64,000 nucleotides of DNA from Asanoa hainanensis (GTDB taxonomy: Bacteria; Actinomycetota; Actinomycetes; Mycobacteriales; Micromonosporaceae). Position numbers and translations under genes: made by a program. The stretch spans positions 248,001 to 312,000 of the forward strand of contig NZ_FZPH01000003.1 of NCBI RefSeq assembly GCF_900188485.1, given 5' to 3'. Below the pieces are notes generated by a model. The model searched no databases. It saw nothing but the letters and a program-made list of their open reading frames with translations, and had not been told where the DNA came from. The number at the start of each line of letters is the position of its first letter. The stretch's first letter is position 1. Positions 1-64,000 of this stretch are shown piece by piece.

Positions 1-1
1 G

Positions 2-841
2 GCGCTCACCCTGCGGCTGCTGGGCGGGCTGACCACCGCCGAGATCGCCCGCGCGTTCCTGGTGCCGGAGCCGACCATGGCGCAGCGGCTGGTGCGGGCC
101 AAGGGCAAGATCCGGGACGCCGGCATCCCGTACCGGGTGCCCGCCAAGACCGACCTGCCCGAGCGGCTGCGGGCGGTGCTCGCGGTGGTCTACCTGATCT
201 TCAACGAGGGTTACACCGCGACGTCCGGCGCCGAGCTCACCCGGGAGCCGCTGACCACCGAGGCGATCCGGCTCGGCCGCCTCCTCGCCGACCTGCTGCC
301 GGACGAGCCCGAGGTGGCCGGGCTGCTCGCGCTCATGTTGCTCACCGACGCGCGCCGGGCCGCCAGGACCACGGCCGCGGGCGACCTGGTGCTGCTCGCC
401 GACCAGGACCGGGATCGCTGGGACGCGGCGCTGATCCACGAGGGGCGGGCGATCGTCCGATCCTGCCTGGCGCTCGGCCGGCCAGGCCCGTACCAGATCC
501 AGGCCGCGATCAACGCGGTGCACACGGACGACGGCGACACCGACTGGCGACAGATCGTGCGGCTGTACGACCAGCTGCTGGTGGTCGCGCCGAGCCCGGT
601 GGCGGCGCTGCACCGGGCGGTCGCGGTCGCCGAGGTCGACGGTCCCGGGCCGGCCCTGGCCATCGTCGAGACGCTGGACCTCGACCGGTACCACCTCTAC
701 CACTCGGTGCGCGCCGACCTGCTCCGCCGGTTGGGACGCGGCGGCGAGGCGGTCACCGCGTACGACGAGGCGATCGCGCGCACCGACAACGCGGCCGAAC
801 GCCGCTTCCTGGAGCGGCGGCGGGCCGCGTCAGCGGGGTAG
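2..841 (+). CDS. ECF42-type RNA polymerase sigma factor, 5' end missing
   Basis: C-terminal 279 residues of an extracytoplasmic-function sigma factor; the gene begins before the window. The visible part opens inside region 4.2, the helix-turn-helix that reads the -35 element ([20 protein letters not shown], residues 9-28). The long C-terminal extension typical of the ECF42/SigJ-like group (DUF6596) follows, with YLIFNEGY and the [12 protein letters not shown] stretch. The extension ends in TPR-like helices ([27 protein letters not shown]). ECF42 factors usually sit beside a DGPF/YciI gene, which would lie upstream of the window. A full-length paralogue is at 45008-46219. Its 3' end overlaps the convergent neighbour by 12 bases. 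Confidence 0.9.
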
Positions 842-1453
842 CAGGCCGGAGACGTCGACCGGGGGGTACGCCGAGACCATCGAGGCGCGGTCCTCGAACA
901 CCTTGACCGACGGGTAGCTGGCGCTCAGCCGGTCCTGCCACTTGCGCGGGTGGCCGAGGTAGAGCACGAGCTCCACCGTCTTGACCACGCGCCCGTCCGG
1001 TAGCGCGGTGCGGCGGCGCTCGTCGAAGATGTAGCGCGACTCGCCGAGCGCACCGACCAGGTTGGCCTGGGTCGGCATGGCGTACTCGAGCGCGACGATC
1101 TGGCTGTGCTGCGCGCGGAAGCCGCGCTCGCCGACCTCGACCCGGCCCCAGGCCTCGACCACGCCGGTGACGACGCAGCCGGGGTGCAGCACCGAACGGG
1201 TCGCCAGCTGGTCGTCGTCCGGGCGGTGGCAGGCGTAGATGCCGCAGGCACAGTCGGCGTGCGGCGCGGCGTGGTCGGTCTCGGGGTGGCGGCAGATCGC
1301 GCGCATGGGGGAATGCCAGACGTGGTTCTGCGTCACCGCCTTGAGCCGCATGTCGAGGGTGACCTCCCACTGGCGGTACCCGCGAAGCGCGCCGGCCACC
1401 AGGGTCGCTGGTCGGTCGGCGCTGAACTGGTCCTGGAAGGGAGACCGCGTCAC
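830..1453 (-). CDS. Conserved hypothetical protein with HxxCxCGIYA motif
   Basis: A 207-residue soluble protein with a GTG start. The start is placed where GTG overlaps the TGA of the upstream small gene (GTGA), implying translational coupling; longer in-frame starts would run through that gene. The centre carries a Cys/His cluster (CRHPETDH then [12 protein letters not shown], about residues 50-75) that looks like a small metal-binding knuckle. Proteins with this CxCGIYA motif recur in actinobacterial chromosomes and mobile elements, but I know of no assigned function. The C-terminal half is beta-rich with no enzyme motif I recognise. Confidence 0.7.
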
Positions 1454-1581
1454 GTTGTCGCTGGCTCCTTTACGGGCGCCGGCTCGACCGGGGCGGGGAT
1501 GGCGGGTTCTCCAGGTGCCACGAACGGGTCGCTGTGCAGGGGCGCGAACTCGTATTCGTGCGTCTCCTTGCCAATGTCCAT
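1450..1581 (-). CDS. Small proline/acid-rich protein, 43 residues
   Basis: Short gene reading MDIGKETHEYEFAPLHSD at its start and ending in a Pro/Val/Glu-rich tail. It is supported by the GTGA overlap with the next gene and by a good -10 box (TATTCT, 1589-1594) ending seven bases before the ATG, which suggests a leaderless transcript as is common in actinomycetes. It has no signal peptide or membrane segment. It may be a leader peptide coupled to the CxCGIYA protein or an independent microprotein. Function unknown. Confidence 0.55.
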   Translation of the reverse strand: MDIGKETHEYEFAPLHSDPFVAPGEPAIPAPVEPAPVKEPATT

Positions 1582-1588
1582 GACGGGC

Positions 1589-1594
1589 AGAATA
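1589..1594 (-). promoter_or_regulatory. -10 box for leaderless two-gene unit
   Basis: TATTCT on the minus strand, seven bases before the ATG at 1581, leaving no room for a Shine-Dalgarno sequence. A convincing -35 was not seen. Confidence 0.4.
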
Positions 1595-1678
1595 CAAGGC
1601 TTTGAGCTGGGAATTCGCTGGCAGGAGGCGGACTTCCGCCCAAGGCACAGACCACCCAAGTCCGAAATATCCGGAGTG

Positions 1679-2947
1679 CTAGCGGCGACGGCGCACGAGC
1701 TCCCGCAACGACCGCCCGGCCACCTTCGGCGACGGGCGCGCCGCCAGCTCCGTCGGGCCGACCGCCCGGAAGCCCGCGAACGTCGCGATGCCGAGGAAGA
1801 TCAGCCCGAAGATGTGCGAGACGGCCGGCTCCGCGATCGTCAGCAACACGAACCCGGCGAGCAGGAAGCCGATGCCGGCCTGCGCCGCGTGCTTGCGCCG
1901 CTCACGGGTGACCGGCCCACCCGGGACCGGCGGCGGGCCCTGCGCGGCCGGGTCGAACCGCCCCGCCAGGGTGAGCCGGAACAGCAGCACGAGGCTCGGG
2001 AAGAGCACCACCGCGCCGACCGCCAGCGACACGATCAGCGCGATCATCGTGGTGTCGTTGGCCGCCGCGTCCTCGATGGTGACCGTGGTCGGCAACAGAT
2101 AGGGCCGCTGCGCCACCGCCCAGCCGATGATGACCGCGGCCACCGCCAGCGCCGCGCTCAGCCGGGCCGCTGTGAACCGGCGCAGCACGACCAGGGCCAT
2201 CGACACCAGCCCGGCCACCCCGCTGACCACCACCGGGACCAGCCCCCAACCGGAGGTCAGCCCGTCGAACAACCGCGGCACGTCGGCCCGCACCACGAAC
2301 AGCCCGCCCACCGCGAGCCCGCCGGCCACGACCCCGGCCAGCAGCGCGCGGCCGCGGAACGACTCGACCAGGTCGGGCTCGCGCAGCCGCTCCGCGTCGG
2401 CGGCCAGGAACACCGCGGCCAGGAACGCGCCGGTGGCCACCGCGAGGAAGCCGGCCAGGATCGAGGTCGCGTTGGTCCAGCTGCCCACCTCCGCGCCGAG
2501 CGCGTTGCCCGGCGGCACGCGGCCGCTGGCCACCGCACCGATCACGCTGCCGAGCATGTACGGCGTCATGATCGAGGCGGCCGCGAAGGACACGTCGATG
2601 TAGCGGCGCTGGCGGGCGTCGGCCGCGTTCTGCAGGGCGTACGACGTCCCGCGCAGGATGATGCCGAGCGCCGCGAGGAAGATCGGGATCGCCAGCGTGG
2701 AGAAGATGGCCCCGAACACCGACGGGTACGCCGTCCAGAGCACCGTGATGACCAGGATCAGCCAGACGTGGTTGGCCTCCCACACGGGCGCGTTCGCATG
2801 GTGCGCGTGGTCGCGGATCCGCCGCCCGTGCTCGCCGCCGCCCGCCGAGAGCTGCCAGACGCCGGCGCCGAAGTCCGCACCGGCCAGCAGCGTGTAGAGG
2901 ATCAGGCCGATGACGACGACGGCCGCGGGGATGGTCTGCAGGGCCAT
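1679..2947 (-). CDS. cydB: Cytochrome bd ubiquinol/menaquinol oxidase subunit II
   Basis: Membrane subunit II of the bd-type terminal oxidase, which reduces oxygen to water with quinol electrons and works at low oxygen. At 422 residues it is somewhat longer than E. coli CydB. Family motifs are the N-terminal GADFGAGVWQL (about 24-34) and EANHVWLI (about 58-65), followed by at least eight hydrophobic segments and a basic Arg-rich tail. It starts four bases after cydA stops, so the pair is co-transcribed. The cydCD exporter genes that often follow are absent; the downstream gene is unrelated. Confidence 0.96.
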   Translation of the reverse strand: MALQTIPAAVVVIGLILYTLLAGADFGAGVWQLSAGGGEHGRRIRDHAHHANAPVWEANHVWLILVITVLWTAYPSVFGAIFSTLAIPIFLAALGIILRGTSYALQNAADARQRRYIDVSFAAASIMTPYMLGSVIGAVASGRVPPGNALGAEVGSWTNATSILAGFLAVATGAFLAAVFLAADAERLREPDLVESFRGRALLAGVVAGGLAVGGLFVVRADVPRLFDGLTSGWGLVPVVVSGVAGLVSMALVVLRRFTAARLSAALAVAAVIIGWAVAQRPYLLPTTVTIEDAAANDTTMIALIVSLAVGAVVLFPSLVLLFRLTLAGRFDPAAQGPPPVPGGPVTRERRKHAAQAGIGFLLAGFVLLTIAEPAVSHIFGLIFLGIATFAGFRAVGPTELAARPSPKVAGRSLRELVRRRR

Positions 2948-2951
2948 GCCG

Positions 2952-4319
2952 TCACTCGACGTGGCTGAGCGGGTGCACGGTGTCGATCCGGTCGTCGGGC
3001 GGCCCGGCCAGCGGCATCCGGGCCAACCGCACCAGGACCCAGCCGACCGCGATCACCAGCCCGAGGTAGACGGCGGCCAGGGCGCCGTAGCCGACGGGGA
3101 TGCCGGAGGCCCCGGTGACCGCCTCCTCGGTGCGCATGAAGCCGTACACGACCCAGGGTTGCCGCCCGACCTCGGTGGTGATCCAACCGGCCAGCAGCGC
3201 CACGACCGAGAGCGGGCCGCACAGCACCACGGCCCGGTAGAACCACGGGCTGGCCGGCAGGGTCCCCTTGCGCCAGCGCAGGTAGAGGAAGAGCACGGCG
3301 ACCAGCGCCATGATCGACCCGGCGACGACCATGCTCTGGAACGAGTAGCGGACCACGTTGACGGGAGGCTGGTCCGCCAGCGGCACGGTGTCCAGGCCCT
3401 GCACGGTCGAGTTGATGTCGTGGAACGCCAGCAACGAGAGCAGCTTCGGTATACCCAGGCCCCAGACCACCTCACCGTTCTGGTACCAGCCGGCGACGTG
3501 CAGCGCCGCGCCCTTGGTGGTCTGGCCCAGCCCCTCCATCGCGGCCAGCTTGACCGGCTGGTTCTTCGCCACCTCGCGGGCGGCCCAGTCGCCGACCAGC
3601 AACTGCACGGGCGAGGCGACCGCGGCGGCGGTCATCGGCACGGCGAAGGCGGTCCGCTCGTAGCGGCCCCACCGGCCCCGCAGCGCGTAGACCGCGTACG
3701 CGGCGGCGACCAGGAAGCCGGTGACGATGAAGCCCGCGACGTACATGTGGACGAACTCGTGCCAGAAGTACGGGTTGCCGAACAGCGCCCGCGCCGCGTT
3801 GGACGAGGTGACCCGGCCGTTCTCGAAGGTGAAGCCCTCCGGGTGGTTCATCCACCCGTTGACCGCGATGACCATGAACGAGCCGACGACGCCGGCGACC
3901 GCGATCGGCAGGCCGGCCAGGAAGTGCGTGCGCGGCGCGAGGCGGTCCCATCCGTACACGTAGATCCCGATGAAGATGGCTTCCAGGAAGAAGGAGAAGC
4001 CCTCGATCGCGAAGCCGAGACCGAACACCTCGCCGAAGGTCGCGGTGAAGTTCGGCCAGAGCAGGCCGAGCTCGAAGCTGAGGATCGTGCCGGTCACCAC
4101 GCCCGCGGCGAACAGCGCGACCATCACCTTCGACCAGCGGCGCGCGAGGGTCCGATAGAGCTCGTCGCCGGTGCGCAGGTAACGCCACTCGACGAAGAGC
4201 ACGAGCGCCGGGAACGCGATGCCGAAGCAGACCAGCGGGATGTGCACCACGAACGAGAGGGCCTGCATCTGGCGAGCTTCGAGCAGGTAGTCCTGCGCCA
4301 GGATCTCGGTCATCGCCAC
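2952..4319 (-). CDS. cydA: Cytochrome bd oxidase subunit I
   Basis: Haem-bearing subunit I of cytochrome bd, 455 residues. His26 in the N-terminal SFVVHIPL segment matches the high-spin haem ligand, and the invariant GRQPW motif is at 385-389. The quinol-binding loop is short, lacking the long insertion of E. coli CydA, so this is the short Q-loop (CIO-like) form usual in Gram-positives. A second ATG lies two codons inside (MTEI) and could be the true start. It is divergent from the response regulator across 88 bases; no clear Rex operator was found there. Confidence 0.96.
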   Translation of the reverse strand: MAMTEILAQDYLLEARQMQALSFVVHIPLVCFGIAFPALVLFVEWRYLRTGDELYRTLARRWSKVMVALFAAGVVTGTILSFELGLLWPNFTATFGEVFGLGFAIEGFSFFLEAIFIGIYVYGWDRLAPRTHFLAGLPIAVAGVVGSFMVIAVNGWMNHPEGFTFENGRVTSSNAARALFGNPYFWHEFVHMYVAGFIVTGFLVAAAYAVYALRGRWGRYERTAFAVPMTAAAVASPVQLLVGDWAAREVAKNQPVKLAAMEGLGQTTKGAALHVAGWYQNGEVVWGLGIPKLLSLLAFHDINSTVQGLDTVPLADQPPVNVVRYSFQSMVVAGSIMALVAVLFLYLRWRKGTLPASPWFYRAVVLCGPLSVVALLAGWITTEVGRQPWVVYGFMRTEEAVTGASGIPVGYGALAAVYLGLVIAVGWVLVRLARMPLAGPPDDRIDTVHPLSHVE

Positions 4320-4407
4320 GTCACGCTACGCGTTGGTAACCGTCCCGCGTGGCCAAACACACAACGTGAGGTCCGATCGGGTTTCCCGCCGATGCCATAG
4401 TTGTGCC

Positions 4408-5103
4408 ATGTCGCGGGTGCTGCTGATCGAAGACCATCACACGGTACGGGAGGGTCTGCGGATCGCGCTCACGCGGCAGGGGCACACCGTCGAGGCGTTC
4501 GAGACCGGCGAGCAGGCGCTGGCCCACCTGTCGGCCGCGCCCGCCGACGTCGTGGTGCTCGACCTGATGTTGCCGGGCATGGACGGTTTCGAGGTCTGCC
4601 GGCGCATCCGGGCCAACCAGGACCTGCCGATCATCATGCTCACCGCCCGCGACGACGACATGGACGTGGTGGCCGGGCTCGAGGCCGGCGCCGACGACTA
4701 CGTGGTCAAGCCCGTGCAGGCCCGCGTGCTCGAGGCGCGGATCCGCGCGGTGCTGCGGCGCACCAGCGCCCGGGCCGTGGACGCGGTCGCCGTCGCGGTC
4801 GCCGAGGAGCGGCACCGCGAGCTGACCATCGACCGGGCCGCCCTGGTGGTCCGCAAAGACGGCGCGACCGTCGGCCTCGCACCGACCGAGCTCCGCCTGC
4901 TGCTGGAGCTCTCGGCGACGCCCGGCCGGGTCTACAGCCGCCAGCAGCTCCTCGAGGCGGTCTGGGAACACGGCTACCTGGGCGACTCGCGCCTGGTCGA
5001 CGCCTGCGTGCAGCGGCTCCGGGCGAAGATCGAGAACGACACCACCGCTCCGGTGTACGTGCAGACGGTGCGCGGGTTCGGATACCGGTTCGGGCCGCTG
5101 TGA
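4408..5103 (+). CDS. OmpR/PhoB-family response regulator
   Basis: A 231-residue two-component regulator. The receiver domain (1-115) has acidic pocket Glu8/Asp9, phosphoacceptor Asp52 (VVVLDLMLPGMDG), Thr79 and Lys101 (DDYVVKP). The C-terminal winged helix (about 135-230) has LAPTELRLLLEL and ends in VRGFGYRFG, typical of OmpR-type DNA binders. The ATG was chosen because an earlier in-frame start would extend past the receiver strand beta-1; a CATAGT box six bases upstream hints at a leaderless mRNA. It overlaps the kinase gene by four bases (GTGA), so the two form one unit. The regulon is unknown. Confidence 0.95.
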   Translation: MSRVLLIEDHHTVREGLRIALTRQGHTVEAFETGEQALAHLSAAPADVVVLDLMLPGMDGFEVCRRIRANQDLPIIMLTARDDDMDVVAGLEAGADDYVVKPVQARVLEARIRAVLRRTSARAVDAVAVAVAEERHRELTIDRAALVVRKDGATVGLAPTELRLLLELSATPGRVYSRQQLLEAVWEHGYLGDSRLVDACVQRLRAKIENDTTAPVYVQTVRGFGYRFGPL

Positions 5104-6503
5104 CCGGTTGGGGTCTCGGGCTGCGTGGCCGGCTGCTGCTCGCCTTCGCGATGCTCGGGCTGACCACCACCGCCCTGGTGGCCGGGGTCAGCTACGGCCA
5201 GGCGCGCACCGTGGTCCTGCAGAAGGCCCAGGACGCCGCCGTGAACTCGCTGGTCGACGAGGTCACCCGGCTCGCACCGGTCTACCAGCTGCCGCCCGGC
5301 CCGAAGCAGCTCAATGCGATCGCGGCCGCCCTCGCCGCGGGCCCGGACGCGGCGGCGGTGGTCTACCGGGACCAGTTCGCCGGGATCCATCCGAGCGAGA
5401 TCCCCCAGCCGCTGCGCGCGGACGTACGCGAAGGCAACGTGGTCTGGCAACGTTTCTCGTGGGACGGCACGCCGGCCCTCGCCATCGGCACCCAGCTCCT
5501 GACCAAGCGGCCGGACGGGCGCACCGAGCCGACCGGCATCGAGGTGTACCGCCTGCACTCGCTCGCCGAGGAGCAGCACAGCATCGACCAGCTCGCCGCG
5601 CTGGCCTGGTCGACCGGCGCCGCGTCCCTGGTGCTGGCGGTGCTGCTCGCCCTGCTGGCCGCCCGCGGCGTGCTGCGACCGGTGAGCGAGCTCGGCCGCG
5701 CCGCCCGCCGGCTCGGTGAGGGCGACCTTCGCACCCGCGCGACCGTCCGTGGCAGTGACGAGCTGGCCGGGGTGGCGCTGATCTTCAACCAGACCGCCGA
5801 GCGGCTGGAGCGGCAGGTGGGCGAGCTGCGCCGGATGGAGGCCGACGCCCGGAGGTTCGTGGCCGACGTGTCGCACGAGCTGCGTACGCCGCTGGCCGCG
5901 ATGACAGCCGTGACCGACGTGCTCGACGAGGAGGCGGAGCGGCTGCCCGGCGACGCGGGCAAGGCCGCCCGGCTGGTCAGCCAGGAGACGCAGAACCTGG
6001 CCCAGCTCGTCGAGGACCTGATCGAGATCAGCCGCTTCGACGCCGGCACGGCGGCGCTGTCCCGCGACGACATCGACGTCGGCGCCGCGATCCGGGCCAC
6101 GCTGCGCGCCCGGGGCTGGACCGACCGGGTGACGACCACGCTGCCGGACGGGGTGGTCGCGCTGCTGGACCCGCGCCGGCTCGACGTGATCGTGGCCAAC
6201 CTGGTCGGCAACGCGCTGCGGCACGGCGCCGCACCGGTGACGGTCGACCTGCGGGTGGTCGGCGGCTCGGTCGAGGTGACGGTCGCCGACCACGGTGCCG
6301 GCCTCGCGCCCGGCGTGCGGGACCACGTCTTCGACCGGTTCTACAAGGCGGACAGCGCGCGGTCGCGGTCCGAGGGCGCCGGGCTCGGGCTGGCCATCGC
6401 GCTGGAGAACGCCCGGCTGCACGGCGGCACCCTGGTCGCCGGCAACCGCGCGCCGCACGGCGCGGTCTTCACCCTGCGCTTTCCGACCGGAGGCATCTCA
6501 TGA
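5100..6503 (+). CDS. Sensor histidine kinase
   Basis: A 467-residue membrane kinase, partner of the preceding regulator. It has a first membrane helix (about 12-33), a roughly 130-residue extracytoplasmic sensor, a second helix (about 185-205), and a HAMP linker (RPVSELGRAARRLGEGD). The H-box FVADVSHELRTPL has His259 as phosphorylated residue. The ATPase domain has N-box NLVGNALRHG and G-boxes (DHGAGL, GAGLGLAI). The GTG at 5100 overlaps the regulator stop; the reading frame stays open upstream but only as a shadow of the regulator gene. It overlaps the downstream lipoprotein gene by four bases (ATGA). Confidence 0.94.
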   Translation: MTGWGLGLRGRLLLAFAMLGLTTTALVAGVSYGQARTVVLQKAQDAAVNSLVDEVTRLAPVYQLPPGPKQLNAIAAALAAGPDAAAVVYRDQFAGIHPSEIPQPLRADVREGNVVWQRFSWDGTPALAIGTQLLTKRPDGRTEPTGIEVYRLHSLAEEQHSIDQLAALAWSTGAASLVLAVLLALLAARGVLRPVSELGRAARRLGEGDLRTRATVRGSDELAGVALIFNQTAERLERQVGELRRMEADARRFVADVSHELRTPLAAMTAVTDVLDEEAERLPGDAGKAARLVSQETQNLAQLVEDLIEISRFDAGTAALSRDDIDVGAAIRATLRARGWTDRVTTTLPDGVVALLDPRRLDVIVANLVGNALRHGAAPVTVDLRVVGGSVEVTVADHGAGLAPGVRDHVFDRFYKADSARSRSEGAGLGLAIALENARLHGGTLVAGNRAPHGAVFTLRFPTGGIS

Positions 6504-6958
6504 ACCGCCTGCTGCTGGCCGTCGGCGCACTGCTGGCCCTCGTGCTGGCCGGCTGCGGCGTCCGGCCCAGCGATGTGATCACCGGCGGCCCGGCACCGGC
6601 CAGCACGGTCGAGGGCGTGCGGTTCTACCTGCTCTCCGACGACCAGCCCACGGTCGTGCTCCGCGGGCTCAAGCCGATGAAGCTGGACGACCTGCTGAGC
6701 CTGCTGGCCGACGGGCCGACCGAGGCCGAGCGGGCGGCCGGGCTCACCAGCGAGGTCCCGCCCGGGATCGCCCCGGTGAAGGTCGGCACCGCCGGCGACG
6801 GCGTGCTCGTGTCCCTGTCCACCGACGTGCGCGGGCTGTCCGTGCTGGCGGTGGTGCAGATCGTCTGCACCATTCAGGGTGTCGCCGGCGCCGCGCCGGT
6901 GACGCTGGTCAACGGCGAGCAGCGCCGGGGACCACTGAGCTGCCCCGGCTATCGCTGA
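6500..6958 (+). CDS. GerMN-like lipoprotein coupled to two-component system
   Basis: A 152-residue lipoprotein with lipobox LAGC, Cys19, predicting lipidation and attachment to the outer face of the membrane. Residues 40-140 resemble a single sporulation/germination (GerMN) fold: LVSLSTDVRGLS and VVQIVCTI are the typical late strands. ATGA overlap with the kinase suggests it modulates or reports to that sensor, as LpqB does for MtrAB, though LpqB is much longer. Two Cys late in the chain (in QIVCTI and LSCPG) might pair. The 3' end overlaps convergent ddl by 50 bases. Confidence 0.8.
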   Translation: MNRLLLAVGALLALVLAGCGVRPSDVITGGPAPASTVEGVRFYLLSDDQPTVVLRGLKPMKLDDLLSLLADGPTEAERAAGLTSEVPPGIAPVKVGTAGDGVLVSLSTDVRGLSVLAVVQIVCTIQGVAGAAPVTLVNGEQRRGPLSCPGYR

Positions 6959-7907
6959 CCGCGCCCGCGATCAGGATGTCCAGCAGCTCCGGGTAGTCGA
7001 TGCCGGCCCGCTGCCAGATCTGCGGGTACTGGGACACGGTGGTGAAGCCCGGGAACGTGTTGACCTCGTTGACGACCGGTTCGCTGCCCGGCCCGTCCTC
7101 CGGCAGGAAGAAGTCGACCCGGATCAGGCCGCGGCAGCCGAGGGCCCGGAAGGCGCGGACCGCCCGGTCCTGGAGCACCTCGGTGGTGGTCGGGTGCAGG
7201 TCGGCCGGGATCTGGAAGCGCGCCCCGCCCGCGTACTTGGCGTCGTAGTCGAAGAAGCCCGCCCCGCTCACCAGGATCTCCAGCGGCGGGCCGGCGACGA
7301 CCCGGCCGTCCGGGTGCTCCAGCACGGCCACGTCGACCTCGCGGCCGATCACGGCGGGCTCGAGCAGGACCTTCTCGTCGAACATCCGCGCCGCGGCGAG
7401 CGCCTCGGGCAGTTGCCACCAGTGGTTTACCCGGGACACGCCCAGGCTTGACCCGGCCCGGGCCGGCTTGACGAACACCGGCAGGCCGAGCCGCTCCTGG
7501 TCGGTTGGCGTGAGATGTTCGCCTTTTCGCAGGGTGACGCCGCCGGCTACGCGCAGGCCGTCGGCCGCGAGCAGGGTCTTGGTGACCGCCTTGTCCATGC
7601 CGGCGGCACTGGCCAGCACCCCGTTGCCGACGTACGGCACGCCGAGCCACTCGAGCATGGCCTGCACGGTGCCGTCCTCGCCGTACGGGCCGTGCAGGGC
7701 GGGAAAGACGACGTCCTGGTCTTTGAGCACGTCGAGCGCGTTCGCGAAGGTGACCGGCACCTGGTCGACGTGCCACTGGCCGTCGCGGCCGATCAACACC
7801 TCGGTCACGGCGTACGCGTCGCCCAGGTTGGCGATGATGCTCTGCGCCGACTTGCGGGACACCTCGTGCTCCCCGCTGCGCCCACCGAACAGCACGGCGA
7901 TCCTCAT
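6909..7907 (-). CDS. ddl: D-alanine--D-alanine (or D-Ala--D-X) ligase
   Basis: ATP-grasp ligase of 332 residues that joins two D-amino acids for the peptidoglycan stem peptide. It has the N-terminal MRIAVLFGGRSGEHEVSRKSA, the substrate-binding LHGPYGEDG, the Lys of VFVKPARAGSSLGVS, and metal ligands in RVDFFLPEDG and NEVNTFPGFT. The omega-loop has FFDYDAKY; retention of Lys-Tyr there points to D-Ala rather than D-lactate as second substrate, although VanC/VanG D-Ser ligases share part of this pattern. ATGA overlap with alr makes a coupled alr-ddl operon. Whether this is the only ddl in the genome cannot be told here. Confidence 0.9.
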   Translation of the reverse strand: MRIAVLFGGRSGEHEVSRKSAQSIIANLGDAYAVTEVLIGRDGQWHVDQVPVTFANALDVLKDQDVVFPALHGPYGEDGTVQAMLEWLGVPYVGNGVLASAAGMDKAVTKTLLAADGLRVAGGVTLRKGEHLTPTDQERLGLPVFVKPARAGSSLGVSRVNHWWQLPEALAAARMFDEKVLLEPAVIGREVDVAVLEHPDGRVVAGPPLEILVSGAGFFDYDAKYAGGARFQIPADLHPTTTEVLQDRAVRAFRALGCRGLIRVDFFLPEDGPGSEPVVNEVNTFPGFTTVSQYPQIWQRAGIDYPELLDILIAGAVSDSRGSSVVPGAARR

Positions 7908-9109
7908 GCGGCCACCCCCAGATAACGGCGGGCGACCCGTGGGCCGATCCCGGTGAGCAGGTCGTTCGGGTTGGTGCCGGCCCAGCGGGCCCACTCGGCC
8001 ACGGTCGGCTCGTCCGGCCCCGGGCCGAAGATGGTGACCGGGTCGCCCAGCCGCACGGGCCGGTCGCCGACGTCGACCACGCACTGGTCCATCGTGATCC
8101 GCCCGACGATCGGGCACCGGGCGCCGCCGACCCAGACCTCGGCGCGACCCTGGGCCGCCCGCGGGATCCCGTCGGCGAAGCCGACCGGCACCAGGGCCAG
8201 CGTGGTCGGTTCGGCCGTCACGTGGTCCGGGCCGTAGGAGACGCCCGTGCCGGCCGGGACGCGCTTGAGGTTGACCACGGAGGACCGCAGGGTCATGGCC
8301 GGGCGCAGGCCTGTTCCCGCACCGGCGACCGGCTCGACGCCGTAGAGGGCCAGCCCGATCCGGGCGATGTCGAACCGGGTCGCGGGCGCGGTCAGCGCAC
8401 CGGCGGAGTTGGCCAGATGCAGCAGCACCGGGTCGAGCTTGGCTGCGCGGGCCACCCGGACGGCGGTCCGGAACGCGGTCACCTGCCGCCGGACCAGCGG
8501 CGAGCCCGGCTGGTCAGCGTCCGCGAGATGCGACCAGACACCCCGGACCTTGACGCTGCCAGCCATCTCGTACGCCCTGGCCAGCGCGACGAGGTCGGCC
8601 CAGTCGGTGCCACGCGCGCCGTTGCGGGACAGGCCGGTGTCGACCTTGAGCTGCACCATCGCGGTCGTTCTCAGGCGCGCGGCGCCCGCCGCCGCGGCTC
8701 GCAGGTGCGTCATGGTCGAGATGCCCAGGTCGACGCCGGCCGCGAGCAGCGGGCCGAAGTCGTCGTCGGGGTGGTGCAGCCAGCTCAGGACCGGCGCGCT
8801 GATGCCGCCCGCCCGCAGGGCCAGCGCCTCGGCGGCCGAGGTGACCCCGAGCCAGGTGGCGCCACCGGCGAGCGCGGCCCGGGCGACGGGCACGGCGCCG
8901 TGACCGAAACCGTCGGCCTTGACCACGGCCATCAGGTCCGTCCCGGTCACCTCGGCGATCGCCCGCGCGTTGGCGGTGACGGCGTCCAGGTCGATCTCGG
9001 CTTCGGCGAGCGCCCGGATCGCCGGGGCGTCGGGCGGCGCCGCACCGCGCGAGGTGGTCGGATGGCTGATCACCCGCAGCACGGTGCCAGCGCGATGTCC
9101 GGGACCCAT
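7904..9109 (-). CDS. alr: Alanine racemase
   Basis: PLP fold-type III racemase that makes D-alanine for the ligase encoded next to it. The PLP-binding Lys sits in MAVVKADGFGHG and the catalytic Tyr in GVSYGPDH; the C-terminal domain has IVGRITMDQCVVDVG. Length is 401 residues from the first ATG; a GTG about 12 codons inside (VLRVISHP) would give a chain nearer the usual length of about 380. Its stop overlaps the ddl start by four bases. A serine racemase role (VanT-like) is less likely because no transporter domain is present. Confidence 0.94.
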   Translation of the reverse strand: MGPGHRAGTVLRVISHPTTSRGAAPPDAPAIRALAEAEIDLDAVTANARAIAEVTGTDLMAVVKADGFGHGAVPVARAALAGGATWLGVTSAAEALALRAGGISAPVLSWLHHPDDDFGPLLAAGVDLGISTMTHLRAAAAGAARLRTTAMVQLKVDTGLSRNGARGTDWADLVALARAYEMAGSVKVRGVWSHLADADQPGSPLVRRQVTAFRTAVRVARAAKLDPVLLHLANSAGALTAPATRFDIARIGLALYGVEPVAGAGTGLRPAMTLRSSVVNLKRVPAGTGVSYGPDHVTAEPTTLALVPVGFADGIPRAAQGRAEVWVGGARCPIVGRITMDQCVVDVGDRPVRLGDPVTIFGPGPDEPTVAEWARWAGTNPNDLLTGIGPRVARRYLGVAA

Positions 9110-9163
9110 CCCCGGAATGTCACGAGCCCGTAATAACCGAGGTCAGCCGCCTGTCACGCGCAT

Positions 9164-9181
9164 CACCCCACCCCGGGGGTG
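9164..9181 (-). terminator. Hairpin after the DCC gene
   Basis: CACCCC and GGGGTG arms with a six-base loop, 14 bases past the DCC gene stop. A second small palindrome (CTGAG-tt-CTCAG) fills the remaining space. It lacks a strong U-tract, as is usual at high GC. Confidence 0.45.
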
Positions 9182-9194
9182 CTGAGTTCTCAGC

Positions 9195-9587
9195 TCACGC
9201 GGCGGGGCGGCGGGCCGGGGAGTCGGCCGGGATGGCGCAGGCGGCGGTGCCGCCGGGTAGGCGGTGGCGGTTGCGGGCCACCCAGCGGTAGGCCGGCCAC
9301 GCCAGCGCGGTCACCGGCCGCAGGGCCAGGGCCCGGCCCGCGAGCCGCCACACCGGGCCGCTGGAGCGCAACAGGTCGGCGATCGCCACGGGGCCGGCCG
9401 AGGTCGGGCCGGTCGTCGGGACCCACTGCACGGCCTCGACGCACTGCGCGCGGGTCAGGCCCAGGGCGTCGAGGTCGGCGAACTGCCACGGGATGACGGT
9501 CGCGCCGGTGTGGATGCGGCGTTCGATGAACCGCGCGCACATGGTGCAGAACGCGCAGTCACCGTCGTACACGAACGTCTCGGTCAT
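9195..9587 (-). CDS. DCC-family thiol-disulfide oxidoreductase-like protein (DUF393)
   Basis: A 130-residue protein with the family signature YDGDCAFC at residues 7-14, giving a CxxC-like pair with the following Cys (CAFCTMC). The C-terminal half has WRLAGRALALRPVTALAWPAYRWVARNR, typical of DCC proteins, and a tail with one further Cys. The start overlaps the HTTM gene stop by four bases. DCC and HTTM proteins are frequent neighbours, and a redox role in service of the membrane partner is plausible. No biochemical substrate is known. Confidence 0.88.
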   Translation of the reverse strand: MTETFVYDGDCAFCTMCARFIERRIHTGATVIPWQFADLDALGLTRAQCVEAVQWVPTTGPTSAGPVAIADLLRSSGPVWRLAGRALALRPVTALAWPAYRWVARNRHRLPGGTAACAIPADSPARRPAA

Positions 9588-10468
9588 GCTCGTCGACCTC
9601 CGCCCGCCTCGGCACCCACCGGATCAAGCGTAGCCACGGCCGGCCGCGGTCGCGTTCGCCGGCGGAGCCATTCGATCGGTCGCACGCGCTCCAGCGGCAG
9701 GAACGAGGTCATCGCGATCAGGTGCGGCGCGAACGAGATCGAGATGGTGGCGAACGACAGCAGGTGGAACGAGTAGAAGAAGCCGATCGCGGCGTAGCGG
9801 TAGCGGCCGCGCAGTGCGAACACCAGCGGGCTGAGCGCCTCGAAGGTGACCATGCCGATCTGGGCCGCGATCATCAGATACGGAACGCTGGCGATCAGGT
9901 CCGCGAACTCCGAGCCCCGCCGGATGAATGCCCGGGCCAGCACCGAGCCGGTCATCCAGCCGAGCCCGCCGAACCGGATCTTCGCCCAGGCCGCGAGGAA
10001 GTAGGTGGCGACCACCGCGATCTGGATCATCCGCAGCGCCCAGCCGGCCGCCTCGCTGCGCTCCCCGTCGCCGTGCCGGGCGCGGCCGACGGTCGGCAGC
10101 ACGGCCAGCGCGATCAGGAACGCGAACCGGTCGTGGTCGACCTTGCCGTAGCTCATCGCGATGATCAGCCACTCGAAGTAGAACCCGAAGACGAGCCAGC
10201 CGAGCAGCCGCGGGAAGCGGCCGGTCGCGGCGAGCGGTGCCAGCACCAGCAGCGCCCAGAACACCACGTTGACCAGCGTCACGGTCGGCGCCGGCAGGTG
10301 CAGCACGCGGCCGATCCACAGTGGCTGGTAGAGGTCGGTCGGCACGTCGCCCCGGGTGCGCACCCAGGAGCTGTAGACCAGCAAATCGAAGACGACGAAG
10401 AGGTACGTCAGCGTGCGCAGCGCGGCGACCCGGCCACGCGGGACCGCCTCGAACAGCCAGGCCCTCAT
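9584..10468 (-). CDS. HTTM-domain membrane protein (vitamin K-dependent carboxylase-like)
   Basis: A 294-residue polytopic protein with about six to eight hydrophobic segments and the HTTM signatures YFEWLIIAMSYGK, FLAAWAKIRFGG and an N-terminal RxxxLRTLTYLF helix. HTTM domains are the membrane core of vitamin K-dependent gamma-carboxylase; bacterial members have mostly unknown function. It lacks the long C-terminal extracellular part of the animal carboxylase. It is coupled by four-base overlaps to the genes on both sides, so the three products are expected together. Confidence 0.85.
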   Translation of the reverse strand: MRAWLFEAVPRGRVAALRTLTYLFVVFDLLVYSSWVRTRGDVPTDLYQPLWIGRVLHLPAPTVTLVNVVFWALLVLAPLAATGRFPRLLGWLVFGFYFEWLIIAMSYGKVDHDRFAFLIALAVLPTVGRARHGDGERSEAAGWALRMIQIAVVATYFLAAWAKIRFGGLGWMTGSVLARAFIRRGSEFADLIASVPYLMIAAQIGMVTFEALSPLVFALRGRYRYAAIGFFYSFHLLSFATISISFAPHLIAMTSFLPLERVRPIEWLRRRTRPRPAVATLDPVGAEAGGGRRA

Positions 10469-10905
10469 GCCGGCCGCTGCCAGACCGCGCGCACGTCGTC
10501 GTGCCATTTGCCCGTCGCGCTGCTGCGTTTGATCTCGTGCAGCCGGACGATCAGCGCCACCTTGTCGAGCGGTGGCGCGCCGGGGTTCAGCCCCTGGTAG
10601 CCGTCCGCGATCCGGGCGAGCCGGCTGGGGTCGGCCACGTAGGCGCCCTCCTGGCCTTCGATCTCGGCCCGGCGCACGCCCGCGTTGCGCTCGTTGAGCA
10701 CGAACGCACGCCCGGTGCGGTCGGTGCCCTCGACGCGGGTGTCGGGCGCCGGCTCGTTGGGGCCGTTGACGCCCGCGTACATGCTGAACGGGCCGAACGG
10801 GAACTTGTCGTCCTGGCCCCACAGGGTGCCGGCCAGCAGCAGCGCTACACCAAGGGCCGCCGCGACGACCCGCGTGACGCGGCCGGTCGCCGTCAGTTCC
10901 GCCAT
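10465..10905 (-). CDS. Membrane-anchored protein partner of HTTM
   Basis: A 146-residue protein with one N-terminal hydrophobic segment (about 10-30) and an extracellular remainder beginning GQDDKFPFGPFSMYAG. The F-P-x-S-M-Y pattern recurs in small proteins encoded beside HTTM genes. The internal start at MAEL was preferred because the longer version adds a charged stretch before the signal anchor. The four-base overlap with the HTTM gene supports a three-gene operon (10905 down to 9195). Function unknown. Confidence 0.7.
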   Translation of the reverse strand: MAELTATGRVTRVVAAALGVALLLAGTLWGQDDKFPFGPFSMYAGVNGPNEPAPDTRVEGTDRTGRAFVLNERNAGVRRAEIEGQEGAYVADPSRLARIADGYQGLNPGAPPLDKVALIVRLHEIKRSSATGKWHDDVRAVWQRPA

Positions 10906-10945
10906 TGTCCACCCCCGTACGTGCCGGCCATGAAGATAGCCCACG

Positions 10946-13900
10946 TCAGCCCGCGAGATGCCCCCAGCGCGGCGCGAGGTCCTGCCACGGCCCGCTCGCC
11001 GCGACCGTGCCGTCGGTCAGCACGACGACGTGGTCGGCCTGGGCGAGCGCGGCCTGCTTCGATGTCGAGCCGATCACCGTGACGCCGGTCGACCGCAGCG
11101 CCCGCCAGAGGTCGAGCTCGGTCGTCACGTCCAGCGCCGAGGAGACGTCGTCGGCGATCAGCAGCTCGGTGCGCGGAGCCAACGCCCGGGCCAGCGCCAG
11201 CCGTTGCAGCTGGCCACCGGACAGTCGGGTGCCCTTGTGCCCGATCAGCAGGCCGAGCCCGCCGCCGGCCGCCGCGAGGTCGTGCGAGAGCTGGGCGATG
11301 GTCACCGCCTTCTCCGCGTCGACCTGGTGGCCGAGCTCGATGTTGTCGGCGACCGTGCCGGACAGCACGCGCGGCAACTGGCCGACGTAGCCGACCTGGT
11401 TCGGGCGCAGGAACAGCTCGGGCTCGGTGACCGCCTCCTCGTTCCAGCGCAGCAGGCCGCCGTGGTGCACGATGCCGGCCATCGCCCGCAGCAGCGACGA
11501 CTTGCCGGCGCCGACCGGGCCGACCACCAGCACGAGCTGGCCGCGGCGGAGGGTCAGGTCGACGTCGCGTACGCCGATCGTGCCGTCCTCGTGCACCGCG
11601 GAGAAGCCGCGCAGCTCCAGCTCGCGCAACGGAGTGCGAGGTGCGGCCACGGGCGCCGGCGCGATGCCGAGCGAGATGTCGACGCCCGGCACCTCGGCCG
11701 AGTAGTCCGGTTGCCCGGCCATCGCCGCGGTGCGCCGGGTCCAGACCCGCGCCGACGGCAGTTGGGCGACCAGCGAGGCGGTGGTCCAGGCGAACCACCG
11801 GGCCGCGCCGAGGGTGGCCACCGTTACCAGCGCGGCGCCGCCGGAGAGCCCGCCGCCCAGGTAGAGCGCCCAGGCACCGATCGGCAGCAGGCCGCTGACC
11901 ATCGACGGTGTCGACCGGGCCAGCACCTGGGTGGAGATCTCGCGGCGCTGCTTGTCGCTGCGCACGAAGTCGAGGTGGGCCAGGTGGGCGAGCACCGGCT
12001 CGCTGGCGCCGGCCAGCTTGACCGTGCGGGCCGCCGAGAGACTGGAGACCAGCGCGGTGGCGAACGCGGCCCGGGCGGCCACGGTGCTGCGCGCCAACCG
12101 CTCCAGCCGACCGCCGAACGCGGTCGCCACGAGGCCGGAGATCAGCACGGTGGCCAGGAAGAACCCGGCCGGCACCAGGGACTGGGAGACCAGCGTCATC
12201 GAGACGAGCAGGAACACGCAGATGGTCTGGTCGACCAGGTGGTCGGCCATCAGCACGACGCGCTCGGTGTCGCCGGCCTGCGCGACCACCTCGGCCGGGG
12301 TGTGCTTGCTGACCCGGCGCGGGCCGGTCTGGCCGTGCAGCAGCCGCAGACTGATCCGCAGCATCTGCCGGACCCACCATTCCGGGTACCAGACGGAGCT
12401 CACGTACGGCATCGGCAGGTAGACCAGTAGGCCGGCGATGATGCCGACGGTCGGCCAGAACACGCCGCCGCTGCCGTCGACCAGGCTCGCCCAGAGGTAG
12501 GGCAGCACCGAGCCGTCGAGCCCGAGCAGCGTCATGCCGCAGAAGATGACCAGGCCGGCGATGCCGTACCGCGGGTCGTTGGTCATCAGCCGCAGGATCT
12601 CGCGCAGCGTGCCGGGCCGCTTGGGCTCGGCGACCGGCGGCGGGTCGGCCTTGGGCGGCACGGTCTGCGCGGCCCGCACGCTCGTTTGGTGCGGGGCGAC
12701 ATCGGCCGGGCCGGTCTCGTCGCCGAGCACGAGGTCGTGTTCGTCGGGCCGGTCGGCGAGCGCCACGCCGCCGATGCTGACGCCGCGGCTGCGGGCCATC
12801 AGCGCCGCGAACCGCTCGGACTCGCGGAGCGGGCCGGCCTCGAGCACCGCGCCGTCGGCCAGCACGATCACCTCGTCACACCGGCGCACCGAGGAGAGCC
12901 GGTGCGCGATGACGATGCCGATGCGGTCGCGGAGCAGGCGCTGGGTGGCTTGCTGCACGCGCCCCTCGGTGACGGGGTCGAGCCGTGCCGTGGCCTCGTC
13001 GAGGATCACCACGTGCGGGTCCCGCACGAGGATCCGCGCGAACGCGACGAGCTGCTCCTGGCCCGCGGACAGCACGTTGCCGCCCTCGCCGAGGCGGGTC
13101 TCCAGCCCGTCGGGCAGCTCCGCGACCCAGGTCGACAGGCCGAGCTCGGCGAGCGCGGTGCCGGCCCGGCCGATCAGCTCGGGGTCGAAGAGCGCCACGT
13201 TCTCGGCGAGCGTGCCGGCGAGGATCTCGGTGCGCTGCGGCACGATCGCGACCCACCGGCGCAACCCTTCGAGGTCGATGTCGACCAGGTCGGTGTCACC
13301 GAGCCGGACGGTGCCGCGCGGCACGTCGACCGAGCGGGTCAGCACCTTGGCGAGCGTCGACTTGCCGGATCCGGTGCGACCGACCACGGCGTACGAGCGG
13401 CCGCGCACGAAGCTCAGGTCGACGTCCCGCAGCGCGGCCGGGCGCCCGCTCGCCTCCGCCGCCGGGTAACGGAAGGTCAGCCCCCGCACGGAGATGTCGG
13501 CGTCGGGCGGCGGCGCGCCGCCCACGGGCTCCTGCGCCGAGCCCTTGAGCAGGAGCACCCGGCCCCAGGCGCCGAGCGCGTTCTGCAGCTCGGGAACCAT
13601 CCGGCTCATGTGCTCGACCACGCCGGCGAACCCGATGACCAGCAGCCAGATCGCGGTGAGCCGGGAGCCGTCGATGCGCCCGGTGGTCAGCGCCCACACC
13701 CCACCGACGACGGCGATCGCGACACCGACCCGCATGACGCCGACGGCCATCGTGGTGACCTTGGCGGACAGCCGCCAGACGACCCGGCCGAGCCGCAGCA
13801 CCTCGCGCGACCGGGCGGCGAACAGGCGCAGCACGTACGGCCGGGCCAGGCTCGTGCGTACGTCGTCCTGGCCGTGAATGGATTCCTCCATCACCGCGGC

Positions 13901-14449
13901 CAGGTCGGACCAGGCTTCCTCCTCGGCCATCCGGGCGGGCGCGATCGACTGGGTCGGCTTGGCCAACCAGAGCACCAGGATCGTGGCCAGCACGACCATG
14001 CCGACGCCCGCCGGCCACCAGACGACCAGAGCGGTGACCACCGAGACGAGGCCGATGGCCACGGACTGCACGACCCGGATGCCGCTGCCGCGCAGATCGC
14101 CGCCGATCTGGTAGACGTCGTTGTCGATCCGGTCGAGCAGCTCACCGACCGGCGTCGACTCCAGCTTTGGAATGTCCTGCCCGAGCGCGACCCGACACAG
14201 CCGCCGCCGCACGTCGGCTGTCCAGTCGGCGCTGACCCGCGCCATCAGCAACCCGGTGGCGGTGTCACTGAACACGGCGGCGGTGAGCGCGATCGCCAAC
14301 GCCACGAAAGCGGTCATCGAGTGGTCGACGAGCACGGGCCCGGCCAAAGCCGCGGCCAAGGCCATCCCGACCGCGTTGACCAACACGAGAACCGCTACGA
14401 CGGCGGTGCGTAGCGGTGCGGTCGACCAAAGGTCGCGAAACAACGGCAT
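10946..14449 (-). CDS. Fused double ABC exporter (TMD-NBD-TMD-NBD)
   Basis: A 1167-residue full transporter, normally two half-size genes. The first half has membrane helices about 15-290, Walker A GRTGSGKST (357-365), signature LSAGQ (460-464), Walker B VVILDEAT (480-487) and switch His516. The second half has helices about 625-890, Walker A GPVGAGKSS (977-985), signature LSGGQ (1076-1080) and a degenerate Walker B LLIADD (1096-1101), with Ser/Thr in place of the switch His near 1130. The two ATP sites should therefore be unequal, as in heterodimeric type IV exporters. Substrate unknown (lipid, peptide or drug). Confidence 0.93.
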   Translation of the reverse strand: MPLFRDLWSTAPLRTAVVAVLVLVNAVGMALAAALAGPVLVDHSMTAFVALAIALTAAVFSDTATGLLMARVSADWTADVRRRLCRVALGQDIPKLESTPVGELLDRIDNDVYQIGGDLRGSGIRVVQSVAIGLVSVVTALVVWWPAGVGMVVLATILVLWLAKPTQSIAPARMAEEEAWSDLAAVMEESIHGQDDVRTSLARPYVLRLFAARSREVLRLGRVVWRLSAKVTTMAVGVMRVGVAIAVVGGVWALTTGRIDGSRLTAIWLLVIGFAGVVEHMSRMVPELQNALGAWGRVLLLKGSAQEPVGGAPPPDADISVRGLTFRYPAAEASGRPAALRDVDLSFVRGRSYAVVGRTGSGKSTLAKVLTRSVDVPRGTVRLGDTDLVDIDLEGLRRWVAIVPQRTEILAGTLAENVALFDPELIGRAGTALAELGLSTWVAELPDGLETRLGEGGNVLSAGQEQLVAFARILVRDPHVVILDEATARLDPVTEGRVQQATQRLLRDRIGIVIAHRLSSVRRCDEVIVLADGAVLEAGPLRESERFAALMARSRGVSIGGVALADRPDEHDLVLGDETGPADVAPHQTSVRAAQTVPPKADPPPVAEPKRPGTLREILRLMTNDPRYGIAGLVIFCGMTLLGLDGSVLPYLWASLVDGSGGVFWPTVGIIAGLLVYLPMPYVSSVWYPEWWVRQMLRISLRLLHGQTGPRRVSKHTPAEVVAQAGDTERVVLMADHLVDQTICVFLLVSMTLVSQSLVPAGFFLATVLISGLVATAFGGRLERLARSTVAARAAFATALVSSLSAARTVKLAGASEPVLAHLAHLDFVRSDKQRREISTQVLARSTPSMVSGLLPIGAWALYLGGGLSGGAALVTVATLGAARWFAWTTASLVAQLPSARVWTRRTAAMAGQPDYSAEVPGVDISLGIAPAPVAAPRTPLRELELRGFSAVHEDGTIGVRDVDLTLRRGQLVLVVGPVGAGKSSLLRAMAGIVHHGGLLRWNEEAVTEPELFLRPNQVGYVGQLPRVLSGTVADNIELGHQVDAEKAVTIAQLSHDLAAAGGGLGLLIGHKGTRLSGGQLQRLALARALAPRTELLIADDVSSALDVTTELDLWRALRSTGVTVIGSTSKQAALAQADHVVVLTDGTVAASGPWQDLAPRWGHLAG

Positions 14450-14515
14450 CGGCGTGCGTCCCCCGGGATTGGCGAACCTCCAGACTGCGCCGGAATCCCC
14501 GATCCCTCAACGCAT

Positions 14516-15163
14516 TTAGGGGGTCAGCCGATGGTGGCGAGCGATGACCAGGAACACCGTCAAGGTCCGTCGTACGCGCCGCTCGGACAACGCGAGCCGC
14601 GGCAGGACGTGGTCGAGCGGGGCCCGGGAGGTGCCGTCCACCCAGGTGTGCTTGCCGAGCCTCCGCATGCCGTCGGCGACCTCGACGACGCCAGCTACGA
14701 CGACTTCCGTGTCCGCATCGACGATCTTCTCGAACTCACGCGGGTTGCCGCCTCCCGGCTCTGCGACGGTCGTACGCGACATCGCCTCGTGCCCGCTGAG
14801 CAGGTCTCGTTCGGCCAGCTCCGGGGTGATCCATACCCGGCTGTCACCTTCGCCGTAGACATGTAGGTCGCCGCCCTGGCTGCTGTCCGTGACCAGCTCC
14901 TCCCATTCGGAGCTGTGTTGGACGAGCGTTTGTACCTCGACCTGCCATCCGACGCAGGTCAGTCCCGACAACGGCGCCTCCGTCGGCGGGCCGGTCGCGG
15001 TGCGGCCGGCCACGACCACCGCCGTGAGCGGTTCGACGTCCACCAGTTGGCCGACGGTGAGCATCGGTCGGGCCGCGATCCGCGACCGCCGAAGGCGAAA
15101 CCAGAGGACCACGGCGGCGGAGATCGCCGCCCCGCACCAGGCGAGCACGATGAGGACGGTCAC
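14516..15163 (-). CDS. Membrane-anchored protein with GIDE-like domain
   Basis: A 215-residue protein with GTG start, an N-terminal membrane helix (about 2-23), a cytoplasmic beta-rich domain and a second weakly hydrophobic segment near the end (LTVFLVIARHH). The middle region, with LSGLTCVGWQVEVQ, DLHVYGEGDSRVWITPE and a late GVVEVADGMRR, resembles the GIDE domain found in MULAN-type ligases and in bacterial membrane proteins of unknown role. No catalytic motif is visible. Function unknown; the domain call is tentative. Confidence 0.6.
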   Translation of the reverse strand: MTVLIVLAWCGAAISAAVVLWFRLRRSRIAARPMLTVGQLVDVEPLTAVVVAGRTATGPPTEAPLSGLTCVGWQVEVQTLVQHSSEWEELVTDSSQGGDLHVYGEGDSRVWITPELAERDLLSGHEAMSRTTVAEPGGGNPREFEKIVDADTEVVVAGVVEVADGMRRLGKHTWVDGTSRAPLDHVLPRLALSERRVRRTLTVFLVIARHHRLTP

Positions 15164-15166
15164 TGT

Positions 15167-15345
15167 CTCAGCATCGCCGGGCCGGGCAAGCCGGGCCGCC
15201 GACCCGGCTCACAACACCGGCTCAGCATCGCCGGGGCCGGCCGAGCCGGACCGCCCGCTCGGCGGCACGGCGCACGGCACTGGCTCTGCATCGCCGGGGC
15301 CGGCCGAGCCGGGCCGCCCGTTCGGCGGCCCGGCTCGCGGCGGGG
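15167..15345. repeat. Three degenerate tandem repeats of about 55-63 bases
   Basis: Intergenic copies begin at 15167, 15221 and 15284, each starting CTC(A/T)GCATCGCCGG and continuing through GCCGGCCGAGCCGG and CGGCGG(C) elements. Copies two and three are nearly identical over 40 bases; copy one is shorter and diverged. The units are rich in self-complementary CCGG/GGCC steps and can fold. They fill most of the 184-base gap between the M28 peptidase and the GIDE-like gene, and may act as a terminator cluster or a REP-like element. Confidence 0.7.
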
Positions 15346-15347
15346 TG

Positions 15348-16799
15348 TCACGTGCCGGGCACCGGGAAGGCGACCGGGCTGCGGTGGCCGTCGCAGTCGT
15401 AGGCGCGGACGCCGAAGAAGACGTTGTCCTTCGACAGGTCGATGGTCGCGCCCGCGACGTTGCCCGCGTCGATGACGTGGGTCCAGTCGTCCTCGCGGGT
15501 CTCGCGCCACACGATCTCGTAGCCGGCCAGGTCCGGCTCGGTGCCCGCCTGCCAGCGCAGTTGGGTGTCGTTGGTCAGGTTCGTCGTCACGATGACGACG
15601 CCCTTGGGTGTGCCGGGGGCCTGGGACAGCGACCAGACCGTGGCCAGGTTGACCTTGGCCACCCGGGCGATGAAGTCGAAGTCGCAGAACTCCGGCAGGT
15701 CGCCGAACTGGACCCCGTTCTCGACGCGGACGTCCTGGTGCTGGTGGGCGAAGATCTCGTTGGGCTCGGTGAACCGGCCCGCCGGGTAGCCGCGTTCCAG
15801 GAACGAGATGTGGTCGCTGCCGCGCAGGTAGCGGTCGCGCCGCCAGATCACGCGGACGTGCATGTCGGTCTCGTCGTTGTCGGCCACCGCGTCGACGAAG
15901 CGGGCCAGTTGCCGGCTCGCGGAGTCGTTCTCACCGCCGACCGAGCGTCGGGTGTTGCCCTGGCCGGGTGTTTCAGAGGTGGGTACGCCCTCGGCGAACA
16001 ACCGGACCGTGCGGGGCTCGCGGGTGCCGTCGTCGGCCCGGCTGGAACCCACGATGTCGTTGGAGAACATGCCCTGGATGTCGGTGTTGGCGTCCTTCAT
16101 CGCCTGAGCCATGTAGATGGAGCCGTACAGGCCCTGCTCCTCGCCCGCCACCGCGCCCAGCACGAGGGTCGACTCGAGCGGCCGGCCGGCGAGCACGCGT
16201 GCCAGCTCCAACAGGATCGCCACTCCGGACGCGTCGTCGTCGGCGCCCGGTGAGTCGTCGGTGAAGTTCATGACGTCGGAGATCCGCGAGTCGTAGTGCC
16301 CGGTCAGCACATAGACCCGCTCGGGCGTAACGGTGCCGCGCAGTGTGGCGATCACGTTGGTGAGCACCGTCGGGGTCGGAATGCGGGGCGACACCGGCTG
16401 CGTGAACGACTGCTTCTCCACGGTCATCCGGCCGCCGGACCGCGCGGCGATCAGCGAGAACTGGTCGAACAGCCAGTCGCGGGCCGCGCCGATGCCACGC
16501 ACCGGGTCGGTCTGCGTCGACAGCGTGTGCCGGGTGCCGAACGCGGCCAGCCGGCGCACGTCGGCCTCGATGCGGTCGGCATCGACCTCGCGGAGCGCGC
16601 GACGCAGCGCCGCGCTCGGACGTTGTGCGTTGATCCGGCGACCCGGACCGTTGACCGGCGGGTCACTCCACCGACCGTCGGCCCGCGCGGGTGCCGCGCC
16701 AACCAACGGAACGGCCGCCGCAGCGGTGACGGCGGATGCGGACAAGAACGCCCGGCGGGTGGCCGTGGGTCGCTCCTGGCTTTCACGGTTGTCTCCCAT
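15348..16799 (-). CDS. Tat-exported M28-family aminopeptidase/metallopeptidase
   Basis: A 483-residue zinc exopeptidase. A Tat signal (TRRAFLSASAV, about 14-24) is followed by an Ala-rich h-region and an ARA cleavage site. The metal and catalytic motifs of family M28 are in order: GHYDSR (zinc His), SPGADDDASG (bridging Asp), AGEEQGLYGS (catalytic and zinc Glu), SNDIVG (Asp) and GSDHISF (second His). The C-terminal 90 residues are a fibronectin-III-like domain (QLRWQAGTEPDLAGYEIVWR). The start at MGDN was chosen to keep the twin Arg near the N-terminus. Likely secreted nutrient scavenging. Confidence 0.92.
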   Translation of the reverse strand: MGDNRESQERPTATRRAFLSASAVTAAAAVPLVGAAPARADGRWSDPPVNGPGRRINAQRPSAALRRALREVDADRIEADVRRLAAFGTRHTLSTQTDPVRGIGAARDWLFDQFSLIAARSGGRMTVEKQSFTQPVSPRIPTPTVLTNVIATLRGTVTPERVYVLTGHYDSRISDVMNFTDDSPGADDDASGVAILLELARVLAGRPLESTLVLGAVAGEEQGLYGSIYMAQAMKDANTDIQGMFSNDIVGSSRADDGTREPRTVRLFAEGVPTSETPGQGNTRRSVGGENDSASRQLARFVDAVADNDETDMHVRVIWRRDRYLRGSDHISFLERGYPAGRFTEPNEIFAHQHQDVRVENGVQFGDLPEFCDFDFIARVAKVNLATVWSLSQAPGTPKGVVIVTTNLTNDTQLRWQAGTEPDLAGYEIVWRETREDDWTHVIDAGNVAGATIDLSKDNVFFGVRAYDCDGHRSPVAFPVPGT

Positions 16800-16894
16800 T
16801 CCAGAAATCATCGTCGTCGATCGATGCCATGTAAACCGCTTCGCGGCCCCGGCCCAGCACCAGTGATCAACAGGGATCGTGTTGAATGCCGGCC

Positions 16895-17500
16895 ATGTCA
16901 CTGACGATCGGACCGGCGTTCACCATTCCCGGGTATACCACTGTGGACCCGCCTGACTACGACAGCGAGCGCGAGGCGACCGTGTACGCCGCCGACCCCG
17001 TGCTGGGCCACCCGGCCTTCTGGTCGCACTACCTCGCCGGGCCGCTCGGCGCGGACCGGGAGTCGGACGCCGCCTTCGAGGTCGCGGCAGCCGACTACCA
17101 GGAGCTGACTGCCGTGCTGAACGACCCGGACCGTTGGCCGGCGGTGTCGGTGCGGCTCGACGGGGACGCCCGCCTCCACATCGTGTACCGCAACTTCGAC
17201 GAGGACGAAGGACTCGACTTCGTCGAAGAGCGACCGGGCCAGCCGGTAACGGTGTTCACCCCGGACCAGAGTGCCGAACCTTCCACGATGACCTGGGCGA
17301 AGCTACTCGTCACGGCCGACCTGCCGGACGAGCGGCTCACCTGGGCGCAGCGCTTCATCCTGTTGTTGCCGATGCTCTACCCGCAGGAGCTACCCCCTGA
17401 CGCCGGAGAAGTAATGGACCGTGCGCTGGCCGGAATCGGAGCCAGGAACCGAGCGCCCGTGGTGGCCGCCCTGCTCGACTCGCTGGACCAGCGGGCCTAA
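16895..17500 (+). CDS. Hypothetical protein
   Basis: A 201-residue soluble acidic protein beginning MSLTIGPAFT, with no signal peptide or membrane helix. It contains many Asp/Glu and aromatic residues (FWSHYLAG, HIVYRNFDEDEGLDFVEE) and an Arg/Leu-rich C-terminal helix. The pattern is reminiscent of small immunity or SMI1-like cytosolic proteins, but I cannot assign a family. An alternative start three codons upstream exists. It is divergent from the M28 peptidase and followed by a clear hairpin. Confidence 0.7.
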   Translation: MSLTIGPAFTIPGYTTVDPPDYDSEREATVYAADPVLGHPAFWSHYLAGPLGADRESDAAFEVAAADYQELTAVLNDPDRWPAVSVRLDGDARLHIVYRNFDEDEGLDFVEERPGQPVTVFTPDQSAEPSTMTWAKLLVTADLPDERLTWAQRFILLLPMLYPQELPPDAGEVMDRALAGIGARNRAPVVAALLDSLDQRA

Positions 17501-17502
17501 AG

Positions 17503-17522
17503 CGGTCTCACAACTGAGACCG
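17503..17522 (+). terminator. Hairpin immediately after the hypothetical gene
   Basis: A perfect seven-base stem, CGGTCTC and GAGACCG, with a six-base loop, starts two bases after the stop codon. Confidence 0.55.
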
Positions 17523-17591
17523 GGCGGCGGAGGGCCGCGCGGGGCGTCGCCGCGCGTCGACCCCAGCTATGAAACGCGCCTCAGGGGCTGT

Positions 17592-17628
17592 CTCGAGGTG
17601 CTGACCGCGCGGCGGGCCCCACCTCGAG
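17592..17628. terminator. Bidirectional terminator-like inverted repeat
   Basis: Nine-base perfect arms CTCGAGGTG and CACCTCGAG around a 19-base GC-rich loop, lying between convergent genes and ending seven bases before the stop of the minus-strand gene. Confidence 0.5.
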
Positions 17629-17635
17629 CCCGACC

Positions 17636-18004
17636 CTAGAAGCGCTCGACCAGATGCTCGCGCCCCGGCGGTGGGTCGTAGGGCTCCGGCCAGAACTCTG
17701 TGATCGTCGTGATCAGCCCCTCCTCGTCGAACTCGAAGAACGTCAGTGCCTCCGCCGGCTCGCCGTCGGTGCGGAAGTGGCACCAGGTCGTCGCCTGGCG
17801 TCCCTCGCCGACCACCCGGTGCACGGTCAGGTGCCAATCACCCGGATATTCCACATTGAACTGCAGGTAGGCCGCCTTGCCGCGGATGCGCTCCCGGCTC
17901 TGCGGCAGCTCGTAGACCACGTCGTCGGCCAGCAATGCCCCGAACGCCGACCAGTCTCGGGCCTCCGCCGCGGCCCAGAAAGCCAGAGCGGTGCCGGCGG
18001 TCAT
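17636..18004 (-). CDS. SnoaL/NTF2-like fold protein
   Basis: A 122-residue cystatin-like alpha+beta barrel protein. It has the opening FWAAAEARDWSAFGALLADDVVYELP typical of the SnoaL-like family and a late beta strand FFEFDEEGLITTITEFWPEPYDPP. Members are small ligand-binding proteins, isomerases or stand-alone domains. It overlaps the upstream DUF1579-like gene by four bases (ATGA). No catalytic dyad can be assigned with confidence. Confidence 0.85.
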   Translation of the reverse strand: MTAGTALAFWAAAEARDWSAFGALLADDVVYELPQSRERIRGKAAYLQFNVEYPGDWHLTVHRVVGEGRQATTWCHFRTDGEPAEALTFFEFDEEGLITTITEFWPEPYDPPPGREHLVERF

Positions 18005-18459
18005 GACTGGCTCCGGGTGAACTCCGCGACCCAGTTGGGCTCCCACGTCGCCCCCTTGTCGACGGAGAACGCCTGCTCCCAGCGGCACGACGACGCCGTG
18101 ATGTCGGACCACGTGAAGCGCACGGTGATCGGGCGTCCTTCGTAGTCTTCCTCGGCGGTGAACACCCCCACCCCGGAGTCGAACCGCCCGACCACCGGCG
18201 GTAGGGACAACCCGGTGCGGCTGTTGGCCCAGTAGAGCGACCACTCGTCCCGGGCCGCGTCGTAGAGCCGCATGGTCACCCCGCCGAAGCCCTGCGACGG
18301 GAACCTCACCTCGTCGATGTTGCCCGCGCCGTCGAGCACGCTCCAGCAAACGCTGAAACCCTCGAACTCGTACCACTCGGTGCTGCCGGACAGGACCGAC
18401 CGCAACCGTCGCTGCCGCGACGTCCAGGTGCCCACGAAGAAATCGAAGTCGTTTCCCAT
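18001..18459 (-). CDS. DUF1579-like small beta-barrel protein
   Basis: A 152-residue protein starting MGNDFDFFVGTWTSRQRRL. The DFFxGTW opening and later YDAARDEWSLYWANSRTG resemble the lipocalin-like DUF1579 group, probably binding a small hydrophobic ligand. It is co-translated with the SnoaL-like protein that follows. The two may act on the same small molecule, but that is inference. Confidence 0.75.
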   Translation of the reverse strand: MGNDFDFFVGTWTSRQRRLRSVLSGSTEWYEFEGFSVCWSVLDGAGNIDEVRFPSQGFGGVTMRLYDAARDEWSLYWANSRTGLSLPPVVGRFDSGVGVFTAEEDYEGRPITVRFTWSDITASSCRWEQAFSVDKGATWEPNWVAEFTRSQS

Positions 18460-18521
18460 GGCCGGACGCTAACGCGCCCCTACGACAAAAACTCACGAGC
18501 GACCGGCGTACCCTCCCGACG

Positions 18522-19565
18522 ATGAGCGTTCTGCGGATCCGCGGTCGTGCCCTGCCCAGCGGCGAACAGGTCGACCTCTACGCCGACGGCGACCGCTGGA
18601 CCACCGACCCGGTGCCCGGCGCCGACCTGGTCGCCGAGGGCTGGCTGCTGCCCGGCCTGGTCGACGCGCACACCCACCCCGGCGCCGATGCGCCCGGCGG
18701 CCCGCTGAGCGAAGAGCTCCTCCGGGACGACCTGCGCCGCCACGCCGACAGCGGCGTCACCCTGATCCGCTCCCCCGGCCTGGCCGACCACCCGCCGCAG
18801 TGGTTCGGCGAGGACCCGGACCTGCCCCGCGCCGTACACGCCGGTCCCTGGTTCGCCCAACAGGGCCAGTTCTTCGACGCCTGGGGCCGCCGCCCGAGCC
18901 ACACCGACCTGCCCGGCCTCGCCGCGAGCCAGGCGGCGTCGACGGGCTGGGTCAAGCTGATCGGCGACTGGAAGCCCGGCGACCCGCCGTTCCCCGAGGC
19001 CGTCGTCCGGGACGTGGTCACCGCCGTGCACGCGGTCGGTGGCCGCGTCGCCGTGCACGCCCAGAACGCCGAGGGCTGCGTGATCGCCGTCGCGGCCGGC
19101 GTCGACTCCCTCGAGCACGGCATGTGGCTCGACCCCGCCCTGCTGACCCGGATGGCAGAGCAGGGCACGGCCCTGACCCCGACGCTGGCCGCGCTGAGCG
19201 ACTCGCTGGAGAAGCGGAAGGAACAACCCGACAGCCCGGGCAAGCGGTGGTACGTCGGTGGGGCGAGCAAACACCCCGCGCTCGTCGCGGCAGCGGCGGA
19301 GGCCGGCGTGACGCTGCTCGCCGGCACCGACTCGCGCCCGCACGGCCGGATAGCCGACGAGATCCGCACCATCGCGAAAGCGGGCGTACGCGCACACGAC
19401 GCACTGGCCACGGGATCCTGGGCGGCCCGGGCCTACCTCGGTCTCCCCGGTCTCGAACCGGGCGCACCCGCCGACGCCGTCGTCTACGCCGAGGACCCAC
19501 GTGAAGACCTCGACCAGTTGGACAAGCCCCTCGCGGTGATCCTGCGCGGCCGAAGGGTGCGCTGA
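18522..19565 (+). CDS. Amidohydrolase-family metal-dependent hydrolase
   Basis: A 347-residue TIM-barrel hydrolase. DAHTHPGAD (49-57) supplies the HxH metal ligands; RVAVHAQN and SLEHGMWL supply later His, LLAGTDSRPHG the catalytic Asp, and the C-terminal strand domain is GAPADAVVYAEDP. In place of a carboxylated Lys there is VKLIGDW in the expected region, so a binuclear centre is possible. Similar to imidazolonepropionase/prolidase-like members of unknown substrate. It stands alone between divergent and convergent genes. Confidence 0.88.
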   Translation: MSVLRIRGRALPSGEQVDLYADGDRWTTDPVPGADLVAEGWLLPGLVDAHTHPGADAPGGPLSEELLRDDLRRHADSGVTLIRSPGLADHPPQWFGEDPDLPRAVHAGPWFAQQGQFFDAWGRRPSHTDLPGLAASQAASTGWVKLIGDWKPGDPPFPEAVVRDVVTAVHAVGGRVAVHAQNAEGCVIAVAAGVDSLEHGMWLDPALLTRMAEQGTALTPTLAALSDSLEKRKEQPDSPGKRWYVGGASKHPALVAAAAEAGVTLLAGTDSRPHGRIADEIRTIAKAGVRAHDALATGSWAARAYLGLPGLEPGAPADAVVYAEDPREDLDQLDKPLAVILRGRRVR

Positions 19566-19572
19566 GCAGAGG

Positions 19573-20739
19573 TCAGTCGTCGATCGCCTGATAGGCCAAG
19601 GTCCAGAAGTCGCGCAGGATCGGCGGTGGCTCCGGAGACGACCAGGCCCGTTGGGTCATCAAAATTGTGATCATCTCTTCCGCGGGGTCGATCCGCCACG
19701 ACGTGCCCAGGCCGCCGTCCCACCCGTACCGGCCGGGTGTGTCGGCGATCGTGTGTCGGTGTGTGGTCACCTTGCCGCCGAAGCCCCAACCGGACGCCGC
19801 GAACTCGTCGGCCACCCAGTGCGGCAGCACCTTCTGCCCGCGCGTCAGGTGGTCGGCCGTCATCGTCGCCAGCGAGGGCCGGGACAGCAACCGCTGCGGG
19901 CCCGCGCCCAGCATCATCCGTCCGAAGGCGAAGAAGTCGTCCACCGTGGACACCACACCGCCGGCCCCGGAGAAGAACGGCGGCACGCTCGCCCACTCCT
20001 CCTGCGTGTCCAATGCCTCCACCGGGTCACCCCAGTAGCCGTTGGCCAGCCGCTCCAGCGAGACCACCGAGAACCCGGTGTCGGTCATGCCCAACGGCGC
20101 GAACACCCGCTCCAACAGGAAGTCCGCATAGGACAGTCCGGACGCCCGGGACAGCAGCACGCCGAGGACGTCCGAACCCGTGTTGTAGAACCATTTCTCC
20201 CCCGGCTGCGCCATCAACGGCAGCGAGCCGAGCCGTTTGAGCCACTCGTCCTGGTCCGGCATCGCCCGGGGCCGCGGCTCACCCATGCCGATGTCCAGAT
20301 CCCAGGCCGCTTTCAGCACCGGGTACGCGTCGGCAGGCGCGTACACCTGCCCGAAGCCCCACGTGAACGTCAGCAGGTCGCGCACCGTCACCGGGCGGAA
20401 GGCGGGCACGGTGTCGTGCAACGCCGCGCCCATGCTGCGCAACACCTGGCGGTCGGCGAGCTCGGGAAGCAGCGCGTCGACCGGGTCGTCCAGCCGGATC
20501 CGGCACTCCTCGACCAGCATCATCGTCGCGGCCGCGGTGATCGGCTTGGTCATCGAGCTGACCCGGAAGATGGTGTCGGCGCTCATCGGGCGCCCACCGC
20601 CGTACGCGGTCGTGCCGAGCGCCTCGACATGCGTCTGCCCGCGCCGGCTCACCAGCGCCACCACCCCTGGCACGTCGCCCCGTTCGACGTATCCGGTCAG
20701 TACTTCGCGCATCCGCCGCAACCGCATCGTCGACAACAT
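19573..20739 (-). CDS. Serine hydrolase, class C beta-lactamase/esterase family
   Basis: A 388-residue penicillin-binding-fold hydrolase. The SxxK motif is SMTKPITAA (Ser about 66, Lys about 69) and the second motif region is FYNTGSDVLG. A GFGGKVTTHRHT segment leads to the C-terminal YGWDGGLGTSWRIDP. It lacks a signal peptide, so it is probably a cytosolic esterase or beta-lactamase-like enzyme rather than a secreted resistance enzyme. Convergent with the amidohydrolase by seven bases. Confidence 0.9.
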   Translation of the reverse strand: MLSTMRLRRMREVLTGYVERGDVPGVVALVSRRGQTHVEALGTTAYGGGRPMSADTIFRVSSMTKPITAAATMMLVEECRIRLDDPVDALLPELADRQVLRSMGAALHDTVPAFRPVTVRDLLTFTWGFGQVYAPADAYPVLKAAWDLDIGMGEPRPRAMPDQDEWLKRLGSLPLMAQPGEKWFYNTGSDVLGVLLSRASGLSYADFLLERVFAPLGMTDTGFSVVSLERLANGYWGDPVEALDTQEEWASVPPFFSGAGGVVSTVDDFFAFGRMMLGAGPQRLLSRPSLATMTADHLTRGQKVLPHWVADEFAASGWGFGGKVTTHRHTIADTPGRYGWDGGLGTSWRIDPAEEMITILMTQRAWSSPEPPPILRDFWTLAYQAIDD

Positions 20740-20784
20740 GTGCCGACGTTAGCGTGCCTACGGTGGATTCGAGGGGGTACCACC

Positions 20785-21612
20785 ATGGCGAAGACCTGGC
20801 TGGTCACGGGAAGTTCGCGCGGCCTCGGGCGGGCGCTCTGCACCGCCGCGCTCGACCGGGGTGACAACGTCGTCGCCACCGCACGCCGGCCCGAACACCT
20901 TGGCGACCTGGTGGAGGCTTACGGCGACCGGGTGAGCGCGGTGGCGCTGGACGTCGGCGACCCGGTCGCGGCGGAGCGGGCGGTCGCCGCGGCGGTCGAC
21001 ACGTTCGGCCGGATCGACGTGGTCGCCAACAACGCCGGAAACGCCAACAGCGCGCCGATCGAGCAGACCTCACTGGACGAGTTCCGCCAACAGATCGAAA
21101 CCAACCTGCTGGGTGTCGTGTACGTGTCGAAGGCCGCGCTGCCGCACTTCCGGGCCCAGCGGTCCGGCCATTACCTCCAGTTCTCGTCGATCGGCGGGCG
21201 GGTGGGCGGCACGCCCGGCGTCGGGCCGTACCAGGCCGCGAAGTTCGGTGTGGAGGGCTTCTCGCTGGTCCTGGCCGCCGAGGTCGAGCCGTTCGGTGTC
21301 CGGGTGACGATCGTCGAACCGGGCGGCTTCCGCACCGACTGGGCCGGAGCGTCGATGCGGATCGAGGACGGCGGCCCCGAGTACGCCGAGTCGGTCGGCG
21401 TCATGTCCCGCTACCGCGAGCAGGCCCGCGGCAAGGAGCCCGGCGACCCGGCCAAGGCGGCCCAGGTGCTGGTCGACGTGGTCGACCTGGCCGAACCGCC
21501 CAAGCGCCTGCCGCTTGGCTCGGACGCACTCGGCCTCGCCGAACGACACAACCAGGCGCTCGCGGACGAGCTCGCCACCTGGGCGGACCTGTCCCGCTCG
21601 ACCGACTTCTGA
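20785..21612 (+). CDS. Short-chain dehydrogenase/reductase
   Basis: A 275-residue classical SDR with Rossmann motif TGSSRGLGRAL (8-18), NNAGN, catalytic Ser in FSSIGGRVGG and the YQAAK Tyr/Lys pair. Arg29/Arg37-type residues after strand 2 (ATARRPEHL) suggest NADP(H). The ATG at 20785 is preceded by a GAGGGGG Shine-Dalgarno sequence. Substrate unknown. Confidence 0.93.
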   Translation: MAKTWLVTGSSRGLGRALCTAALDRGDNVVATARRPEHLGDLVEAYGDRVSAVALDVGDPVAAERAVAAAVDTFGRIDVVANNAGNANSAPIEQTSLDEFRQQIETNLLGVVYVSKAALPHFRAQRSGHYLQFSSIGGRVGGTPGVGPYQAAKFGVEGFSLVLAAEVEPFGVRVTIVEPGGFRTDWAGASMRIEDGGPEYAESVGVMSRYREQARGKEPGDPAKAAQVLVDVVDLAEPPKRLPLGSDALGLAERHNQALADELATWADLSRSTDF

Positions 21613-21617
21613 AAGAA

Positions 21618-21642
21618 CTCTTCCGCAAGAGCTGTTGCGCAA
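21618..21642. promoter_or_regulatory. Candidate operator upstream of the ArsR-type regulator
   Basis: A small hairpin (CTCTT-ccgc-AAGAG, 21618-21631) is followed by the perfect palindrome TTGCGCAA (21635-21642). TTCCGCAAGA and TTGCGCAATGA form a near-direct repeat spaced 14 bases, about 30-50 bases before the regulator start. This fits autoregulation. Confidence 0.4.
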
Positions 21643-21669
21643 TGATTCTTGCCATGCCAGGCTGTGGGC

Positions 21670-22425
21670 ATGGCAGAACGTCACGTCCGACAGGTCACCG
21701 ACTCGCGGGTGCTAGCCGCGATGTCCCACCCGCTGCGCCGGCGGCTGCTCGACGTGCTCGCGGTCTACGGCCCGCAGCCGGTGGGCGCGCTGGCCGAGCG
21801 CACCGGCCAGGCACCGGCCAACATCAGCCACCACATGAAGGTGATGCGCGAGTGCGACCTGGTCGAGGAGGCTCCCGAACTGGCCCGCGACCGCCGCGAA
21901 CGGTGGTGGCGCCCGGTCAGCGCCGGGTTGCGGTGGTCAGGCCGCGACTTCGAGGACGACGCCGGCGAGGCCGCCGTCCTGCGCGCCGCCGAGTCGCTCA
22001 ACCTCGACCACCAGGTGGGTCTCGTCCGCGAGTGGTACGGCGCACCCGACGCGGAGCAGGCCGTCTGGGGCGAGAGCGCCTTCGCCGCGGACCGCTGGCT
22101 CCACCTGACCCCTGCGGAGTTGGTCGAGCTCAGTCGTGACATCGTCGCCGTGCTCGACCGCTGGTCGGCCCGCACGACCGCGGCCGGAAGCGCAGGCGAC
22201 AGCGCCGCCGGAGGCCCGGGCGGCAGCGCCGCCGGAGGCCCGGGCGGCAACCCGGCCGGCAACCCTGTGGGAGGCGCGGCCGGCAATCCGGCGGAAGGCG
22301 CGGCCGGCAACCCTGCGGGAGGCGCGGGTGGCAACGCGGCCAATGACGCGAGCGGCAGTGCGGGCGACGAGGAGCTTCGGCGGCCGGTTTTCGTTTTCGC
22401 GCACGGCATTCCGGCGACGCCGTGA
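21670..22425 (+). CDS. ArsR-family winged-helix regulator with Gly/Ala-rich insert
   Basis: A 251-residue transcriptional regulator. The winged helix (about 10-85) has MSHPLRRRLLDVLA, the recognition region QAPANISHHMKVM and wing DRRERWWRPV. A helical linker to about 168 follows. Residues 171-233 are a low-complexity insert built from GSAAGGPG and GNPAGG-type units, then the usual C-terminal strand (RRPVFVFAHGIPA) resumes. Relatives lack such an insert. It overlaps the MFS gene by four bases (GTGA), so it most likely represses its own operon and senses the exported compound. Confidence 0.9.
   Translation: MAERHVRQVTDSRVLAAMSHPLRRRLLDVLAVYGPQPVGALAERTGQAPANISHHMKVMRECDLVEEAPELARDRRERWWRPVSAGLRWSGRDFEDDAGEAAVLRAAESLNLDHQVGLVREWYGAPDAEQAVWGESAFAADRWLHLTPAELVELSRDIVAVLDRWSARTTAAGSAGDSAAGGPGGSAAGGPGGNPAGNPVGGAAGNPAEGAAGNPAGGAGGNAANDASGSAGDEELRRPVFVFAHGIPATP
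22180..22368 (+). repeat. In-frame Gly/Ala/Pro/Asn repeat within regulator gene
   Basis: About 190 bases of imperfect 24-base units (GGCGGCAGCGCCGCCGGAGG-like) encode residues 171-233. The first two units are almost identical and later ones drift. Length is a multiple of three and the frame is preserved. Confidence 0.8.
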
Positions 22426-23687
22426 GCGCCGACGACCGTACCGTCGCTGGTCGGGACTTTCGGCTTTTCTGGTTCGGCCAGGCCACGTCCAAGCTGGGCA
22501 ACAGCGTCAGCTCCGTGGCGCTGCCGCTCGTCGCGGTGGCCACCCTCGACGCCGGCACGTTGCAGGTTGCCTTGTTGGCGGCCTTCTCCTGGCTGCCTTG
22601 GCTGCTGATCGGCCTGCCGGCCGGCGCGTGGGTCGACCGGCTCCCCCGCCGCCCCTTGATGATCAGCTGCGACCTGCTCTGCCTGGTCGTCATCGCGAGC
22701 ATCCCGCTCGCCTGGTGGCTCGGCTCGCTCACCTTGACCCACCTGTTCGTCGCGGCGCTGGTTACCGGCACGGCCGGGGTCTTCTTCCAGACCGCGGACC
22801 AGGTCTTCCTGCCCACCCTGCTGGACCGCGCCGACCTGCCGAGCGGCAACGCCCGGCTGCAGAGCACCGAGCAGGCGGCCTACGTCGCCGGCCCGGGCAT
22901 CGCCGGCCTGCTCACCCAGCTCGCCGGCGCGATCGCCGGTCTGCTCGTCGACGCGGTCAGCTTCCTGGTCTCGGCGATCTGCCTGTGGCGCATCCGCGTC
23001 CCAGAGAGACTCCATCGTGGACAACAGCGGTCGCTGCGGGCCGAGGTGGCAGAGGGCTTGCGGTTCGTCGCGGGCGACCCCTACCTACGGGTGCTCACGA
23101 TCTGGGGCGCGATGAGCAACCTGGCGCTGATCGGCTACCAGTCGGTGCTGGTGGTGTTCCTGGTCCGCGAGGTCGGTGTGGCACCCGCCGTCGTAGGTGG
23201 CCTGGTCGCCGCGACCAGCCTCGGCGGCGTACTCGGCGCCGCGGCCGGCAGCGCGCTCGGCCGGCGCCTAGGCACGGCGCGGGCCCTGCTCGCCACCTCC
23301 GTGCTGACCCCACCATTCGGTCTGCTGCTGCCGCTGGCCGAGCGGGGGCCACGGCTCGCGCTGGCGGTAGCCGGCGTCGCCGTGCTGGTCGCCGGGATCA
23401 GCGCCGGCAACGTGGTCAAGGGCAGCTTCCGCCAGACGTACGTGCCGCACCACCTACTCGGCCGCGTCACGGTGAGCATGCAACTGCTCAACTACGGCGC
23501 GATCCCGCTGGGCGCACTGATCGGCGGTGTGCTGGGTTCCACGATCGGCCTGCGGCCCACGATCTGGCTGAGCATGGGCGCCGCGGTGGCCGCGGGCCTG
23601 ATCGTCCTCATCGGACCGATCCGCACAACCCGCGACCTACCCGGACGACCGATCCCAGCTTCACCCGACCTGGTACACGCCGGATAG
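22422..23687 (+). CDS. MFS transporter
   Basis: A 421-residue major facilitator of the MFS_3/enterobactin-exporter-like type. It opens GRDFRLFWFGQATSKLGNSVS and has about 12 hydrophobic segments, with the loop 2-3 motif GAWVDRLPRRP. The GTG start overlaps the regulator stop. Context suggests drug or metabolite efflux under control of the adjacent ArsR-type protein. Confidence 0.92.
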   Translation: MSADDRTVAGRDFRLFWFGQATSKLGNSVSSVALPLVAVATLDAGTLQVALLAAFSWLPWLLIGLPAGAWVDRLPRRPLMISCDLLCLVVIASIPLAWWLGSLTLTHLFVAALVTGTAGVFFQTADQVFLPTLLDRADLPSGNARLQSTEQAAYVAGPGIAGLLTQLAGAIAGLLVDAVSFLVSAICLWRIRVPERLHRGQQRSLRAEVAEGLRFVAGDPYLRVLTIWGAMSNLALIGYQSVLVVFLVREVGVAPAVVGGLVAATSLGGVLGAAAGSALGRRLGTARALLATSVLTPPFGLLLPLAERGPRLALAVAGVAVLVAGISAGNVVKGSFRQTYVPHHLLGRVTVSMQLLNYGAIPLGALIGGVLGSTIGLRPTIWLSMGAAVAAGLIVLIGPIRTTRDLPGRPIPASPDLVHAG

Positions 23688-23699
23688 GCGAACGCCCCG

Positions 23700-23717
23700 A
23701 CCCGCACACTGGCGGGT
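23700..23717 (+). terminator. Weak hairpin after the MFS gene
   Basis: Six-base arms ACCCGC and GCGGGT with a six-base loop, 12 bases after the stop codon. Confidence 0.35.
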
Positions 23718-23786
23718 GCCGGCTCCACCCCGCTGTTATGGCCGACCCGCTGGTCAGGATGATCCAGCAACCGCCAGGATGGAAGA

Positions 23787-24680
23787 GTGACCAGGTGGCA
23801 AGAGATGATCGGCAACCTCGTCGATCTGCTCCCGGCGGCACCGGCGACCGTGGCGGTCGACGGGGCCGGAGACCGCAACGCGCTGGTGGCCGACCGGCTG
23901 GCCGAGGCCCTCGACCCGCGGGTCCTGGTGACCACGGGCCCGGGCTGGCGGGAGTCACGCCCCGACGCCCTGGTCTGGTTGCGCCTCTCGCCGGGCAAGG
24001 CCGACGGACCCGAGCACCAGGCCGACGTGGTGATCGACCTGCACGATCCGGACTGGCCGGTGATCCGGCACGTGGACCCGAGGCTGGCCGACCGGACCCG
24101 GTGGTACCTGCCCGAGAGCCGCGCCTTCTTCGCCGTCCGGGCGGCGACCTGGGATGCCAAGTTCGGTGACGACCTGCCCGCCTACGCGGCTGCGGTGGCG
24201 GAGGCGGCTCTGCCGACGGGCGGCACCGCGGTCGACGTCGGTTGCGGCACCGGCCGCGCGCTGCCCGCGCTGCGTGCGGCGGTCGGCCCGACCGGGCGGG
24301 TGCTCGGCGTCGACATCACCCCGGAGATGCTGGCCGTGGCGCGCGAACGGGCGGCGACACTGCTGCTCGGCGACGCCCGCCGCCTGCCGTTGCGCGACGC
24401 CGTGGTCGACGGGATCTTCGCGGCCGGCCTCGTCGCGCACCTCCCCGACCCGACCGACGGCCTGCGCGAGCTGGCCCGGGTGACCCGGCCCGGTGGGCGG
24501 CTCGTGATCTTCCATCCGACGGGCAGAGCGGCGCTCGCGGCCCGGCACGGCCGCCCGATCCGCGCGGACGAGCCGCTGTCACGGGGCCCGCTAGCGACAG
24601 CCACCGCCGCCGCCGGCTGGCGCCTGGACCGCTACGACGACGCCGAGCACCGGTTCCTGGCCCTCGCGACCCGCGTCTGA
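23787..24680 (+). CDS. Methyltransferase fused to degenerate uridine-kinase-like domain
   Basis: A 297-residue protein, GTG start. Residues 1-115 follow the layout of actinobacterial uridine-kinase-like proteins (TVAVDGAGDRNALVADRLAEAL, then VVIDLHDPDWPVI), but the P-loop GxxGxGK(S/T) is gone, so nucleotide phosphorylation is not expected. Residues 130-297 are a class I SAM methyltransferase: motif I VDVGCGTGRAL, motif II VLGVDITPEML, LGDARRLPL, and a motif IV region with VDGIFAAGLVAHL. Substrate unknown; the N-terminal domain may bind a nucleoside or nucleotide. Confidence 0.85.
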   Translation: MTRWQEMIGNLVDLLPAAPATVAVDGAGDRNALVADRLAEALDPRVLVTTGPGWRESRPDALVWLRLSPGKADGPEHQADVVIDLHDPDWPVIRHVDPRLADRTRWYLPESRAFFAVRAATWDAKFGDDLPAYAAAVAEAALPTGGTAVDVGCGTGRALPALRAAVGPTGRVLGVDITPEMLAVARERAATLLLGDARRLPLRDAVVDGIFAAGLVAHLPDPTDGLRELARVTRPGGRLVIFHPTGRAALAARHGRPIRADEPLSRGPLATATAAAGWRLDRYDDAEHRFLALATRV

Positions 24681-24714
24681 CGAACCCAGCGCCACCACCC
24701 GGAAGCGACCGGGG

Positions 24715-26202
24715 CTATCGGAGCCAGCGTCGCAGCTTGCGCCTACGGGACCTGGCCTGGGCGGCGGGCAGGGCCCGGACGAGCGCGCGGCCGTGCGCGA
24801 CCTGCTCGGCGTACAACAGGCCGTAGGTGAAGGTGTTGGCCTTGCGGTCGTGAGCGCTGAGCGCGGCCGAGCGCAGCACCTGCCGGGTGATCACCGAGTC
24901 CTGGTGGTCGCCGAGCAGGTCCTGGAGGCCGCGGAGACCGCGCACCAGCTTCCGGGCGTTCTTGTCGCCCGCGAGCTTGCGCACCTCGACGGCATAACGA
25001 CCACGCTTGTACGCCTTGCGTGCCTCGTGCAGCGCGGGGTCGTCGTCGCCCGTGCCACCTTCGTTCTGCCTCTCGAGCGCCAAGTCGAGCAACCCGTCGG
25101 CGCGGCGCACCGCCTTGTGGATCCGCCGGTTCACCCAGCCCGGCCCCACCGAGACCACCGGCGGCGCCTCGATCACCTCGTCCAGTGTGGACAGCAGCGC
25201 GGCATAGCGACGTGAGCTCAGCGCCCGCCGCAGCTGGGTCAGCGCCGCCGCCTCGTCCGCCGCGAACCGCTCGCTCAGGTCCGCGGCGACCGGGCCGAGC
25301 ACCAGCTCCGGGGGCTCGTGGCGCACCGCCTTGGCCAGCCGCGGCCCCATCACCTGGGCGTCGCGCACGCCGCCGAGCTGCTCGCCGAGCCACTTGAGCT
25401 CCGCGCGGACACCGTCGACGCGACCCGCCCCCCAGAGGCCACGGAACGTCCGGAACGTGCTGCGCAGCCGGCGCACCGCCACCCGCATGTCGTGCACGCC
25501 GTCGACGTCGCCCGCCCGGGCCGCCGGCTCGTGCGCGACCAGGTCGTCCCGGTGTGCGGCCGCGTAGGCGAGCACGGGCGTGGCCGCGCCGGCGTCGATC
25601 GCGGTGAGCGTGGCGAGCCGCTCCGCCAGCACCCGGTGGATCTTCGCCGGCGACCCCGGCCGGGCGCCGGCCTTGCGCAGCCGCCGTTCGACGGCGTCGA
25701 GCAGCTCCTCGTCGCCGTCGACCAGCTCCACCTCGATCTCGTGCCAGGCGACGCGGCGGTCGTCGACCAGGTCGTGCCCGACCACCGCGTCGTCGGCGAG
25801 GGTGGCCAGCACGGCACCGTCTGCGCCCAGCAACCGCCACTCGCGGCGACGGGTCTCGATCCGGGCCACCGGCTCGACCGGTGCACCCCGGGTCGCCGCC
25901 TGGACCAACCGCATCAGGTCGCGGGGCGGGCCGGTGCTGCGGGTCAGCGCCCGCTGGTGCTCGGTGCGGGCGCCACCGGCCGCGCCGACCTTGAGATGCC
26001 AGCCCGCGTCGGCCCCACCGGTGCGGCGGCGCAGCGCCAGGGCGCCACGGGTCAGCCGGAGCTCAGGGGTGTCGTAGTAGGTAGCGTCGAGCTTGAGCAG
26101 GGCCGGCTCGTCGAGCGCGGAGATGCCGTCGCGGAGCAGGTCCGGCACCCGGAAGCCAGCGGGGCTCTCGAACTTGCGCTCACGCTCCACCACGGTCCGC
26201 AT
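24715..26202 (-). CDS. CYTH and CHAD domain protein
   Basis: A 495-residue protein with two domains linked to polyphosphate. The N-terminal CYTH tunnel (1-200) opens VVERERKFE, carrying the ExExK metal-triphosphate signature, with later LKLDATYYDTP and HEIEVELVDGDEE. The C-terminal CHAD helices (about 215-490) have VHDMRVAVRRLRSTFRTF and HEARKAYKRGRYAVE, the conserved His/Arg/Lys surfaces that bind polyphosphate. CYTH members hydrolyse inorganic triphosphate or similar substrates. The location beside the Pit transporter and the pst island suggests a role in phosphate storage or turnover. Confidence 0.93.
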   Translation of the reverse strand: MRTVVERERKFESPAGFRVPDLLRDGISALDEPALLKLDATYYDTPELRLTRGALALRRRTGGADAGWHLKVGAAGGARTEHQRALTRSTGPPRDLMRLVQAATRGAPVEPVARIETRRREWRLLGADGAVLATLADDAVVGHDLVDDRRVAWHEIEVELVDGDEELLDAVERRLRKAGARPGSPAKIHRVLAERLATLTAIDAGAATPVLAYAAAHRDDLVAHEPAARAGDVDGVHDMRVAVRRLRSTFRTFRGLWGAGRVDGVRAELKWLGEQLGGVRDAQVMGPRLAKAVRHEPPELVLGPVAADLSERFAADEAAALTQLRRALSSRRYAALLSTLDEVIEAPPVVSVGPGWVNRRIHKAVRRADGLLDLALERQNEGGTGDDDPALHEARKAYKRGRYAVEVRKLAGDKNARKLVRGLRGLQDLLGDHQDSVITRQVLRSAALSAHDRKANTFTYGLLYAEQVAHGRALVRALPAAQARSRRRKLRRWLR

Positions 26203-26239
26203 GACCTGTTCGTACCCCGGAGCCGGGTTGGTATGCGGA

Positions 26240-26566
26240 TCAGACGCGCGCTGCTGGACTGACCTGTGCCCGGGGCAGCCCCGCGACCAGCAGGTGCTCG
26301 GTCACGTCGGGCGCGGCGTCGCGCACGGTCATCGATATGCCGCTGTCGCTGGCCACGTCGGCCCCGGCGACCACGGCGCCGATCCCCTCGGGTTCGATGT
26401 GCCCGGCGCCACGGAGGTCGACGATCACCCGGGTCGAGTCGGTATGGCGGATCGCACGCACCAGCGCCGCTCGCAGCTCGGCTGCGTCGGTGGCACCCAC
26501 GTCGCCGCGCACTTCGACGACGACGACGCCGAGTTGGTCGCGCTCGGTGACGAGCACCGTACCCAC
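26240..26566 (-). CDS. STAS-domain protein lacking the phosphoacceptor Ser
   Basis: A 108-residue anti-anti-sigma-like STAS domain, GTG start, preceded by GGAGG seven bases upstream. The fold is clear (VVVVEVRGDVGATDAAELRAAL, then VIVDLRGAGHIEPEGIGAVV). At the usual D-S-S-G phosphorylation site the sequence reads E-P-E-G, so it cannot be switched by a SpoIIAB-type kinase; the Glu could mimic constant phosphorylation. It may bind a partner constitutively. Confidence 0.85.
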   Translation of the reverse strand: MGTVLVTERDQLGVVVVEVRGDVGATDAAELRAALVRAIRHTDSTRVIVDLRGAGHIEPEGIGAVVAGADVASDSGISMTVRDAAPDVTEHLLVAGLPRAQVSPAARV

Positions 26567-26651
26567 GGGGATACCTCCGGGTCGGCCGCATTTTCGGCGC
26601 CTTCACGGTATCCGTGCCGGCAAGCTCGCACCACCCACTGTTAGCTAGCCG

Positions 26652-26873
26652 TTAGAGCAAGGTATAGATCCCGTATCCGACGGCCGCGCCGCAGATGGCG
26701 AAGCAGAGGCTGGTGATGGCGATCCGGAGCGGGCTCGGGCGACCCGTCGACTCGCCGTCGGCGTCGGCCGGGCTGAGCACCCGGACCCCGACGGCGTACA
26801 GAACGATCACGCCGCCGCCCAGGAACAGCGCGGCCATCAGCACCGTGCCGAGGTCTCCCCAGGGAACGTTCAT
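26652..26873 (-). CDS. Small two-helix membrane protein coupled to Pit
   Basis: A 73-residue protein with two hydrophobic segments (about 9-31 and 50-70) separated by an acidic/Ser-rich loop (SPADADGESTGRPS). The ATG overlaps the stop of the phosphate transporter gene by four bases, so it is co-translated with Pit and may be a small accessory subunit. Proteins of this sort follow pit genes in other actinomycetes, but function is not established. Confidence 0.75.
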   Translation of the reverse strand: MNVPWGDLGTVLMAALFLGGGVIVLYAVGVRVLSPADADGESTGRPSPLRIAITSLCFAICGAAVGYGIYTLL

Positions 26874-28018
26874 CGCGCGTACCTCGATGTGACCGAAGGC
26901 TTGGGCTTGGGCTTGGGGGGCGACACCGGCTCGTCGTTGACGTTGTGCCGGTCGACCTTGTTGCGCCGCGACAGCAGGTAGAACGTCGTGGCCAGCGCGA
27001 CCAGCACTCCGGCCACGATGAGCACGCCAGCGGTCCCGCTGATCGCGACCCGGCCGGCCAGGGCGCCGATGGCGGCCGCCGCCGGCAGGGTCAGGCCCCA
27101 GGCGATCGCGATCCGGCCCGCGACGCCCCATTTGACCTCGGAGAGCTTCTTGCCGACGCCCGAGCCGATCACCGCGCCGGACGTGACCTGAGTGGTCGAG
27201 AGCGGGTAGCCGAGGTGCGAAGAGGCCAGGATGACCGTCGCGGCGCTGGTCTCGGCGGCGAAGCCCTGCTGCGGCTCGATCTTCGTGAGCCGGTGCCCGA
27301 CGGTACGGATGATCCGCCAGCCGCCGAAGTAGGTGCCCAGCGCGATGGCGAGACCGGAGGTGAAGATCACCCAGAGCGGTGGCCCGCTGTCCACACCCAG
27401 CACGCCTGCGGTGATCAGGACGAGCGTGATCACACCCATGGTCTTCTGCGCGTCGTTGGCACCGTGCGCCAACGACACCAGCGAAGCCGACACCACCTGG
27501 CCGTGCCGGAACCCTTCCCGGGTCCTGCGTCTGGCCGCCCGCCTGGTGATGGTGTAGAGGAGGAACATGCCGGTCGCGGCCACCGCGCCGGCGATGATCG
27601 GCGAGGCGATCGCCGGGATGATCACCTTGGTCACGACCGTCGCGAAGTTCACCGCATCACCACCCGCGGCGATCCAGGTGGCGCCGATCAGGCCGCCGAA
27701 CAGCGCGTGCGAGGAGCTCGACGGCAGGCCGACCAGCCAGGTGACCAGGTTCCACAGGATCGCGCCGACCAGGCCACCGAAGATCACCGCCGGCGTGATC
27801 TGTGCGTCGTCGACGAGGCCGCTGGAGATGGTTTTGGCCACCTGCACCGACAGGAACGCGCCCACCAGGTTGAGTACCGCCGAGATGGCGACGGCGACCC
27901 GGGGCCGCAACGCCTTGGTGGCGATCGACGTCGCCATCGCGTTGGCGGTGTCGTGAAAACCGTTGGTGAAGTCGAACGCCAATGCGGTGATGATGACGAC
28001 GATGACCAGCGTGTCCAT
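26870..28018 (-). CDS. pit: Inorganic phosphate transporter, Pit family
   Basis: A 382-residue low-affinity phosphate permease (PF01384). The duplicated family signature is visible: DFTNGFHDTANAMATSIATKAL near the N-terminus and SLAHGANDAQKTMGVI in the second half. About ten membrane segments are present, with the GFRHGQVVSASL cytoplasmic loop and a basic proline-rich C-terminal tail. It imports phosphate with protons or as metal phosphate. The Shine-Dalgarno GGGAGG lies directly after a small hairpin (28028-28042). Confidence 0.95.
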   Translation of the reverse strand: MDTLVIVVIITALAFDFTNGFHDTANAMATSIATKALRPRVAVAISAVLNLVGAFLSVQVAKTISSGLVDDAQITPAVIFGGLVGAILWNLVTWLVGLPSSSSHALFGGLIGATWIAAGGDAVNFATVVTKVIIPAIASPIIAGAVAATGMFLLYTITRRAARRRTREGFRHGQVVSASLVSLAHGANDAQKTMGVITLVLITAGVLGVDSGPPLWVIFTSGLAIALGTYFGGWRIIRTVGHRLTKIEPQQGFAAETSAATVILASSHLGYPLSTTQVTSGAVIGSGVGKKLSEVKWGVAGRIAIAWGLTLPAAAAIGALAGRVAISGTAGVLIVAGVLVALATTFYLLSRRNKVDRHNVNDEPVSPPKPKPKPSVTSRYAR

Positions 28019-28027
28019 CGATGCCTC

Positions 28028-28042
28028 CCAGGGGAACCCTGG
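28028..28042 (-). promoter_or_regulatory. Hairpin abutting the pit ribosome-binding site
   Basis: Perfect six-base arms CCAGGG and CCCTGG with a three-base loop; on the mRNA the 3' arm runs straight into GGGAGG of the pit leader. It could limit ribosome access. Confidence 0.35.
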
Positions 28043-28068
28043 TCACGTGGACTAGTTCATCGCTCCCA

Positions 28069-28085
28069 TTGTTGCCCCCCAACAA
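28069..28085 (-). terminator. Terminator-like hairpin between surface cluster and pit
   Basis: Six-base arms TTGTTG and CAACAA with a C5 loop, about 25 bases past the stop of the LPRTG protein gene. Confidence 0.45.
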
Positions 28086-28110
28086 CCGCCGCGGGTGGAG
28101 TTTGGCCAGA

Positions 28111-28479
28111 TCAGCGGGCCATCCACCGTTCCGCGTCGGCGCGGCGGCGCGCCAGCATCCGCAGCACCACTCCGCCGGCGACGAGCAGCCCGCCGACCAG
28201 CGCGATCATCATGATCGCGGCACCGGTCCTGGGCAGGTCGCCACCACCACCGGGGTCGTCGTCCGGCGGTTCGGTCGAGGGCGGCGGCGTCGTGGGTGGC
28301 GGCGTGGTCGGTGTGGTGTTCGGGTTGGGCTCGATGCGCACGGTCAGGTCGACCCGGGCCCCGGCCGGCCCCGGCGTCGGCGCGACGACCGCGGCCCGCG
28401 CCGGCGTGGCGGGCGCGGCGGCGACGGCCGGCACACCGAGAACGGCGGCGGCCACCAGGACGACGGCAGCCCGGTTCAC
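28111..28479 (-). CDS. Small LPxTG-anchored protein, CscD-like
   Basis: A 122-residue precursor with a signal peptide (1-29), a short mature region, a Thr/Pro spacer (TPTTPPPTTPPP), and a complete cell-wall sorting signal: LPRTG (82-86), a hydrophobic span (87-108) and a basic tail (RRRADAERWMAR). The mature part is only about 50 residues, like the tiny LPxTG proteins (CscD) of Firmicute csc clusters. It overlaps the DUF916-like gene by four bases. It is presumably attached to peptidoglycan by a sortase, yet the only sortase homologue nearby has lost its active site. Confidence 0.8.
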   Translation of the reverse strand: MNRAAVVLVAAAVLGVPAVAAAPATPARAAVVAPTPGPAGARVDLTVRIEPNPNTTPTTPPPTTPPPSTEPPDDDPGGGGDLPRTGAAIMMIALVGGLLVAGGVVLRMLARRRADAERWMAR

Positions 28480-29525
28480 GGCGCCGTCGGGACGGCCTGG
28501 CCGGCACCGTCGAGGAACGTGGGCGCGGGACGCCGGCGGGCGCGGAGCAGGAAGATCCGGTACACCACCAGGGCGAGGACGACGAGCAGCAGACCGAGGA
28601 CCAGCCAGGGTACGGCGGTCGTGCCGGCCGCTCCGGAGACCGACGGCAGGGTCTCGCGGTTGGTCGCCGGGTTGAAGTCGACGGCGGTGGTCAGCCGGCC
28701 CGCCGGGAAGACCGACGAGAACTCCTGCCGCAACCGCAGCTCCGAGTCGGGCAGCAGTTCCGCGACGGTGATCGGGTCACTGCTGGCCAGGCGTACGCCC
28801 AACGGCCCGTCGACCCGCACCCGCACGGTGCCGGACAGCCGCACGTTGCCGTGGTTGGCGACCCGGTAGGTGACCGCCATCTTGCCGCCGGGCAGCGGGA
28901 TGATCGGGTTCTCGTAGTCGACGTCGACGGCGGTGACCGCGGCCGCCGGCTCGAGCGGCCCCGAGACCCGCAGGTAGATCCGGGCGGCGACCCGGCGCTC
29001 GACGTCGACGCGCTGGCCCTTCTCGTTGACCTGCTGCTCGGTGATCGAGGCGATGATGCCGCCGATGTGGTCACCGGGCGTCGCGCCGGCGGGCACGGAC
29101 AGCGTGAACGGCATGTCCGAGCGCTTGCCGACCGGCAGGGTGGTGCTCGCCTTGGACAGCTTAATCCAGGTGCCGACGCCGTCGGGCTTACGGTCACGGG
29201 GCAGCAGGGCGAAGCCGCCGTCCGCCGCGGTGAACGCGTCCGTCGCGTAGAGGTCCACGGTGAGCGGCTTGGTGCCGAGGTTGCTCACCGAGATCCAGTC
29301 GGTGATCGCCTCCTTGGCGTTGAGCTCGTAGTCGAACTGCTTGCGCCCCTTGGGCCCGGTCGGGCTGCCGGGCACGACCGTCCAGGTAGGACTCTCCTCG
29401 CGCCGGGCGGCCGGGGCGGCCGAGGCGGCCGGCAGCGAGCCGGAGGTGAGCAGCATCGCCGCCACGGCGACGAACACCCCGGCACGCCAGGCGCGTCGGG
29501 GTCCGTTGACAGTTCTGGTGTCCAT
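28476..29525 (-). CDS. DUF916/WxL-interacting-like membrane protein, CscA-like
   Basis: A 349-residue extracytoplasmic protein: signal peptide (1-36), two beta-sandwich domains and one C-terminal membrane helix (about 305-325) with a basic cytoplasmic tail. The first domain (VVPGSPTGPKGRKQFDYELNAK, DWISVSNLGTKPLTVDLYATDAF) matches the layout of the WxL-protein peptidoglycan-binding domain. The second (VTYRVANHGNVRLSGTVRV) resembles the WxL host-binding domain. In Firmicutes such proteins bind WxL proteins and the cell wall. It lies between a WxL-like gene and a small LPxTG gene. Confidence 0.75.
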   Translation of the reverse strand: MDTRTVNGPRRAWRAGVFVAVAAMLLTSGSLPAASAAPAARREESPTWTVVPGSPTGPKGRKQFDYELNAKEAITDWISVSNLGTKPLTVDLYATDAFTAADGGFALLPRDRKPDGVGTWIKLSKASTTLPVGKRSDMPFTLSVPAGATPGDHIGGIIASITEQQVNEKGQRVDVERRVAARIYLRVSGPLEPAAAVTAVDVDYENPIIPLPGGKMAVTYRVANHGNVRLSGTVRVRVDGPLGVRLASSDPITVAELLPDSELRLRQEFSSVFPAGRLTTAVDFNPATNRETLPSVSGAAGTTAVPWLVLGLLLVVLALVVYRIFLLRARRRPAPTFLDGAGQAVPTAP

Positions 29526-29612
29526 CTCGGCGGCTCCGGTTCGACGACGGTGGTACGTGGAACGGCGGAGGTGCCGCGGGCCGCGACACCTCCGCCGGTT
29601 GACACGGGCCGA

Positions 29613-30809
29613 TCAGGCCAGGGTCAGGGTCAGGGTCGCCGCGTACTCACCCGGTGCCACGTCGTCCGGGATCGTCAGCGTCAGGCCGGCGTCGCAGGTG
29701 AACGTGCCGGCGCTGGCGCCCGAGGCGGCCGAGCAGAGGGTGCGGGTGTCGCCGAGGTCGGCGGCGGCACCAGCGGTGACCGCGCCCGAGCCCGAGACCT
29801 TGGCGGCCGACGGGGTCCAGGCGAGCTTGCTGTTGGCGATGGTGTTGGTGCCCTGGGCGAAGTCCTCGAGCTGACCGGTGAGCGACCAGCCGACGTTGGT
29901 GCCGCGCAGGTCGGTCACGGTCGCCTTCGGCAGGGTGCCGAGGGCGGTGCCACCGACGACGCCACCGGACAGCGAGGTGGTCGGCGCCGCGACGGCCAGG
30001 CTGAACGCGCCCGGGTCGATCGGGGCGAGGATCTCGACGTCGGCCGACGGGCCGGTGGTCTGGCCCGGCGCGATGGTGAACGCCGCCGCGGTCGACACGG
30101 ACGGCTTGAACGCGGTGGCGTCCGCCGGCGTGAAGGCCGCGGTGAACTGGTAGGTGCCCACCGGCAGCGCGGTGGTGGCGAAGGTGGCGACGCCGTTGGC
30201 CACCGGCGCCGAGCCGATCACCGTGGTGCCGCGCTTGAACTCCACCGTGCCGGTGGCGGTGTTGGGCGTGACGTTGGCCGTGAAGGTGGCCTCCTCGCCG
30301 CGCTCGATGCCGCCGGCCGGGCCGACCGACAGGGCGGTCGTGGTCGCCTCGGCGACCGGGATCCGCCACTGGTCGCCGTTGACGACGATCGAGGTGCGGA
30401 ACTCGTCGACGTGCCGGCCCTCGGTCAGCGAGTAGCACTCGACGATGACCCACCACTCACCGGAGGCCGGCGCGACGCCGCCCAGCGCGGTGGTGAAGGA
30501 CCGGTTCGAGTGGACCGTGATCGGCTCCTCGTCGAACCCGCCGCCGCCGAGCGCGACCGCGAGGTTGCTGTAGGGACCGCCGGGGCGCCCGACCCGCAGC
30601 GACGCGTTCTCGCCGAACCCGGTCGGGCACGCCGGGCTGGTGGCCGTGGCGAACATCGGGGTGTCGTTCACACTGCCGCTCTGCTGCGACAGCGTGACCT
30701 CGCCCAGCGAGGCGGCCTGGGCCGGGCTGGCGATGCCCGCCAGGACGCCGGCCGTGATGGTCGCCGCACCCAGCAGCGCGGCCGCGCGAGCGAACACACG
30801 CTTGCTCAT
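29613..30809 (-). CDS. Secreted protein: CPTGFG/ECYS domain, Ig-like domain, WxL-like domain
   Basis: A 398-residue secreted protein. After the signal peptide (1-32) comes a roughly 115-residue domain with Cys61 (ACPTGFGENA) and Cys125 (VECYSLTEG), shared with proteins at 32701 and 42908. Next is a bacterial Ig-like repeat (about 155-247, TATGTVEFKRGTTVIG). The C-terminal part (about 255-398) has VTDLRGTNVGWSLTG and ends in Ala-Thr-rich strands; the D-x-R-G...GW-x-L pattern is that of the WxL cell-wall domain. It has no membrane anchor. RBS GAGAGGAAG precedes the start. Confidence 0.75.
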   Translation of the reverse strand: MSKRVFARAAALLGAATITAGVLAGIASPAQAASLGEVTLSQQSGSVNDTPMFATATSPACPTGFGENASLRVGRPGGPYSNLAVALGGGGFDEEPITVHSNRSFTTALGGVAPASGEWWVIVECYSLTEGRHVDEFRTSIVVNGDQWRIPVAEATTTALSVGPAGGIERGEEATFTANVTPNTATGTVEFKRGTTVIGSAPVANGVATFATTALPVGTYQFTAAFTPADATAFKPSVSTAAAFTIAPGQTTGPSADVEILAPIDPGAFSLAVAAPTTSLSGGVVGGTALGTLPKATVTDLRGTNVGWSLTGQLEDFAQGTNTIANSKLAWTPSAAKVSGSGAVTAGAAADLGDTRTLCSAASGASAGTFTCDAGLTLTIPDDVAPGEYAATLTLTLA

Positions 30810-30850
30810 GGATCACTTCCTCTCAGAAGTTCAAGCCGGGTCCGGTGATC

Positions 30851-30878
30851 CGGCCGCGATCAGGCTTTACAGCGGCCG
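30851..30878 (-). terminator. Hairpin downstream of pstB
   Basis: Seven-base arms CGGCCGC and GCGGCCG around a 14-base loop, between pstB and the next secreted-protein gene. The remainder of the 134-base gap carries that gene's leader. Confidence 0.45.
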
Positions 30879-30943
30879 TGTCCCGGTCATCAGGCCGATC
30901 TCTCCGCCGGACGTGCGCTAGGGAAACAGTTGGGGTCGCCCGG

Positions 30944-31747
30944 TCACCCGAAGCGACCGTTCACGTAGTCGTTCGTCCGTTCGTCGCGCGGCGAGTCGAA
31001 CATGACGTCCGTCGGCCCGTGCTCCACGATCGCGCCCGGGGTTCCGTGCGAGGCGAGGAAGAACGCGCAGAGGTCCGAGACCCGGGCCGCCTGCTGCATG
31101 TTGTGCGTGACGATCACGATGGTCACCTCGCCGGCGAGCTCGGCGATGGTCTCCTCGATCCGCCGCGTGGACGTGGGGTCGAGGGCCGAGCAGGGCTCGT
31201 CCATCAGCAACACCCGCGGGCGTACGGCCAGCGAGCGCGCGATGCAGAGGCGTTGCTGCTGGCCGCCGGAGAGCGCGCCGCCGGGCGAGCGGAGCCGGTC
31301 GCGCACCTCTTTCCACAGCCCGGCCCGGGTCAGCGTCTCCTCGACGATGTCGTCCCGGGTCGAACGGGAGGCGCGCGTCCCGGTCAGTTTCAGGCCCGCC
31401 AGCACATTGTCGAAGATGGACATCGCCGGGAACGGGTTGGGCTTCTGGAACACCATCCCGACCTGCCGGCGTACGTCGGTGACGCGGCGCTCCGACGAGT
31501 ACAGGTCGGTGTCGTCGAGCAGCACTTCGCCGGCCAGGGACGCGCTCGGCACGAGCTCGTGCATCCGGTTGAGGATCCGCAGGAAGGTCGACTTCCCGCA
31601 GCCGGACGGGCCGATCAGCGCGGTCACCTTGCCGGCCGGCATGGTCAGCGAGACCCGGTCGAGCACCTTGTGGTCGCCGAACCAGGCCGAGATCGCCCGC
31701 GCGTCCAGGGTCCCGCCGATCGGCGGGGCGGTCAGCGTCTGGGTCAC
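30944..31747 (-). CDS. pstB: Phosphate ABC transporter ATP-binding protein
   Basis: A 267-residue ATPase of the high-affinity Pst importer. Walker A GPSGCGKST, Q-loop GMVFQKPNPFP (characteristic of PstB), signature LSGGQQQRLCIARSLAV, Walker B LLMDEPCSALDP, switch His in VTHNMQQAARV. It is separated by about 8 kb from its permease genes pstCA, with surface-protein genes between. It starts 16 bases after the sortase-like gene, so it is probably on that transcript. Confidence 0.96.
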   Translation of the reverse strand: MTQTLTAPPIGGTLDARAISAWFGDHKVLDRVSLTMPAGKVTALIGPSGCGKSTFLRILNRMHELVPSASLAGEVLLDDTDLYSSERRVTDVRRQVGMVFQKPNPFPAMSIFDNVLAGLKLTGTRASRSTRDDIVEETLTRAGLWKEVRDRLRSPGGALSGGQQQRLCIARSLAVRPRVLLMDEPCSALDPTSTRRIEETIAELAGEVTIVIVTHNMQQAARVSDLCAFFLASHGTPGAIVEHGPTDVMFDSPRDERTNDYVNGRFG

Positions 31748-31763
31748 GTCAGTTCTCTTCTCT

Positions 31764-32714
31764 CTACAGCAGGTTGGGCAGCAGGCGCGCGGCCTGGTCG
31801 GCGACGGCGAGACCGAGGAAGGCGAGCACCGGCGCGCCGATGATCCAGGCGTGCCAGCCGCTCAACCTGGTGCGCAGCCAGGTGACCGCGATCGCGGCGA
31901 GCAGCAACGCCTGACCCCACAACATCGCCCAGAGCCAGCCGGACGAGTCGGTGGCCATCACCCGTTCGGCCTTGGGCAGCGCGCCCTCGCCGAACCGGCT
32001 GGCGGGCGTGGGTTGCGCGGGCGAGAGCAGTTCGGCGTCGACGTAGACGGTGCCGTCGGGGTCGAACGCCCGGCCGTGCCCGGTGACCAGGGTGAGCCGG
32101 CCGGCGCCGGGCGCGAGCGCCGGCGGCTCCGGGTCGCCAGGTCGGCGGATGCCGGTCACCTTGTACTCCGCGCGGCCCTGGCCGGTGGTGGCGTAGATCG
32201 CGTCATCCTTGATCAGCATCTCGAGGTCCCGGAACGGCGCGCCGTACGCCGACTGCCGTCCCATGAGGACACTCGTGCCGGACTGCCCCGGCAGCACGGT
32301 GTCGCGCCGGTGGCCCGGCCCCGCGCGCAACACGTCGCCGCTGGTGCCCTCGACGACCACCGCGTTCAGGCCGATCCCCGGGATCTCCAGCCAGGTCACC
32401 GGGCTGCCCGGCGAGACGAGCTCCTCCGGCCGGGGCGTGCCGTCGGGCGCGAACGTCACCCGGTACTGCCCGACCGGCGCCGTGCCCAGCTTCAGCTCGG
32501 CGCGGAAGTCGGCGAACAGGGTCTGCTGGTCACGCTGGTACTGCAGCCACGACACCGCGGTCAGGTGCGCGATCAGGCCGATGGCCAGCACGGCGACGAT
32601 GGTGAACGCGGTGCCGACGACCTGCAGCCCGAGGTTCGGCGGCCGTGACGGCGGAGGCACCGCCGGCACGGAGGCTGCCGCCGGTGCCGGTGCCTGGAGC
32701 TCAGTTGTCGTCAT
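31764..32714 (-). CDS. Sortase homologue lacking catalytic His and Cys (pseudoenzyme)
   Basis: A 316-residue membrane protein with the class E/D sortase layout: an N-terminal membrane helix (about 31-53), a beta-barrel (about 105-232; WLEIPGIGLNAVVVEGTS, GPGHRRDTVLPGQSGTSVLMG), and two further C-terminal helices. Where active sortases have GH(R/D) the sequence is MGRQSAYG (Arg153). Where they have TLxTC it is TLVTGHG (Gly212, codon GGG), and the downstream catalytic Arg is also missing. The domain is otherwise well preserved and the frame is intact, so it looks maintained rather than decayed. It overlaps the LALTG protein gene by 14 bases. A binding or scaffolding role is inferred. Confidence 0.82.
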   Translation of the reverse strand: MTTTELQAPAPAAASVPAVPPPSRPPNLGLQVVGTAFTIVAVLAIGLIAHLTAVSWLQYQRDQQTLFADFRAELKLGTAPVGQYRVTFAPDGTPRPEELVSPGSPVTWLEIPGIGLNAVVVEGTSGDVLRAGPGHRRDTVLPGQSGTSVLMGRQSAYGAPFRDLEMLIKDDAIYATTGQGRAEYKVTGIRRPGDPEPPALAPGAGRLTLVTGHGRAFDPDGTVYVDAELLSPAQPTPASRFGEGALPKAERVMATDSSGWLWAMLWGQALLLAAIAVTWLRTRLSGWHAWIIGAPVLAFLGLAVADQAARLLPNLL

Positions 32715-34350
32715 CGCGGCGGTCCAGCCAGGGCACCGCCGGCAGCAACCGTCGACGGCGACCGGTGGTCATCGCCAGCGCGCCGACGCCGACCAGGCCC
32801 GCGCCGACCATCGCGACACCGACGACCGGGGCGCCGGTCAGGGCCAGGTTGCCCCCGTCGTCGTCGTCCGGATCGTCCTCGCCGGGATCATCGCCGTCCG
32901 GATCGTCGTCGCCTGGGGTCTCGGGGCCGATCGCGTCGATCACGAAGTTCACCGGCGCCGACGTGGAGGTCGCGAACGTGGCCGTGTCGGTCGGCTGGAA
33001 CTCGGCGGTGAAGACGTAGCTGCCGGGCGGCAGCGTGCCCAGGTCCAAGGTCGCCACGTTGGCCGCGACGGCCTTCGGCTCACCCAGCGGGTCCGGGCCG
33101 CTCCTGAACTGGACGACGCCGGCAGTGCCGGCCGGCCCCACGGTCGCCGTCAGCGTGATGGCGGTGTTCTCCGGCTGCGGGCTCAGCTTGCTCGGGCTCA
33201 AGGTGACCGTGGTGGCCTGCTTCACCGGCTCGCCGACCTGGTAGTCCGGCAGCGACGTGGTCGACGGTCCGAAGCCTTCCCCGGGTACGAACGTCGCGGT
33301 GATCGTCAGTTTGCCACCCGGCAGTTCAGTGGTCTTCGTGGTCGCCACGTTCTGGTCGGGTGACACCTCGGCACCGATCGGAACATCGGTCGGGTCATCG
33401 CCCCGCCGGTACGAGAACGCGACCTTGCCCGCCGCGCCCGCCGGCTCGATCGTCGCCGCGATGGTCACCTCCGCGCCCACGTCGGCGCCGTTCTTCGGCG
33501 TGACCTCGATCGCGACCGCGGTCGGCATCGGATCGGCGGTCTGGCGCACGTTGAGCTTGACGCGGTTGCTGGTCGACTCCTGGTACTCACCGATCGGGGT
33601 GAAGACGGCGGAGAGCTCGTGGAACTGGCCGGACTCGTTGACCGGGATGTCGCTCGTCGTTAGTTCCGCCTTGCCGTCGGCCACCGCGACCTTGCCCATC
33701 GACTGCTTGGCCGCTTCGCCCGGCACGCCGTAGAAGAACTCGACCTCTCCGCCGACGCCCGCCGGCGTCACCGCCGCGGTCAGCGTCACCGGCACGTCGT
33801 CCAGCACCGACCAGCTCGGCGAGACGGTCAGCGTGGTGAAGGTGAGGTCCTTGCCGGGGCACTCGGTGCCGACCGCCCACCGGGCGCCGCAAACCCTGAT
33901 CGGGGTGCGGAACTCGTCCGTGTTCCGGCCCTCGGTGAGGCTGTAGCACTCGATGATGACGACCCAGTTGCCCTCTGCCGGCGCCACGCCACCCATCGCC
34001 GTGGTGAACGACCGGTTGGGCGCCGTCTCGCCCGCGAACTCGACGTCCGCCTGGTCGAACCCGCCACCGCCGAGCGAGACCGCGAGGTTGTTGTACGGAC
34101 CGCTGGGAGCTGGACCGACGCGCAACGAGGCGTTCTCGCCGAAGCCCGCCGGACAGGCCTTCGACTTGGCTGACGCGAACATGGGTGTGTCGGTCACGTA
34201 GCCCTGGGTCTGCGACAGCTCGACCTCACCGAGGCTGGCGGCGCTGGCGCCGCTGGTCGCGATCACCAGCGTCCCGCCCGCGATGCTGGTGACGGCGGCC
34301 GCGAGCAGAGCCGCTCGGGCGACCAACCGGGTCAGACGACGCCTGTGCAT
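32701..34350 (-). CDS. LALTG-anchored surface protein with CPxGFG/ECYS domain and Ig-like repeats
   Basis: A 549-residue precursor: signal peptide (1-38), then the CPxGFG/ECYS domain (about 39-160; Cys66, Cys135). Three bacterial Ig-like repeats follow (about 168-265, 275-375, 385-475), each with an AGxAGxVxF-type strand. An Asp-rich spacer (DDDPDGDDPGEDD) leads to sorting signal LALTG (502-506), a hydrophobic span and RRRR. LAxTG is the form preferred by actinobacterial class E sortases. It heads a three-gene unit with the sortase homologue and pstB, so a phosphate-responsive cell-wall protein is inferred. Confidence 0.82.
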   Translation of the reverse strand: MHRRRLTRLVARAALLAAAVTSIAGGTLVIATSGASAASLGEVELSQTQGYVTDTPMFASAKSKACPAGFGENASLRVGPAPSGPYNNLAVSLGGGGFDQADVEFAGETAPNRSFTTAMGGVAPAEGNWVVIIECYSLTEGRNTDEFRTPIRVCGARWAVGTECPGKDLTFTTLTVSPSWSVLDDVPVTLTAAVTPAGVGGEVEFFYGVPGEAAKQSMGKVAVADGKAELTTSDIPVNESGQFHELSAVFTPIGEYQESTSNRVKLNVRQTADPMPTAVAIEVTPKNGADVGAEVTIAATIEPAGAAGKVAFSYRRGDDPTDVPIGAEVSPDQNVATTKTTELPGGKLTITATFVPGEGFGPSTTSLPDYQVGEPVKQATTVTLSPSKLSPQPENTAITLTATVGPAGTAGVVQFRSGPDPLGEPKAVAANVATLDLGTLPPGSYVFTAEFQPTDTATFATSTSAPVNFVIDAIGPETPGDDDPDGDDPGEDDPDDDDGGNLALTGAPVVGVAMVGAGLVGVGALAMTTGRRRRLLPAVPWLDRRDDDN

Positions 34351-34375
34351 CGCTGGCGACTCCTTCAAGTCGAAG

Positions 34376-34406
34376 GGTCCGGACGGCCTGGCGGGCCGTC
34401 CGGACC
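34376..34406 (-). terminator. Strong hairpin terminator after the PstS-like gene
   Basis: A perfect 13-base stem, GGTCCGGACGGCC and GGCCGTCCGGACC, with a five-base loop, 14 bases past the stop at 34421 and just upstream of the LALTG gene leader. Confidence 0.75.
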
Positions 34407-34420
34407 TCGGGTGTGACGGT

Positions 34421-35596
34421 TTAGCTGTTGGCCTTGAGGTCGGTCGCGCCGCAGGCGGCGTTGAGCAGGTCGACACCGGCTGTGCGCTTGCCGAAGCCGA
34501 AGAGCTCGATCAGGCCGCGGTTGGTGCCACCGACGTTGACCGTGGCGGTGCACAGCGCCGAGTCGGCGCCGGTGAACGCGGCGTCGATCGCGGGGCTGCT
34601 GAGCTTGCTGGTCGGCACGACGTTGTAGACGTCGCGCCGCAACGGGAACGCGGTGTTGAGCACGCCACCGACGATCGGCTGCTGGATGGCCTGGCCGGGC
34701 ATCCGCATGCCGGTCAGCGCGGCCTGCCCACGCCGGTCGGTCACGGTGACGCCGGTGGCCGTCGCGATGGTGGCGGCGTTGGTCTGGGCGATGAACTGAC
34801 CGGCCGAGAACGGCACGATCTGGTTCAGGTTGTTGTTGAGGACGGTGCCGTCGTGCTCCTGGACCCGCTCGAGGTTCGGCTGGGCCGGGGTGCCGGCGTT
34901 GCCGTCGGTGTCCCGGGCGAGGCAGGAGTAGTCACCGAGGTTGATCTCGGCCTCGGTGATACCCATCTTGCCGGTCCAGAACTGCCAGGTGCCCGACGCG
35001 GCCTGGATCATCCGCGGCGTCACCGGGTTGCCGGCGATCGCCGTGTCGAAGCACTTGTAGACCCGCTGCACCTGGGCGAACGAGATGTTCGCCGGGATGT
35101 CGCCGTTGACGTTGCGGGCCAGGCCCACGGCGTCCACGCCGAACGGGATGTAGGTGTAGTTGCCGGCGGTAGCGGGCGGCGTCGGGCCGCCGTAGGACGA
35201 CGAGCGGGCGAAGTCGGCACAACCCTGCACCGCGGCGCCGTTGAAGAAGCCGGGGCCGCCGTGCGTGCCGCCCAGGTTCTCGCCCTCCGACGCGCGCAGC
35301 GCCTGACGACCCGCACCCGAGCCGTCCGGCCGCGGGAACACGCAGTTGGTCGCCTTCGTCTTGATCGTCGAGGTGCCGCGGGCGTCCCAGGAGGCGACGA
35401 CCTTCGTGCCGCCCGGAGCGTACGCGTTGCCGAAGCCGTTCATGACGTCCTGCGTGGTGTCCGAGCCGACACCGGTCAGCGACCGGTAATCGGTCGCCGA
35501 GCTCGGGTCGGCCATGGCCGGTCCAGCCATGGCAGCGGCTCCAAGCGCGGCGGCCAGGAGGACGGCGCCCACCCGACCGACGTTCTTGACCTTCAT
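34421..35596 (-). CDS. Secreted PstS-like periplasmic-binding-fold protein
   Basis: A 391-residue secreted protein with an Ala-rich signal peptide (1-29, cleavage after MADP-type region) and no lipobox or membrane anchor. TDYRSLTGVGSDTTQDVMNGFGNAY parallels the first phosphate-binding loop of PstS (G-x-G-S/D-T). FGVDAVGLARNVNGDIPANIS and QRVYKCFDT match the hinge and second-lobe strands. It binds phosphate or a related anion by inference. RBS AAAGGGAG precedes the ATG. It has its own upstream region with PHO-box-like half sites and a strong terminator behind it. Confidence 0.8.
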   Translation of the reverse strand: MKVKNVGRVGAVLLAAALGAAAMAGPAMADPSSATDYRSLTGVGSDTTQDVMNGFGNAYAPGGTKVVASWDARGTSTIKTKATNCVFPRPDGSGAGRQALRASEGENLGGTHGGPGFFNGAAVQGCADFARSSSYGGPTPPATAGNYTYIPFGVDAVGLARNVNGDIPANISFAQVQRVYKCFDTAIAGNPVTPRMIQAASGTWQFWTGKMGITEAEINLGDYSCLARDTDGNAGTPAQPNLERVQEHDGTVLNNNLNQIVPFSAGQFIAQTNAATIATATGVTVTDRRGQAALTGMRMPGQAIQQPIVGGVLNTAFPLRRDVYNVVPTSKLSSPAIDAAFTGADSALCTATVNVGGTNRGLIELFGFGKRTAGVDLLNAACGATDLKANS

Positions 35597-35695
35597 GTGT
35601 GCTCCCTTTCTGCGGGGCAGAGTGCTCGTAGCCGCCCTGCTGACGGACGAGGCCAAGCCATCGTCGCCAGCGCCGGTGCCGCGCTGATACCGCGA

Positions 35696-35748
35696 CCCGG
35701 CGAACGTTTCGGGGTGAAGCGTTCCGCCAACACGTAGGCCGGATGAAC
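35696..35748 (-). promoter_or_regulatory. PHO-box-like half sites upstream of the PstS-like gene
   Basis: On the minus strand GTTCATCCGG (35739-35748) fits the Streptomyces PhoP direct-repeat consensus as I recall it (GTTCAYYYRG). CTTCACCCCG (35710-35719) and GTTCGCCGGG (35696-35705) are weaker relatives. Spacing is 29 and 14 bases rather than the canonical 11, so this is only a candidate site. The rest of the 188-base gap holds the leader. Confidence 0.35.
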
Positions 35749-35752
35749 GAGC

Positions 35753-35803
35753 GGGGGCCGGACCGTTTACTCCACGATGGACTGTCATGACCGTCCGGCC
35801 CCC
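35753..35803 (-). terminator. Large inverted repeat over the stop of the 867-residue protein gene
   Basis: Perfect 11-base arms GGGGGCCGGAC and GTCCGGCCCCC with a 29-base loop that contains the stop codon. The distal arm lies inside the last coding codons. Confidence 0.5.
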
Positions 35804-38388
35804 ATGCGTTTGAGGATGGGCCCGACGATCCCGCCGACGAGCCCGACCACCAGCACGATGACGAGCAGGTTGCGCATCATCCCCAGTGGACCGCCAGGCG
35901 TGGTCGCCGAAGCCCGCTCGATCGGTGGTGCGGGCGAGGCCGCGACCGGTGCGAGCGAAGGCGGCAGGCCGCCGGCCGGAACGCTGGGCGGCGGGGTGAG
36001 CGCCGAGGCGGGCGGTGCGGTCGGCGAGCCGATCTCGAGCTGGGCCGCCGCGTTCATGGTCTGCGCCCGGAGGTCCTGCGGTAGCGGCGCGTACCCCTCG
36101 GGCAGCTGCCCGCGGCCGAGGCCCGGCTGCTGCCCCTCGCCGGCGATCTGGCGGAGCAGCGCGGCGTAGTCCTTGCGCGCCTCCGCCTGCTCCCAGAGGT
36201 TCCCGACCGCGTAGTTGATCATCGCCAGTGGGTACGCGCCCGGGGTCTTCCAGGCGACCGTCGGGTCGATCACCTTCACGCCGGGCACGACCGAGCTCTG
36301 CGCGGTCGCTGCGGCCTTCTGCAGCGCGGCGTCCGTCGGCGTGCGGCAGTCGACACCCGCGAGCAGCTTCTTCTTGGTGTCGCGCAGCGGCTTGCACAGC
36401 TGTGCGGGGAACAGGCCGTAGCGCGCCGCCGACGCCGACTCGGTGATCGACATGGCGAACCGGTAGCCGGGCGCCCGCCGCGGCACCGGGTCGTAGTTCG
36501 GCGGCAGCGTGAGCTCGTTGAACACCGGCAACCGACCCTTGGTGTCGGCCCGCAGCGTCTGCAACGCCGCTTCGGACATGCTGCCCAGGTACGGCCTGAG
36601 GTTCTGCGTACAGTGCGGATAGGAGATGTTCTCGAAGTTGACCTCTGTGCAGACCGGGTCGGCCTTGGGGAACGTGTCGAGGCCGGTGTTGATGAGGCCC
36701 AGGTAGTTGCGGTTGATCACGATGCCGTTCTCGTCCGGCTTGCCCTCGAGGAACGCGCCGGCCTCAGGGTCGGCCAGCAGCCACCGCCACACCTGACGGC
36801 TGCCTGCGGAGTTGCCGAGCGAGACCATCAGGCCGTCGAGGGTCGCCGACTGGGTCCGGTCCCACCAGGCGAAGATCGGGTTGATGACGCGGAACTCGGG
36901 ATCGTCCCGGATCGAGTCCGGATTCTTCGCCTTCTCGCCGAACGCCTTGGGATCCTTCGCGTCGTTGCGGTAGCTCTGGGTCAGCAGCTTGGCGATGAGC
37001 CGTGGCGTCAGCTTGACGTCCTTGAGCGCCGACCCGGCCAGCGCCAGCACCTCGGGAGGCACCTTCCCGTCGGCCTGGTTGGGGTCGACGATGTTGGCGT
37101 CGACGTTCATCGCCAGCTCGATGCCGCTCAACGTGGCCGGGGCATGCACCACGGGCGGCTGCCCCAACCCCGGCACCACCGGGTCGGCGGTGAAGACGAG
37201 TCCGGGCGAGCCGACGCCGGTCAGCAGCACCTGCCGGGCCGCCTCACCGTCACCGATCGCCGAGTAGCCGATCAGCGGGCCGTTGTTGGCGCAGACGCCG
37301 GGCTGCCAGGCGGTGACCGCCTCGGCCACCATCTCGCTTCCCGCGGTGCGCCGCTCCGCCGCGCCGAGCGGGCAGAGGCCGGTCACCGGCCGGAACTCGA
37401 GCGGCACGACGATGCGGTTCACCCAGTTGGCTGGCAGCAACGGGCTGCCGTGCACGGCTCCCTCGGCCGGGTCGGCCGGGACACCGTCGTACGGGTTGTT
37501 GTGCCCGCGCGGGACGATCACCAGTGAGCACTTCGGCCCGGCGACCATCTTGCCGCCGCGCTCCACCGTCGGAGCGCCACAGCCGAGATCCGGGGCCCGA
37601 CCGACGTCCTGGAGCTCGAAAACCGCACGCCCGGTGCCGTCGCCCGACGTGAGTGCCCAGGGAACCTCGTTGGTCGACGGCTCGGCGAACGACTCGCGGA
37701 GCACGTCGAGGTCGGTCTCCTCGGTTTCGTTGCCCGTGGCGGGGTTCGTAATCGTCCGGTACGGCTTGTACGAGCTGCCGTCGCGGAACCGGACCCCCTG
37801 GACCGTGCGGAACGGGATCATCTTCGCGTCGGTCCGCAGCGTTCCCGGCGCGTCCCGCTCGTCGACGTCCTGGGTCTTCGGGTCGTCCACCTGGGCCGGT
37901 GCGACTTCCTTCGGATCCCGCAACGGATAGTTCGCGAGACCCAACGTCAGCGAGCGCGAGTTCGCCGCCTGCGACGTGGCCCCGGAGCGGCCGGTGAACG
38001 GCGACGGCAGGTTCATGCCGAACTGGCAGGTCTCCCGGAACGCCAGACCGTCGGGGTCGTGCTTGTCGTCCGGGTCGCCCCAGCACTGCATGATCTGGAG
38101 GTAGTCAAAGCCGAGCGACCGGGTCCGGGGCGACGGCACGCCGCCGGTCCAGGACACCTCGATCGCCTGGTTGGTCAGGTCGCGGGTCTGCGAGACCGTG
38201 ACCGCGAGATTCGAGAAGTCCTCGATGGTCCCGTTCTTGCGCCCGTGCACGGTCACCGCCGAGCCCGTGTCCGCCCCGCCGGACTGCGCGTCCTGCGCCG
38301 CCAGGGTCGGTGTCGGGTCGCCCACGCCGAGCAGCGCGAGCCCGGCCGCCAGGGCCAGCACCAGGCCGGCCGCGCTGACGCGGCTCAT
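35785..38388 (-). CDS. Large membrane-anchored PstS-like companion protein
   Basis: An 867-residue extracytoplasmic protein with a signal peptide (1-30) and a C-terminal membrane helix (about 839-858, LLVIVLVVGLVGGIVG) ending in a short basic tail. The N-terminal half (TIEDFSNLAVTVSQTRDLTNQ, DYLQIMQCWGDPDD) is of no family I can name. The second half has PstS-like stretches (KLTPRLIAKLLTQSYRND, TPGAYPLAMINYAVG, APLPQDLRAQTMNAAAQL). About ten Cys suggest disulfides. ATGA overlap with pstS fixes the start at MSRVSAAG and implies equal production with PstS. Possibly a docking or capture partner of the Pst complex. Confidence 0.75.
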   Translation of the reverse strand: MSRVSAAGLVLALAAGLALLGVGDPTPTLAAQDAQSGGADTGSAVTVHGRKNGTIEDFSNLAVTVSQTRDLTNQAIEVSWTGGVPSPRTRSLGFDYLQIMQCWGDPDDKHDPDGLAFRETCQFGMNLPSPFTGRSGATSQAANSRSLTLGLANYPLRDPKEVAPAQVDDPKTQDVDERDAPGTLRTDAKMIPFRTVQGVRFRDGSSYKPYRTITNPATGNETEETDLDVLRESFAEPSTNEVPWALTSGDGTGRAVFELQDVGRAPDLGCGAPTVERGGKMVAGPKCSLVIVPRGHNNPYDGVPADPAEGAVHGSPLLPANWVNRIVVPLEFRPVTGLCPLGAAERRTAGSEMVAEAVTAWQPGVCANNGPLIGYSAIGDGEAARQVLLTGVGSPGLVFTADPVVPGLGQPPVVHAPATLSGIELAMNVDANIVDPNQADGKVPPEVLALAGSALKDVKLTPRLIAKLLTQSYRNDAKDPKAFGEKAKNPDSIRDDPEFRVINPIFAWWDRTQSATLDGLMVSLGNSAGSRQVWRWLLADPEAGAFLEGKPDENGIVINRNYLGLINTGLDTFPKADPVCTEVNFENISYPHCTQNLRPYLGSMSEAALQTLRADTKGRLPVFNELTLPPNYDPVPRRAPGYRFAMSITESASAARYGLFPAQLCKPLRDTKKKLLAGVDCRTPTDAALQKAAATAQSSVVPGVKVIDPTVAWKTPGAYPLAMINYAVGNLWEQAEARKDYAALLRQIAGEGQQPGLGRGQLPEGYAPLPQDLRAQTMNAAAQLEIGSPTAPPASALTPPPSVPAGGLPPSLAPVAASPAPPIERASATTPGGPLGMMRNLLVIVLVVGLVGGIVGPILKRMGAGRS

Positions 38389-39980
38389 CGCCGGTCTCCA
38401 CGCGACCGCCACCGCTGCGCCAGCAGCGGCGGCACCAGCACGAGACCGAGCACAGCCAGTCCGGCGATCAGCATCGCGGTCTGCTGGAGTCCCCAGCCGG
38501 GCCGCCCGGTCAGGTCGACCGGCACCGCTCCGATCAGCTCCCCGTCGCCGCTCCCGCCGCCACCGCTCGCCCCGCCCGGACCCGCGCTCGCGGAGGACGA
38601 CGGACCCACGGTCGCGCCGTTCTGCGGCGTGTTCCCCTGGCTGCCGCCGCCACCGCTACCGCTGCACCGCGCGGCCGCCAGCACCGGCGTTTCGACCTTC
38701 GCGCCCGCCGTACCCGTGGAGGTCTGCTTCGAACCTCGCTTGTCACAGGGTGACGGCTGTGGCGCCGTCTTGGCCAAGGTGTTGGAGCCGTCGCTGGAGA
38801 ACGTCGGGTTGTTGCACGAAGCCAGCGACCCGCCGTGCTTGACCGCTCCCGGGATCTTCGCCACCTGCGCGAAGCCGGCCTCGACCAGGTTCTTCGGCAG
38901 CGGCGAGTAGCCGAGCACGTCGGCCTGTTGCTGGCCCTCGCAGAGGAAGTAGTTGGCGAACTCGCCGAGCGTGAAGCCCTTGTCGGTGTTGATGCCGCGG
39001 CCGGTCTCGGTCGGCACGATCATGTACGAGTACGACGACAGCGGATAGACCCGCGGGTCCGTGAAGCTGTAGACGTCGTCGAGGATCTGGGTGAGATAGT
39101 CGCGCGATCCCTTGTTGTTGTTGATGCGCGCCTTGGTCAGCGCCACCGCCACGTTCTGCGCGGTCGGCTCGACGTAGTAGTCGGCGGCGTTGCGCACCTT
39201 GACGACCGGGAACCGGGCACCGATCGCGTACGAGTACTCGACGTACGTGATCGCGCCTTCGGCGTTGGCCTGCTGCACGTAGCCGGTGACACCGGTCGAG
39301 CCCTGCTGGCCGACGAACCCGTCGGACGACCGGAACGGGTACGCGGACGTGATTCCGCACGGCGCCTTCTTGCCGAATTTGGCGCAGTACGCGTTCCAGA
39401 TGCTCGGATACTGCTTGCTCATCCAGAGCGTGAACTGCGCGCTGGTGCCGGAGCCGTCCTGCCGCACCACCGGCACGATCCGCCGGTTGGGCAACGCCAG
39501 CCCCGGGTTGTCGGCCTTGATCTTCGGGTCGTTCCAACGCTTGATCGCCCCGGTGAAGATGCTCGCCACCACGTCACCGGACAGGCGCAGGTTGGTCACC
39601 TGCCGGCCGGCGATCTTCAGGTTGTACATGAACGCGGTGCCACCGGCCACGATCGGCATGTACGCGAACTTGCGCGGTGGTGCCGTGTCCACGCCGCCGA
39701 AGGCGTCCCGCAGGCCGTACGGGATCTCGGAGACACCGAAGTCCACAGTGGCGTTGCGGAACTGGTTGCGGCCGTCCGTCGAGCCGGTCGGCTGGAAGTT
39801 GACGTACAACTGGCGCTGCAGCACGTTGCGCCGCCAGTTGTCGATCGCGTTGGAGCTCCACGTGGATCCCGCGCCGTTGATCGGCACGCGCCGGGGCGCG
39901 GCGGCGACTGCCGCCTGTGCGGGAACGAGCGCCGTGACGGCGACCGCGACCGCGGCGGCGACCAGGGCTCTGACGTTCAT
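38385..39980 (-). CDS. pstS: Phosphate-binding protein PstS with C-terminal membrane anchor
   Basis: A 531-residue phosphate receptor. Binding motifs are INGAGSTWSSNAIDNWR (first lobe) and VVRQDGSGTSAQFTLW (second lobe), with FVGQQGSTGVTGYVQQ. Unlike most Gram-positive PstS proteins it has no lipobox. Instead it has a Gly/Ser-rich linker and a C-terminal helix (about 502-520) with a basic tail, making it about 150 residues longer than usual. It is four-base coupled to pstA upstream and to the 867-residue companion downstream. Confidence 0.92.
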   Translation of the reverse strand: MNVRALVAAAVAVAVTALVPAQAAVAAAPRRVPINGAGSTWSSNAIDNWRRNVLQRQLYVNFQPTGSTDGRNQFRNATVDFGVSEIPYGLRDAFGGVDTAPPRKFAYMPIVAGGTAFMYNLKIAGRQVTNLRLSGDVVASIFTGAIKRWNDPKIKADNPGLALPNRRIVPVVRQDGSGTSAQFTLWMSKQYPSIWNAYCAKFGKKAPCGITSAYPFRSSDGFVGQQGSTGVTGYVQQANAEGAITYVEYSYAIGARFPVVKVRNAADYYVEPTAQNVAVALTKARINNNKGSRDYLTQILDDVYSFTDPRVYPLSSYSYMIVPTETGRGINTDKGFTLGEFANYFLCEGQQQADVLGYSPLPKNLVEAGFAQVAKIPGAVKHGGSLASCNNPTFSSDGSNTLAKTAPQPSPCDKRGSKQTSTGTAGAKVETPVLAAARCSGSGGGGSQGNTPQNGATVGPSSSASAGPGGASGGGGSGDGELIGAVPVDLTGRPGWGLQQTAMLIAGLAVLGLVLVPPLLAQRWRSRGDRR

Positions 39981-41212
39981 GTGCTGACCTCATCGTCGCG
40001 GTTGGTGACTCTGGCTCGTTCGCGGCCGGCGAACCGCACCGCGTCGCGATAGGACCGCCCGGCCCGACGCCGTCGCTGGCCCCGGCCCAACTGCCCCGCG
40101 GGGCGGCCGCCGATGATGCGGGCCACCGCGAACAGGAAGAGCACGAGGAACATCAGGACGGCCGCCGCGCCGAACCCGCGCGCGATCATTCCCGCGTCGG
40201 GCCGGGTGACGGAGTTGAAGACGAACAACGGCAGCGAGATCTGCGGTTCCTGGAACGGGTTCGCGTTCGTGTACGCCGTGACGCCGGAGGTGAGCAGCAC
40301 CGGCGAGGTCTCGCCGATGCCGCGCGCGGTGCCCAGGATGATCGCGGTCATCAGGCCCGACTTGGCGGTCGGCAGCACCACGTACCAGACCGTGCGCCAC
40401 TGCGAGCCGCCCAGCGCCAGCGAAGCCTCGCGCAGCGTCCCGGGCACCAGCCGGATCACCACGTCGGCCGCCCGGATCACGATGGGCAGCATCATCACGC
40501 TGATCGCGAGCGACGCGGCGAAGCCGGACTTGCCGACCGCGAGCCAGCGCAGCGCCGCGGGCAGGTCGTCCTTGGCCTGGTTGAGCAGCAGGATGACCGA
40601 CGAGTAGACGAACAGGCCGGCGACCACCGAGGGCAGCGCGGTCATCGCCTCGACGATCGTGCGGACGAACCGGCTGAACCGACCTGGCAGCTCGGCCAGG
40701 AAGACCGCGGCCGTGACGCCGAGCGGCACGGTGACCGCGAGCGCGATCGAGATCTGCTCGAGCGTGCCGAGGATGGCGTGCCGGATGCCGCCGATCGACA
40801 GCGGCTGCAGCGGCCCCGCGTCGCGCATGTCCTCCGTGTAGAAGTTGCGATGGCCGAGGGCGTCCAGGCCGCGATAGACGGTGAACACCACGACGACCAC
40901 GAGCGCGATCAGCATGAGCACGGCCAGGCCGTGCACCAGGACCGCCGCGATCCGGTCGCGTACGGTCGGCCCGCGCTCGTCGAGCCCGACCAGCAGCCCG
41001 TAGAACGCGACGAAGAAGACGAAGGCGAGCACGACGAAGCCGAGCGTGCCGTCGAACGGCGCGAGCCGGGTGAACAGCAGCGCGGTCAGCGCGAGCGAGG
41101 CCCAGGCGGCGCCGAGGGCGACGTACACGTCGGCCTTGCGCGTCGATCCGGTCGAGCGGCGCACCTCGTGGCCGGCGTCGGGCGTGCGCTCCGGGAGCGT
41201 GGTCGTCGTCAT
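39977..41212 (-). CDS. pstA: Phosphate ABC transporter permease PstA
   Basis: A 411-residue inner-membrane permease. It has an N-terminal extension with three hydrophobic segments, then the binding-protein-dependent transport core: ITVPLGVTAAVFLAELPGRF and the EAA-type loop TLREASLALGGSQWRTVWYVVLPTAKSGL. It pairs with PstC to form the phosphate channel. One base separates it from pstC and it overlaps pstS by four bases. It is longer than E. coli PstA (about 296) because of the N-terminal helices and a basic C-tail. Confidence 0.95.
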   Translation of the reverse strand: MTTTTLPERTPDAGHEVRRSTGSTRKADVYVALGAAWASLALTALLFTRLAPFDGTLGFVVLAFVFFVAFYGLLVGLDERGPTVRDRIAAVLVHGLAVLMLIALVVVVVFTVYRGLDALGHRNFYTEDMRDAGPLQPLSIGGIRHAILGTLEQISIALAVTVPLGVTAAVFLAELPGRFSRFVRTIVEAMTALPSVVAGLFVYSSVILLLNQAKDDLPAALRWLAVGKSGFAASLAISVMMLPIVIRAADVVIRLVPGTLREASLALGGSQWRTVWYVVLPTAKSGLMTAIILGTARGIGETSPVLLTSGVTAYTNANPFQEPQISLPLFVFNSVTRPDAGMIARGFGAAAVLMFLVLFLFAVARIIGGRPAGQLGRGQRRRRAGRSYRDAVRFAGRERARVTNRDDEVST

Positions 41213-41213
41213 C

Positions 41214-42272
41214 TCAGGCCTCGCTCGACGCGCCCGACCGGCTGCGGCTGATGATCACGCCGGCCAGCAGGTTCACGACCAGGGTCATGGCGAACAGCAC
41301 GAGCCCGGCGCCCATCAGCGCGGCGACGCCGATCGCGGTCGACTCCTGGTAGCGCGAGGCGATCAGGGCGGAGATCGAGCCGCCGCCGTTCTGCAGGATG
41401 TGCGGTTGGATGACGAAGCCGATCGAGATGATCAGGACGACGCCGATGGTCTCGCCGAGCGCGCGACCGAGGCCGAGCATGGTCGCGCCGATCATGCCGC
41501 CCCGGCCGAACGGCATGACGACGGAACGGATCATGCCCCACTTCGTGGCACCCAGCGCGTACGCGCCTTCCCGCTCCCCCGGCGGCGCCTGGGCGAACAC
41601 CTCGCGCATCACCGAGGCGATGATCGGGGTCACCATCATCGCCACCACGATCCCGGCGATGAACGTCGACGAGGTCAGCCGGCTGGCGCTCGCCTCGGGG
41701 TCGCGGGGCTGGTACTCGTCGACCGAGAGCAGCGGGATCCAGCCGAAGTAGGTGGTCAGCCAGCGCGGCAGCCCCTCGCCCTGGTTGCCGACCACCAGCA
41801 GGTGCGGCTGGAGCAGGAAGAAGCCCCAGATGCCGTAGACGACGCTGGGCACGGCGGCCATCAGGTCGACCAGGTTGACGAGGAACGGCGCGATCCGGCG
41901 CGGCGCGTACTCGGAGATGTAGAGCGCGGTGCCGATCGCCAGCGGCAGCGCGATGGTGATGGCGACCAGGGCGATCAGGATGGTGCCGACGAGCACGCCG
42001 GCGACGCCGAAGTGGTTGCCCTCGGTGTCCCAGTCCTGCGTCGTGAGAAAGCCCCAGCCGGCCTTGCGCACCGCGGGCCAGGCCTGCGCGCTCAGGAACA
42101 GCCCGACCAGCAGCATGATGACCAGCACGGCGGAGCCCGCGACCCGGGCCACGCCCCGGAAGACCCGGTCGCTAGTGGGCAGCCGGGTCACGACCGACCG
42201 CGGCCGGTCCTCCGGTCCGTCCGGAGTGGACGGTGTCACCGTCGTCGGACGGGTTTCTTCCAGCAGGTCCAT
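41214..42272 (-). CDS. pstC: Phosphate ABC transporter permease PstC
   Basis: A 352-residue permease with six core membrane helices. Conserved parts are LPLAIGTALYISEYAPRRI, LMAAVPSVVYGIWGFF (PstC hallmark) and the EAA loop GEREGAYALGATKWGMIRSV, followed by GRALGETIGVVLI. Its ATG shares one base with the stop of the preceding small gene (TGATG), so translation is coupled. Confidence 0.96.
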   Translation of the reverse strand: MDLLEETRPTTVTPSTPDGPEDRPRSVVTRLPTSDRVFRGVARVAGSAVLVIMLLVGLFLSAQAWPAVRKAGWGFLTTQDWDTEGNHFGVAGVLVGTILIALVAITIALPLAIGTALYISEYAPRRIAPFLVNLVDLMAAVPSVVYGIWGFFLLQPHLLVVGNQGEGLPRWLTTYFGWIPLLSVDEYQPRDPEASASRLTSSTFIAGIVVAMMVTPIIASVMREVFAQAPPGEREGAYALGATKWGMIRSVVMPFGRGGMIGATMLGLGRALGETIGVVLIISIGFVIQPHILQNGGGSISALIASRYQESTAIGVAALMGAGLVLFAMTLVVNLLAGVIISRSRSGASSEA

Positions 42273-42733
42273 CAGCCCGCCAACCCGCCGCGGAGTCGCT
42301 CACCGCGCCGCCAGCCCGGCGACGGTTCGGGGCGCTGGCGGCCGCGCCGGGCGCTGCGCGTGCCGGCCACGATGTCGGCCGTCGGCAACGCCTCGAGGAA
42401 CTTGGCCAGGTTGTACGCGCACTCCCGGGTACGCAGGTACGAGCGGCTGGACGCCGCGACCGAGGCGCCGTCGAGCTCGATCCGCCAGGTCCACTGGCCG
42501 GTGCGCTCCACCGTCGTCTCGACCGGCAGGACGCGATCCGCGTTGGCCTTCAGGCTCTCGACCGAGCCGAGGCAGTCGGCGTACGACTCGTGATAGGTCG
42601 TGCCGCGCCCGAGCGGTCGGTTGTTGGGTGAGACCAGCATCCACAGGATCCCTTCGGCCGGCGTCCGGTCGGCGGTCGTCGCATTGCCGTCCGGCATCGG
42701 CAGGGCCAGAAAGACGAATCGGGAACGCTGCAT
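42272..42733 (-). CDS. DUF1508/YegP-like leader gene of the pst operon
   Basis: A 153-residue cytosolic protein. Two motifs resemble the YegP-like fold: PLGRGTTYHESYADCLGSVESLKANA and a second VAASSRSYLRTRECAYNLAKFLEAL, i.e. a tandem of the x-S-x-x-Y-x-S repeat. The C-terminus is Arg/Gly-rich and perhaps disordered. The start ATG follows GGAGGGACCGACG. As first gene of the DUF1508-pstC-pstA-pstS-867 aa unit it may have a regulatory role; such proteins have no settled function. Confidence 0.7.
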   Translation of the reverse strand: MQRSRFVFLALPMPDGNATTADRTPAEGILWMLVSPNNRPLGRGTTYHESYADCLGSVESLKANADRVLPVETTVERTGQWTWRIELDGASVAASSRSYLRTRECAYNLAKFLEALPTADIVAGTRSARRGRQRPEPSPGWRRGERLRGGLAG

Positions 42734-42769
42734 CGTCGGTCCCTCCGTTGTCCGCGTGCGGGGACCAGA

Positions 42770-42832
42770 TTCCGCATGGCCCATGACTCCGCGCGACGTG
42801 TCGTGCACACGCCAGACATGCGGAAGATGAAC
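42770..42832 (-). promoter_or_regulatory. Inverted repeat and PHO-like half site upstream of the pst operon
   Basis: Nine-base arms TTCCGCATG (42770-42778) and CATGCGGAA (42817-42825) lie 38 bases apart. On the minus strand the distal arm merges with GTTCATCTTCC (42822-42832), a partial PHO-box half site. The 174-base gap holds no other structure I could identify. Confidence 0.35.
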
Positions 42833-42907
42833 AGCCCGTATTGACGTATCCACCGTTCAGCTATCCCGTGGCACTACTGGTATGAGGCGACGAATTCGCG
42901 TCCGGAT

Positions 42908-43615
42908 TCAGCGGGATTTGCCGGGGCGCTGGCGGGTCAACAGGAAAACCAACCCGAATACGCAAAGAACTCCGGCGAGTCCGGCGATCCACCAGGCATT
43001 GCCGAAGGAGGCTTTACCGGTGCGATTGTTCGCGGCGAGCCGAGCGTCGATGGCGGCCTGGTCCGCGCCGCTGACGTCCGGCGGCGCGGACGCGGTCGGC
43101 GTGGTCGGCGGCTGGTCGGCACCGGCGGACGCCGTCGACGTCGGGGTGCTCCCGGCCGGCTTGCCGGTGCGCCAGCGCCCGCCGGACACGGTGATCGGCG
43201 TGACGAACCGGTCCTGGTGCATGCCGTCGGTGACGCTGTAGCACTCGACGACGACCTCCCACTCGCCGTCGGTCGGCCGCACGTTGCCCAGAGCCATCGC
43301 GAACGAGCGGTTCGGCTTCACCGAGACGGCTTTCCGGTCGTAGCCGCCGGCGGTCAGCGGTTTCGCGACGTTCGCGTACGGGCCGCCGGGCGGGCCGATC
43401 CGGACCATCGCGTCGGCGCCGAAGCCGGTCGGGCAGGGCGCGCTGGCCGTGGCGGAGCCGAAGATCGGGTTCTGGTCGACCGAGCCCGAGGTCCGATCGA
43501 GCGTGACCTGGCCCAGCGGCGCCGCGACGGCCGGCGCGGGAAGGAGCAGAGCGGTCGCGGCGAGGGCGAGGACGGCCCCGGCGGCGGCGGAGATGCGGCG
43601 GATGCGTGGGTTCAC
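42908..43615 (-). CDS. Membrane-anchored CPTGFG/ECYS-domain protein
   Basis: A 235-residue protein, GTG start: signal peptide (1-31), the CPTGFG/ECYS domain (about 33-150; Cys61, Cys125), a Thr/Ala/Pro linker, and a C-terminal membrane helix (about 207-226) with a basic tail. It is the minimal version of the domain found in the 398- and 549-residue proteins of this island, without Ig or sorting modules. It lies upstream of the pst genes on the same strand. Function unknown. Confidence 0.78.
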   Translation of the reverse strand: MNPRIRRISAAAGAVLALAATALLLPAPAVAAPLGQVTLDRTSGSVDQNPIFGSATASAPCPTGFGADAMVRIGPPGGPYANVAKPLTAGGYDRKAVSVKPNRSFAMALGNVRPTDGEWEVVVECYSVTDGMHQDRFVTPITVSGGRWRTGKPAGSTPTSTASAGADQPPTTPTASAPPDVSGADQAAIDARLAANNRTGKASFGNAWWIAGLAGVLCVFGLVFLLTRQRPGKSR

Positions 43616-43685
43616 ACGCTCGGTGTAGTCAGCGCCGACGACCCTCGGCTCTCGCGAAGGCGCGCGCCAGACGGCGCGTAGGTAA

Positions 43686-43709
43686 ACGGAGCGCCCGAAG
43701 GCGCTCCGT
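43686..43709 (-). terminator. Intrinsic terminator with UUCG tetraloop
   Basis: A perfect ten-base stem whose minus-strand transcript reads ACGGAGCGCC-UUCG-GGCGCUCCGU followed by UUACC, ten bases past the PHP-hydrolase stop. It separates that gene from the small anchored protein downstream. Confidence 0.8.
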
Positions 43710-43719
43710 CCCCTCACAC

Positions 43720-44940
43720 CTACGGCTGGAGCCACCACGGGCTGGAGTAGGCGACGCCGAAGTCGTTGCACGGGTGGTTGGCCGGACCCGGCGACGGGTT
43801 GGGCCGGCTCGGGTCCGAGACCCGCAGGACCACCCAGTTGCCGTCGGCCACGTTCAGCGGCACGGTGAACTCGGCGACCGCACCGGCGGTCGTCTCGATC
43901 ACGTCGACCACCCTCGGTGCCCGGGTATCGGGGCGCAGCACCTGGATGTGCAGCGGCTTGCCCAGCCACTCCGGGCCACGGTCGAGGTCGACCGCGAACC
44001 GCACGTCGCCCGAGGTGATGCCGAGCACGCTGCCCATCCGCACACCGGACGCGGTGGCGTCGAGCCGGAAGCCGCTGACCCGGGTGGCGAAGAACCGCCG
44101 GGCCCGCATCGCGTTCAGCACCTCGTTGCGGGTGTTGCCGGTGACCCAGAGCCCGGCCCGCCCCAGCCCCTCCTGGAAGCCCCAGTTGGTGCCGTGCTCG
44201 TCGGTGACGCCGACCAGGCCCGTCCGCCAGCCCGCGTTCAGGCACGCGACCAGCGGCGACGAGCCGGTGTCGGACCAGCCGTCGAAGAGATAGTCGTCGC
44301 CCCGGTTGAAGATCTCCATGCTGACCATTTGGTCGCGTACGCCACCGTTGAAGTTGAAGTTGTCGAACCGCAGGATCTCCCGGCCCGGGTGGTTGAAGCC
44401 CGCGATGCCGCCCGAGCCGGCCAGCCAGTTGAAGAACCGGCCCATGCTGCTGGCGCCGCCGAGGTCGACGTAGTTGTTGGTGAACCAGACGTTGGCGTGC
44501 CCGAGCAGCGGGTGGCTCCACTCGAAGCCCCGGAGGGCCGTGTACGTGCCGGGCACGTTGGCCGCGTCGGCGAGCACGCCGGCCCGGTTCCACTCCGACT
44601 TGCTGAGCCCCTCGATGGCGAAGAGCGTGGTGTGGTCGGTCAGCGCGGCGACGTCGAGGCCGGCGTCGCGCATCGAGCCGAAGACGAGATCGGGGTTGCC
44701 GTCGCCGTCGGACATCAGGGTGTGGTTGTGCAGGTCACCGTGGACGAGGGTGGTGCCCTGGGTGATCCGGGACGCCCGGTCGGCGCCGGCGGCCAGGCCC
44801 GGCGCGACCTGGACGCGGGCCGCCTGTGCGCTGCCCGGCGTCGCACCGAGCACGAGCAGGCCGCCGGCGCCGGCCAGCAGTCCGCGCCTGGTGACGCTGC
44901 TGTGGTGGTCAGATTCGTGGGTGTGTTCGTGTCCGCTCAC
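43720..44940 (-). CDS. Tat-exported CehA/McbA-type PHP metallohydrolase
   Basis: A 406-residue exported hydrolase. The GTG start gives a His/Glu-rich n-region and a twin-Arg signal (SVTRRGLLAGAGGLLVLG). The PHP-fold metal site is seen in VHGDLHNHTLMSDG (HxH), AALTDHTT, GFEWSH, GFNHPGRE and VTDEHGTNWG. The C-terminal 90 residues form a beta domain (TSGDVRFAVDLDRGPEWLG). CehA/McbA relatives hydrolyse carbamates and the wider PHP class includes phosphoesterases. Its place beside the pst island fits a phosphoester-scavenging enzyme, but substrate is inference only. Confidence 0.85.
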   Translation of the reverse strand: MSGHEHTHESDHHSSVTRRGLLAGAGGLLVLGATPGSAQAARVQVAPGLAAGADRASRITQGTTLVHGDLHNHTLMSDGDGNPDLVFGSMRDAGLDVAALTDHTTLFAIEGLSKSEWNRAGVLADAANVPGTYTALRGFEWSHPLLGHANVWFTNNYVDLGGASSMGRFFNWLAGSGGIAGFNHPGREILRFDNFNFNGGVRDQMVSMEIFNRGDDYLFDGWSDTGSSPLVACLNAGWRTGLVGVTDEHGTNWGFQEGLGRAGLWVTGNTRNEVLNAMRARRFFATRVSGFRLDATASGVRMGSVLGITSGDVRFAVDLDRGPEWLGKPLHIQVLRPDTRAPRVVDVIETTAGAVAEFTVPLNVADGNWVVLRVSDPSRPNPSPGPANHPCNDFGVAYSSPWWLQP

Positions 44941-45007
44941 GAGGAACAGTCGACCCGACCGGTCCCAACATGTCGATACATGTGGATGGACTGATGGGAA
45001 ACTCCGG

Positions 45008-46219
45008 CTACATCGCGGCGCGCGCCAGGAGCACGTCGCGCTCCTTGGCGTTGCGGGCGAGGCTGGCGGCCCGGGCGAACTCGGCCCTGGCCTCCGCGTC
45101 CCGGCCGAGCCGGCGCAGCAGGTCACCGCGCACCGCCGGCAGCAGGTGGTAGTCGCGTAGCTCGCCGGCCAGCCCGTCGACGATGGCCAGCCCGCGCTCC
45201 GGCCCGAACGCCATCGCCACCGCCACGGCCCGGTTCAGCTCGACCACCGGGGTCGGCGTGCGGCGCACCAGCAGCTCGTAGAGACCCGCGACGCCGACCC
45301 AGTCGGTCTCCTGCGCGGTCCGGGCCCGCGCGTGGCTGGCGGCGATCGCGGCCTGCAGCACGTACGGGCCGTCGGAGCGCTGGGCCCGCAGCAGGGCGGC
45401 GAAACCGCTGCGGATCAGCTCCTGGTCCCACCGGTCGCGGTCCTGCTCCAGCAGTGGCACGGGCTCGCCACCGGGACCCAGCCGGGCCGCCATCCGCGAC
45501 GCGTGCAGCTCCATCAGCGCGACCAGGCCGTGCACCTCGGGCTCCCCGGGCGCCAACGCGGCCAGCATCCGGCCGAGCCGGATCGCCTCGGTCGCCAGCG
45601 CCGGGCGCATCCAGTCGTCACCCGCCGTCGCGGCGTACCCCTCGTTGAAGATCAGATAGATCGTTTCGAGTACGGCGGACAGCCGGCCGGCACGCTCGTC
45701 TGGCGGTGGCACCTCGAACGGGATCTTCCGCTCGCCGAGCGTCCGCTTCGCACGGGAGATCCGCTGCCCGATGGTGGGCTCGGGCACCAGGAACGCGCGC
45801 GCGATCTCCGCGGTGGTCAGCCCGCCGATCATCCGCAGCGTGAGCGCGACGCTCGACTCCCGGGACAGCACGGGATGACAGGCGATGAAGATCAACCGGA
45901 GTACGTCGTCGCCGATGTCGTCGTCGAGCTCGTCCTCCGGGCCCTTTTGCTGCTCGTGCTCGGCGGCCCGGCCCAGCTCGGCCAGATTGGCGCGCAGCCG
46001 GTCGTCGCGGCGGAGACGGTCGATCGCCCGGTGCTTGGCGGTCAGCATCAGCCAGCCGCCCGGATTGGCCGGCACACCCTTGGCCGGCCACTCCTCCAGC
46101 GCGGCGAGCAACGCGTCCTGGGCCAGGTCCTCGGCCAGCCCGACGTCGCGGACCAGCCGGGTCAGCGCCGCGACGATCCGGGCGGACTCGAGCTTCCAGA
46201 CCGACTCGACTGGATCCAC
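45008..46219 (-). CDS. ECF42-type RNA polymerase sigma factor
   Basis: A 403-residue sigma factor: region 2 (VRDVGLAEDLAQDALLAALEEWP, GWLMLTAKHRAIDRLRRD), region 4 ([30 protein letters not shown]), then the roughly 200-residue C-terminal extension with [11 protein letters not shown] and TPR-like helices. It starts two bases after the DGPF/YciI gene, the hallmark ECF42 arrangement. No anti-sigma gene is present; the extension is thought to control activity in this group. It is a close paralogue of the truncated factor at the left edge. Confidence 0.95.
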   Translation of the reverse strand: MDPVESVWKLESARIVAALTRLVRDVGLAEDLAQDALLAALEEWPAKGVPANPGGWLMLTAKHRAIDRLRRDDRLRANLAELGRAAEHEQQKGPEDELDDDIGDDVLRLIFIACHPVLSRESSVALTLRMIGGLTTAEIARAFLVPEPTIGQRISRAKRTLGERKIPFEVPPPDERAGRLSAVLETIYLIFNEGYAATAGDDWMRPALATEAIRLGRMLAALAPGEPEVHGLVALMELHASRMAARLGPGGEPVPLLEQDRDRWDQELIRSGFAALLRAQRSDGPYVLQAAIAASHARARTAQETDWVGVAGLYELLVRRTPTPVVELNRAVAVAMAFGPERGLAIVDGLAGELRDYHLLPAVRGDLLRRLGRDAEARAEFARAASLARNAKERDVLLARAAM

Positions 46220-46221
46220 GG

Positions 46222-46548
46222 CTACTCCGGACCGAACACCTGGCGCAGGTCGCCCTCGCCGTCACCGACGATCCCGAAGAACCGCCGCGACAGCGCGAGC
46301 GCCTCGTCCTTCGACGCCACCTCGACCAGCGCGAAGCTGACGATCGTCTCCTTGGTCTCCGGATAGGGACCGTCGACCATCGTCACCTTGCCGCCGCTGG
46401 ACGTGACGTGGGTGCCCGCCAGGTCCAGGCCGCCGGTGGCGATCAGCACGCCGGCCCTGGCCAGCTCGTCGACGAACTTGCCCATCTCGGCGTAAAGCTC
46501 CTGGTCGGGCGGGCGCACCGGGGCGTTGAGCGTCATCAGGAAGCGCAT
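46222..46548 (-). CDS. DGPF/YciI-family protein
   Basis: A 108-residue small alpha/beta dimer-type protein. MRFLMTLNAP starts the ferredoxin-like fold, VTMVDGPYPETKE carries the DGP(F/Y) signature and its catalytic-like Asp, and a VEVASKDEALALSRRF helix follows. It is the conserved partner of ECF42 sigma factors and is likely in their regulon. Function not established. Confidence 0.9.
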   Translation of the reverse strand: MRFLMTLNAPVRPPDQELYAEMGKFVDELARAGVLIATGGLDLAGTHVTSSGGKVTMVDGPYPETKETIVSFALVEVASKDEALALSRRFFGIVGDGEGDLRQVFGPE

Positions 46549-46631
46549 TCCGAGAAATCTAGCGGCTCCGTGTCGAAATCCTGTCCCGCCGATCGCGGAG
46601 TGGATGTCGAGACTCTTCGTTAGGAGCAATC

Positions 46632-47008
46632 ATGCGCACGATCACCGTGGGTCAGTTCATCTCGCTGGACGGCGTCGTCGAGTCGCCGGAGAAGTGGCAC
46701 ATGCCGTACGTCGACGCGGAGATGATGGCCGCCATCTGGTCCGAGCCCGCCGACACGACCTGGCCGCGCGGGTGGCTGAGCTGAAGGCCGGCCCCGGCGG
46801 GCCGATCTCGGTGGTCGGCAGCATCTCCGTGGCCCGCGCGCTGCTGGCGGCGGGCCTGGTCGACCGGCTGAGCCTGCTGGTCCACCCGCTCGTTCTCGGC
46901 GCAGGGGAGCGCCTCTTCGCCGACGACGGCCCGCGGGTGAAGCTGACGCTGGAGAAGTGCGACGCCCTCCGCTCCGGCGTCACCCACCACCTGTATTCGG
47001 TCGACTAG
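46632..47008 (+). pseudogene. Decayed RibD/dihydrofolate-reductase-like gene
   Basis: The 5' part (46632-46784) reads MRTITVGQFISLDGVVESPE and continues to SEPADTTWPRGWLS, then stops. The 3' part in another frame reads DLAARVAELKAGPGGPISVV and runs to HHLYSVD at 47008. Intact relatives are about 190 residues; here the segment of about 70-80 residues with the GRRTYE motif is missing and the halves are out of frame, indicating an internal deletion near 46755. A Shine-Dalgarno (TTAGGAGC) remains before the ATG. Sequencing error alone would not explain the missing segment. Confidence 0.75.
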
Positions 47009-47037
47009 CGGTCCGCGGGTCCGGCATCCTGCTCGCC

Positions 47038-47514
47038 ATGGTGGATCTGCGGGTGTTGTCCGACGACGACTGGAAGCTCTGGCGCGACCTGCGGCTCGCG
47101 GCGCTGGCCGAGGCGCCCTACGCGTTCGGCTCGACGCTGGCCGACTGGCAGGACGCGCCCGAGCCGCGCTGGCGCGACCGGTTGCGTCTGCCGGGCGCCC
47201 GGGACCTGGTCGCCTATCTCGGCGACGAGCCCGTCGGGATGGCCACGGGGGTGCCGACCGACCCGACCACCGTCGAGCTCATCTCGGTCTGGGTGAGCCC
47301 GGCCGGGCGCGGTCGTGGGGTGGGCGACGCGCTCGTCGAGGCGCTCGCGAGCTGGGCGACGGAGTCCGGCGTGCCGTCGCTGAAGCTGGCCGTGCGGACG
47401 GACAATGCCGCAGCCCGCCGGCTCTACGAGCGCACCGGCTTCCGCGACGCTGGGCCGAACCCGGAGGACCCTGCCGAGATCCTGATGGAACGGAGCCTGC
47501 CCGGGGCCCTGTGA
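47038..47514 (+). CDS. GNAT-family N-acetyltransferase
   Basis: A 158-residue acetyltransferase. The acetyl-CoA loop is in VWVSPAGRGRGVGDALVEAL (the R-G-x-G-x-G/A form) and the C-terminal NAAARRLYERTGFRD is typical of the fold. The ATG was chosen after the upstream pseudogene; the frame is open further 5'. Substrate unknown. Confidence 0.92.
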   Translation: MVDLRVLSDDDWKLWRDLRLAALAEAPYAFGSTLADWQDAPEPRWRDRLRLPGARDLVAYLGDEPVGMATGVPTDPTTVELISVWVSPAGRGRGVGDALVEALASWATESGVPSLKLAVRTDNAAARRLYERTGFRDAGPNPEDPAEILMERSLPGAL

Positions 47515-47534
47515 CAGGCCCCGGGCATCCGGCC

Positions 47535-48542
47535 TCAGAGGTGTCGCGGCCGGTAGGCGACAGCGGCGGCCGGCTGACGGCGGCGACGCCGCACGAGGAG
47601 CAGGGCTGCGAGGGCGATGACCACGAGCGCGGCACCGCCGGCCCCGAACCAACCCCACCAGTTCTCCATCACCGTGGCGACCATGCTCAGGCCGGGCGGC
47701 TGGAGCGTGATCGCCAGGTCGAGGTGGCGTTTGACCGTGCCGCTGGCCAGGTCCAGGTCGAGCCGCCAGGCGCCGTCCGGCAGCTTGGCGTCGAGGGCGG
47801 CCACCACGATGCCGCTGGCACCGGGCGCGAGGGTGGTCACCGTGGTCAGCTGGTACGGGCCCGCCCGCATGCTACCCGGACCGTCGCTCAGGTTGAGCGT
47901 GCCGTTGATGTCCAGCGCGCGCTCGCCGGTGTTGTGGACGAGGGTCGAGATCCGCGGCACGCCGTCGTCGCCCCGGGAGACGGTGACCTGGCCGATGTCG
48001 AAGCTGGAGATCGGCTCACCGCCGGGACCGACGCTCAGGTAAACCCGGATGCCGACACGCCGGATCGCGCCGATGTTGCCCTTCTTGTCCGGCGCCGCGC
48101 GGGTCTCCGCCCAGATCACCGCGTACCGCTCGCCGCGCGACGCCTGCTTGGGCACCACGATCGTCGCCTCGACCTGGACGGTCTCGCCGGGGTCCAGCGT
48201 GTCCTTGTTCTTCGACAGCGTCACCCACGAGCTCAACTCGTTGGTCTCGCGGTCCTTGCCGTAGACGAACTCGTCGTTCTCGAGGCTCGCCGACCCGGCG
48301 TAGATGTCGAACTCCCGCCGCTCGTCGGTCTTGTTGATCACCTCGAAGAGCCGGCTGATCCGCATGCCGGGTGCGAGATGGTCCACGATGTACATGTGCG
48401 CCCGCGGGTCGTCCCGCCGCGCCACGGGTGCTTCGAGCAACCGGATGCCCACCTGCCCGTCCTCCGCCGCCGCGGCGGCCGGAGGCGACGGAATGACGAC
48501 CGCGGCCCCGAGGGCCGCGATCGCCATCACCAGGTGCGTCAT
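47535..48542 (-). CDS. DUF916/WxL-interacting-like protein, second copy
   Basis: A 335-residue protein: signal peptide (1-25), two beta domains (RLLEAPVARRDDPRAHMYIV, RISRLFEVINKTDERREFDIYAG; then VSRGDDGVPRISTLVHNTGERAL), and a C-terminal membrane helix (about 297-318) with RRRRR. Domain order is the same as in the 349-residue protein at 28476. It is four bases from the WxL-like gene upstream, recreating a pair. Presumed cell-surface adaptor. Confidence 0.72.
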   Translation of the reverse strand: MTHLVMAIAALGAAVVIPSPPAAAAAEDGQVGIRLLEAPVARRDDPRAHMYIVDHLAPGMRISRLFEVINKTDERREFDIYAGSASLENDEFVYGKDRETNELSSWVTLSKNKDTLDPGETVQVEATIVVPKQASRGERYAVIWAETRAAPDKKGNIGAIRRVGIRVYLSVGPGGEPISSFDIGQVTVSRGDDGVPRISTLVHNTGERALDINGTLNLSDGPGSMRAGPYQLTTVTTLAPGASGIVVAALDAKLPDGAWRLDLDLASGTVKRHLDLAITLQPPGLSMVATVMENWWGWFGAGGAALVVIALAALLLVRRRRRQPAAAVAYRPRHL

Positions 48543-48546
48543 CCGG

Positions 48547-49083
48547 TTACGCGACCGAATGGGTCACCGTTCCCGTGTAGGTACCGACCACCGCCGCCGC
48601 CGGGATGGCGATCGACAGGTTCGGGTTCCAGGTCACCGAGTTCGAGCCGACCGCGGTCGCGGTGTACGCGGTGCGGGGCGAGGCGAGCGTGCCGGGCAGG
48701 CCGGCGACCGGGACCGGCACACCGGTGGTCCCCGTCGGCAGACCGGGGGTGTAGGTGGCCGCGGAGTTCGGGATCGTCTCGGCCGCCGTGCCACCACCGG
48801 TGGTGTAGGCGGTCGACGAGACCGTGGCGGTCCACGCCGCGACCAGCAGACCGCGCTGGTCGACGACCTGGACGGGCCCGATGGAGCCGGCGACCGTGCC
48901 GCCGGAGACGCCGTTGCCGAGGTCGACGCTGGCCGGCGCCGTGATGGTCAGGCCGCCGGCGGTGATCTGGAAGGTGATGCCGGTCGTGGCCGTCGGGCCG
49001 GGCGCCGCCACAGCGGGCGCGGCTCCGAACCCCACCACGGCGGCGACCGCAGCGATGGCTGCCAGGGTGACGCGTCTGTACAT
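48547..49083 (-). CDS. Secreted WxL-like domain protein
   Basis: A 178-residue secreted protein: signal peptide (1-27), then one beta-rich domain. VQVVDQRGLLVAAWTATVSS parallels the D-x-R-G...W motif of WxL domains and the C-terminal SIAIPAAAVVGTYTGTVTHS the closing strands. It is a stand-alone version of the C-terminal domain in the 398-residue protein. GAGGAG lies before the ATG. It presumably binds the adjacent DUF916-like protein or the wall. Confidence 0.68.
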   Translation of the reverse strand: MYRRVTLAAIAAVAAVVGFGAAPAVAAPGPTATTGITFQITAGGLTITAPASVDLGNGVSGGTVAGSIGPVQVVDQRGLLVAAWTATVSSTAYTTGGGTAAETIPNSAATYTPGLPTGTTGVPVPVAGLPGTLASPRTAYTATAVGSNSVTWNPNLSIAIPAAAVVGTYTGTVTHSVA

Positions 49084-49224
49084 GGGCTACTCCTCACGAA
49101 CCACGCCCTGCACGGGCGTCACGTTGGAAGGTGCGAATTCACGATAAGAACTCTTCTCATCACCAAGCCGACTAATCAGCAAAAAACTCACAGGTCAGAC
49201 GCGAAGTCGATCCATCGAACCCGA

Positions 49225-49251
49225 TTGACAAAATCTGTTTTTACGTAAAGA
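49225..49251 (+). promoter_or_regulatory. Promoter and palindrome for the HTH/SRPBCC operon
   Basis: TTGACA (49225-49230), then a 15-base spacer, then TAAAGA (49246-49251). The perfect palindrome TTTACGTAAA (49240-49249) overlaps the -10. The GTG/ATG starts at 49261/49264 follow within 13 bases without a Shine-Dalgarno, suggesting a leaderless mRNA and autoregulation. The rest of the 177-base gap is unusually AT-rich and holds the leader of the divergent WxL-like gene. Confidence 0.5.
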
Positions 49252-49263
49252 CTGGTTTTCGTG

Positions 49264-49818
49264 ATGAAGGACGTCCTGTACCTGGAGCGGATCGAGCAGG
49301 CCGAGGCACTGCTCAAGCCGCACCGCATCGAGGTGCTGCGGCAGCTCGCCGAACCCCGGTCGTGCACCGAGGTCGCGACGGAGCTCGGCCAGACGCCGCA
49401 GCGCGTCTACTACCACGTCAAGCGGCTGGTGGATGCCGGCCTCGTCACGCAGGTGTCCGAGCGCAAGGTGCGCGGCATCAGCGAGGGGATCTACCAGGCC
49501 GGCGCCCGGTCCTACTGGTTGTCGCCGCGGCTGGTCGGGCGGATCGGCCTGCGCAAAGCCCAGGACGAGCTGAGCCTCGGCTACCTGCTCGACCTGATGG
49601 AAGAGGTGCAGGCCGACATCGGCGCCCTCGACCGCACCGCGCCGGAGCTGCCGTCGATCGGCGTCTCCGGTGAGATCCACATCCGACCCGAGCGGCGTCA
49701 GGAGTTCCTCGACGACCTCCAGTCGACGTTGCAGGAGCTGTTCACCCGCTACGGCGGCGCCGAGGGAGACGCCTTCAAGCTCGCCGTGGCCTGCTATCCC
49801 AAGGGAGAAGAACGATGA
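49264..49818 (+). CDS. Winged-helix (ArsR-like) transcriptional regulator
   Basis: A 184-residue regulator. The HTH (about 15-60) has AEALLKPHRIEVLRQLAEPRSCTEVATELG and recognition region TPQRVYYHVKRLVDAGL. A helical C-terminal region (LGYLLDLMEEVQADIGAL) and a late RPERRQEFLDDLQSTLQEL helix probably dimerise or bind ligand. A GTG one codon upstream is an alternative start. It overlaps the SRPBCC gene by four bases. Confidence 0.9.
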   Translation: MKDVLYLERIEQAEALLKPHRIEVLRQLAEPRSCTEVATELGQTPQRVYYHVKRLVDAGLVTQVSERKVRGISEGIYQAGARSYWLSPRLVGRIGLRKAQDELSLGYLLDLMEEVQADIGALDRTAPELPSIGVSGEIHIRPERRQEFLDDLQSTLQELFTRYGGAEGDAFKLAVACYPKGEER

Positions 49819-50648
49819 CCGTGATCGCCAAGGCCCGCGTCAACGCCCCGATCAAGCAGGTGCGGCACGCGCTCACCGACGCCGCCGAGCTGCGCGTCTG
49901 GCTCGCCGAGCACGCCGACGTCGACCTGCCCGACCGCTACGCGTTCTGGGGCCGCTACACGCCCGAGGGAGACGCGCCGCATCAGCGGCCGACCCGGTCC
50001 GACGACGCTGGGGTGGCGTTCACCTGGCGCCTCGACGGGGTCGACACCACCACCGAGATCGCCGTCGAGGCCGAGGGCGACGACAGCACGGTCGTCACGG
50101 TCGACCAGAGCCACTTCGACTTCGCCGAGATGATGAGCGGCAGCAGCATCCGCGGCGTGCTACAGACCTTCTGGGCGCTGTCGGTGGCTAACCTGGTCGA
50201 CCACCTGGAGGGCCGCGCCCTGACACCGAAGGTCGACTTCACGGCACAGGACCTGCGCGCCGAGTTCGAGGTCGCCGCGCCGGTCGACCGGGTCTTCACG
50301 TCCTTGACCGACTCCGCCCAGGCCAGCGAGTGGTTCGGCTACCCCGTCGGCATCGAGCCGTGGGTCGGAGGCCGGTTCGCGATGGGCGGTCTGGACGCCA
50401 ACCCGAACCCGGCGAAGATCCTCGAACTCGTGCCGGACGCCCGCTTCTCCATCGACTTCGGCCCCGCCGGCGTCGGCACCTGGGAGCTGGCCGGTTCGGA
50501 GGGCAAGACCCGCCTCACCCTCGTACAGAGCGGCTTCGACACCGCCAACCCGCCCTACGCGGCCTGGGGAGGCATCCTCTCCGGCACCGCCGGCCTACGC
50601 CGCTTCCACGAACTCCCCGGCCAACCACAGGTCTTCCTGCCGGTCTGA
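49815..50648 (+). CDS. Tandem SRPBCC (AHSA1-like) domain protein
   Basis: A 277-residue protein made of two START/AHSA1-type domains: residues 1-135 (ARVNAPIKQVRHALTDAAELRVWLA) and 145-277 (FEVAAPVDRVFTSLTDSAQASEWFG, then EPWVGGRFAM). Single-domain homologues are usual. ArsR-type regulator plus SRPBCC is a common pair; the barrel may bind a hydrophobic ligand. Followed by short GCCC...GGGC repeats and a terminator hairpin. Confidence 0.9.
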   Translation: MTVIAKARVNAPIKQVRHALTDAAELRVWLAEHADVDLPDRYAFWGRYTPEGDAPHQRPTRSDDAGVAFTWRLDGVDTTTEIAVEAEGDDSTVVTVDQSHFDFAEMMSGSSIRGVLQTFWALSVANLVDHLEGRALTPKVDFTAQDLRAEFEVAAPVDRVFTSLTDSAQASEWFGYPVGIEPWVGGRFAMGGLDANPNPAKILELVPDARFSIDFGPAGVGTWELAGSEGKTRLTLVQSGFDTANPPYAAWGGILSGTAGLRRFHELPGQPQVFLPV

Positions 50649-50723
50649 CCCGGACCAGGCCATGCCCGCCGGGCACGGCCAAGCCCACCGGGCACGGCTG
50701 GGCCGCCCGGAAGGGTCGGTGCT

Positions 50724-50757
50724 CTGGGTGGTTCGATCTCGCGGTCGGGCCACCCAG
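50724..50757. terminator. Hairpin between convergent genes
   Basis: Eight-base arms CTGGGTGG and CCACCCAG with an 18-base loop, midway in the 115-base gap. Two near-identical GCCCRCCGGGCACGGC units occur just before it (about 50665-50700). Confidence 0.5.
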
Positions 50758-50763
50758 GGCTCG

Positions 50764-52107
50764 TCAGGCCGGCTTGGCCAGGACCGAGTCCGGGTCGTAG
50801 CGCCAGCGGATCTCGCCTAGCCGGTCGTTGGCTCCCTCCGTCCACATTGTGGCCAGCCGTTCCGCGGTGACCGGCAGGCCCATCAGGTTGGCGTTGCAGT
50901 CTTCGCGTAGCCATGGACCGACCGCCTCGCGGAAGTCGTAGGCCGCGTCCGGCAGGACCTTCGCGAAGAAGTCCGGGCGCACCCCGACCAGGGAGCACGC
51001 GAACGCGCCCGCGCGCCCCGCGACCGCCGAACCGCCCTCGACGTCGCGTGCCGCCGCGCCGCCGAGGTGGCGTAGCTCCGCCGAGACGAACGGCGCGTCG
51101 GCCGTCGGGCCGAAGGCAGCCAGGAAAGCCGTCGCGAAGGACTGGTCGATCGGGTCGAGCAGCATGCCGTAGACCTGGCTCGCGCCCGGCTCGGTCGGGT
51201 CGTTGTGGATCCGCGCGATCTGGCCCGCGGGCAACTCACCCAGCGCGTCGAGATAGACCGGCGCCGCCGACCGCAACGGCGCGGCCAGCGACGCACCCTC
51301 GGAGACCGAGCCCGGATAGGCGAACCGCACCGACAGCAGCGTGCGCCCGCGCAACGCCTCGGGGATCTGCTCGATCGGTGGCATCCGGATGATCGCCACG
51401 CTGGTCGACACCTGGTCGTCGGCCGTGGCCGTGTAGTCGACCCACGCCCGCAGCGCCGGCTCGATGTCGGCCGCGTCGAACATCAGCGAGCCGCCGTAGA
51501 GCCGGGAGAGCTCGACGAGCCGCACGCGCACCGAAGTCACGACGCCCAGCCCGAACTTGCCGCCCCGCAGCGCCCAGAACAGGTCGGCATGCGAGGTCGC
51601 CGAGGCCGTGACGATCTCGCCGGACCCGGTCACCACGGTGAAGTCGAGAACGTAGTCGGACGCGTAGCCGTGGCTGCGGGCCAGCGGGCCGAGGCCGCCA
51701 CCGGTCAACAGGCCGATCACGCCGACGGTGGACGCCGCGCCGGCGATCGGCAGCAGCCCGTGCCCGGCCGCCGCCTCGACCACTGCGCCCCACCGCTGGC
51801 CGGCACCGATCGTCGCCGTTCGGGTTGACGGGTCGACGACCAGGCCGTCGAGCCGCCGGGTGGTGATCAGCAGGCCCGAGGTGATCGACGCCTCGGCACC
51901 GTGGCCGGTGCCCTGGACGTGCACGTGCAGCCCGTGGTCACCGGCGTAGCGGATGGCCGCGGCGACGTCGGCCGCCGACGTCGCGCCGACCACCAGGTCG
52001 GGGGTGTGCGTGGCGCCGGTGTTCCACGCGGCGACCTCGTCGGCGTAGCCCTCGTCGTAAGCGGCCAGCACCGGGCCGGTCACCTGTGCCGACAGGGTGG
52101 AAGTCAT
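50764..52107 (-). CDS. FAD-binding oxidoreductase (berberine-bridge/PCMH type)
   Basis: A 447-residue flavin oxidase. The PCMH FAD domain (about 30-205) has DLVVGATSAADVAAAIRYA and VQGTGHGAEAS, whose His is the likely covalent FAD site. GGGLGPLARSHGYASD and GGKFGLGVVTSV follow. The C-terminal BBE segment ends NANLMGLP..RLGEIRWRYDPDSVLA. It lacks a clear second (Cys) flavin link. No signal peptide is seen with the ATG at 52107. Probably oxidises a small alcohol, sugar or secondary metabolite. Confidence 0.9.
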   Translation of the reverse strand: MTSTLSAQVTGPVLAAYDEGYADEVAAWNTGATHTPDLVVGATSAADVAAAIRYAGDHGLHVHVQGTGHGAEASITSGLLITTRRLDGLVVDPSTRTATIGAGQRWGAVVEAAAGHGLLPIAGAASTVGVIGLLTGGGLGPLARSHGYASDYVLDFTVVTGSGEIVTASATSHADLFWALRGGKFGLGVVTSVRVRLVELSRLYGGSLMFDAADIEPALRAWVDYTATADDQVSTSVAIIRMPPIEQIPEALRGRTLLSVRFAYPGSVSEGASLAAPLRSAAPVYLDALGELPAGQIARIHNDPTEPGASQVYGMLLDPIDQSFATAFLAAFGPTADAPFVSAELRHLGGAAARDVEGGSAVAGRAGAFACSLVGVRPDFFAKVLPDAAYDFREAVGPWLREDCNANLMGLPVTAERLATMWTEGANDRLGEIRWRYDPDSVLAKPA

Positions 52108-52186
52108 GGCACTCCTCCGTTGGCGGATACGTGTCCTGTCCGTTCTAGCCGCCGGGTACGACATTCCCACCTGGGATCATGAGGTC

Positions 52187-52654
52187 ATGGCACGCGAGCC
52201 GCACCTGCTGCCCGTCGACTCCGACATCGACCTCGGCATACCCGCTCAGCGGACGGAAACACACTGGCCGGTGGTCGTCTCGGTGTCGGCCGGCGGGGTC
52301 CTCGGCGCGCTGGCCCGCTACGGCATCGGCCACGCCTGGCCGACCCCACCCGGGGGTTTCCCCTGGGCCACCTTCGTGATCAACGTCACCGGCTGCCTAC
52401 TGATCGGCGCGCTGATGGTGCTCGTCACCGAGCTTTTCACCGAGCAGCGCCTGCTCCGCCCGTTCCTCGGCGTCGGCGTGCTGGGCGGCTACACGACCTT
52501 CTCCACGTACGCGGTCGACCTGAGGAACCTGATCGTGGCCGGCGCGCCCGGCACGGCGACGCTCTACCTGCTCACCACGCTGGCGGCGGCCCTGCTGGCC
52601 GTGCTGCTCGGGATGACCGCCGCCCGGATGGTCACCTGGCTGGTGACCGCGTGA
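52187..52654 (+). CDS. crcB: Fluoride channel subunit CrcB/FluC, longer subunit
   Basis: A 155-residue four-helix membrane protein with a 35-residue hydrophilic N-terminal extension. Signature parts are GGVLGALARYGIG, FPWATFVINVTGCLLIGAL (the Asn of the fluoride pore) and GGYTTFSTYAVD. It exports toxic fluoride. The GTGA overlap with a second crcB gene implies a heterodimeric channel. No fluoride riboswitch was recognised upstream. Confidence 0.93.
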   Translation: MAREPHLLPVDSDIDLGIPAQRTETHWPVVVSVSAGGVLGALARYGIGHAWPTPPGGFPWATFVINVTGCLLIGALMVLVTELFTEQRLLRPFLGVGVLGGYTTFSTYAVDLRNLIVAGAPGTATLYLLTTLAAALLAVLLGMTAARMVTWLVTA

Positions 52655-53022
52655 CCCTGTTGTTCGTGGCGATCGGCGCGGCGGTGGGCGCACCCGCCCG
52701 CTACCTGACCGACCGCGCGATCCAACGCCTGCACAGCGACCGCTTCCCGTTCGGGACGCTGACCGTCAACATCGTGGGCTCGTTCGTCCTCGGCCTGGTC
52801 ACCGGCGGCACGGTCACCACCACCGGCGTGTACGCCCTGGTCGGCACCGGCTTCTGCGGCGCGCTGACCACCTACTCGACGTTCGGCTACGAGACCGTCC
52901 GCTTGCTGGAACAGGGCGCACCGCGCAGGGCGGTCGGCTATGCGGCGCTGAGCATCGCGGCGGGCCTGGGCGCGGCGAGCGCCGGTGTCGCCATCGGCCT
53001 CACCGTATGGAACGCCGCGTGA
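52651..53022 (+). CDS. crcB: Fluoride channel subunit CrcB/FluC, shorter subunit
   Basis: A 123-residue second subunit with GAAVGAPARYLTDRA, FPFGTLTVNIVGSFVLG and FCGALTTYSTFGYE. It forms a dual-topology heterodimer with the preceding subunit in many Gram-positives. The 3' end overlaps convergent MFS by 23 bases. Confidence 0.93.
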   Translation: MTLLFVAIGAAVGAPARYLTDRAIQRLHSDRFPFGTLTVNIVGSFVLGLVTGGTVTTTGVYALVGTGFCGALTTYSTFGYETVRLLEQGAPRRAVGYAALSIAAGLGAASAGVAIGLTVWNAA

Positions 53023-54175
53023 CGACCGTGCCGGCAGCCACCCCGAAGCCCAGGGTCAACAGCCCGATCGGGACGAGCGCCAGGTACGGCACCCGGAAGC
53101 CACCGGTCAGGTCGTGCAGGAACCCAACCGCGACCGGGCCCAGCGAGGCCAGCAGGTAGCCGACGAAGAACGCCATCCCGGACGCCCGGGGCGTGTCCGC
53201 CGGCGTCGGCGCGACCTGCCCGACCACGGTAAGTGCGAGCGAGAAGTTGGCACCCACCCCGAGGCCCAGCAGCGCCGCCCAGAGGGCCGGTGCGCTCAGC
53301 GGCGACACCCCGATCAGCACGAGGCAGCCGATGGCGAGCAGCAGCGCGACCACGATCGCCGGACGCGGGTCGCGGCGGGCCAGTGCCGGTGCGACCAGCG
53401 CCGACACCACCTGGGTCGCACTGAACAGCGCGAGCAGCCCACCCGCCCGGGCGGCCGACCAGCCCAACTCCGTGTAGCGGGCGGCCAGCCAGGCCAGCGG
53501 CGCGTAGTACAACAGCGATTGCCCGCCCATGTAGAGCGTGACCATCCAGGCATCCCGGTCGCGCCACGGCGACCAGTCCGAGCCGACCGCGACGGCCACC
53601 CCGCGCGGTGCCACGGCCGGCCGCACCACCAGCCAGCAGACCGCCAACGCGAGCCCGGCCGGCAAAGCCCACAACGCCAGCGCGGAGCGCCAGGACCCGC
53701 CCAGAAAATCACGCAGCGGCTCGGTGCCGCCCGAGCCGATCAGCGCACCGGAGATCAGCGCCGTCGTGTAGAGCCCGGTGACCGGCCCGACCCGGTCCGG
53801 GAACCGGTCGCGGACGAGCGCGGGCATCAACGCACCGCCGACCGCGATCGCCACCCCGACCAGCACGGTCGCGCCGTAGAGCAGCCCGGTCCCGGCCAGC
53901 GGGCGGACCGCCGTCGCCACGGTGAGCAGCGCCAGCGCGAGCGCCATTGTGCGGCCGGTGCCCCAGCGGCCCGCCGCCCAGGCCGCAGCCGGTGCGAACA
54001 GCCCCATGCAGACGACCGGCACCGCGGTCAGGACGCCGGCCGCCGAGGCGGACAGCCCGAGCGACCCGCGGACCGCGTCGACGATCGGTGGCACGGACGC
54101 GATGACCGGGCGCAGGTTGACCGCGGCGAGCAGGACCGCCGCCAGCCAGGCGGCGGTGGTGAGCCTGCCCCTCAC
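53000..54175 (-). CDS. MFS transporter, CynX/NimT type
   Basis: A 391-residue major facilitator with about 12 membrane segments: VLLAAVNLRPVIASVPPIVD at the N-terminus, typical of the CynX/NimT group, and VGYLLASLGPVAVGFLHDLTGG late. The GTG start overlaps the pobA stop by four bases (GTGA), making it the last gene of the aromatic-degradation operon. It may import or export an aromatic acid such as 4-hydroxybenzoate; this is inferred from context. Confidence 0.88.
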   Translation of the reverse strand: MRGRLTTAAWLAAVLLAAVNLRPVIASVPPIVDAVRGSLGLSASAAGVLTAVPVVCMGLFAPAAAWAAGRWGTGRTMALALALLTVATAVRPLAGTGLLYGATVLVGVAIAVGGALMPALVRDRFPDRVGPVTGLYTTALISGALIGSGGTEPLRDFLGGSWRSALALWALPAGLALAVCWLVVRPAVAPRGVAVAVGSDWSPWRDRDAWMVTLYMGGQSLLYYAPLAWLAARYTELGWSAARAGGLLALFSATQVVSALVAPALARRDPRPAIVVALLLAIGCLVLIGVSPLSAPALWAALLGLGVGANFSLALTVVGQVAPTPADTPRASGMAFFVGYLLASLGPVAVGFLHDLTGGFRVPYLALVPIGLLTLGFGVAAGTVVTRRSIR

Positions 54176-55347
54176 GGGAACGGGAAACCGACGTAGTTCT
54201 CGGCCAGCGACGTGGCCGCCGCCCGCGACGAGGTCACGTAGCGCAGTTGGGACAGCTGGAGCGCCAGGTCGAACGGGTCGTCGCCGGTCGGGTGCAGCAT
54301 CGAGGTCATCCACCAGGAGAAGTGCTGGACCCGCCAGACCCGGCGCAGGCAGGTCTCCGAGTACGCGTCGAGCCCGGCCCGATCGCCGGTCGCGTACCAG
54401 GAGGTCAGCGCGTCGGCGAGCACCTTGACGTCGGCCACGGCCAGGTTGAGGCCCTTCGCACCGGTCGGGGGCACGATGTGCGCGGCGTCCCCGGCCAGGA
54501 ACAGCTGACCATATTGCATCGGCGACACGACGAAGCTGCGCATCGCGGCGACCGACCGCTCCAGGATCGGCCCGTCGGCGAGCTTCCATGACGGGTCGGC
54601 CCGGTCGAGCCGCGCCCGCAGCTCGCTCCAGATCCGCTCGTCAGGCCACGAGGCCAGGTCTTCGTCGGGACGCACCTGGAGGTACATCCGCGTCACGGTG
54701 GGCGAGCGCATGCTGTGCAGAGCGAACCCACGCGCGCTGTGCGCGTAGATCAGCTCCTCCGACGAGGGCGGCGCCTCCGCCAGGATCCCCAACCAGGCGT
54801 GCGGATAGTCGCGCTGGTGCACCGTCAACACCCCGTCGGGCACGGAGGCCCGCGAGACGCCGTGGAACCCGTCGCACCCGGCGATCACGTCACAACGCAA
54901 CGAGCGCGCGGTCCCAGCGGCATCCACATAGGACACGATGGGCGCCGACGAGGAGAGACCGGACAGCGACACCGACGACACCGAGAACTCCAACGGCCCG
55001 TCCCACGCGGCGATCAGATCCTTGACCACCTCGTGCTGCCCGTAAATGGTGATCTCCCGCCCGGCCAGCTCGGTCAGCGGGATCCGGTGCGCCGACCGCT
55101 CGAAGAGCAGCTCGATGCCGTGGTGCACCATCCGCTCGCGGTGCAGCCGGTCGGCCAGCCCGAGCGAGGTGAGCAGGTCGACCGTGCCGTGCTCGAGCAC
55201 GCCGGCCCGAATCCTTGCCTCCACATAGGACCGGGACTGGCGTTCGAGCACGACACAGTCGATGCCGCGCGACCGCAGCAGGTGGGCGAGCACGAGCCCG
55301 GCCGGACCGGCCCCGACGATGCCCACCTGGGTGCGCTCTTCCGACAT
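54172..55347 (-). CDS. pobA: 4-hydroxybenzoate 3-monooxygenase
   Basis: A 391-residue flavoprotein that hydroxylates 4-hydroxybenzoate to protocatechuate using NAD(P)H and oxygen. FAD motifs are VGIVGAGPAGLVLAHLL (8-24) and LFLAGDAAHIVPPTGAKGLN. PobA-specific stretches are RIRAGVLEHGTVDLL and the terminal ENYVGFPFP. Its product feeds pcaHG encoded divergently at 63011. It directly abuts the MetE-like gene and overlaps the MFS gene. Confidence 0.95.
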   Translation of the reverse strand: MSEERTQVGIVGAGPAGLVLAHLLRSRGIDCVVLERQSRSYVEARIRAGVLEHGTVDLLTSLGLADRLHRERMVHHGIELLFERSAHRIPLTELAGREITIYGQHEVVKDLIAAWDGPLEFSVSSVSLSGLSSSAPIVSYVDAAGTARSLRCDVIAGCDGFHGVSRASVPDGVLTVHQRDYPHAWLGILAEAPPSSEELIYAHSARGFALHSMRSPTVTRMYLQVRPDEDLASWPDERIWSELRARLDRADPSWKLADGPILERSVAAMRSFVVSPMQYGQLFLAGDAAHIVPPTGAKGLNLAVADVKVLADALTSWYATGDRAGLDAYSETCLRRVWRVQHFSWWMTSMLHPTGDDPFDLALQLSQLRYVTSSRAAATSLAENYVGFPFP

Positions 55348-56469
55348 TCAGCCCCACACCTCTTGCGCGGTCTCGACGATCAGGCGAAGCTTGGCGACCT
55401 CGTCGTCGTAGCTGAGCACGTTGCCCTCGACGGTCGACGAGAACCCGCACTGCGGCGACAGGCAGAGCTGCTCCAGCGGCACGTATTTGCTGGCCTCGTC
55501 GATGCGCCGCTTCAGCGCGTCCTTGGACTCCAGTGCGCCGTTCTTGGTGGTGACCAGACCGAGCACGACCATCTTTCCCGGCGGTACGAACCGCAGGGGC
55601 GCGAAGCCGCCGGAGCGCTCGTCGTCGAACTCCAGGAAGAACCCGTCGACCGCGAGCTCCGAGAACAGCGCCTCGGCCACGAAGTCGTAGCCGCCCTCGG
55701 CCGCCCACGACGACCGGAAGTTGCCCCGGCACATGTGCGTGGTCACCGCCAGCCCGGCCGGCCGGTCCTGGATCGCCGCGTTGATCTGCTTGATGTAGCG
55801 CAGGTGCTGGTGCTCGGCGTCGTCACCGCGCTCGGTGAGCTGCTTGCGCTGCTCGGGGTCGTTCAGATAGGCCAGGCTGGTGTCGTCGAGCTGGAGGTAG
55901 CGGCAACCGAGCGCAGCCACGGCCGCCACCTGCGCGGCGTAGGCCGCCGACAGGTCGGCCCAGAACTGCTCCTCGTCGGGATAGACCGCCGGGTCGATCG
56001 ACGCCTTCCCGCCCCGGTAGTGCACCATGCTCGGCGACGGGATGGTCAGCTTGGCCGTCACCCCGGGATCCACCGTGGAATTCAAGAAAGCGAAGTCTTC
56101 GCCGAAGATGGTCTTCTCCAGCCGGACCGGGCCGTCGACCGCCAGCGCCGCCGACGTGAAGTCGAGGTCGCCGGCCTTGTTGTGGAAGTGCACCCGGATC
56201 TTCTCGTCGGTGGAGTGGATGCCACCGAGCTGGTAGATGAAGTCCATGTGCCACGACGTGCGGCGAAACTCGCCGTCGGTCGCCGACGAGAGCCCGACGT
56301 CGCGCTGCATCCGCACCACGTCCCGGACCGCGTCGTCCTCGACGGCGCGTAGCTCCTCGGCCGAGATCGTGCCGGCCGCCCGGTCGGCCCGCGCCTTGAG
56401 CAGCCGCTCCGGGCGCAGCAGGCTGCCGACGTGGTCGGCCCGGAACGGCGGCGTGTCGCGCAAGGTCAT
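55348..56469 (-). CDS. MetE-like cobalamin-independent methyltransferase
   Basis: A 373-residue protein of the C-terminal methionine-synthase (MetE/UROD) family. ADHVGSLLRPERLL opens the barrel; zinc ligands appear in THMCRGNF (H-x-C), the Glu of FFLEFDDE and SPQCGFSS. It is half the length of true MetE and has no N-terminal domain. Such short forms transfer methyl groups from varied donors. Inside an aromatic operon it may accept a methyl from a methoxylated aromatic compound, or simply salvage methionine; the sequence cannot decide. Confidence 0.85.
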   Translation of the reverse strand: MTLRDTPPFRADHVGSLLRPERLLKARADRAAGTISAEELRAVEDDAVRDVVRMQRDVGLSSATDGEFRRTSWHMDFIYQLGGIHSTDEKIRVHFHNKAGDLDFTSAALAVDGPVRLEKTIFGEDFAFLNSTVDPGVTAKLTIPSPSMVHYRGGKASIDPAVYPDEEQFWADLSAAYAAQVAAVAALGCRYLQLDDTSLAYLNDPEQRKQLTERGDDAEHQHLRYIKQINAAIQDRPAGLAVTTHMCRGNFRSSWAAEGGYDFVAEALFSELAVDGFFLEFDDERSGGFAPLRFVPPGKMVVLGLVTTKNGALESKDALKRRIDEASKYVPLEQLCLSPQCGFSSTVEGNVLSYDDEVAKLRLIVETAQEVWG

Positions 56470-56493
56470 TTCTGCACCTCTCGATCAGCAGGA

Positions 56494-57951
56494 TCAGAAC
56501 GGGTAGGCCGGGATCTCGCCGCGCAGCGTGATCCAGCGCTGCTCGGTGAACGCGTCGAGGTTGCCGGCGCCACCGAACCTCGCGCCGGTGCCCGAGTCGA
56601 GGACACCGCCGAACGGTGCCACCGCCTCGTCGTTGACGGTCTGGTCGTTGATGTGCACGATCCCGCTCGGGATCCGCTCGGCGAGGGCCAGCCCGCGCAT
56701 CGCGTCGCCGGTCAGGATGCTCAGCGACAGGCCGTAGGGCGAGTCGGCGGCCAGCTCGGCCGCCTCGTCGAGGCCGCTGAACCGGACCACCGGGGCAACC
56801 GGGCCGAACACCTCTTCCGCGTACGCCGGCATGTCCGTGCGCACCTGGTCGAGCACCGTCGGCCGGTAGAAGAGCCCTTCGTGCTTGCCGCCGGCGACGA
56901 GCCGCGCGCCGGCGTCGACGGTGGCGTTGACCAGCGCGTGCACCTTGTCGCGCTGGCCCTCGTCGACCAGCGGCCCGAGCGCGACCTGGCCGGTGAACGG
57001 GTCGCCGACGGGGAGGTGGTCGGCGTGCTCGGCGAGCTTGGCCACGTAGTCGTCGGCGATCCGCTCGTGCACCAGATGCCGTCCCGCGGTCATGCAGATC
57101 TGGCCCTGGTGCAGGAACGATCCCCAAGCGCCGGCGGAGACCGCCCGCTCCAGGTCGGCGTCGTCGAGCACGACGAGCGCCGAGTTGCCGCCCAACTCCA
57201 GGTGCACCCGCTTGAGGTGCCGCGCGGCGAGCTCGGCGACCCGCCTGCCGGTCGCGCTGGACCCGGTGAACGAGACCACCCGCACCAGGGGCTCGGCGAC
57301 CAGCGCGGAGCCGGCCTCGGCGCCGCCGGGCAGCACGTGCAGCAGGCCCTCCGGCAGGCCCGCCTCGGCGAACACCCGGGCGATGGCGAACCCGCCGCTG
57401 ACCGGGGTGCGCAGGTCCGGCTTGAGCACCACGGCGTTGCCGAGCGCGAGCGCCGGCGCCACCGAGCGGATCGACAGGATCAGCGGCACGTTGAACGGCG
57501 AGATCACGCCGACCACGCCGACGGGTACGCGCTTGATCAGGCTCAGCCGCGGCTGGTTGCTCTGCAGGATCTCGCCGACCGGACGGTGGGCCAGCCCGGC
57601 CGCTTCGTAGCACTCCTGGGTCGCGACGCCGACCGCGAAGTCGCCCAGGCCCGGCACGGCGCCGGTCTCCCGGACCACCCAGTCGCGCAACTCGGCCGCG
57701 TTGGCCTCGATCAGCGCGCCGGCCCGGCGCAGCACCGCCGCGCGCTCCTCGAACGAGGTCGCCGCCCAGGCCCGCTGGGCGGCTGCGGCGGAAGCCGCAG
57801 AGGCGGCGACGTCACCGGCGTCAGCCACACCGGTGCGGCCGAGCGACCCGCCGGTCGCCTTCTCCAGGATCTCCGCCGAACCGCCGGCCGAAGAGATCCA
57901 GTCGCCGGTGAATACCTTGCCGTTCCAGAGCGAGGGGTCGAAGAATGTCAT
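56494..57951 (-). CDS. Aromatic aldehyde dehydrogenase (benzaldehyde/vanillin type)
   Basis: A 485-residue NAD(P)-dependent aldehyde dehydrogenase. SPFNVPLILSIRSVAPALALGN (Asn of the oxyanion hole), SFTGSSATGRRV (nucleotide site), LELGGNSALVVLDD (general-base Glu) and HQGQICMTAGRH (nucleophilic Cys) are all present. The C-terminal VNDEAVAPFGGVLDSG is typical of benzaldehyde-type enzymes. It would oxidise 4-hydroxybenzaldehyde or vanillin-like aldehydes to acids. Coupled to the ABC ATPase gene by four bases. Confidence 0.9.
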   Translation of the reverse strand: MTFFDPSLWNGKVFTGDWISSAGGSAEILEKATGGSLGRTGVADAGDVAASAASAAAAQRAWAATSFEERAAVLRRAGALIEANAAELRDWVVRETGAVPGLGDFAVGVATQECYEAAGLAHRPVGEILQSNQPRLSLIKRVPVGVVGVISPFNVPLILSIRSVAPALALGNAVVLKPDLRTPVSGGFAIARVFAEAGLPEGLLHVLPGGAEAGSALVAEPLVRVVSFTGSSATGRRVAELAARHLKRVHLELGGNSALVVLDDADLERAVSAGAWGSFLHQGQICMTAGRHLVHERIADDYVAKLAEHADHLPVGDPFTGQVALGPLVDEGQRDKVHALVNATVDAGARLVAGGKHEGLFYRPTVLDQVRTDMPAYAEEVFGPVAPVVRFSGLDEAAELAADSPYGLSLSILTGDAMRGLALAERIPSGIVHINDQTVNDEAVAPFGGVLDSGTGARFGGAGNLDAFTEQRWITLRGEIPAYPF

Positions 57952-58718
57952 GCCGGTGCCTTCACCTTCTGGATTTGGGCGTAGACCTGACCGCGCAGCT
58001 CGGTGAACCGCGCGTCGGACCGGGTGGTGAGCTGGTCGCGCTCGGCGGGCAGGTCGATGGTCAGGTCCTGCGCCACCGTCGTCGGCGACGCGGACAGCAC
58101 GATCACCCGCTGGCCGAGATAGACCGCCTCGTCAATGTCGTGCGTGACGAACAGCAGCGTGACGCCGAACCGTTGCCACACCGAGCGGACCAGGTCTTCG
58201 AGGTCCGCCCGGGTCTGCGCGTCGACGGCCGCGAACGGCTCGTCCATCAGCAGCACCCGCGGCTGGTACGCGATGGCCCGGGCGATCGCCACCCGCTGCT
58301 GCATGCCGCCGGAGAGCTGCCACGGATAGGCGCCGTGCGCGTCGGACAGTCCGACCGCCGCCAGGGCCTCTGCCGCCAGCGCCCCACGGTCGGAACGGGC
58401 CATGCCCTGCGCCTTGAGCGGAAGCTCGACGTTCTCGCGCACCCGCAGCCAAGGGAACAGGCTGCGCCCGTACTCCTGGAACACGACCGCGAGCCCCGGC
58501 GGCGGTGCGGTGACCGGCGTGCGCTGCACCAGCACCTCACCGGAGGTGGCTGGCAGCAGACCCGCGAGCACCCGCAGCAGGGTCGTCTTGCCGCACCCGG
58601 ACGGGCCGACCACGCAGGCGAACTGCCCCTCCGGCACGGAGAACGTCAGGTCGCCGACCGCGGTCACCCGCCGGCCGTGGCCGTCGTACACCTTGTGCAG
58701 GTTCTTGACCTCGAGCAT
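57948..58718 (-). CDS. ABC importer ATP-binding protein (SsuB/TauB type)
   Basis: A 256-residue ATPase with Walker A GPSGCGKTT, Q-loop VFQEYGRSLFPW, signature LSGGMQQRVAIARAIA, Walker B LLMDEPFAAVD and switch His in THDIDEAVYLG. It powers the two permeases encoded upstream. The operon context points to an aromatic acid, aldehyde or related organic anion as cargo. Confidence 0.93.
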   Translation of the reverse strand: MLEVKNLHKVYDGHGRRVTAVGDLTFSVPEGQFACVVGPSGCGKTTLLRVLAGLLPATSGEVLVQRTPVTAPPPGLAVVFQEYGRSLFPWLRVRENVELPLKAQGMARSDRGALAAEALAAVGLSDAHGAYPWQLSGGMQQRVAIARAIAYQPRVLLMDEPFAAVDAQTRADLEDLVRSVWQRFGVTLLFVTHDIDEAVYLGQRVIVLSASPTTVAQDLTIDLPAERDQLTTRSDARFTELRGQVYAQIQKVKAPA

Positions 58719-59491
58719 CACCACTCCCGTTGTCCCGCTCGCTGGCCGTGGTACCAGCCGAGCAGCGACCGCTCGGCCAGTCTGAACAGCAGGGAGAGCA
58801 CGATGCCGATCACGCCGAGCAGGAGCACGCCGCTCCACATCTCGGGGATCTGGAAACCCCGCTGGAACTGCAGGACCGTGAAGCCGAGGCCGTCGTTGGC
58901 GGCCATCATCTCGCTGATCACCATCAGGATGATGGCCAGCGGGAGGGCCTGCCGGGCACCGGTCATGATCTGTGGGCTGGCCGCGCGGAGCACCAGATGG
59001 CGCAGGCGCAACGTCCCGGTGATGCCGTAGCTGCGGCAGGTGTCGCTGAGCACCTCGTCGCGGCCGCGGACACCCTCGATGGTGTTGAGCAGCACCGGCC
59101 AGACGCAGCCGAAGACGATCACCAGGATCTTGGTGCGGTCGCCGATGCCGGACAGCAGGATGGCGGCCGGCACGAGCACCGGCGGCGGGAACGCGCGCAG
59201 GAACTCGAGCACCGGCTCCAGCAGCGACCGCACCGACCGGTAGGTGCCGATCAGCCCACCGAGCGCGACACCGAGGGCCACCGCGATCACATAGCCGACG
59301 AGCAGGCGCCACAGCGACGGGAACACCTGCTGCACGAACATGTCCCAGGTCCAGGTGCGGACGAACGCGTCCATGATGGACGAGAGGGACGGCCGGTAGA
59401 AGTCCTCGCTGCCGGCCGAGCCGAACCACCACGTGGCGAGCAGCACGACGGGCAGGCCGATCAGCAGGAGCACACGCGAGACGAGCCTCAT
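58718..59491 (-). CDS. ABC importer permease (SsuC/TauC type)
   Basis: A 257-residue permease with six membrane helices: RAFPPPVLVPAAILLSGIGDRTKI and the EAA-loop region LRLRHLVLRAASPQIMTGARQALPLA. It shares one base with the ATPase start (TGATG) and overlaps the second permease by four bases. The two permeases probably form a heterodimer. Confidence 0.92.
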   Translation of the reverse strand: MRLVSRVLLLIGLPVVLLATWWFGSAGSEDFYRPSLSSIMDAFVRTWTWDMFVQQVFPSLWRLLVGYVIAVALGVALGGLIGTYRSVRSLLEPVLEFLRAFPPPVLVPAAILLSGIGDRTKILVIVFGCVWPVLLNTIEGVRGRDEVLSDTCRSYGITGTLRLRHLVLRAASPQIMTGARQALPLAIILMVISEMMAANDGLGFTVLQFQRGFQIPEMWSGVLLLGVIGIVLSLLFRLAERSLLGWYHGQRAGQREW

Positions 59492-60306
59492 GCCGGCGTC
59501 ACCTCCTCGCCGCGGGTCGACGGGTGCCAGGAGAGCACCCGCCGCTCGACGAACCGGGTGAGCAGGTTGGCCAGCACGCCGAGGATCCCGGTGACCACGA
59601 TCAGTGCGTACACGGTGCGCACCGCGTTGCTCTGCTGCGCGTTGTCGATCTCCTTGCCGATCCCGGGCGAGCCGATGACCAGCTCACCCGTGATGGTCAG
59701 GATCAGCGCGACCGAGGCGGCCAGCCGGAAACCCGTGATGACGTAGGGCAACGAGGTCGGCCAGACCACGTAGCGCACCCGGGCCCAGGGGCTCAGCCGG
59801 AACGCGAGCGCGGTGTCCCGGGCGACCGGGTCGACGTCGGCGACGCCGTGCACGACCTGGATCAGCACCTGCCAGAACGCGGCGTAGACGACCAGCACGA
59901 GGGTCGACTTGACGGTCGGGCCGTAGAGCACGATCACCAGCGGGATCAGGGCGACCGACGGGATCGGCCGGAGGAACTCGATGGTCGTCGCGGTCGCCGC
60001 GCGCACGAACGGCAGCGAGCCGAGCAGCACACCGATGACGACGCCGGCCACCAGCGCAATGCAAAGGCCGAGCGCCCAGGTGCGCAGGGTGTCGACCAAC
60101 GCCGTCCAGAACGACGCCTCGCCCACCAACTCGCCGAGGGAGACCAGGATCTGGCTGGTCGGCGGCGCGAAGTCGATCGGCACGACGCCGACCCGCGGCG
60201 CGATCTCCAGCGCCAGCGCGAACCCGAACAGGCCCAGCGCGCCCAGGGTGACCGACCGGAACCGCCGGCCGGTCACCCGGGACGTACGCGCCGCGACAGC
60301 GACCAT
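59488..60306 (-). CDS. ABC importer permease, second subunit
   Basis: A 272-residue permease: EFLRPIPSVALIPLVIVLYG and an EAA-like loop LSPWARVRYVVWPTSLPYVITG. It is a paralogue of the preceding permease gene product with a longer basic N-terminus. The ATG overlaps the binding-protein gene by one base. Confidence 0.92.
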   Translation of the reverse strand: MVAVAARTSRVTGRRFRSVTLGALGLFGFALALEIAPRVGVVPIDFAPPTSQILVSLGELVGEASFWTALVDTLRTWALGLCIALVAGVVIGVLLGSLPFVRAATATTIEFLRPIPSVALIPLVIVLYGPTVKSTLVLVVYAAFWQVLIQVVHGVADVDPVARDTALAFRLSPWARVRYVVWPTSLPYVITGFRLAASVALILTITGELVIGSPGIGKEIDNAQQSNAVRTVYALIVVTGILGVLANLLTRFVERRVLSWHPSTRGEEVTPA

Positions 60307-61268
60307 CAGGGAAGCAGCCCCGCGACGTCCGGCTTCTGGGTCAGCAGGCCGTCGGTGACCGCCGCCTGGGCCAGGGCGTCGATCGACGCGGTGTTGATCT
60401 CCGACGGCCACTTGGGCAGGGTCATCTTGGCCCGCACCGGCTCTTCGATCTTGGTGTACGTGCCGATGATGTCGCGCACCTCGTCGCCGTGCGAGTCGGC
60501 GTAGGCCAGCGACTCCTTCATCGCCTCGGTGAACCGCTTGACCAGGTCGGGGTTCTCGCCGATCAGCTTGGTCGAGGTGAAGTACATCGCGACGGTCAGG
60601 TTCGGCGCCGCGTCGACGTAGCTGGAGGCGATCTTCTTCATGCCCGCGGCGAGCGCGGCCTGCTGGAACGGCTCGACGACGAAGATCGCGTCGACCCGGC
60701 CGGCCTGCAACGCGCCGACCTGCTCAGGGAACGGAAGCTCGGTGAACTTCACCTGGCTCGGGTCGCCGCCGTCCTTCTTCACCGAAGCACGCACGCTGGT
60801 GTCCACGATGTTCTTCAGCGTGTTGGCCGCGACGGTCTTGCCGACCAGGTCCTTCGGCGACGCGATGCCGCTGTCCGGCTTGACGTAGAGGCCGGCGAAG
60901 TCGTCGTCGACACCGGTCGAGTTGTTGCCGTTGCAGACCACCTTCAGCGGCGCGTTGTTCGACTTGCCCAGCAACAGCGAGACGGCGTTGCTGAAGCCGA
61001 ACTGGTATTCGCCGGAGAGGACGGCGGGCACGATCGCGGCGCCGCCCTGCGCGGTGGTCAGCGTCAGGTCGATGTTGCGCTTGCTGAAGAAGCCCTTCTC
61101 CTTGCCGAGGTAGATGGGCGCGACATCGAGGATCGCGATGACGCCGGCGTTGACCTTGTCTGGTGCGGCGGCGCCACCGGCCGCCGGAGTGTCGTCGGAC
61201 GAGTCACCGCAGGCGGCGGTGGCGAGCAGCGCCACGGCGGTGACGAGGGCGAGCAAGGGGCGTCGCAT
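60306..61268 (-). CDS. ABC importer substrate-binding lipoprotein (NMT1/SsuA type)
   Basis: A 320-residue lipoprotein; the start at MRRPLLAL gives a compact signal peptide and lipobox TAAC (Cys about 20). It has NMT1/THI5-like binding-protein motifs: APIYLGKEKGFFSKRNIDLTL, GGAAIVPAVLSGEYQFGFSN, and ALQAGRVDAIFVVEPF. This family binds sulfonates, nitrate, pyrimidines or aromatic acids. As the first gene of an operon with pobA and an aldehyde dehydrogenase, an aromatic ligand is inferred. Confidence 0.9.
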   Translation of the reverse strand: MRRPLLALVTAVALLATAACGDSSDDTPAAGGAAAPDKVNAGVIAILDVAPIYLGKEKGFFSKRNIDLTLTTAQGGAAIVPAVLSGEYQFGFSNAVSLLLGKSNNAPLKVVCNGNNSTGVDDDFAGLYVKPDSGIASPKDLVGKTVAANTLKNIVDTSVRASVKKDGGDPSQVKFTELPFPEQVGALQAGRVDAIFVVEPFQQAALAAGMKKIASSYVDAAPNLTVAMYFTSTKLIGENPDLVKRFTEAMKESLAYADSHGDEVRDIIGTYTKIEEPVRAKMTLPKWPSEINTASIDALAQAAVTDGLLTQKPDVAGLLP

Positions 61269-61310
61269 CGGAACTCCATCCACGTCAGGGGTGAGCGGAG
61301 AGGGCATGTT

Positions 61311-61328
61311 GTTCGGATAGCGCACAGA
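61311..61328. promoter_or_regulatory. Operator-like site of the importer operon (copy 1)
   Basis: GTTCGGATAGCGCACAGA lies 13 bases after the -10 of the minus-strand promoter. It differs at a single base from the copy at 61428-61445. The core is an imperfect palindrome (TGTTCG...CGCACA), and the shape GTTCG-N5-CGCAC recalls IclR-type PcaR/PcaU sites. Confidence 0.6.
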
Positions 61329-61340
61329 TGTACAACGGGA

Positions 61341-61370
61341 AACCTAGAGCCGCGTCGTACCGGAAGTCAA
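61341..61370 (-). promoter_or_regulatory. Promoter of the aromatic importer operon
   Basis: Minus strand TTGACT (61365-61370), 18-base spacer, TAGGTT (61341-61346). It mirrors the pca promoter. Confidence 0.6.
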
Positions 61371-61382
61371 TGTTCATCATTA

Positions 61383-61412
61383 TTGACGCTCATGGCGTGT
61401 GGTTCCTAGGCT
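61383..61412 (+). promoter_or_regulatory. Promoter of pcaIJHG
   Basis: TTGACG (61383-61388), 18-base spacer, TAGGCT (61407-61412), about 45 bases before the pcaI ATG. Confidence 0.6.
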
Positions 61413-61420
61413 GGCTGCTG

Positions 61421-61445
61421 AACGAATGTTCGTATAGCGCACAGA
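61421..61445. promoter_or_regulatory. Operator-like site of pcaIJHG (copy 2)
   Basis: GTTCGTATAGCGCACAGA (61428-61445) overlaps the inverted repeat ACGAA-tg-TTCGT (61422-61433). It lies just downstream of the -10, where a bound repressor would block transcription. Confidence 0.6.
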
Positions 61446-61456
61446 CTGGGAGCCGC

Positions 61457-62260
61457 ATGGCCGAACTCGTCAGCCTCGCCGAGGGTGTGGCGGAGCTGGT
61501 CCACGACGGGGACGCGGTCGCGTTGGAGGGCTTCACGCACCTGATCCCCGTGGCCGCCGGCCAGGAGATCATCAGGCAGGGGCGCCGCGACCTGACGCTG
61601 ATCCGGATGACTCCCGACATCGTCTACGACCAGCTCATCGGCGCCGGTTGCGCGGCACGCCTGGTGTTCTCGTGGGGCGGCAACCCCGGTGTCGGCTCGC
61701 TGCACCGGTTCCGCGACGCGGTGGAGAACGCCTGGCCGCGGCCGATCGAGATCGAGGAGCACAGCCACGCCGGCATGGCCAACCGCTACGTCGCCGGGGC
61801 GTCCGGGCTGCCGTTCGCCGTGCTGCGCGGCTACGTCGGCACCGACATCGCCAAGCACACCAAGACGGTCGCCACGGTCACCTGCCCGTTCACGGGCGAG
61901 GCGCTGACCGCCGTCGCCGCCCTCAACCCGGACGTCGCCGTGATCCACGCCCAGCGCGCCGACCGGCGCGGCAACGTGCAGCTCTGGGGCATCACCGGCG
62001 TGCAGAAGGAAGCGGTGCTGGCCGCCGCACGGTCGCTGGTCACGGTCGAGGAGGTCGTCGACGAGCTCGAGCCGCGGCCCGGTGCGGTGGTCCTGCCGGG
62101 CTGGGTGGTCACCGCCGTGGCGCACGTGCCGCGCGGCGCGCACCCGTCCTACGCGCAGGGCTACTACGACCGCGACAACGACTACTACCAGTCCTGGGAT
62201 CCGATCAGCCGGGACCGCGAGACGTTCGGGCGCTGGCTGGACGAGGTGACCGCCGCATGA
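61457..62260 (+). CDS. pcaI: 3-oxoadipate CoA-transferase subunit A
   Basis: A 267-residue alpha subunit that moves CoA from succinyl-CoA to beta-ketoadipate. It has family I CoA-transferase features: GDAVALEGFTHLIPVAAGQE near the N-terminus and NPDVAVIHAQRADRRGNVQLWG. The ATG overlaps nothing upstream and follows GGGAGCCGC. It overlaps pcaJ by four bases. Assignment to the pca pathway rests on the adjacent pcaHG genes; related acyl-CoA transferases look similar. Confidence 0.88.
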   Translation: MAELVSLAEGVAELVHDGDAVALEGFTHLIPVAAGQEIIRQGRRDLTLIRMTPDIVYDQLIGAGCAARLVFSWGGNPGVGSLHRFRDAVENAWPRPIEIEEHSHAGMANRYVAGASGLPFAVLRGYVGTDIAKHTKTVATVTCPFTGEALTAVAALNPDVAVIHAQRADRRGNVQLWGITGVQKEAVLAAARSLVTVEEVVDELEPRPGAVVLPGWVVTAVAHVPRGAHPSYAQGYYDRDNDYYQSWDPISRDRETFGRWLDEVTAA

Positions 62261-63018
62261 GCGGGTGGACCGCCGACGAGATGATGACCGTCACCGCCGC
62301 GCGCTCGCTGGCTGGCCGCACCTCGTGTTTCGTCGGCATCGGGCTGCCCAGCACGGCGGCCAACCTGGCCCGCCGCACCTCGAACCCGAACCTGGCGCTG
62401 ATCTACGAGTCGGGTGCGATCGGCGCCAAGCCGACCACGTTGCCACTGTCCATCGGGGACGGTGAGCTCGGCGAGACCGCGGACGCGGTGGTCAGCGTCC
62501 CCGAGATCTTCAACTACTGGCTCCAGCCCGGCCGGGTCGACGTCGGGTTCCTGGGCGCCGCGCAGGTCGACCGGCGCGGCAACATCAACACGACGGTGAT
62601 CGGCGACTATCGCTCACCCGCTGTCCGGTTGCCGGGCGCGGGTGGCGCTCCCGAGATCGCCGCCTCCTGCCGCGAGACCATCGTGGTCGTCCGGCACCGG
62701 CCGCGTACGCTCGTCGACCGCCTCGAGTTCGTCACCTCGCTCGGCTTCGGCGACGGTCCCGGCGACCGGGCGGCGCTCGGCCTGCGCGGTCGCGGCCCGA
62801 TCCGGCTGATCACCGACCTCGGCGTGCTCGAGCCCGACCCCTCGACCTGCGAGCTGACGCTGGTCAGCATCCATCCCGGTGTCGAGGTCGAGGCGGTGCG
62901 CGCCGCGACCGGCTGGCCGCTCACCGTGCGCGCCGACCTGCGGGTCACCGAGGAGCCCACTGTCGCGGAGCTCGCCGCCCTGCGATCACTGACGACGAGA
63001 GGAGGCGGCGTTGCCTGA
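62257..63018 (+). CDS. pcaJ: 3-oxoadipate CoA-transferase subunit B
   Basis: A 253-residue beta subunit. SCFVGIGLPSTAANLARR opens the fold; the catalytic Glu is expected in LIYESGAIGAKP. QVDRRGNINTTVIGDY and LVSIHPGVEVE are typical late motifs. It is coupled to pcaI (ATGA) and overlaps pcaH by eight bases. Confidence 0.88.
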   Translation: MSGWTADEMMTVTAARSLAGRTSCFVGIGLPSTAANLARRTSNPNLALIYESGAIGAKPTTLPLSIGDGELGETADAVVSVPEIFNYWLQPGRVDVGFLGAAQVDRRGNINTTVIGDYRSPAVRLPGAGGAPEIAASCRETIVVVRHRPRTLVDRLEFVTSLGFGDGPGDRAALGLRGRGPIRLITDLGVLEPDPSTCELTLVSIHPGVEVEAVRAATGWPLTVRADLRVTEEPTVAELAALRSLTTRGGGVA

Positions 63019-63730
63019 CTGGAAGCCACCCGCGCCCTACCGGAGCCACGCGCCGGACGAGCAACCCCCGCTGGAGTCACCGGAATACGGCTCGACCCGG
63101 CTGCGCAGCCCGCGCCAACCGTTGGTGGCGCTGCCGCAGGGACTGACCGAGCTCACCGGGCCGGTGCTCGGGTCCGACCGGGTCGGCCCGCTCGACCACG
63201 ACCTGACCCGCCAGCACGACGGCGAGCCGCAGGGCGAACGGATCGAGGTGTTCGGCCGGGTGCTCGACGGCGACGGCCGGCCAGTCCGGGACACACTCGT
63301 CGAGGTCTGGCAGACCAACGCCGCCGGTCGCTACCTGCACGCGGGAGACCGGCACCCGGCACCGCTCGACCCCAACTTCACCGGGGCCGGGCGGGCGATG
63401 ACCGACAGCGAGGGCCGCTACCGGTTCGTCACCATCAAGCCCGGCGCGTACCCCTGGCGCAACCACCACAACGCCTGGCGCCCGGCGCACATCCACTTCT
63501 CGCTGTTCGGCCACGCGTTCACGCAGCGCCTGGTCACCCAGATGTACTTCCCCAACGACCCGCTCTTCGACCAGGACCCGATCTTCAACTCGGTACGCGA
63601 CCCCGCCGCCCGGCAGCGCCTGGTCGCCGCGTTCGACCTCGGCGCCACGACACCGGAGTGGTCACTCGCCTACCGCTTCGACATCGTGTTGCGTGGACGC
63701 GACGCCACCCCGATGGAGGACGAGGCATGA
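63011..63730 (+). CDS. pcaH: Protocatechuate 3,4-dioxygenase beta subunit
   Basis: A 239-residue iron(III)-binding subunit of the intradiol dioxygenase that opens protocatechuate to 3-carboxymuconate. ERIEVFGRVLDGDGRPVRDT starts the beta-sandwich; the iron ligands are Tyr in AAGRYLHA, Tyr in GAYPWRNHH and the two His of RPAHIHFSLFG. Translation starts at TTG with a strong GGAGG six bases upstream, inside the end of pcaJ. It overlaps pcaG by four bases. Confidence 0.95.
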   Translation: MPDWKPPAPYRSHAPDEQPPLESPEYGSTRLRSPRQPLVALPQGLTELTGPVLGSDRVGPLDHDLTRQHDGEPQGERIEVFGRVLDGDGRPVRDTLVEVWQTNAAGRYLHAGDRHPAPLDPNFTGAGRAMTDSEGRYRFVTIKPGAYPWRNHHNAWRPAHIHFSLFGHAFTQRLVTQMYFPNDPLFDQDPIFNSVRDPAARQRLVAAFDLGATTPEWSLAYRFDIVLRGRDATPMEDEA

Positions 63731-64000
63731 CGACTCCGTCGCAGACGGTTGGGCCATTCTTCGCGCTCGGGCTGCCCTGGGCGGACGGGCCTTTTGCGGT
63801 GGCCGAGGACTTTCCCGGCGCGTTCTGGCTGCGCGGCGTGGTGCTCGACGGTGCCGGCGAGCCCGTGCCGGACGCGCTGATCGAGATCTGGCAGGCCGAC
63901 CCGGCCGGGCGGTTCGACCACCCGGACGACCCGCGCGGCCCGGTGGCCACCGCCGGCTTCCGCGGCTTCGCCCGCTGCCCGACCGACACCGACGGGCGCT
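63727..64000 (+). CDS. pcaG: Protocatechuate 3,4-dioxygenase alpha subunit, 3' end missing
   Basis: First 91 residues of the alpha subunit. PSQTVGPFFALGLPWADG is the characteristic N-terminus, and FWLRGVVLDGAGEPVPDALIEIWQAD the shared intradiol-dioxygenase strand pair. The ATG overlaps pcaH by four bases. The gene continues beyond the window; pcaB, pcaL/D and an IclR-type regulator may follow. Confidence 0.93.
   Translation, partial: MTTPSQTVGPFFALGLPWADGPFAVAEDFPGAFWLRGVVLDGAGEPVPDALIEIWQADPAGRFDHPDDPRGPVATAGFRGFARCPTDTDGR

Follow-up and report, generated by a model that had tools for sequence, protein, structure and literature searches.

A protein with the sortase fold, in which all three catalytic residues are replaced, is encoded inside a Pst-like transporter operon of Asanoa hainanensis. 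It represents a real, conserved group of pseudosortases (psSrt) wedded to such operons; the loss of the triad and the linkage to pst genes are solid, and the mechanism is put forward as a hypothesis. Because the dead centre is conserved beside phosphate-type transporter genes in many actinobacteria, psSrt is probably a non-enzymatic part of the transporter. Our preferred reading, to which we assign a probability of roughly 0.6 on the basis of sequence comparison, is that psSrt would be a class-E-type sortase that now serves, anchored in the membrane and without catalysis, as a docking subunit of a Pst-like transporter tethered to the cell surface.

Sortases are regarded as enzymes and drug targets. 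A match to Pfam family PF04203 is easily labelled a sortase, and psSrt would be a warning that some annotated sortases cannot be enzymes. A cysteine-less group tied to a transporter operon across Actinomycetota would likewise constitute a new job for the sortase fold, and would give the well-studied Pst type of transporter a further subunit.

Genomic context and operon structure

The window, i.e., the whole stretch of 64,000 nucleotides analysed here, contains the following run of genes, listed in the order of transcription and followed by the codons at the former catalytic positions of psSrt.

41214..42272 (-): pstC, start of the run (TIGR02138 243.4 bits, cut-off 196.45)
39977..41212 (-): pstA (TIGR00974 200.3 bits, cut-off 193.45)
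38385..39980 (-): pstS with a C-terminal TM (TIGR00975 204.7 bits, just under the cut-off of 205)
35785..38412 (-): 875-aa PstS-like protein (PBP875) with a C-terminal TM (PstS profile match, probability 98.1)
34421..35596 (-): secreted PstS-like binding protein (PBP2; PF12849 E 0.00038, 20.8 bits, cut-off 27)
32701..34356 (-): surface protein with Big_3_5 Ig-like repeats and an LALTG sorting signal
31764..32714 (-): psSrt, the pseudosortase, 316 aa, ATG start
30944..31747 (-): pstB, Pst-like ATPase (TIGR00972 339.4 bits, cut-off 343.2)
29613..30809 (-): WxL-like surface protein with an Ig-like domain (PF13731 25.1 bits, cut-off 25, borderline)
28476..29525 (-): DUF916-type WxL-interacting protein (PF06030 36.1 bits, cut-off 27.3)
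28111..28479 (-): small LPRTG-type anchored protein (PF00746 19.7 bits, cut-off 20; NF053819 23.4, cut-off 47)
32256..32258 (-): codon 153 (CGG): Arg in place of the catalytic His (MGRQ), read directly
32079..32081 (-): codon 212 (GGG): Gly in place of the catalytic Cys (TLVTG), read directly
32049..32051 (-): codon 222 (ACC): Thr in the column of the catalytic Arg, read directly

Gaps between these genes, which all lie on one strand in the order pstC-pstA-pstS-875 aa-PBP2-LALTG protein-psSrt-pstB-WxL-DUF916-small LPRTG protein, range from -28 to 188 nt. The original prediction described a clean frame within a coupled unit between an LALTG surface protein and pstB, and this is what the sequence contains: psSrt has no internal stop, overlaps the LALTG gene by 14 nt and ends 16 nt before pstB.

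In its gene content the operon corresponds to a PstSCAB system, with PstA and PstC above their curated cut-offs and PstB and PstS just below theirs. Its PstS retains the RxDGSGT stretch found in solved PstS proteins, which the alignment places at the phosphate site, and phosphate is the putative cargo. The 875-aa protein has no Pfam family above cut-off; PBP2 matches the PstS profile with a probability of 92.6 and has no solved relative at E 0.1. A search with the PhoP repeat of the PHO box gave 6 matches in the window, where 5.3 were expected, and hence no sign of enrichment. In five Asanoa genomes (G002 left out), two strong pstC copies each were found (273.4-295.6 bits); a third copy (243.1-244.5 bits) is present in the three genomes with psSrt and absent from G004 and G005.

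Several neighbouring genes deserve mention in their own right. Upstream of pstC, 43720-45126 encodes what may be a secreted phosphoesterase, with an RR-type signal-like start, a DUF3604 match and a PHP match that falls short of its cut-off. The product of 42908-43618 has an N-terminus that resembles, by eye, those of the LALTG and WxL-like proteins, together with a hydrophobic C-terminal stretch and no Pfam family. Downstream of the operon, a CYTH-CHAD protein and a PHO4-family phosphate transporter (24715-28018) lend the neighbourhood a phosphate theme. The WxL-like, DUF916-type and small LPRTG genes in a row (28111-30809) would form a WxL-type cluster in an actinobacterium.

Fold and membrane topology

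The topology of psSrt comprises TM1 (~36-54), a conserved juxtamembrane stretch, the sortase barrel (~103-231) and a C-terminal two-TM hairpin (~259-277, 287-305) that ends in a conserved LLPN. Hydropathy displays three peaks, at 36-54, 259-277 and 287-305, and a low-confidence AlphaFold model has helices at 28-75, 257-283 and 287-311.

The match to PF04203 (E 1.7e-16; score 60.5 bits, cut-off 26.6) places the protein in the sortase superfamily, with an alignment that stops at profile position 108 of 125, ahead of the Arg strand. Class E is the best-scoring of the NCBIfam sortase classes, yet the score for NF033747 (59.5 bits) lies well below its cut-off of 160. A profile of psSrt and 39 relatives, searched against solved chains, had the Streptomyces avermitilis sortase E (5go6/5go5) as its best match, and a single-sequence search of solved chains had SrtF of Corynebacterium diphtheriae (5uus).

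AlphaFold models, with three sequences behind each, reached a pLDDT of 47.7 for the whole protein and 57.8 for the barrel alone. In a Foldseek search with the barrel-only model the best 50 of 313 rows were all sortases; the top match was Streptococcus agalactiae SrtA (3rcc), and several SrtE were among these 50. Since TM-scores are near 0.5 and rmsd is about 6-10 A, support from the predicted structure is at the level of the fold: the barrel-only model speaks for a sortase fold and for nothing finer.

The catalytic site

Direct reading bears out the predicted MGRQ with Arg153, TLVTG with Gly212 (GGG) and the missing Arg on the next strand. An active sortase has catalytic His, Cys and Arg, where psSrt reads Arg153, Gly212 and Thr222. 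The window protein contains no cysteine at all, and its histidines lie only at 50, 135, 213 and 288.

A. hainanensis (genome of 8.64 Mb in 44 contigs) has six further sortase-domain matches. Relatives of psSrt share 92% identity in Asanoa ishikariensis (L047) and 74% in A. iriomotensis (L048). The dN/dS values against three Asanoa orthologues, 0.23, 0.30 and 0.40, indicate purifying selection on psSrt. Entropy among 59 Micromonosporaceae psSrt is lowest, of the segments measured, at the C-end (0.46 bits) and in the former active-site strand 148-161 (0.82), compared with 1.21 for the whole barrel.

The Cys site of the other three Asanoa orthologues reads Ala (GCG), so that Gly212 is local to the window protein. 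The dead site as such is common to its relatives and the gene is under purifying selection, and we reject the explanation of a local mutation.

A conserved group of pseudosortases

From 258 ORFs of the fetched loci, 176 distinct sortase-like sequences were kept: 36 with His/Cys/Arg, one with Asp/Cys/Arg (L212) and 139 without a catalytic Cys. We define the psSrt group as the 137 distinct sequences that are Cys-less and score above 130 bits with the profile; the absence of Cys in this group is thus partly a matter of definition, which does not apply to the linkage counts and the tree. Its His site is occupied by Arg in 128 members, Lys in five and His in four, and its Cys site by Ala (106), Ser (22), Thr (4), Gly (3) or Val (2). 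The Arg column holds Arg in one member only (L219), and the barrel is entirely free of Cys in 136 of the 137. Two arginines, Arg137 (86%) and Arg206 (91%), are enriched in the group, and the GHRTTYGAPF-like strand of relatives has become GRRAAYGGPF in many members. The suggestion that the Arg and Gly substitutions might be conserved accordingly holds for Arg at the His site (128/137) and fails for Gly at the Cys site (3/137), where Ala prevails (106/137).

A quick tree was built without the catalytic columns from 89 of the 176 sequences (the 37 with Cys, every Cys-less one below 250 bits, the window protein and 35 others drawn at random). It is unrooted, and its resolution is limited by few columns and 39 open forks. 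On this tree 50 of the 52 Cys-less rows cluster with an SH-aLRT of 89, and the Cys-less label requires 2 changes compared with a shuffled mean of 28.6. In four members (L072, L073, L074, L077) the His site reads GH and the Cys site Ala; L072, the only one of them placed on the tree, nests inside the psSrt group, and for this reason its His looks secondary.

The sequences L217, L218 and L222 share TM1, the barrel and the LLP end with psSrt, and differ from it by a full triad and the absence of pst genes nearby. Two C-terminal hydropathy peaks are present in L217 and L222, and a single one over threshold in L218. Because the triad-bearing L217 and L222 share both hairpin and LLP end, the C-terminal hairpin seems to predate the loss of the triad, an order that the unrooted tree does not settle. 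L219 has kept Arg, lost His and Cys, and is pst-linked, with no 875-aa homologue seen at its locus; on its residues it could be an intermediate on the way to the full pseudoenzyme. The series from hairpin-sharing triad relatives through the Arg-retaining L219 to the full pseudoenzyme would be a natural record of enzyme loss.

The group is widespread. Among Asanoa genomes four of six carry psSrt, and among 354 Micromonosporaceae genomes 52 do (21 of 44 genera, 59 places, E 1e-12 or better), with matches that begin at query residue 1-44 and end at 315-316. An even sample at the level of the order had matches at 1e-10 in 94 of 298 genomes, many of them ordinary sortases matched in the barrel only, and 34 of the 298 match through query residue 313 or beyond. 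Matches at 1e-15 were found in 57 of 394 genomes of the class sample and 60 of 396 of the phylum sample, in both mixed with ordinary sortases. Full-length Cys-less members occur outside the window's class in the phylum sample (e.g., L190, L191), and the group therefore extends past Asanoa and Micromonosporaceae into other classes of Actinomycetota. None of 12 viral stretches that matched a pattern codes for a psSrt relative, and plasmid records gave a single partial match (38% of the query), inside a record 11.85 Mb long.

Association with pst genes

Neighbourhoods were scanned with profiles made from the window's proteins and fetched relatives. We call a locus pst-linked if a pst gene scoring above 250 bits lies within 10 kb, and wide-flanked if at least 6 kb are available on both sides. 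Among wide-flanked loci, 79 of the 83 without the Cys are pst-linked compared with none of the 16 that bear the triad; with short flanks the counts are 47 of 56 (the window's own locus included) and none of 20. The four unlinked wide-flank loci are L052, whose two pstB fragments narrowly miss the threshold at 248 and 193 bits, L129, a psSrt group member with no pst gene nearby, and L265 and L268. L212 is likewise not pst-linked.

The triad set consists of search matches and the sortases of the window's genome, and includes some near-copies (orthologues across Asanoa genomes). No pst gene occurs in any of the six G000 control stretches, four of which lie outside the 36-sequence triad set because none of their ORFs matched the psSrt profile. 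An intact His/Cys in the same locus, which would have pointed to a local mutation, was sought and not found: none of the 36 triad sequences (16 with 6 kb on both sides) lies near pst, and all 126 pst-linked sortase-like sequences are without the catalytic Cys. Together with a His kept in only 4 of 137 members and with purifying selection, this strongly supports the view that the protein is selected as a pseudoenzyme.

The order of the genes differs between loci, and in 73 of the 83 with wide flanks every pst-type gene shares the strand of psSrt. Where the distance to pstB was measured, its first ATG or GTG in frame falls between -4 and +37 nt of the psSrt stop codon at 56 of 62 loci. Homologues of the 875-aa protein occur in 79 of the 83 at a threshold of 60 bits, with scores of just 61-71 bits in six loci of one family (f15), and DUF916 homologues in 56. 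LPxTG/LAxTG signals were found in 20 of the 83 Cys-less and in none of the 16 Cys-bearing loci by a screen of stop-to-stop ORFs within 9 kb under a single rule set, which may miss some.

Co-occurrence follows the same pattern. A query made of residues 1-360 of the 875-aa protein matches (E 1e-10) in 47 of the 354 Micromonosporaceae genomes, and all 47 are among the 52 with psSrt (Fisher p 2.6e-53, a value that ignores kinship). Of the remaining five psSrt genomes, G101, G105, G106 and G128 carry an 875-aa homologue beside psSrt by profile (412-599 bits), and none was seen by profile on the short contig of G100. Linkage and co-occurrence are no proof that the proteins form a complex, and the loci, being related, do not count as independent cases.

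Possible functions of psSrt

The original prediction proposed binding either to the phosphate uptake complex or to sorting signals. Its first half is strongly supported at the level of gene linkage (79/83); LALTG/LPRTG binding as a general role is not supported, with such signals found in 20 of 83 loci. We suggest that the ancestor was a sortase whose extracytoplasmic barrel lay between an N-terminal TM and a C-terminal TM hairpin, and which would have lost Cys, His and Arg and been retained in many Actinomycetota as a subunit without catalytic function in an additional Pst-like ABC transporter. The hairpin would be positioned in the membrane next to PstC/PstA, and the barrel would dock the membrane-tethered PstS and 875-aa protein near the permease without transpeptidation. 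The former active-site strand, the least variable part of the barrel among the segments measured, now has a basic residue, and the WxL, DUF916 and anchored proteins, found in many but not all loci, would fix the assembly to the wall.

How the tethered proteins might be held is suggested by their tails, which by eye consist of long linkers and a hydrophobic C-terminal stretch in both PstS and the 875-aa protein. Among the PstS-type tails from the fetched loci, 47 of 68 contain the element DPx(T/S)G, compared with a mean of 1.5 and a maximum of 6 in shuffles; its density is 12.5 per 10,000 aa compared with 0-2.6 in the nine other products. It is an LPxTG-like pentapeptide with Asp for Leu, opposite the His-to-Arg change, and we tentatively consider, as an unlikely option, that the dead basic groove holds it uncut. 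Against this option, DPx(T/S)G is absent from the window's own PstS and from the three other Asanoa PstS listed (L047, L048, L086); it sits in Gly/Thr-rich linkers, some variants are Cys-bracketed as in a simple turn, and the related sequences are not independent. In the tails of 875-aa-type proteins, [VLI]P..G..P occurs in 26 of 94 (shuffle mean 3.0, maximum 8). This VPxxG-like element lies in proline-rich linkers, by eye mostly of window-family relatives, and is a lead only.

Alternatively, the basic dead site might bind phosphate, a phosphodiester or another anion and serve as sensor or gate of the Pst-like transporter. Arg or Lys at the His position in 133 of 137 members, the enrichment of Arg137 and Arg206, the phosphate-site stretch of the PstS partner, and the PHO4-family and CYTH-CHAD genes nearby are all compatible with such a site. 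The models, however, are too poor to bring the arginines together and the neighbours in the window may be there by chance, and we consider this role improbable.

Sorting-signal binding is a weaker reading, because LPxTG/LAxTG was found in just 20 of 83 loci. Here the dead barrel would bind the signals of neighbouring proteins and pass them to, or shield them from, true class E sortases. The LALTG and LPRTG proteins adjoining psSrt in the window, the lack of such signals in the Cys-bearing wide-flank loci and the conserved former active-site strand fit this idea, whereas the ORF screen shows no such protein in 63 of the 83 loci, against 79 with pst genes and likewise 79 with the 875-aa protein. 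The b6/b7 stretch is moreover shorter (median of 26 residues compared with 30 in Cys-bearing relatives), and we doubt that signals are held in this way.

The low entropy around the former active site could also be expected of an enzyme that is still active, either by drawing on residues in another part of the chain or through a different chemistry. This is highly unlikely given a window protein without Cys, a Cys-free barrel in 136 of 137 members and Arg in the Arg column of a single one. A decaying relic or sequencing error, for which Gly212 might speak as it differs from the Ala of other Asanoa orthologues, is refuted by conservation: matches reach the C-terminus in 52 of 354 family genomes, in open frames, with dN/dS of 0.23-0.40.

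Comparison with known systems

Our literature search, mostly of open-access sources with longer result lists seen in part, yielded no description of psSrt. The term "inactive sortase" is used in two Lactococcus papers, and "degenerate sortase" in one Ruminococcus paper. The docking subunit proposed here shares its barrel with the class E sortases, among them SrtE1 of Streptomyces coelicolor (5cuw) and the enzymes of S. avermitilis (5go5/5go6) and T. fusca (9iok). SrtE1 has the catalytic residues His251/Cys320/Arg329, as given in PMC5148588, whereas psSrt has all three replaced, lies in a pst operon and scores below the NCBIfam cut-off for class E.

A second, separate Cys-less pair (L265 and L268, family f97) has Phe/Tyr at the His site and Thr at the Cys site. 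His and Cys are lost as in psSrt; the pair differs in that it keeps Arg, forms its own branch of the tree and has no pst genes nearby.

The genes downstream of psSrt and pstB resemble the WxL gene clusters (WxL with WxLIP/DUF916) described in PMC10599100 in that a WxL-like, a DUF916-type and a small anchored protein occur together. What sets them apart is their connection to a pst-like operon and their actinobacterial host, together with a WxL match that is borderline.

The standard Pst transporter has four components according to PMC7866108, and the word sortase is absent from the main text of that paper. As in the PstSCAB importer, homologues of PstA, PstB, PstC and PstS are found together in the psSrt operon. 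By contrast, this operon is a third, lower-scoring copy, and it includes a TM-anchored PstS, an 875-aa PstS-like protein and a member with the sortase fold.
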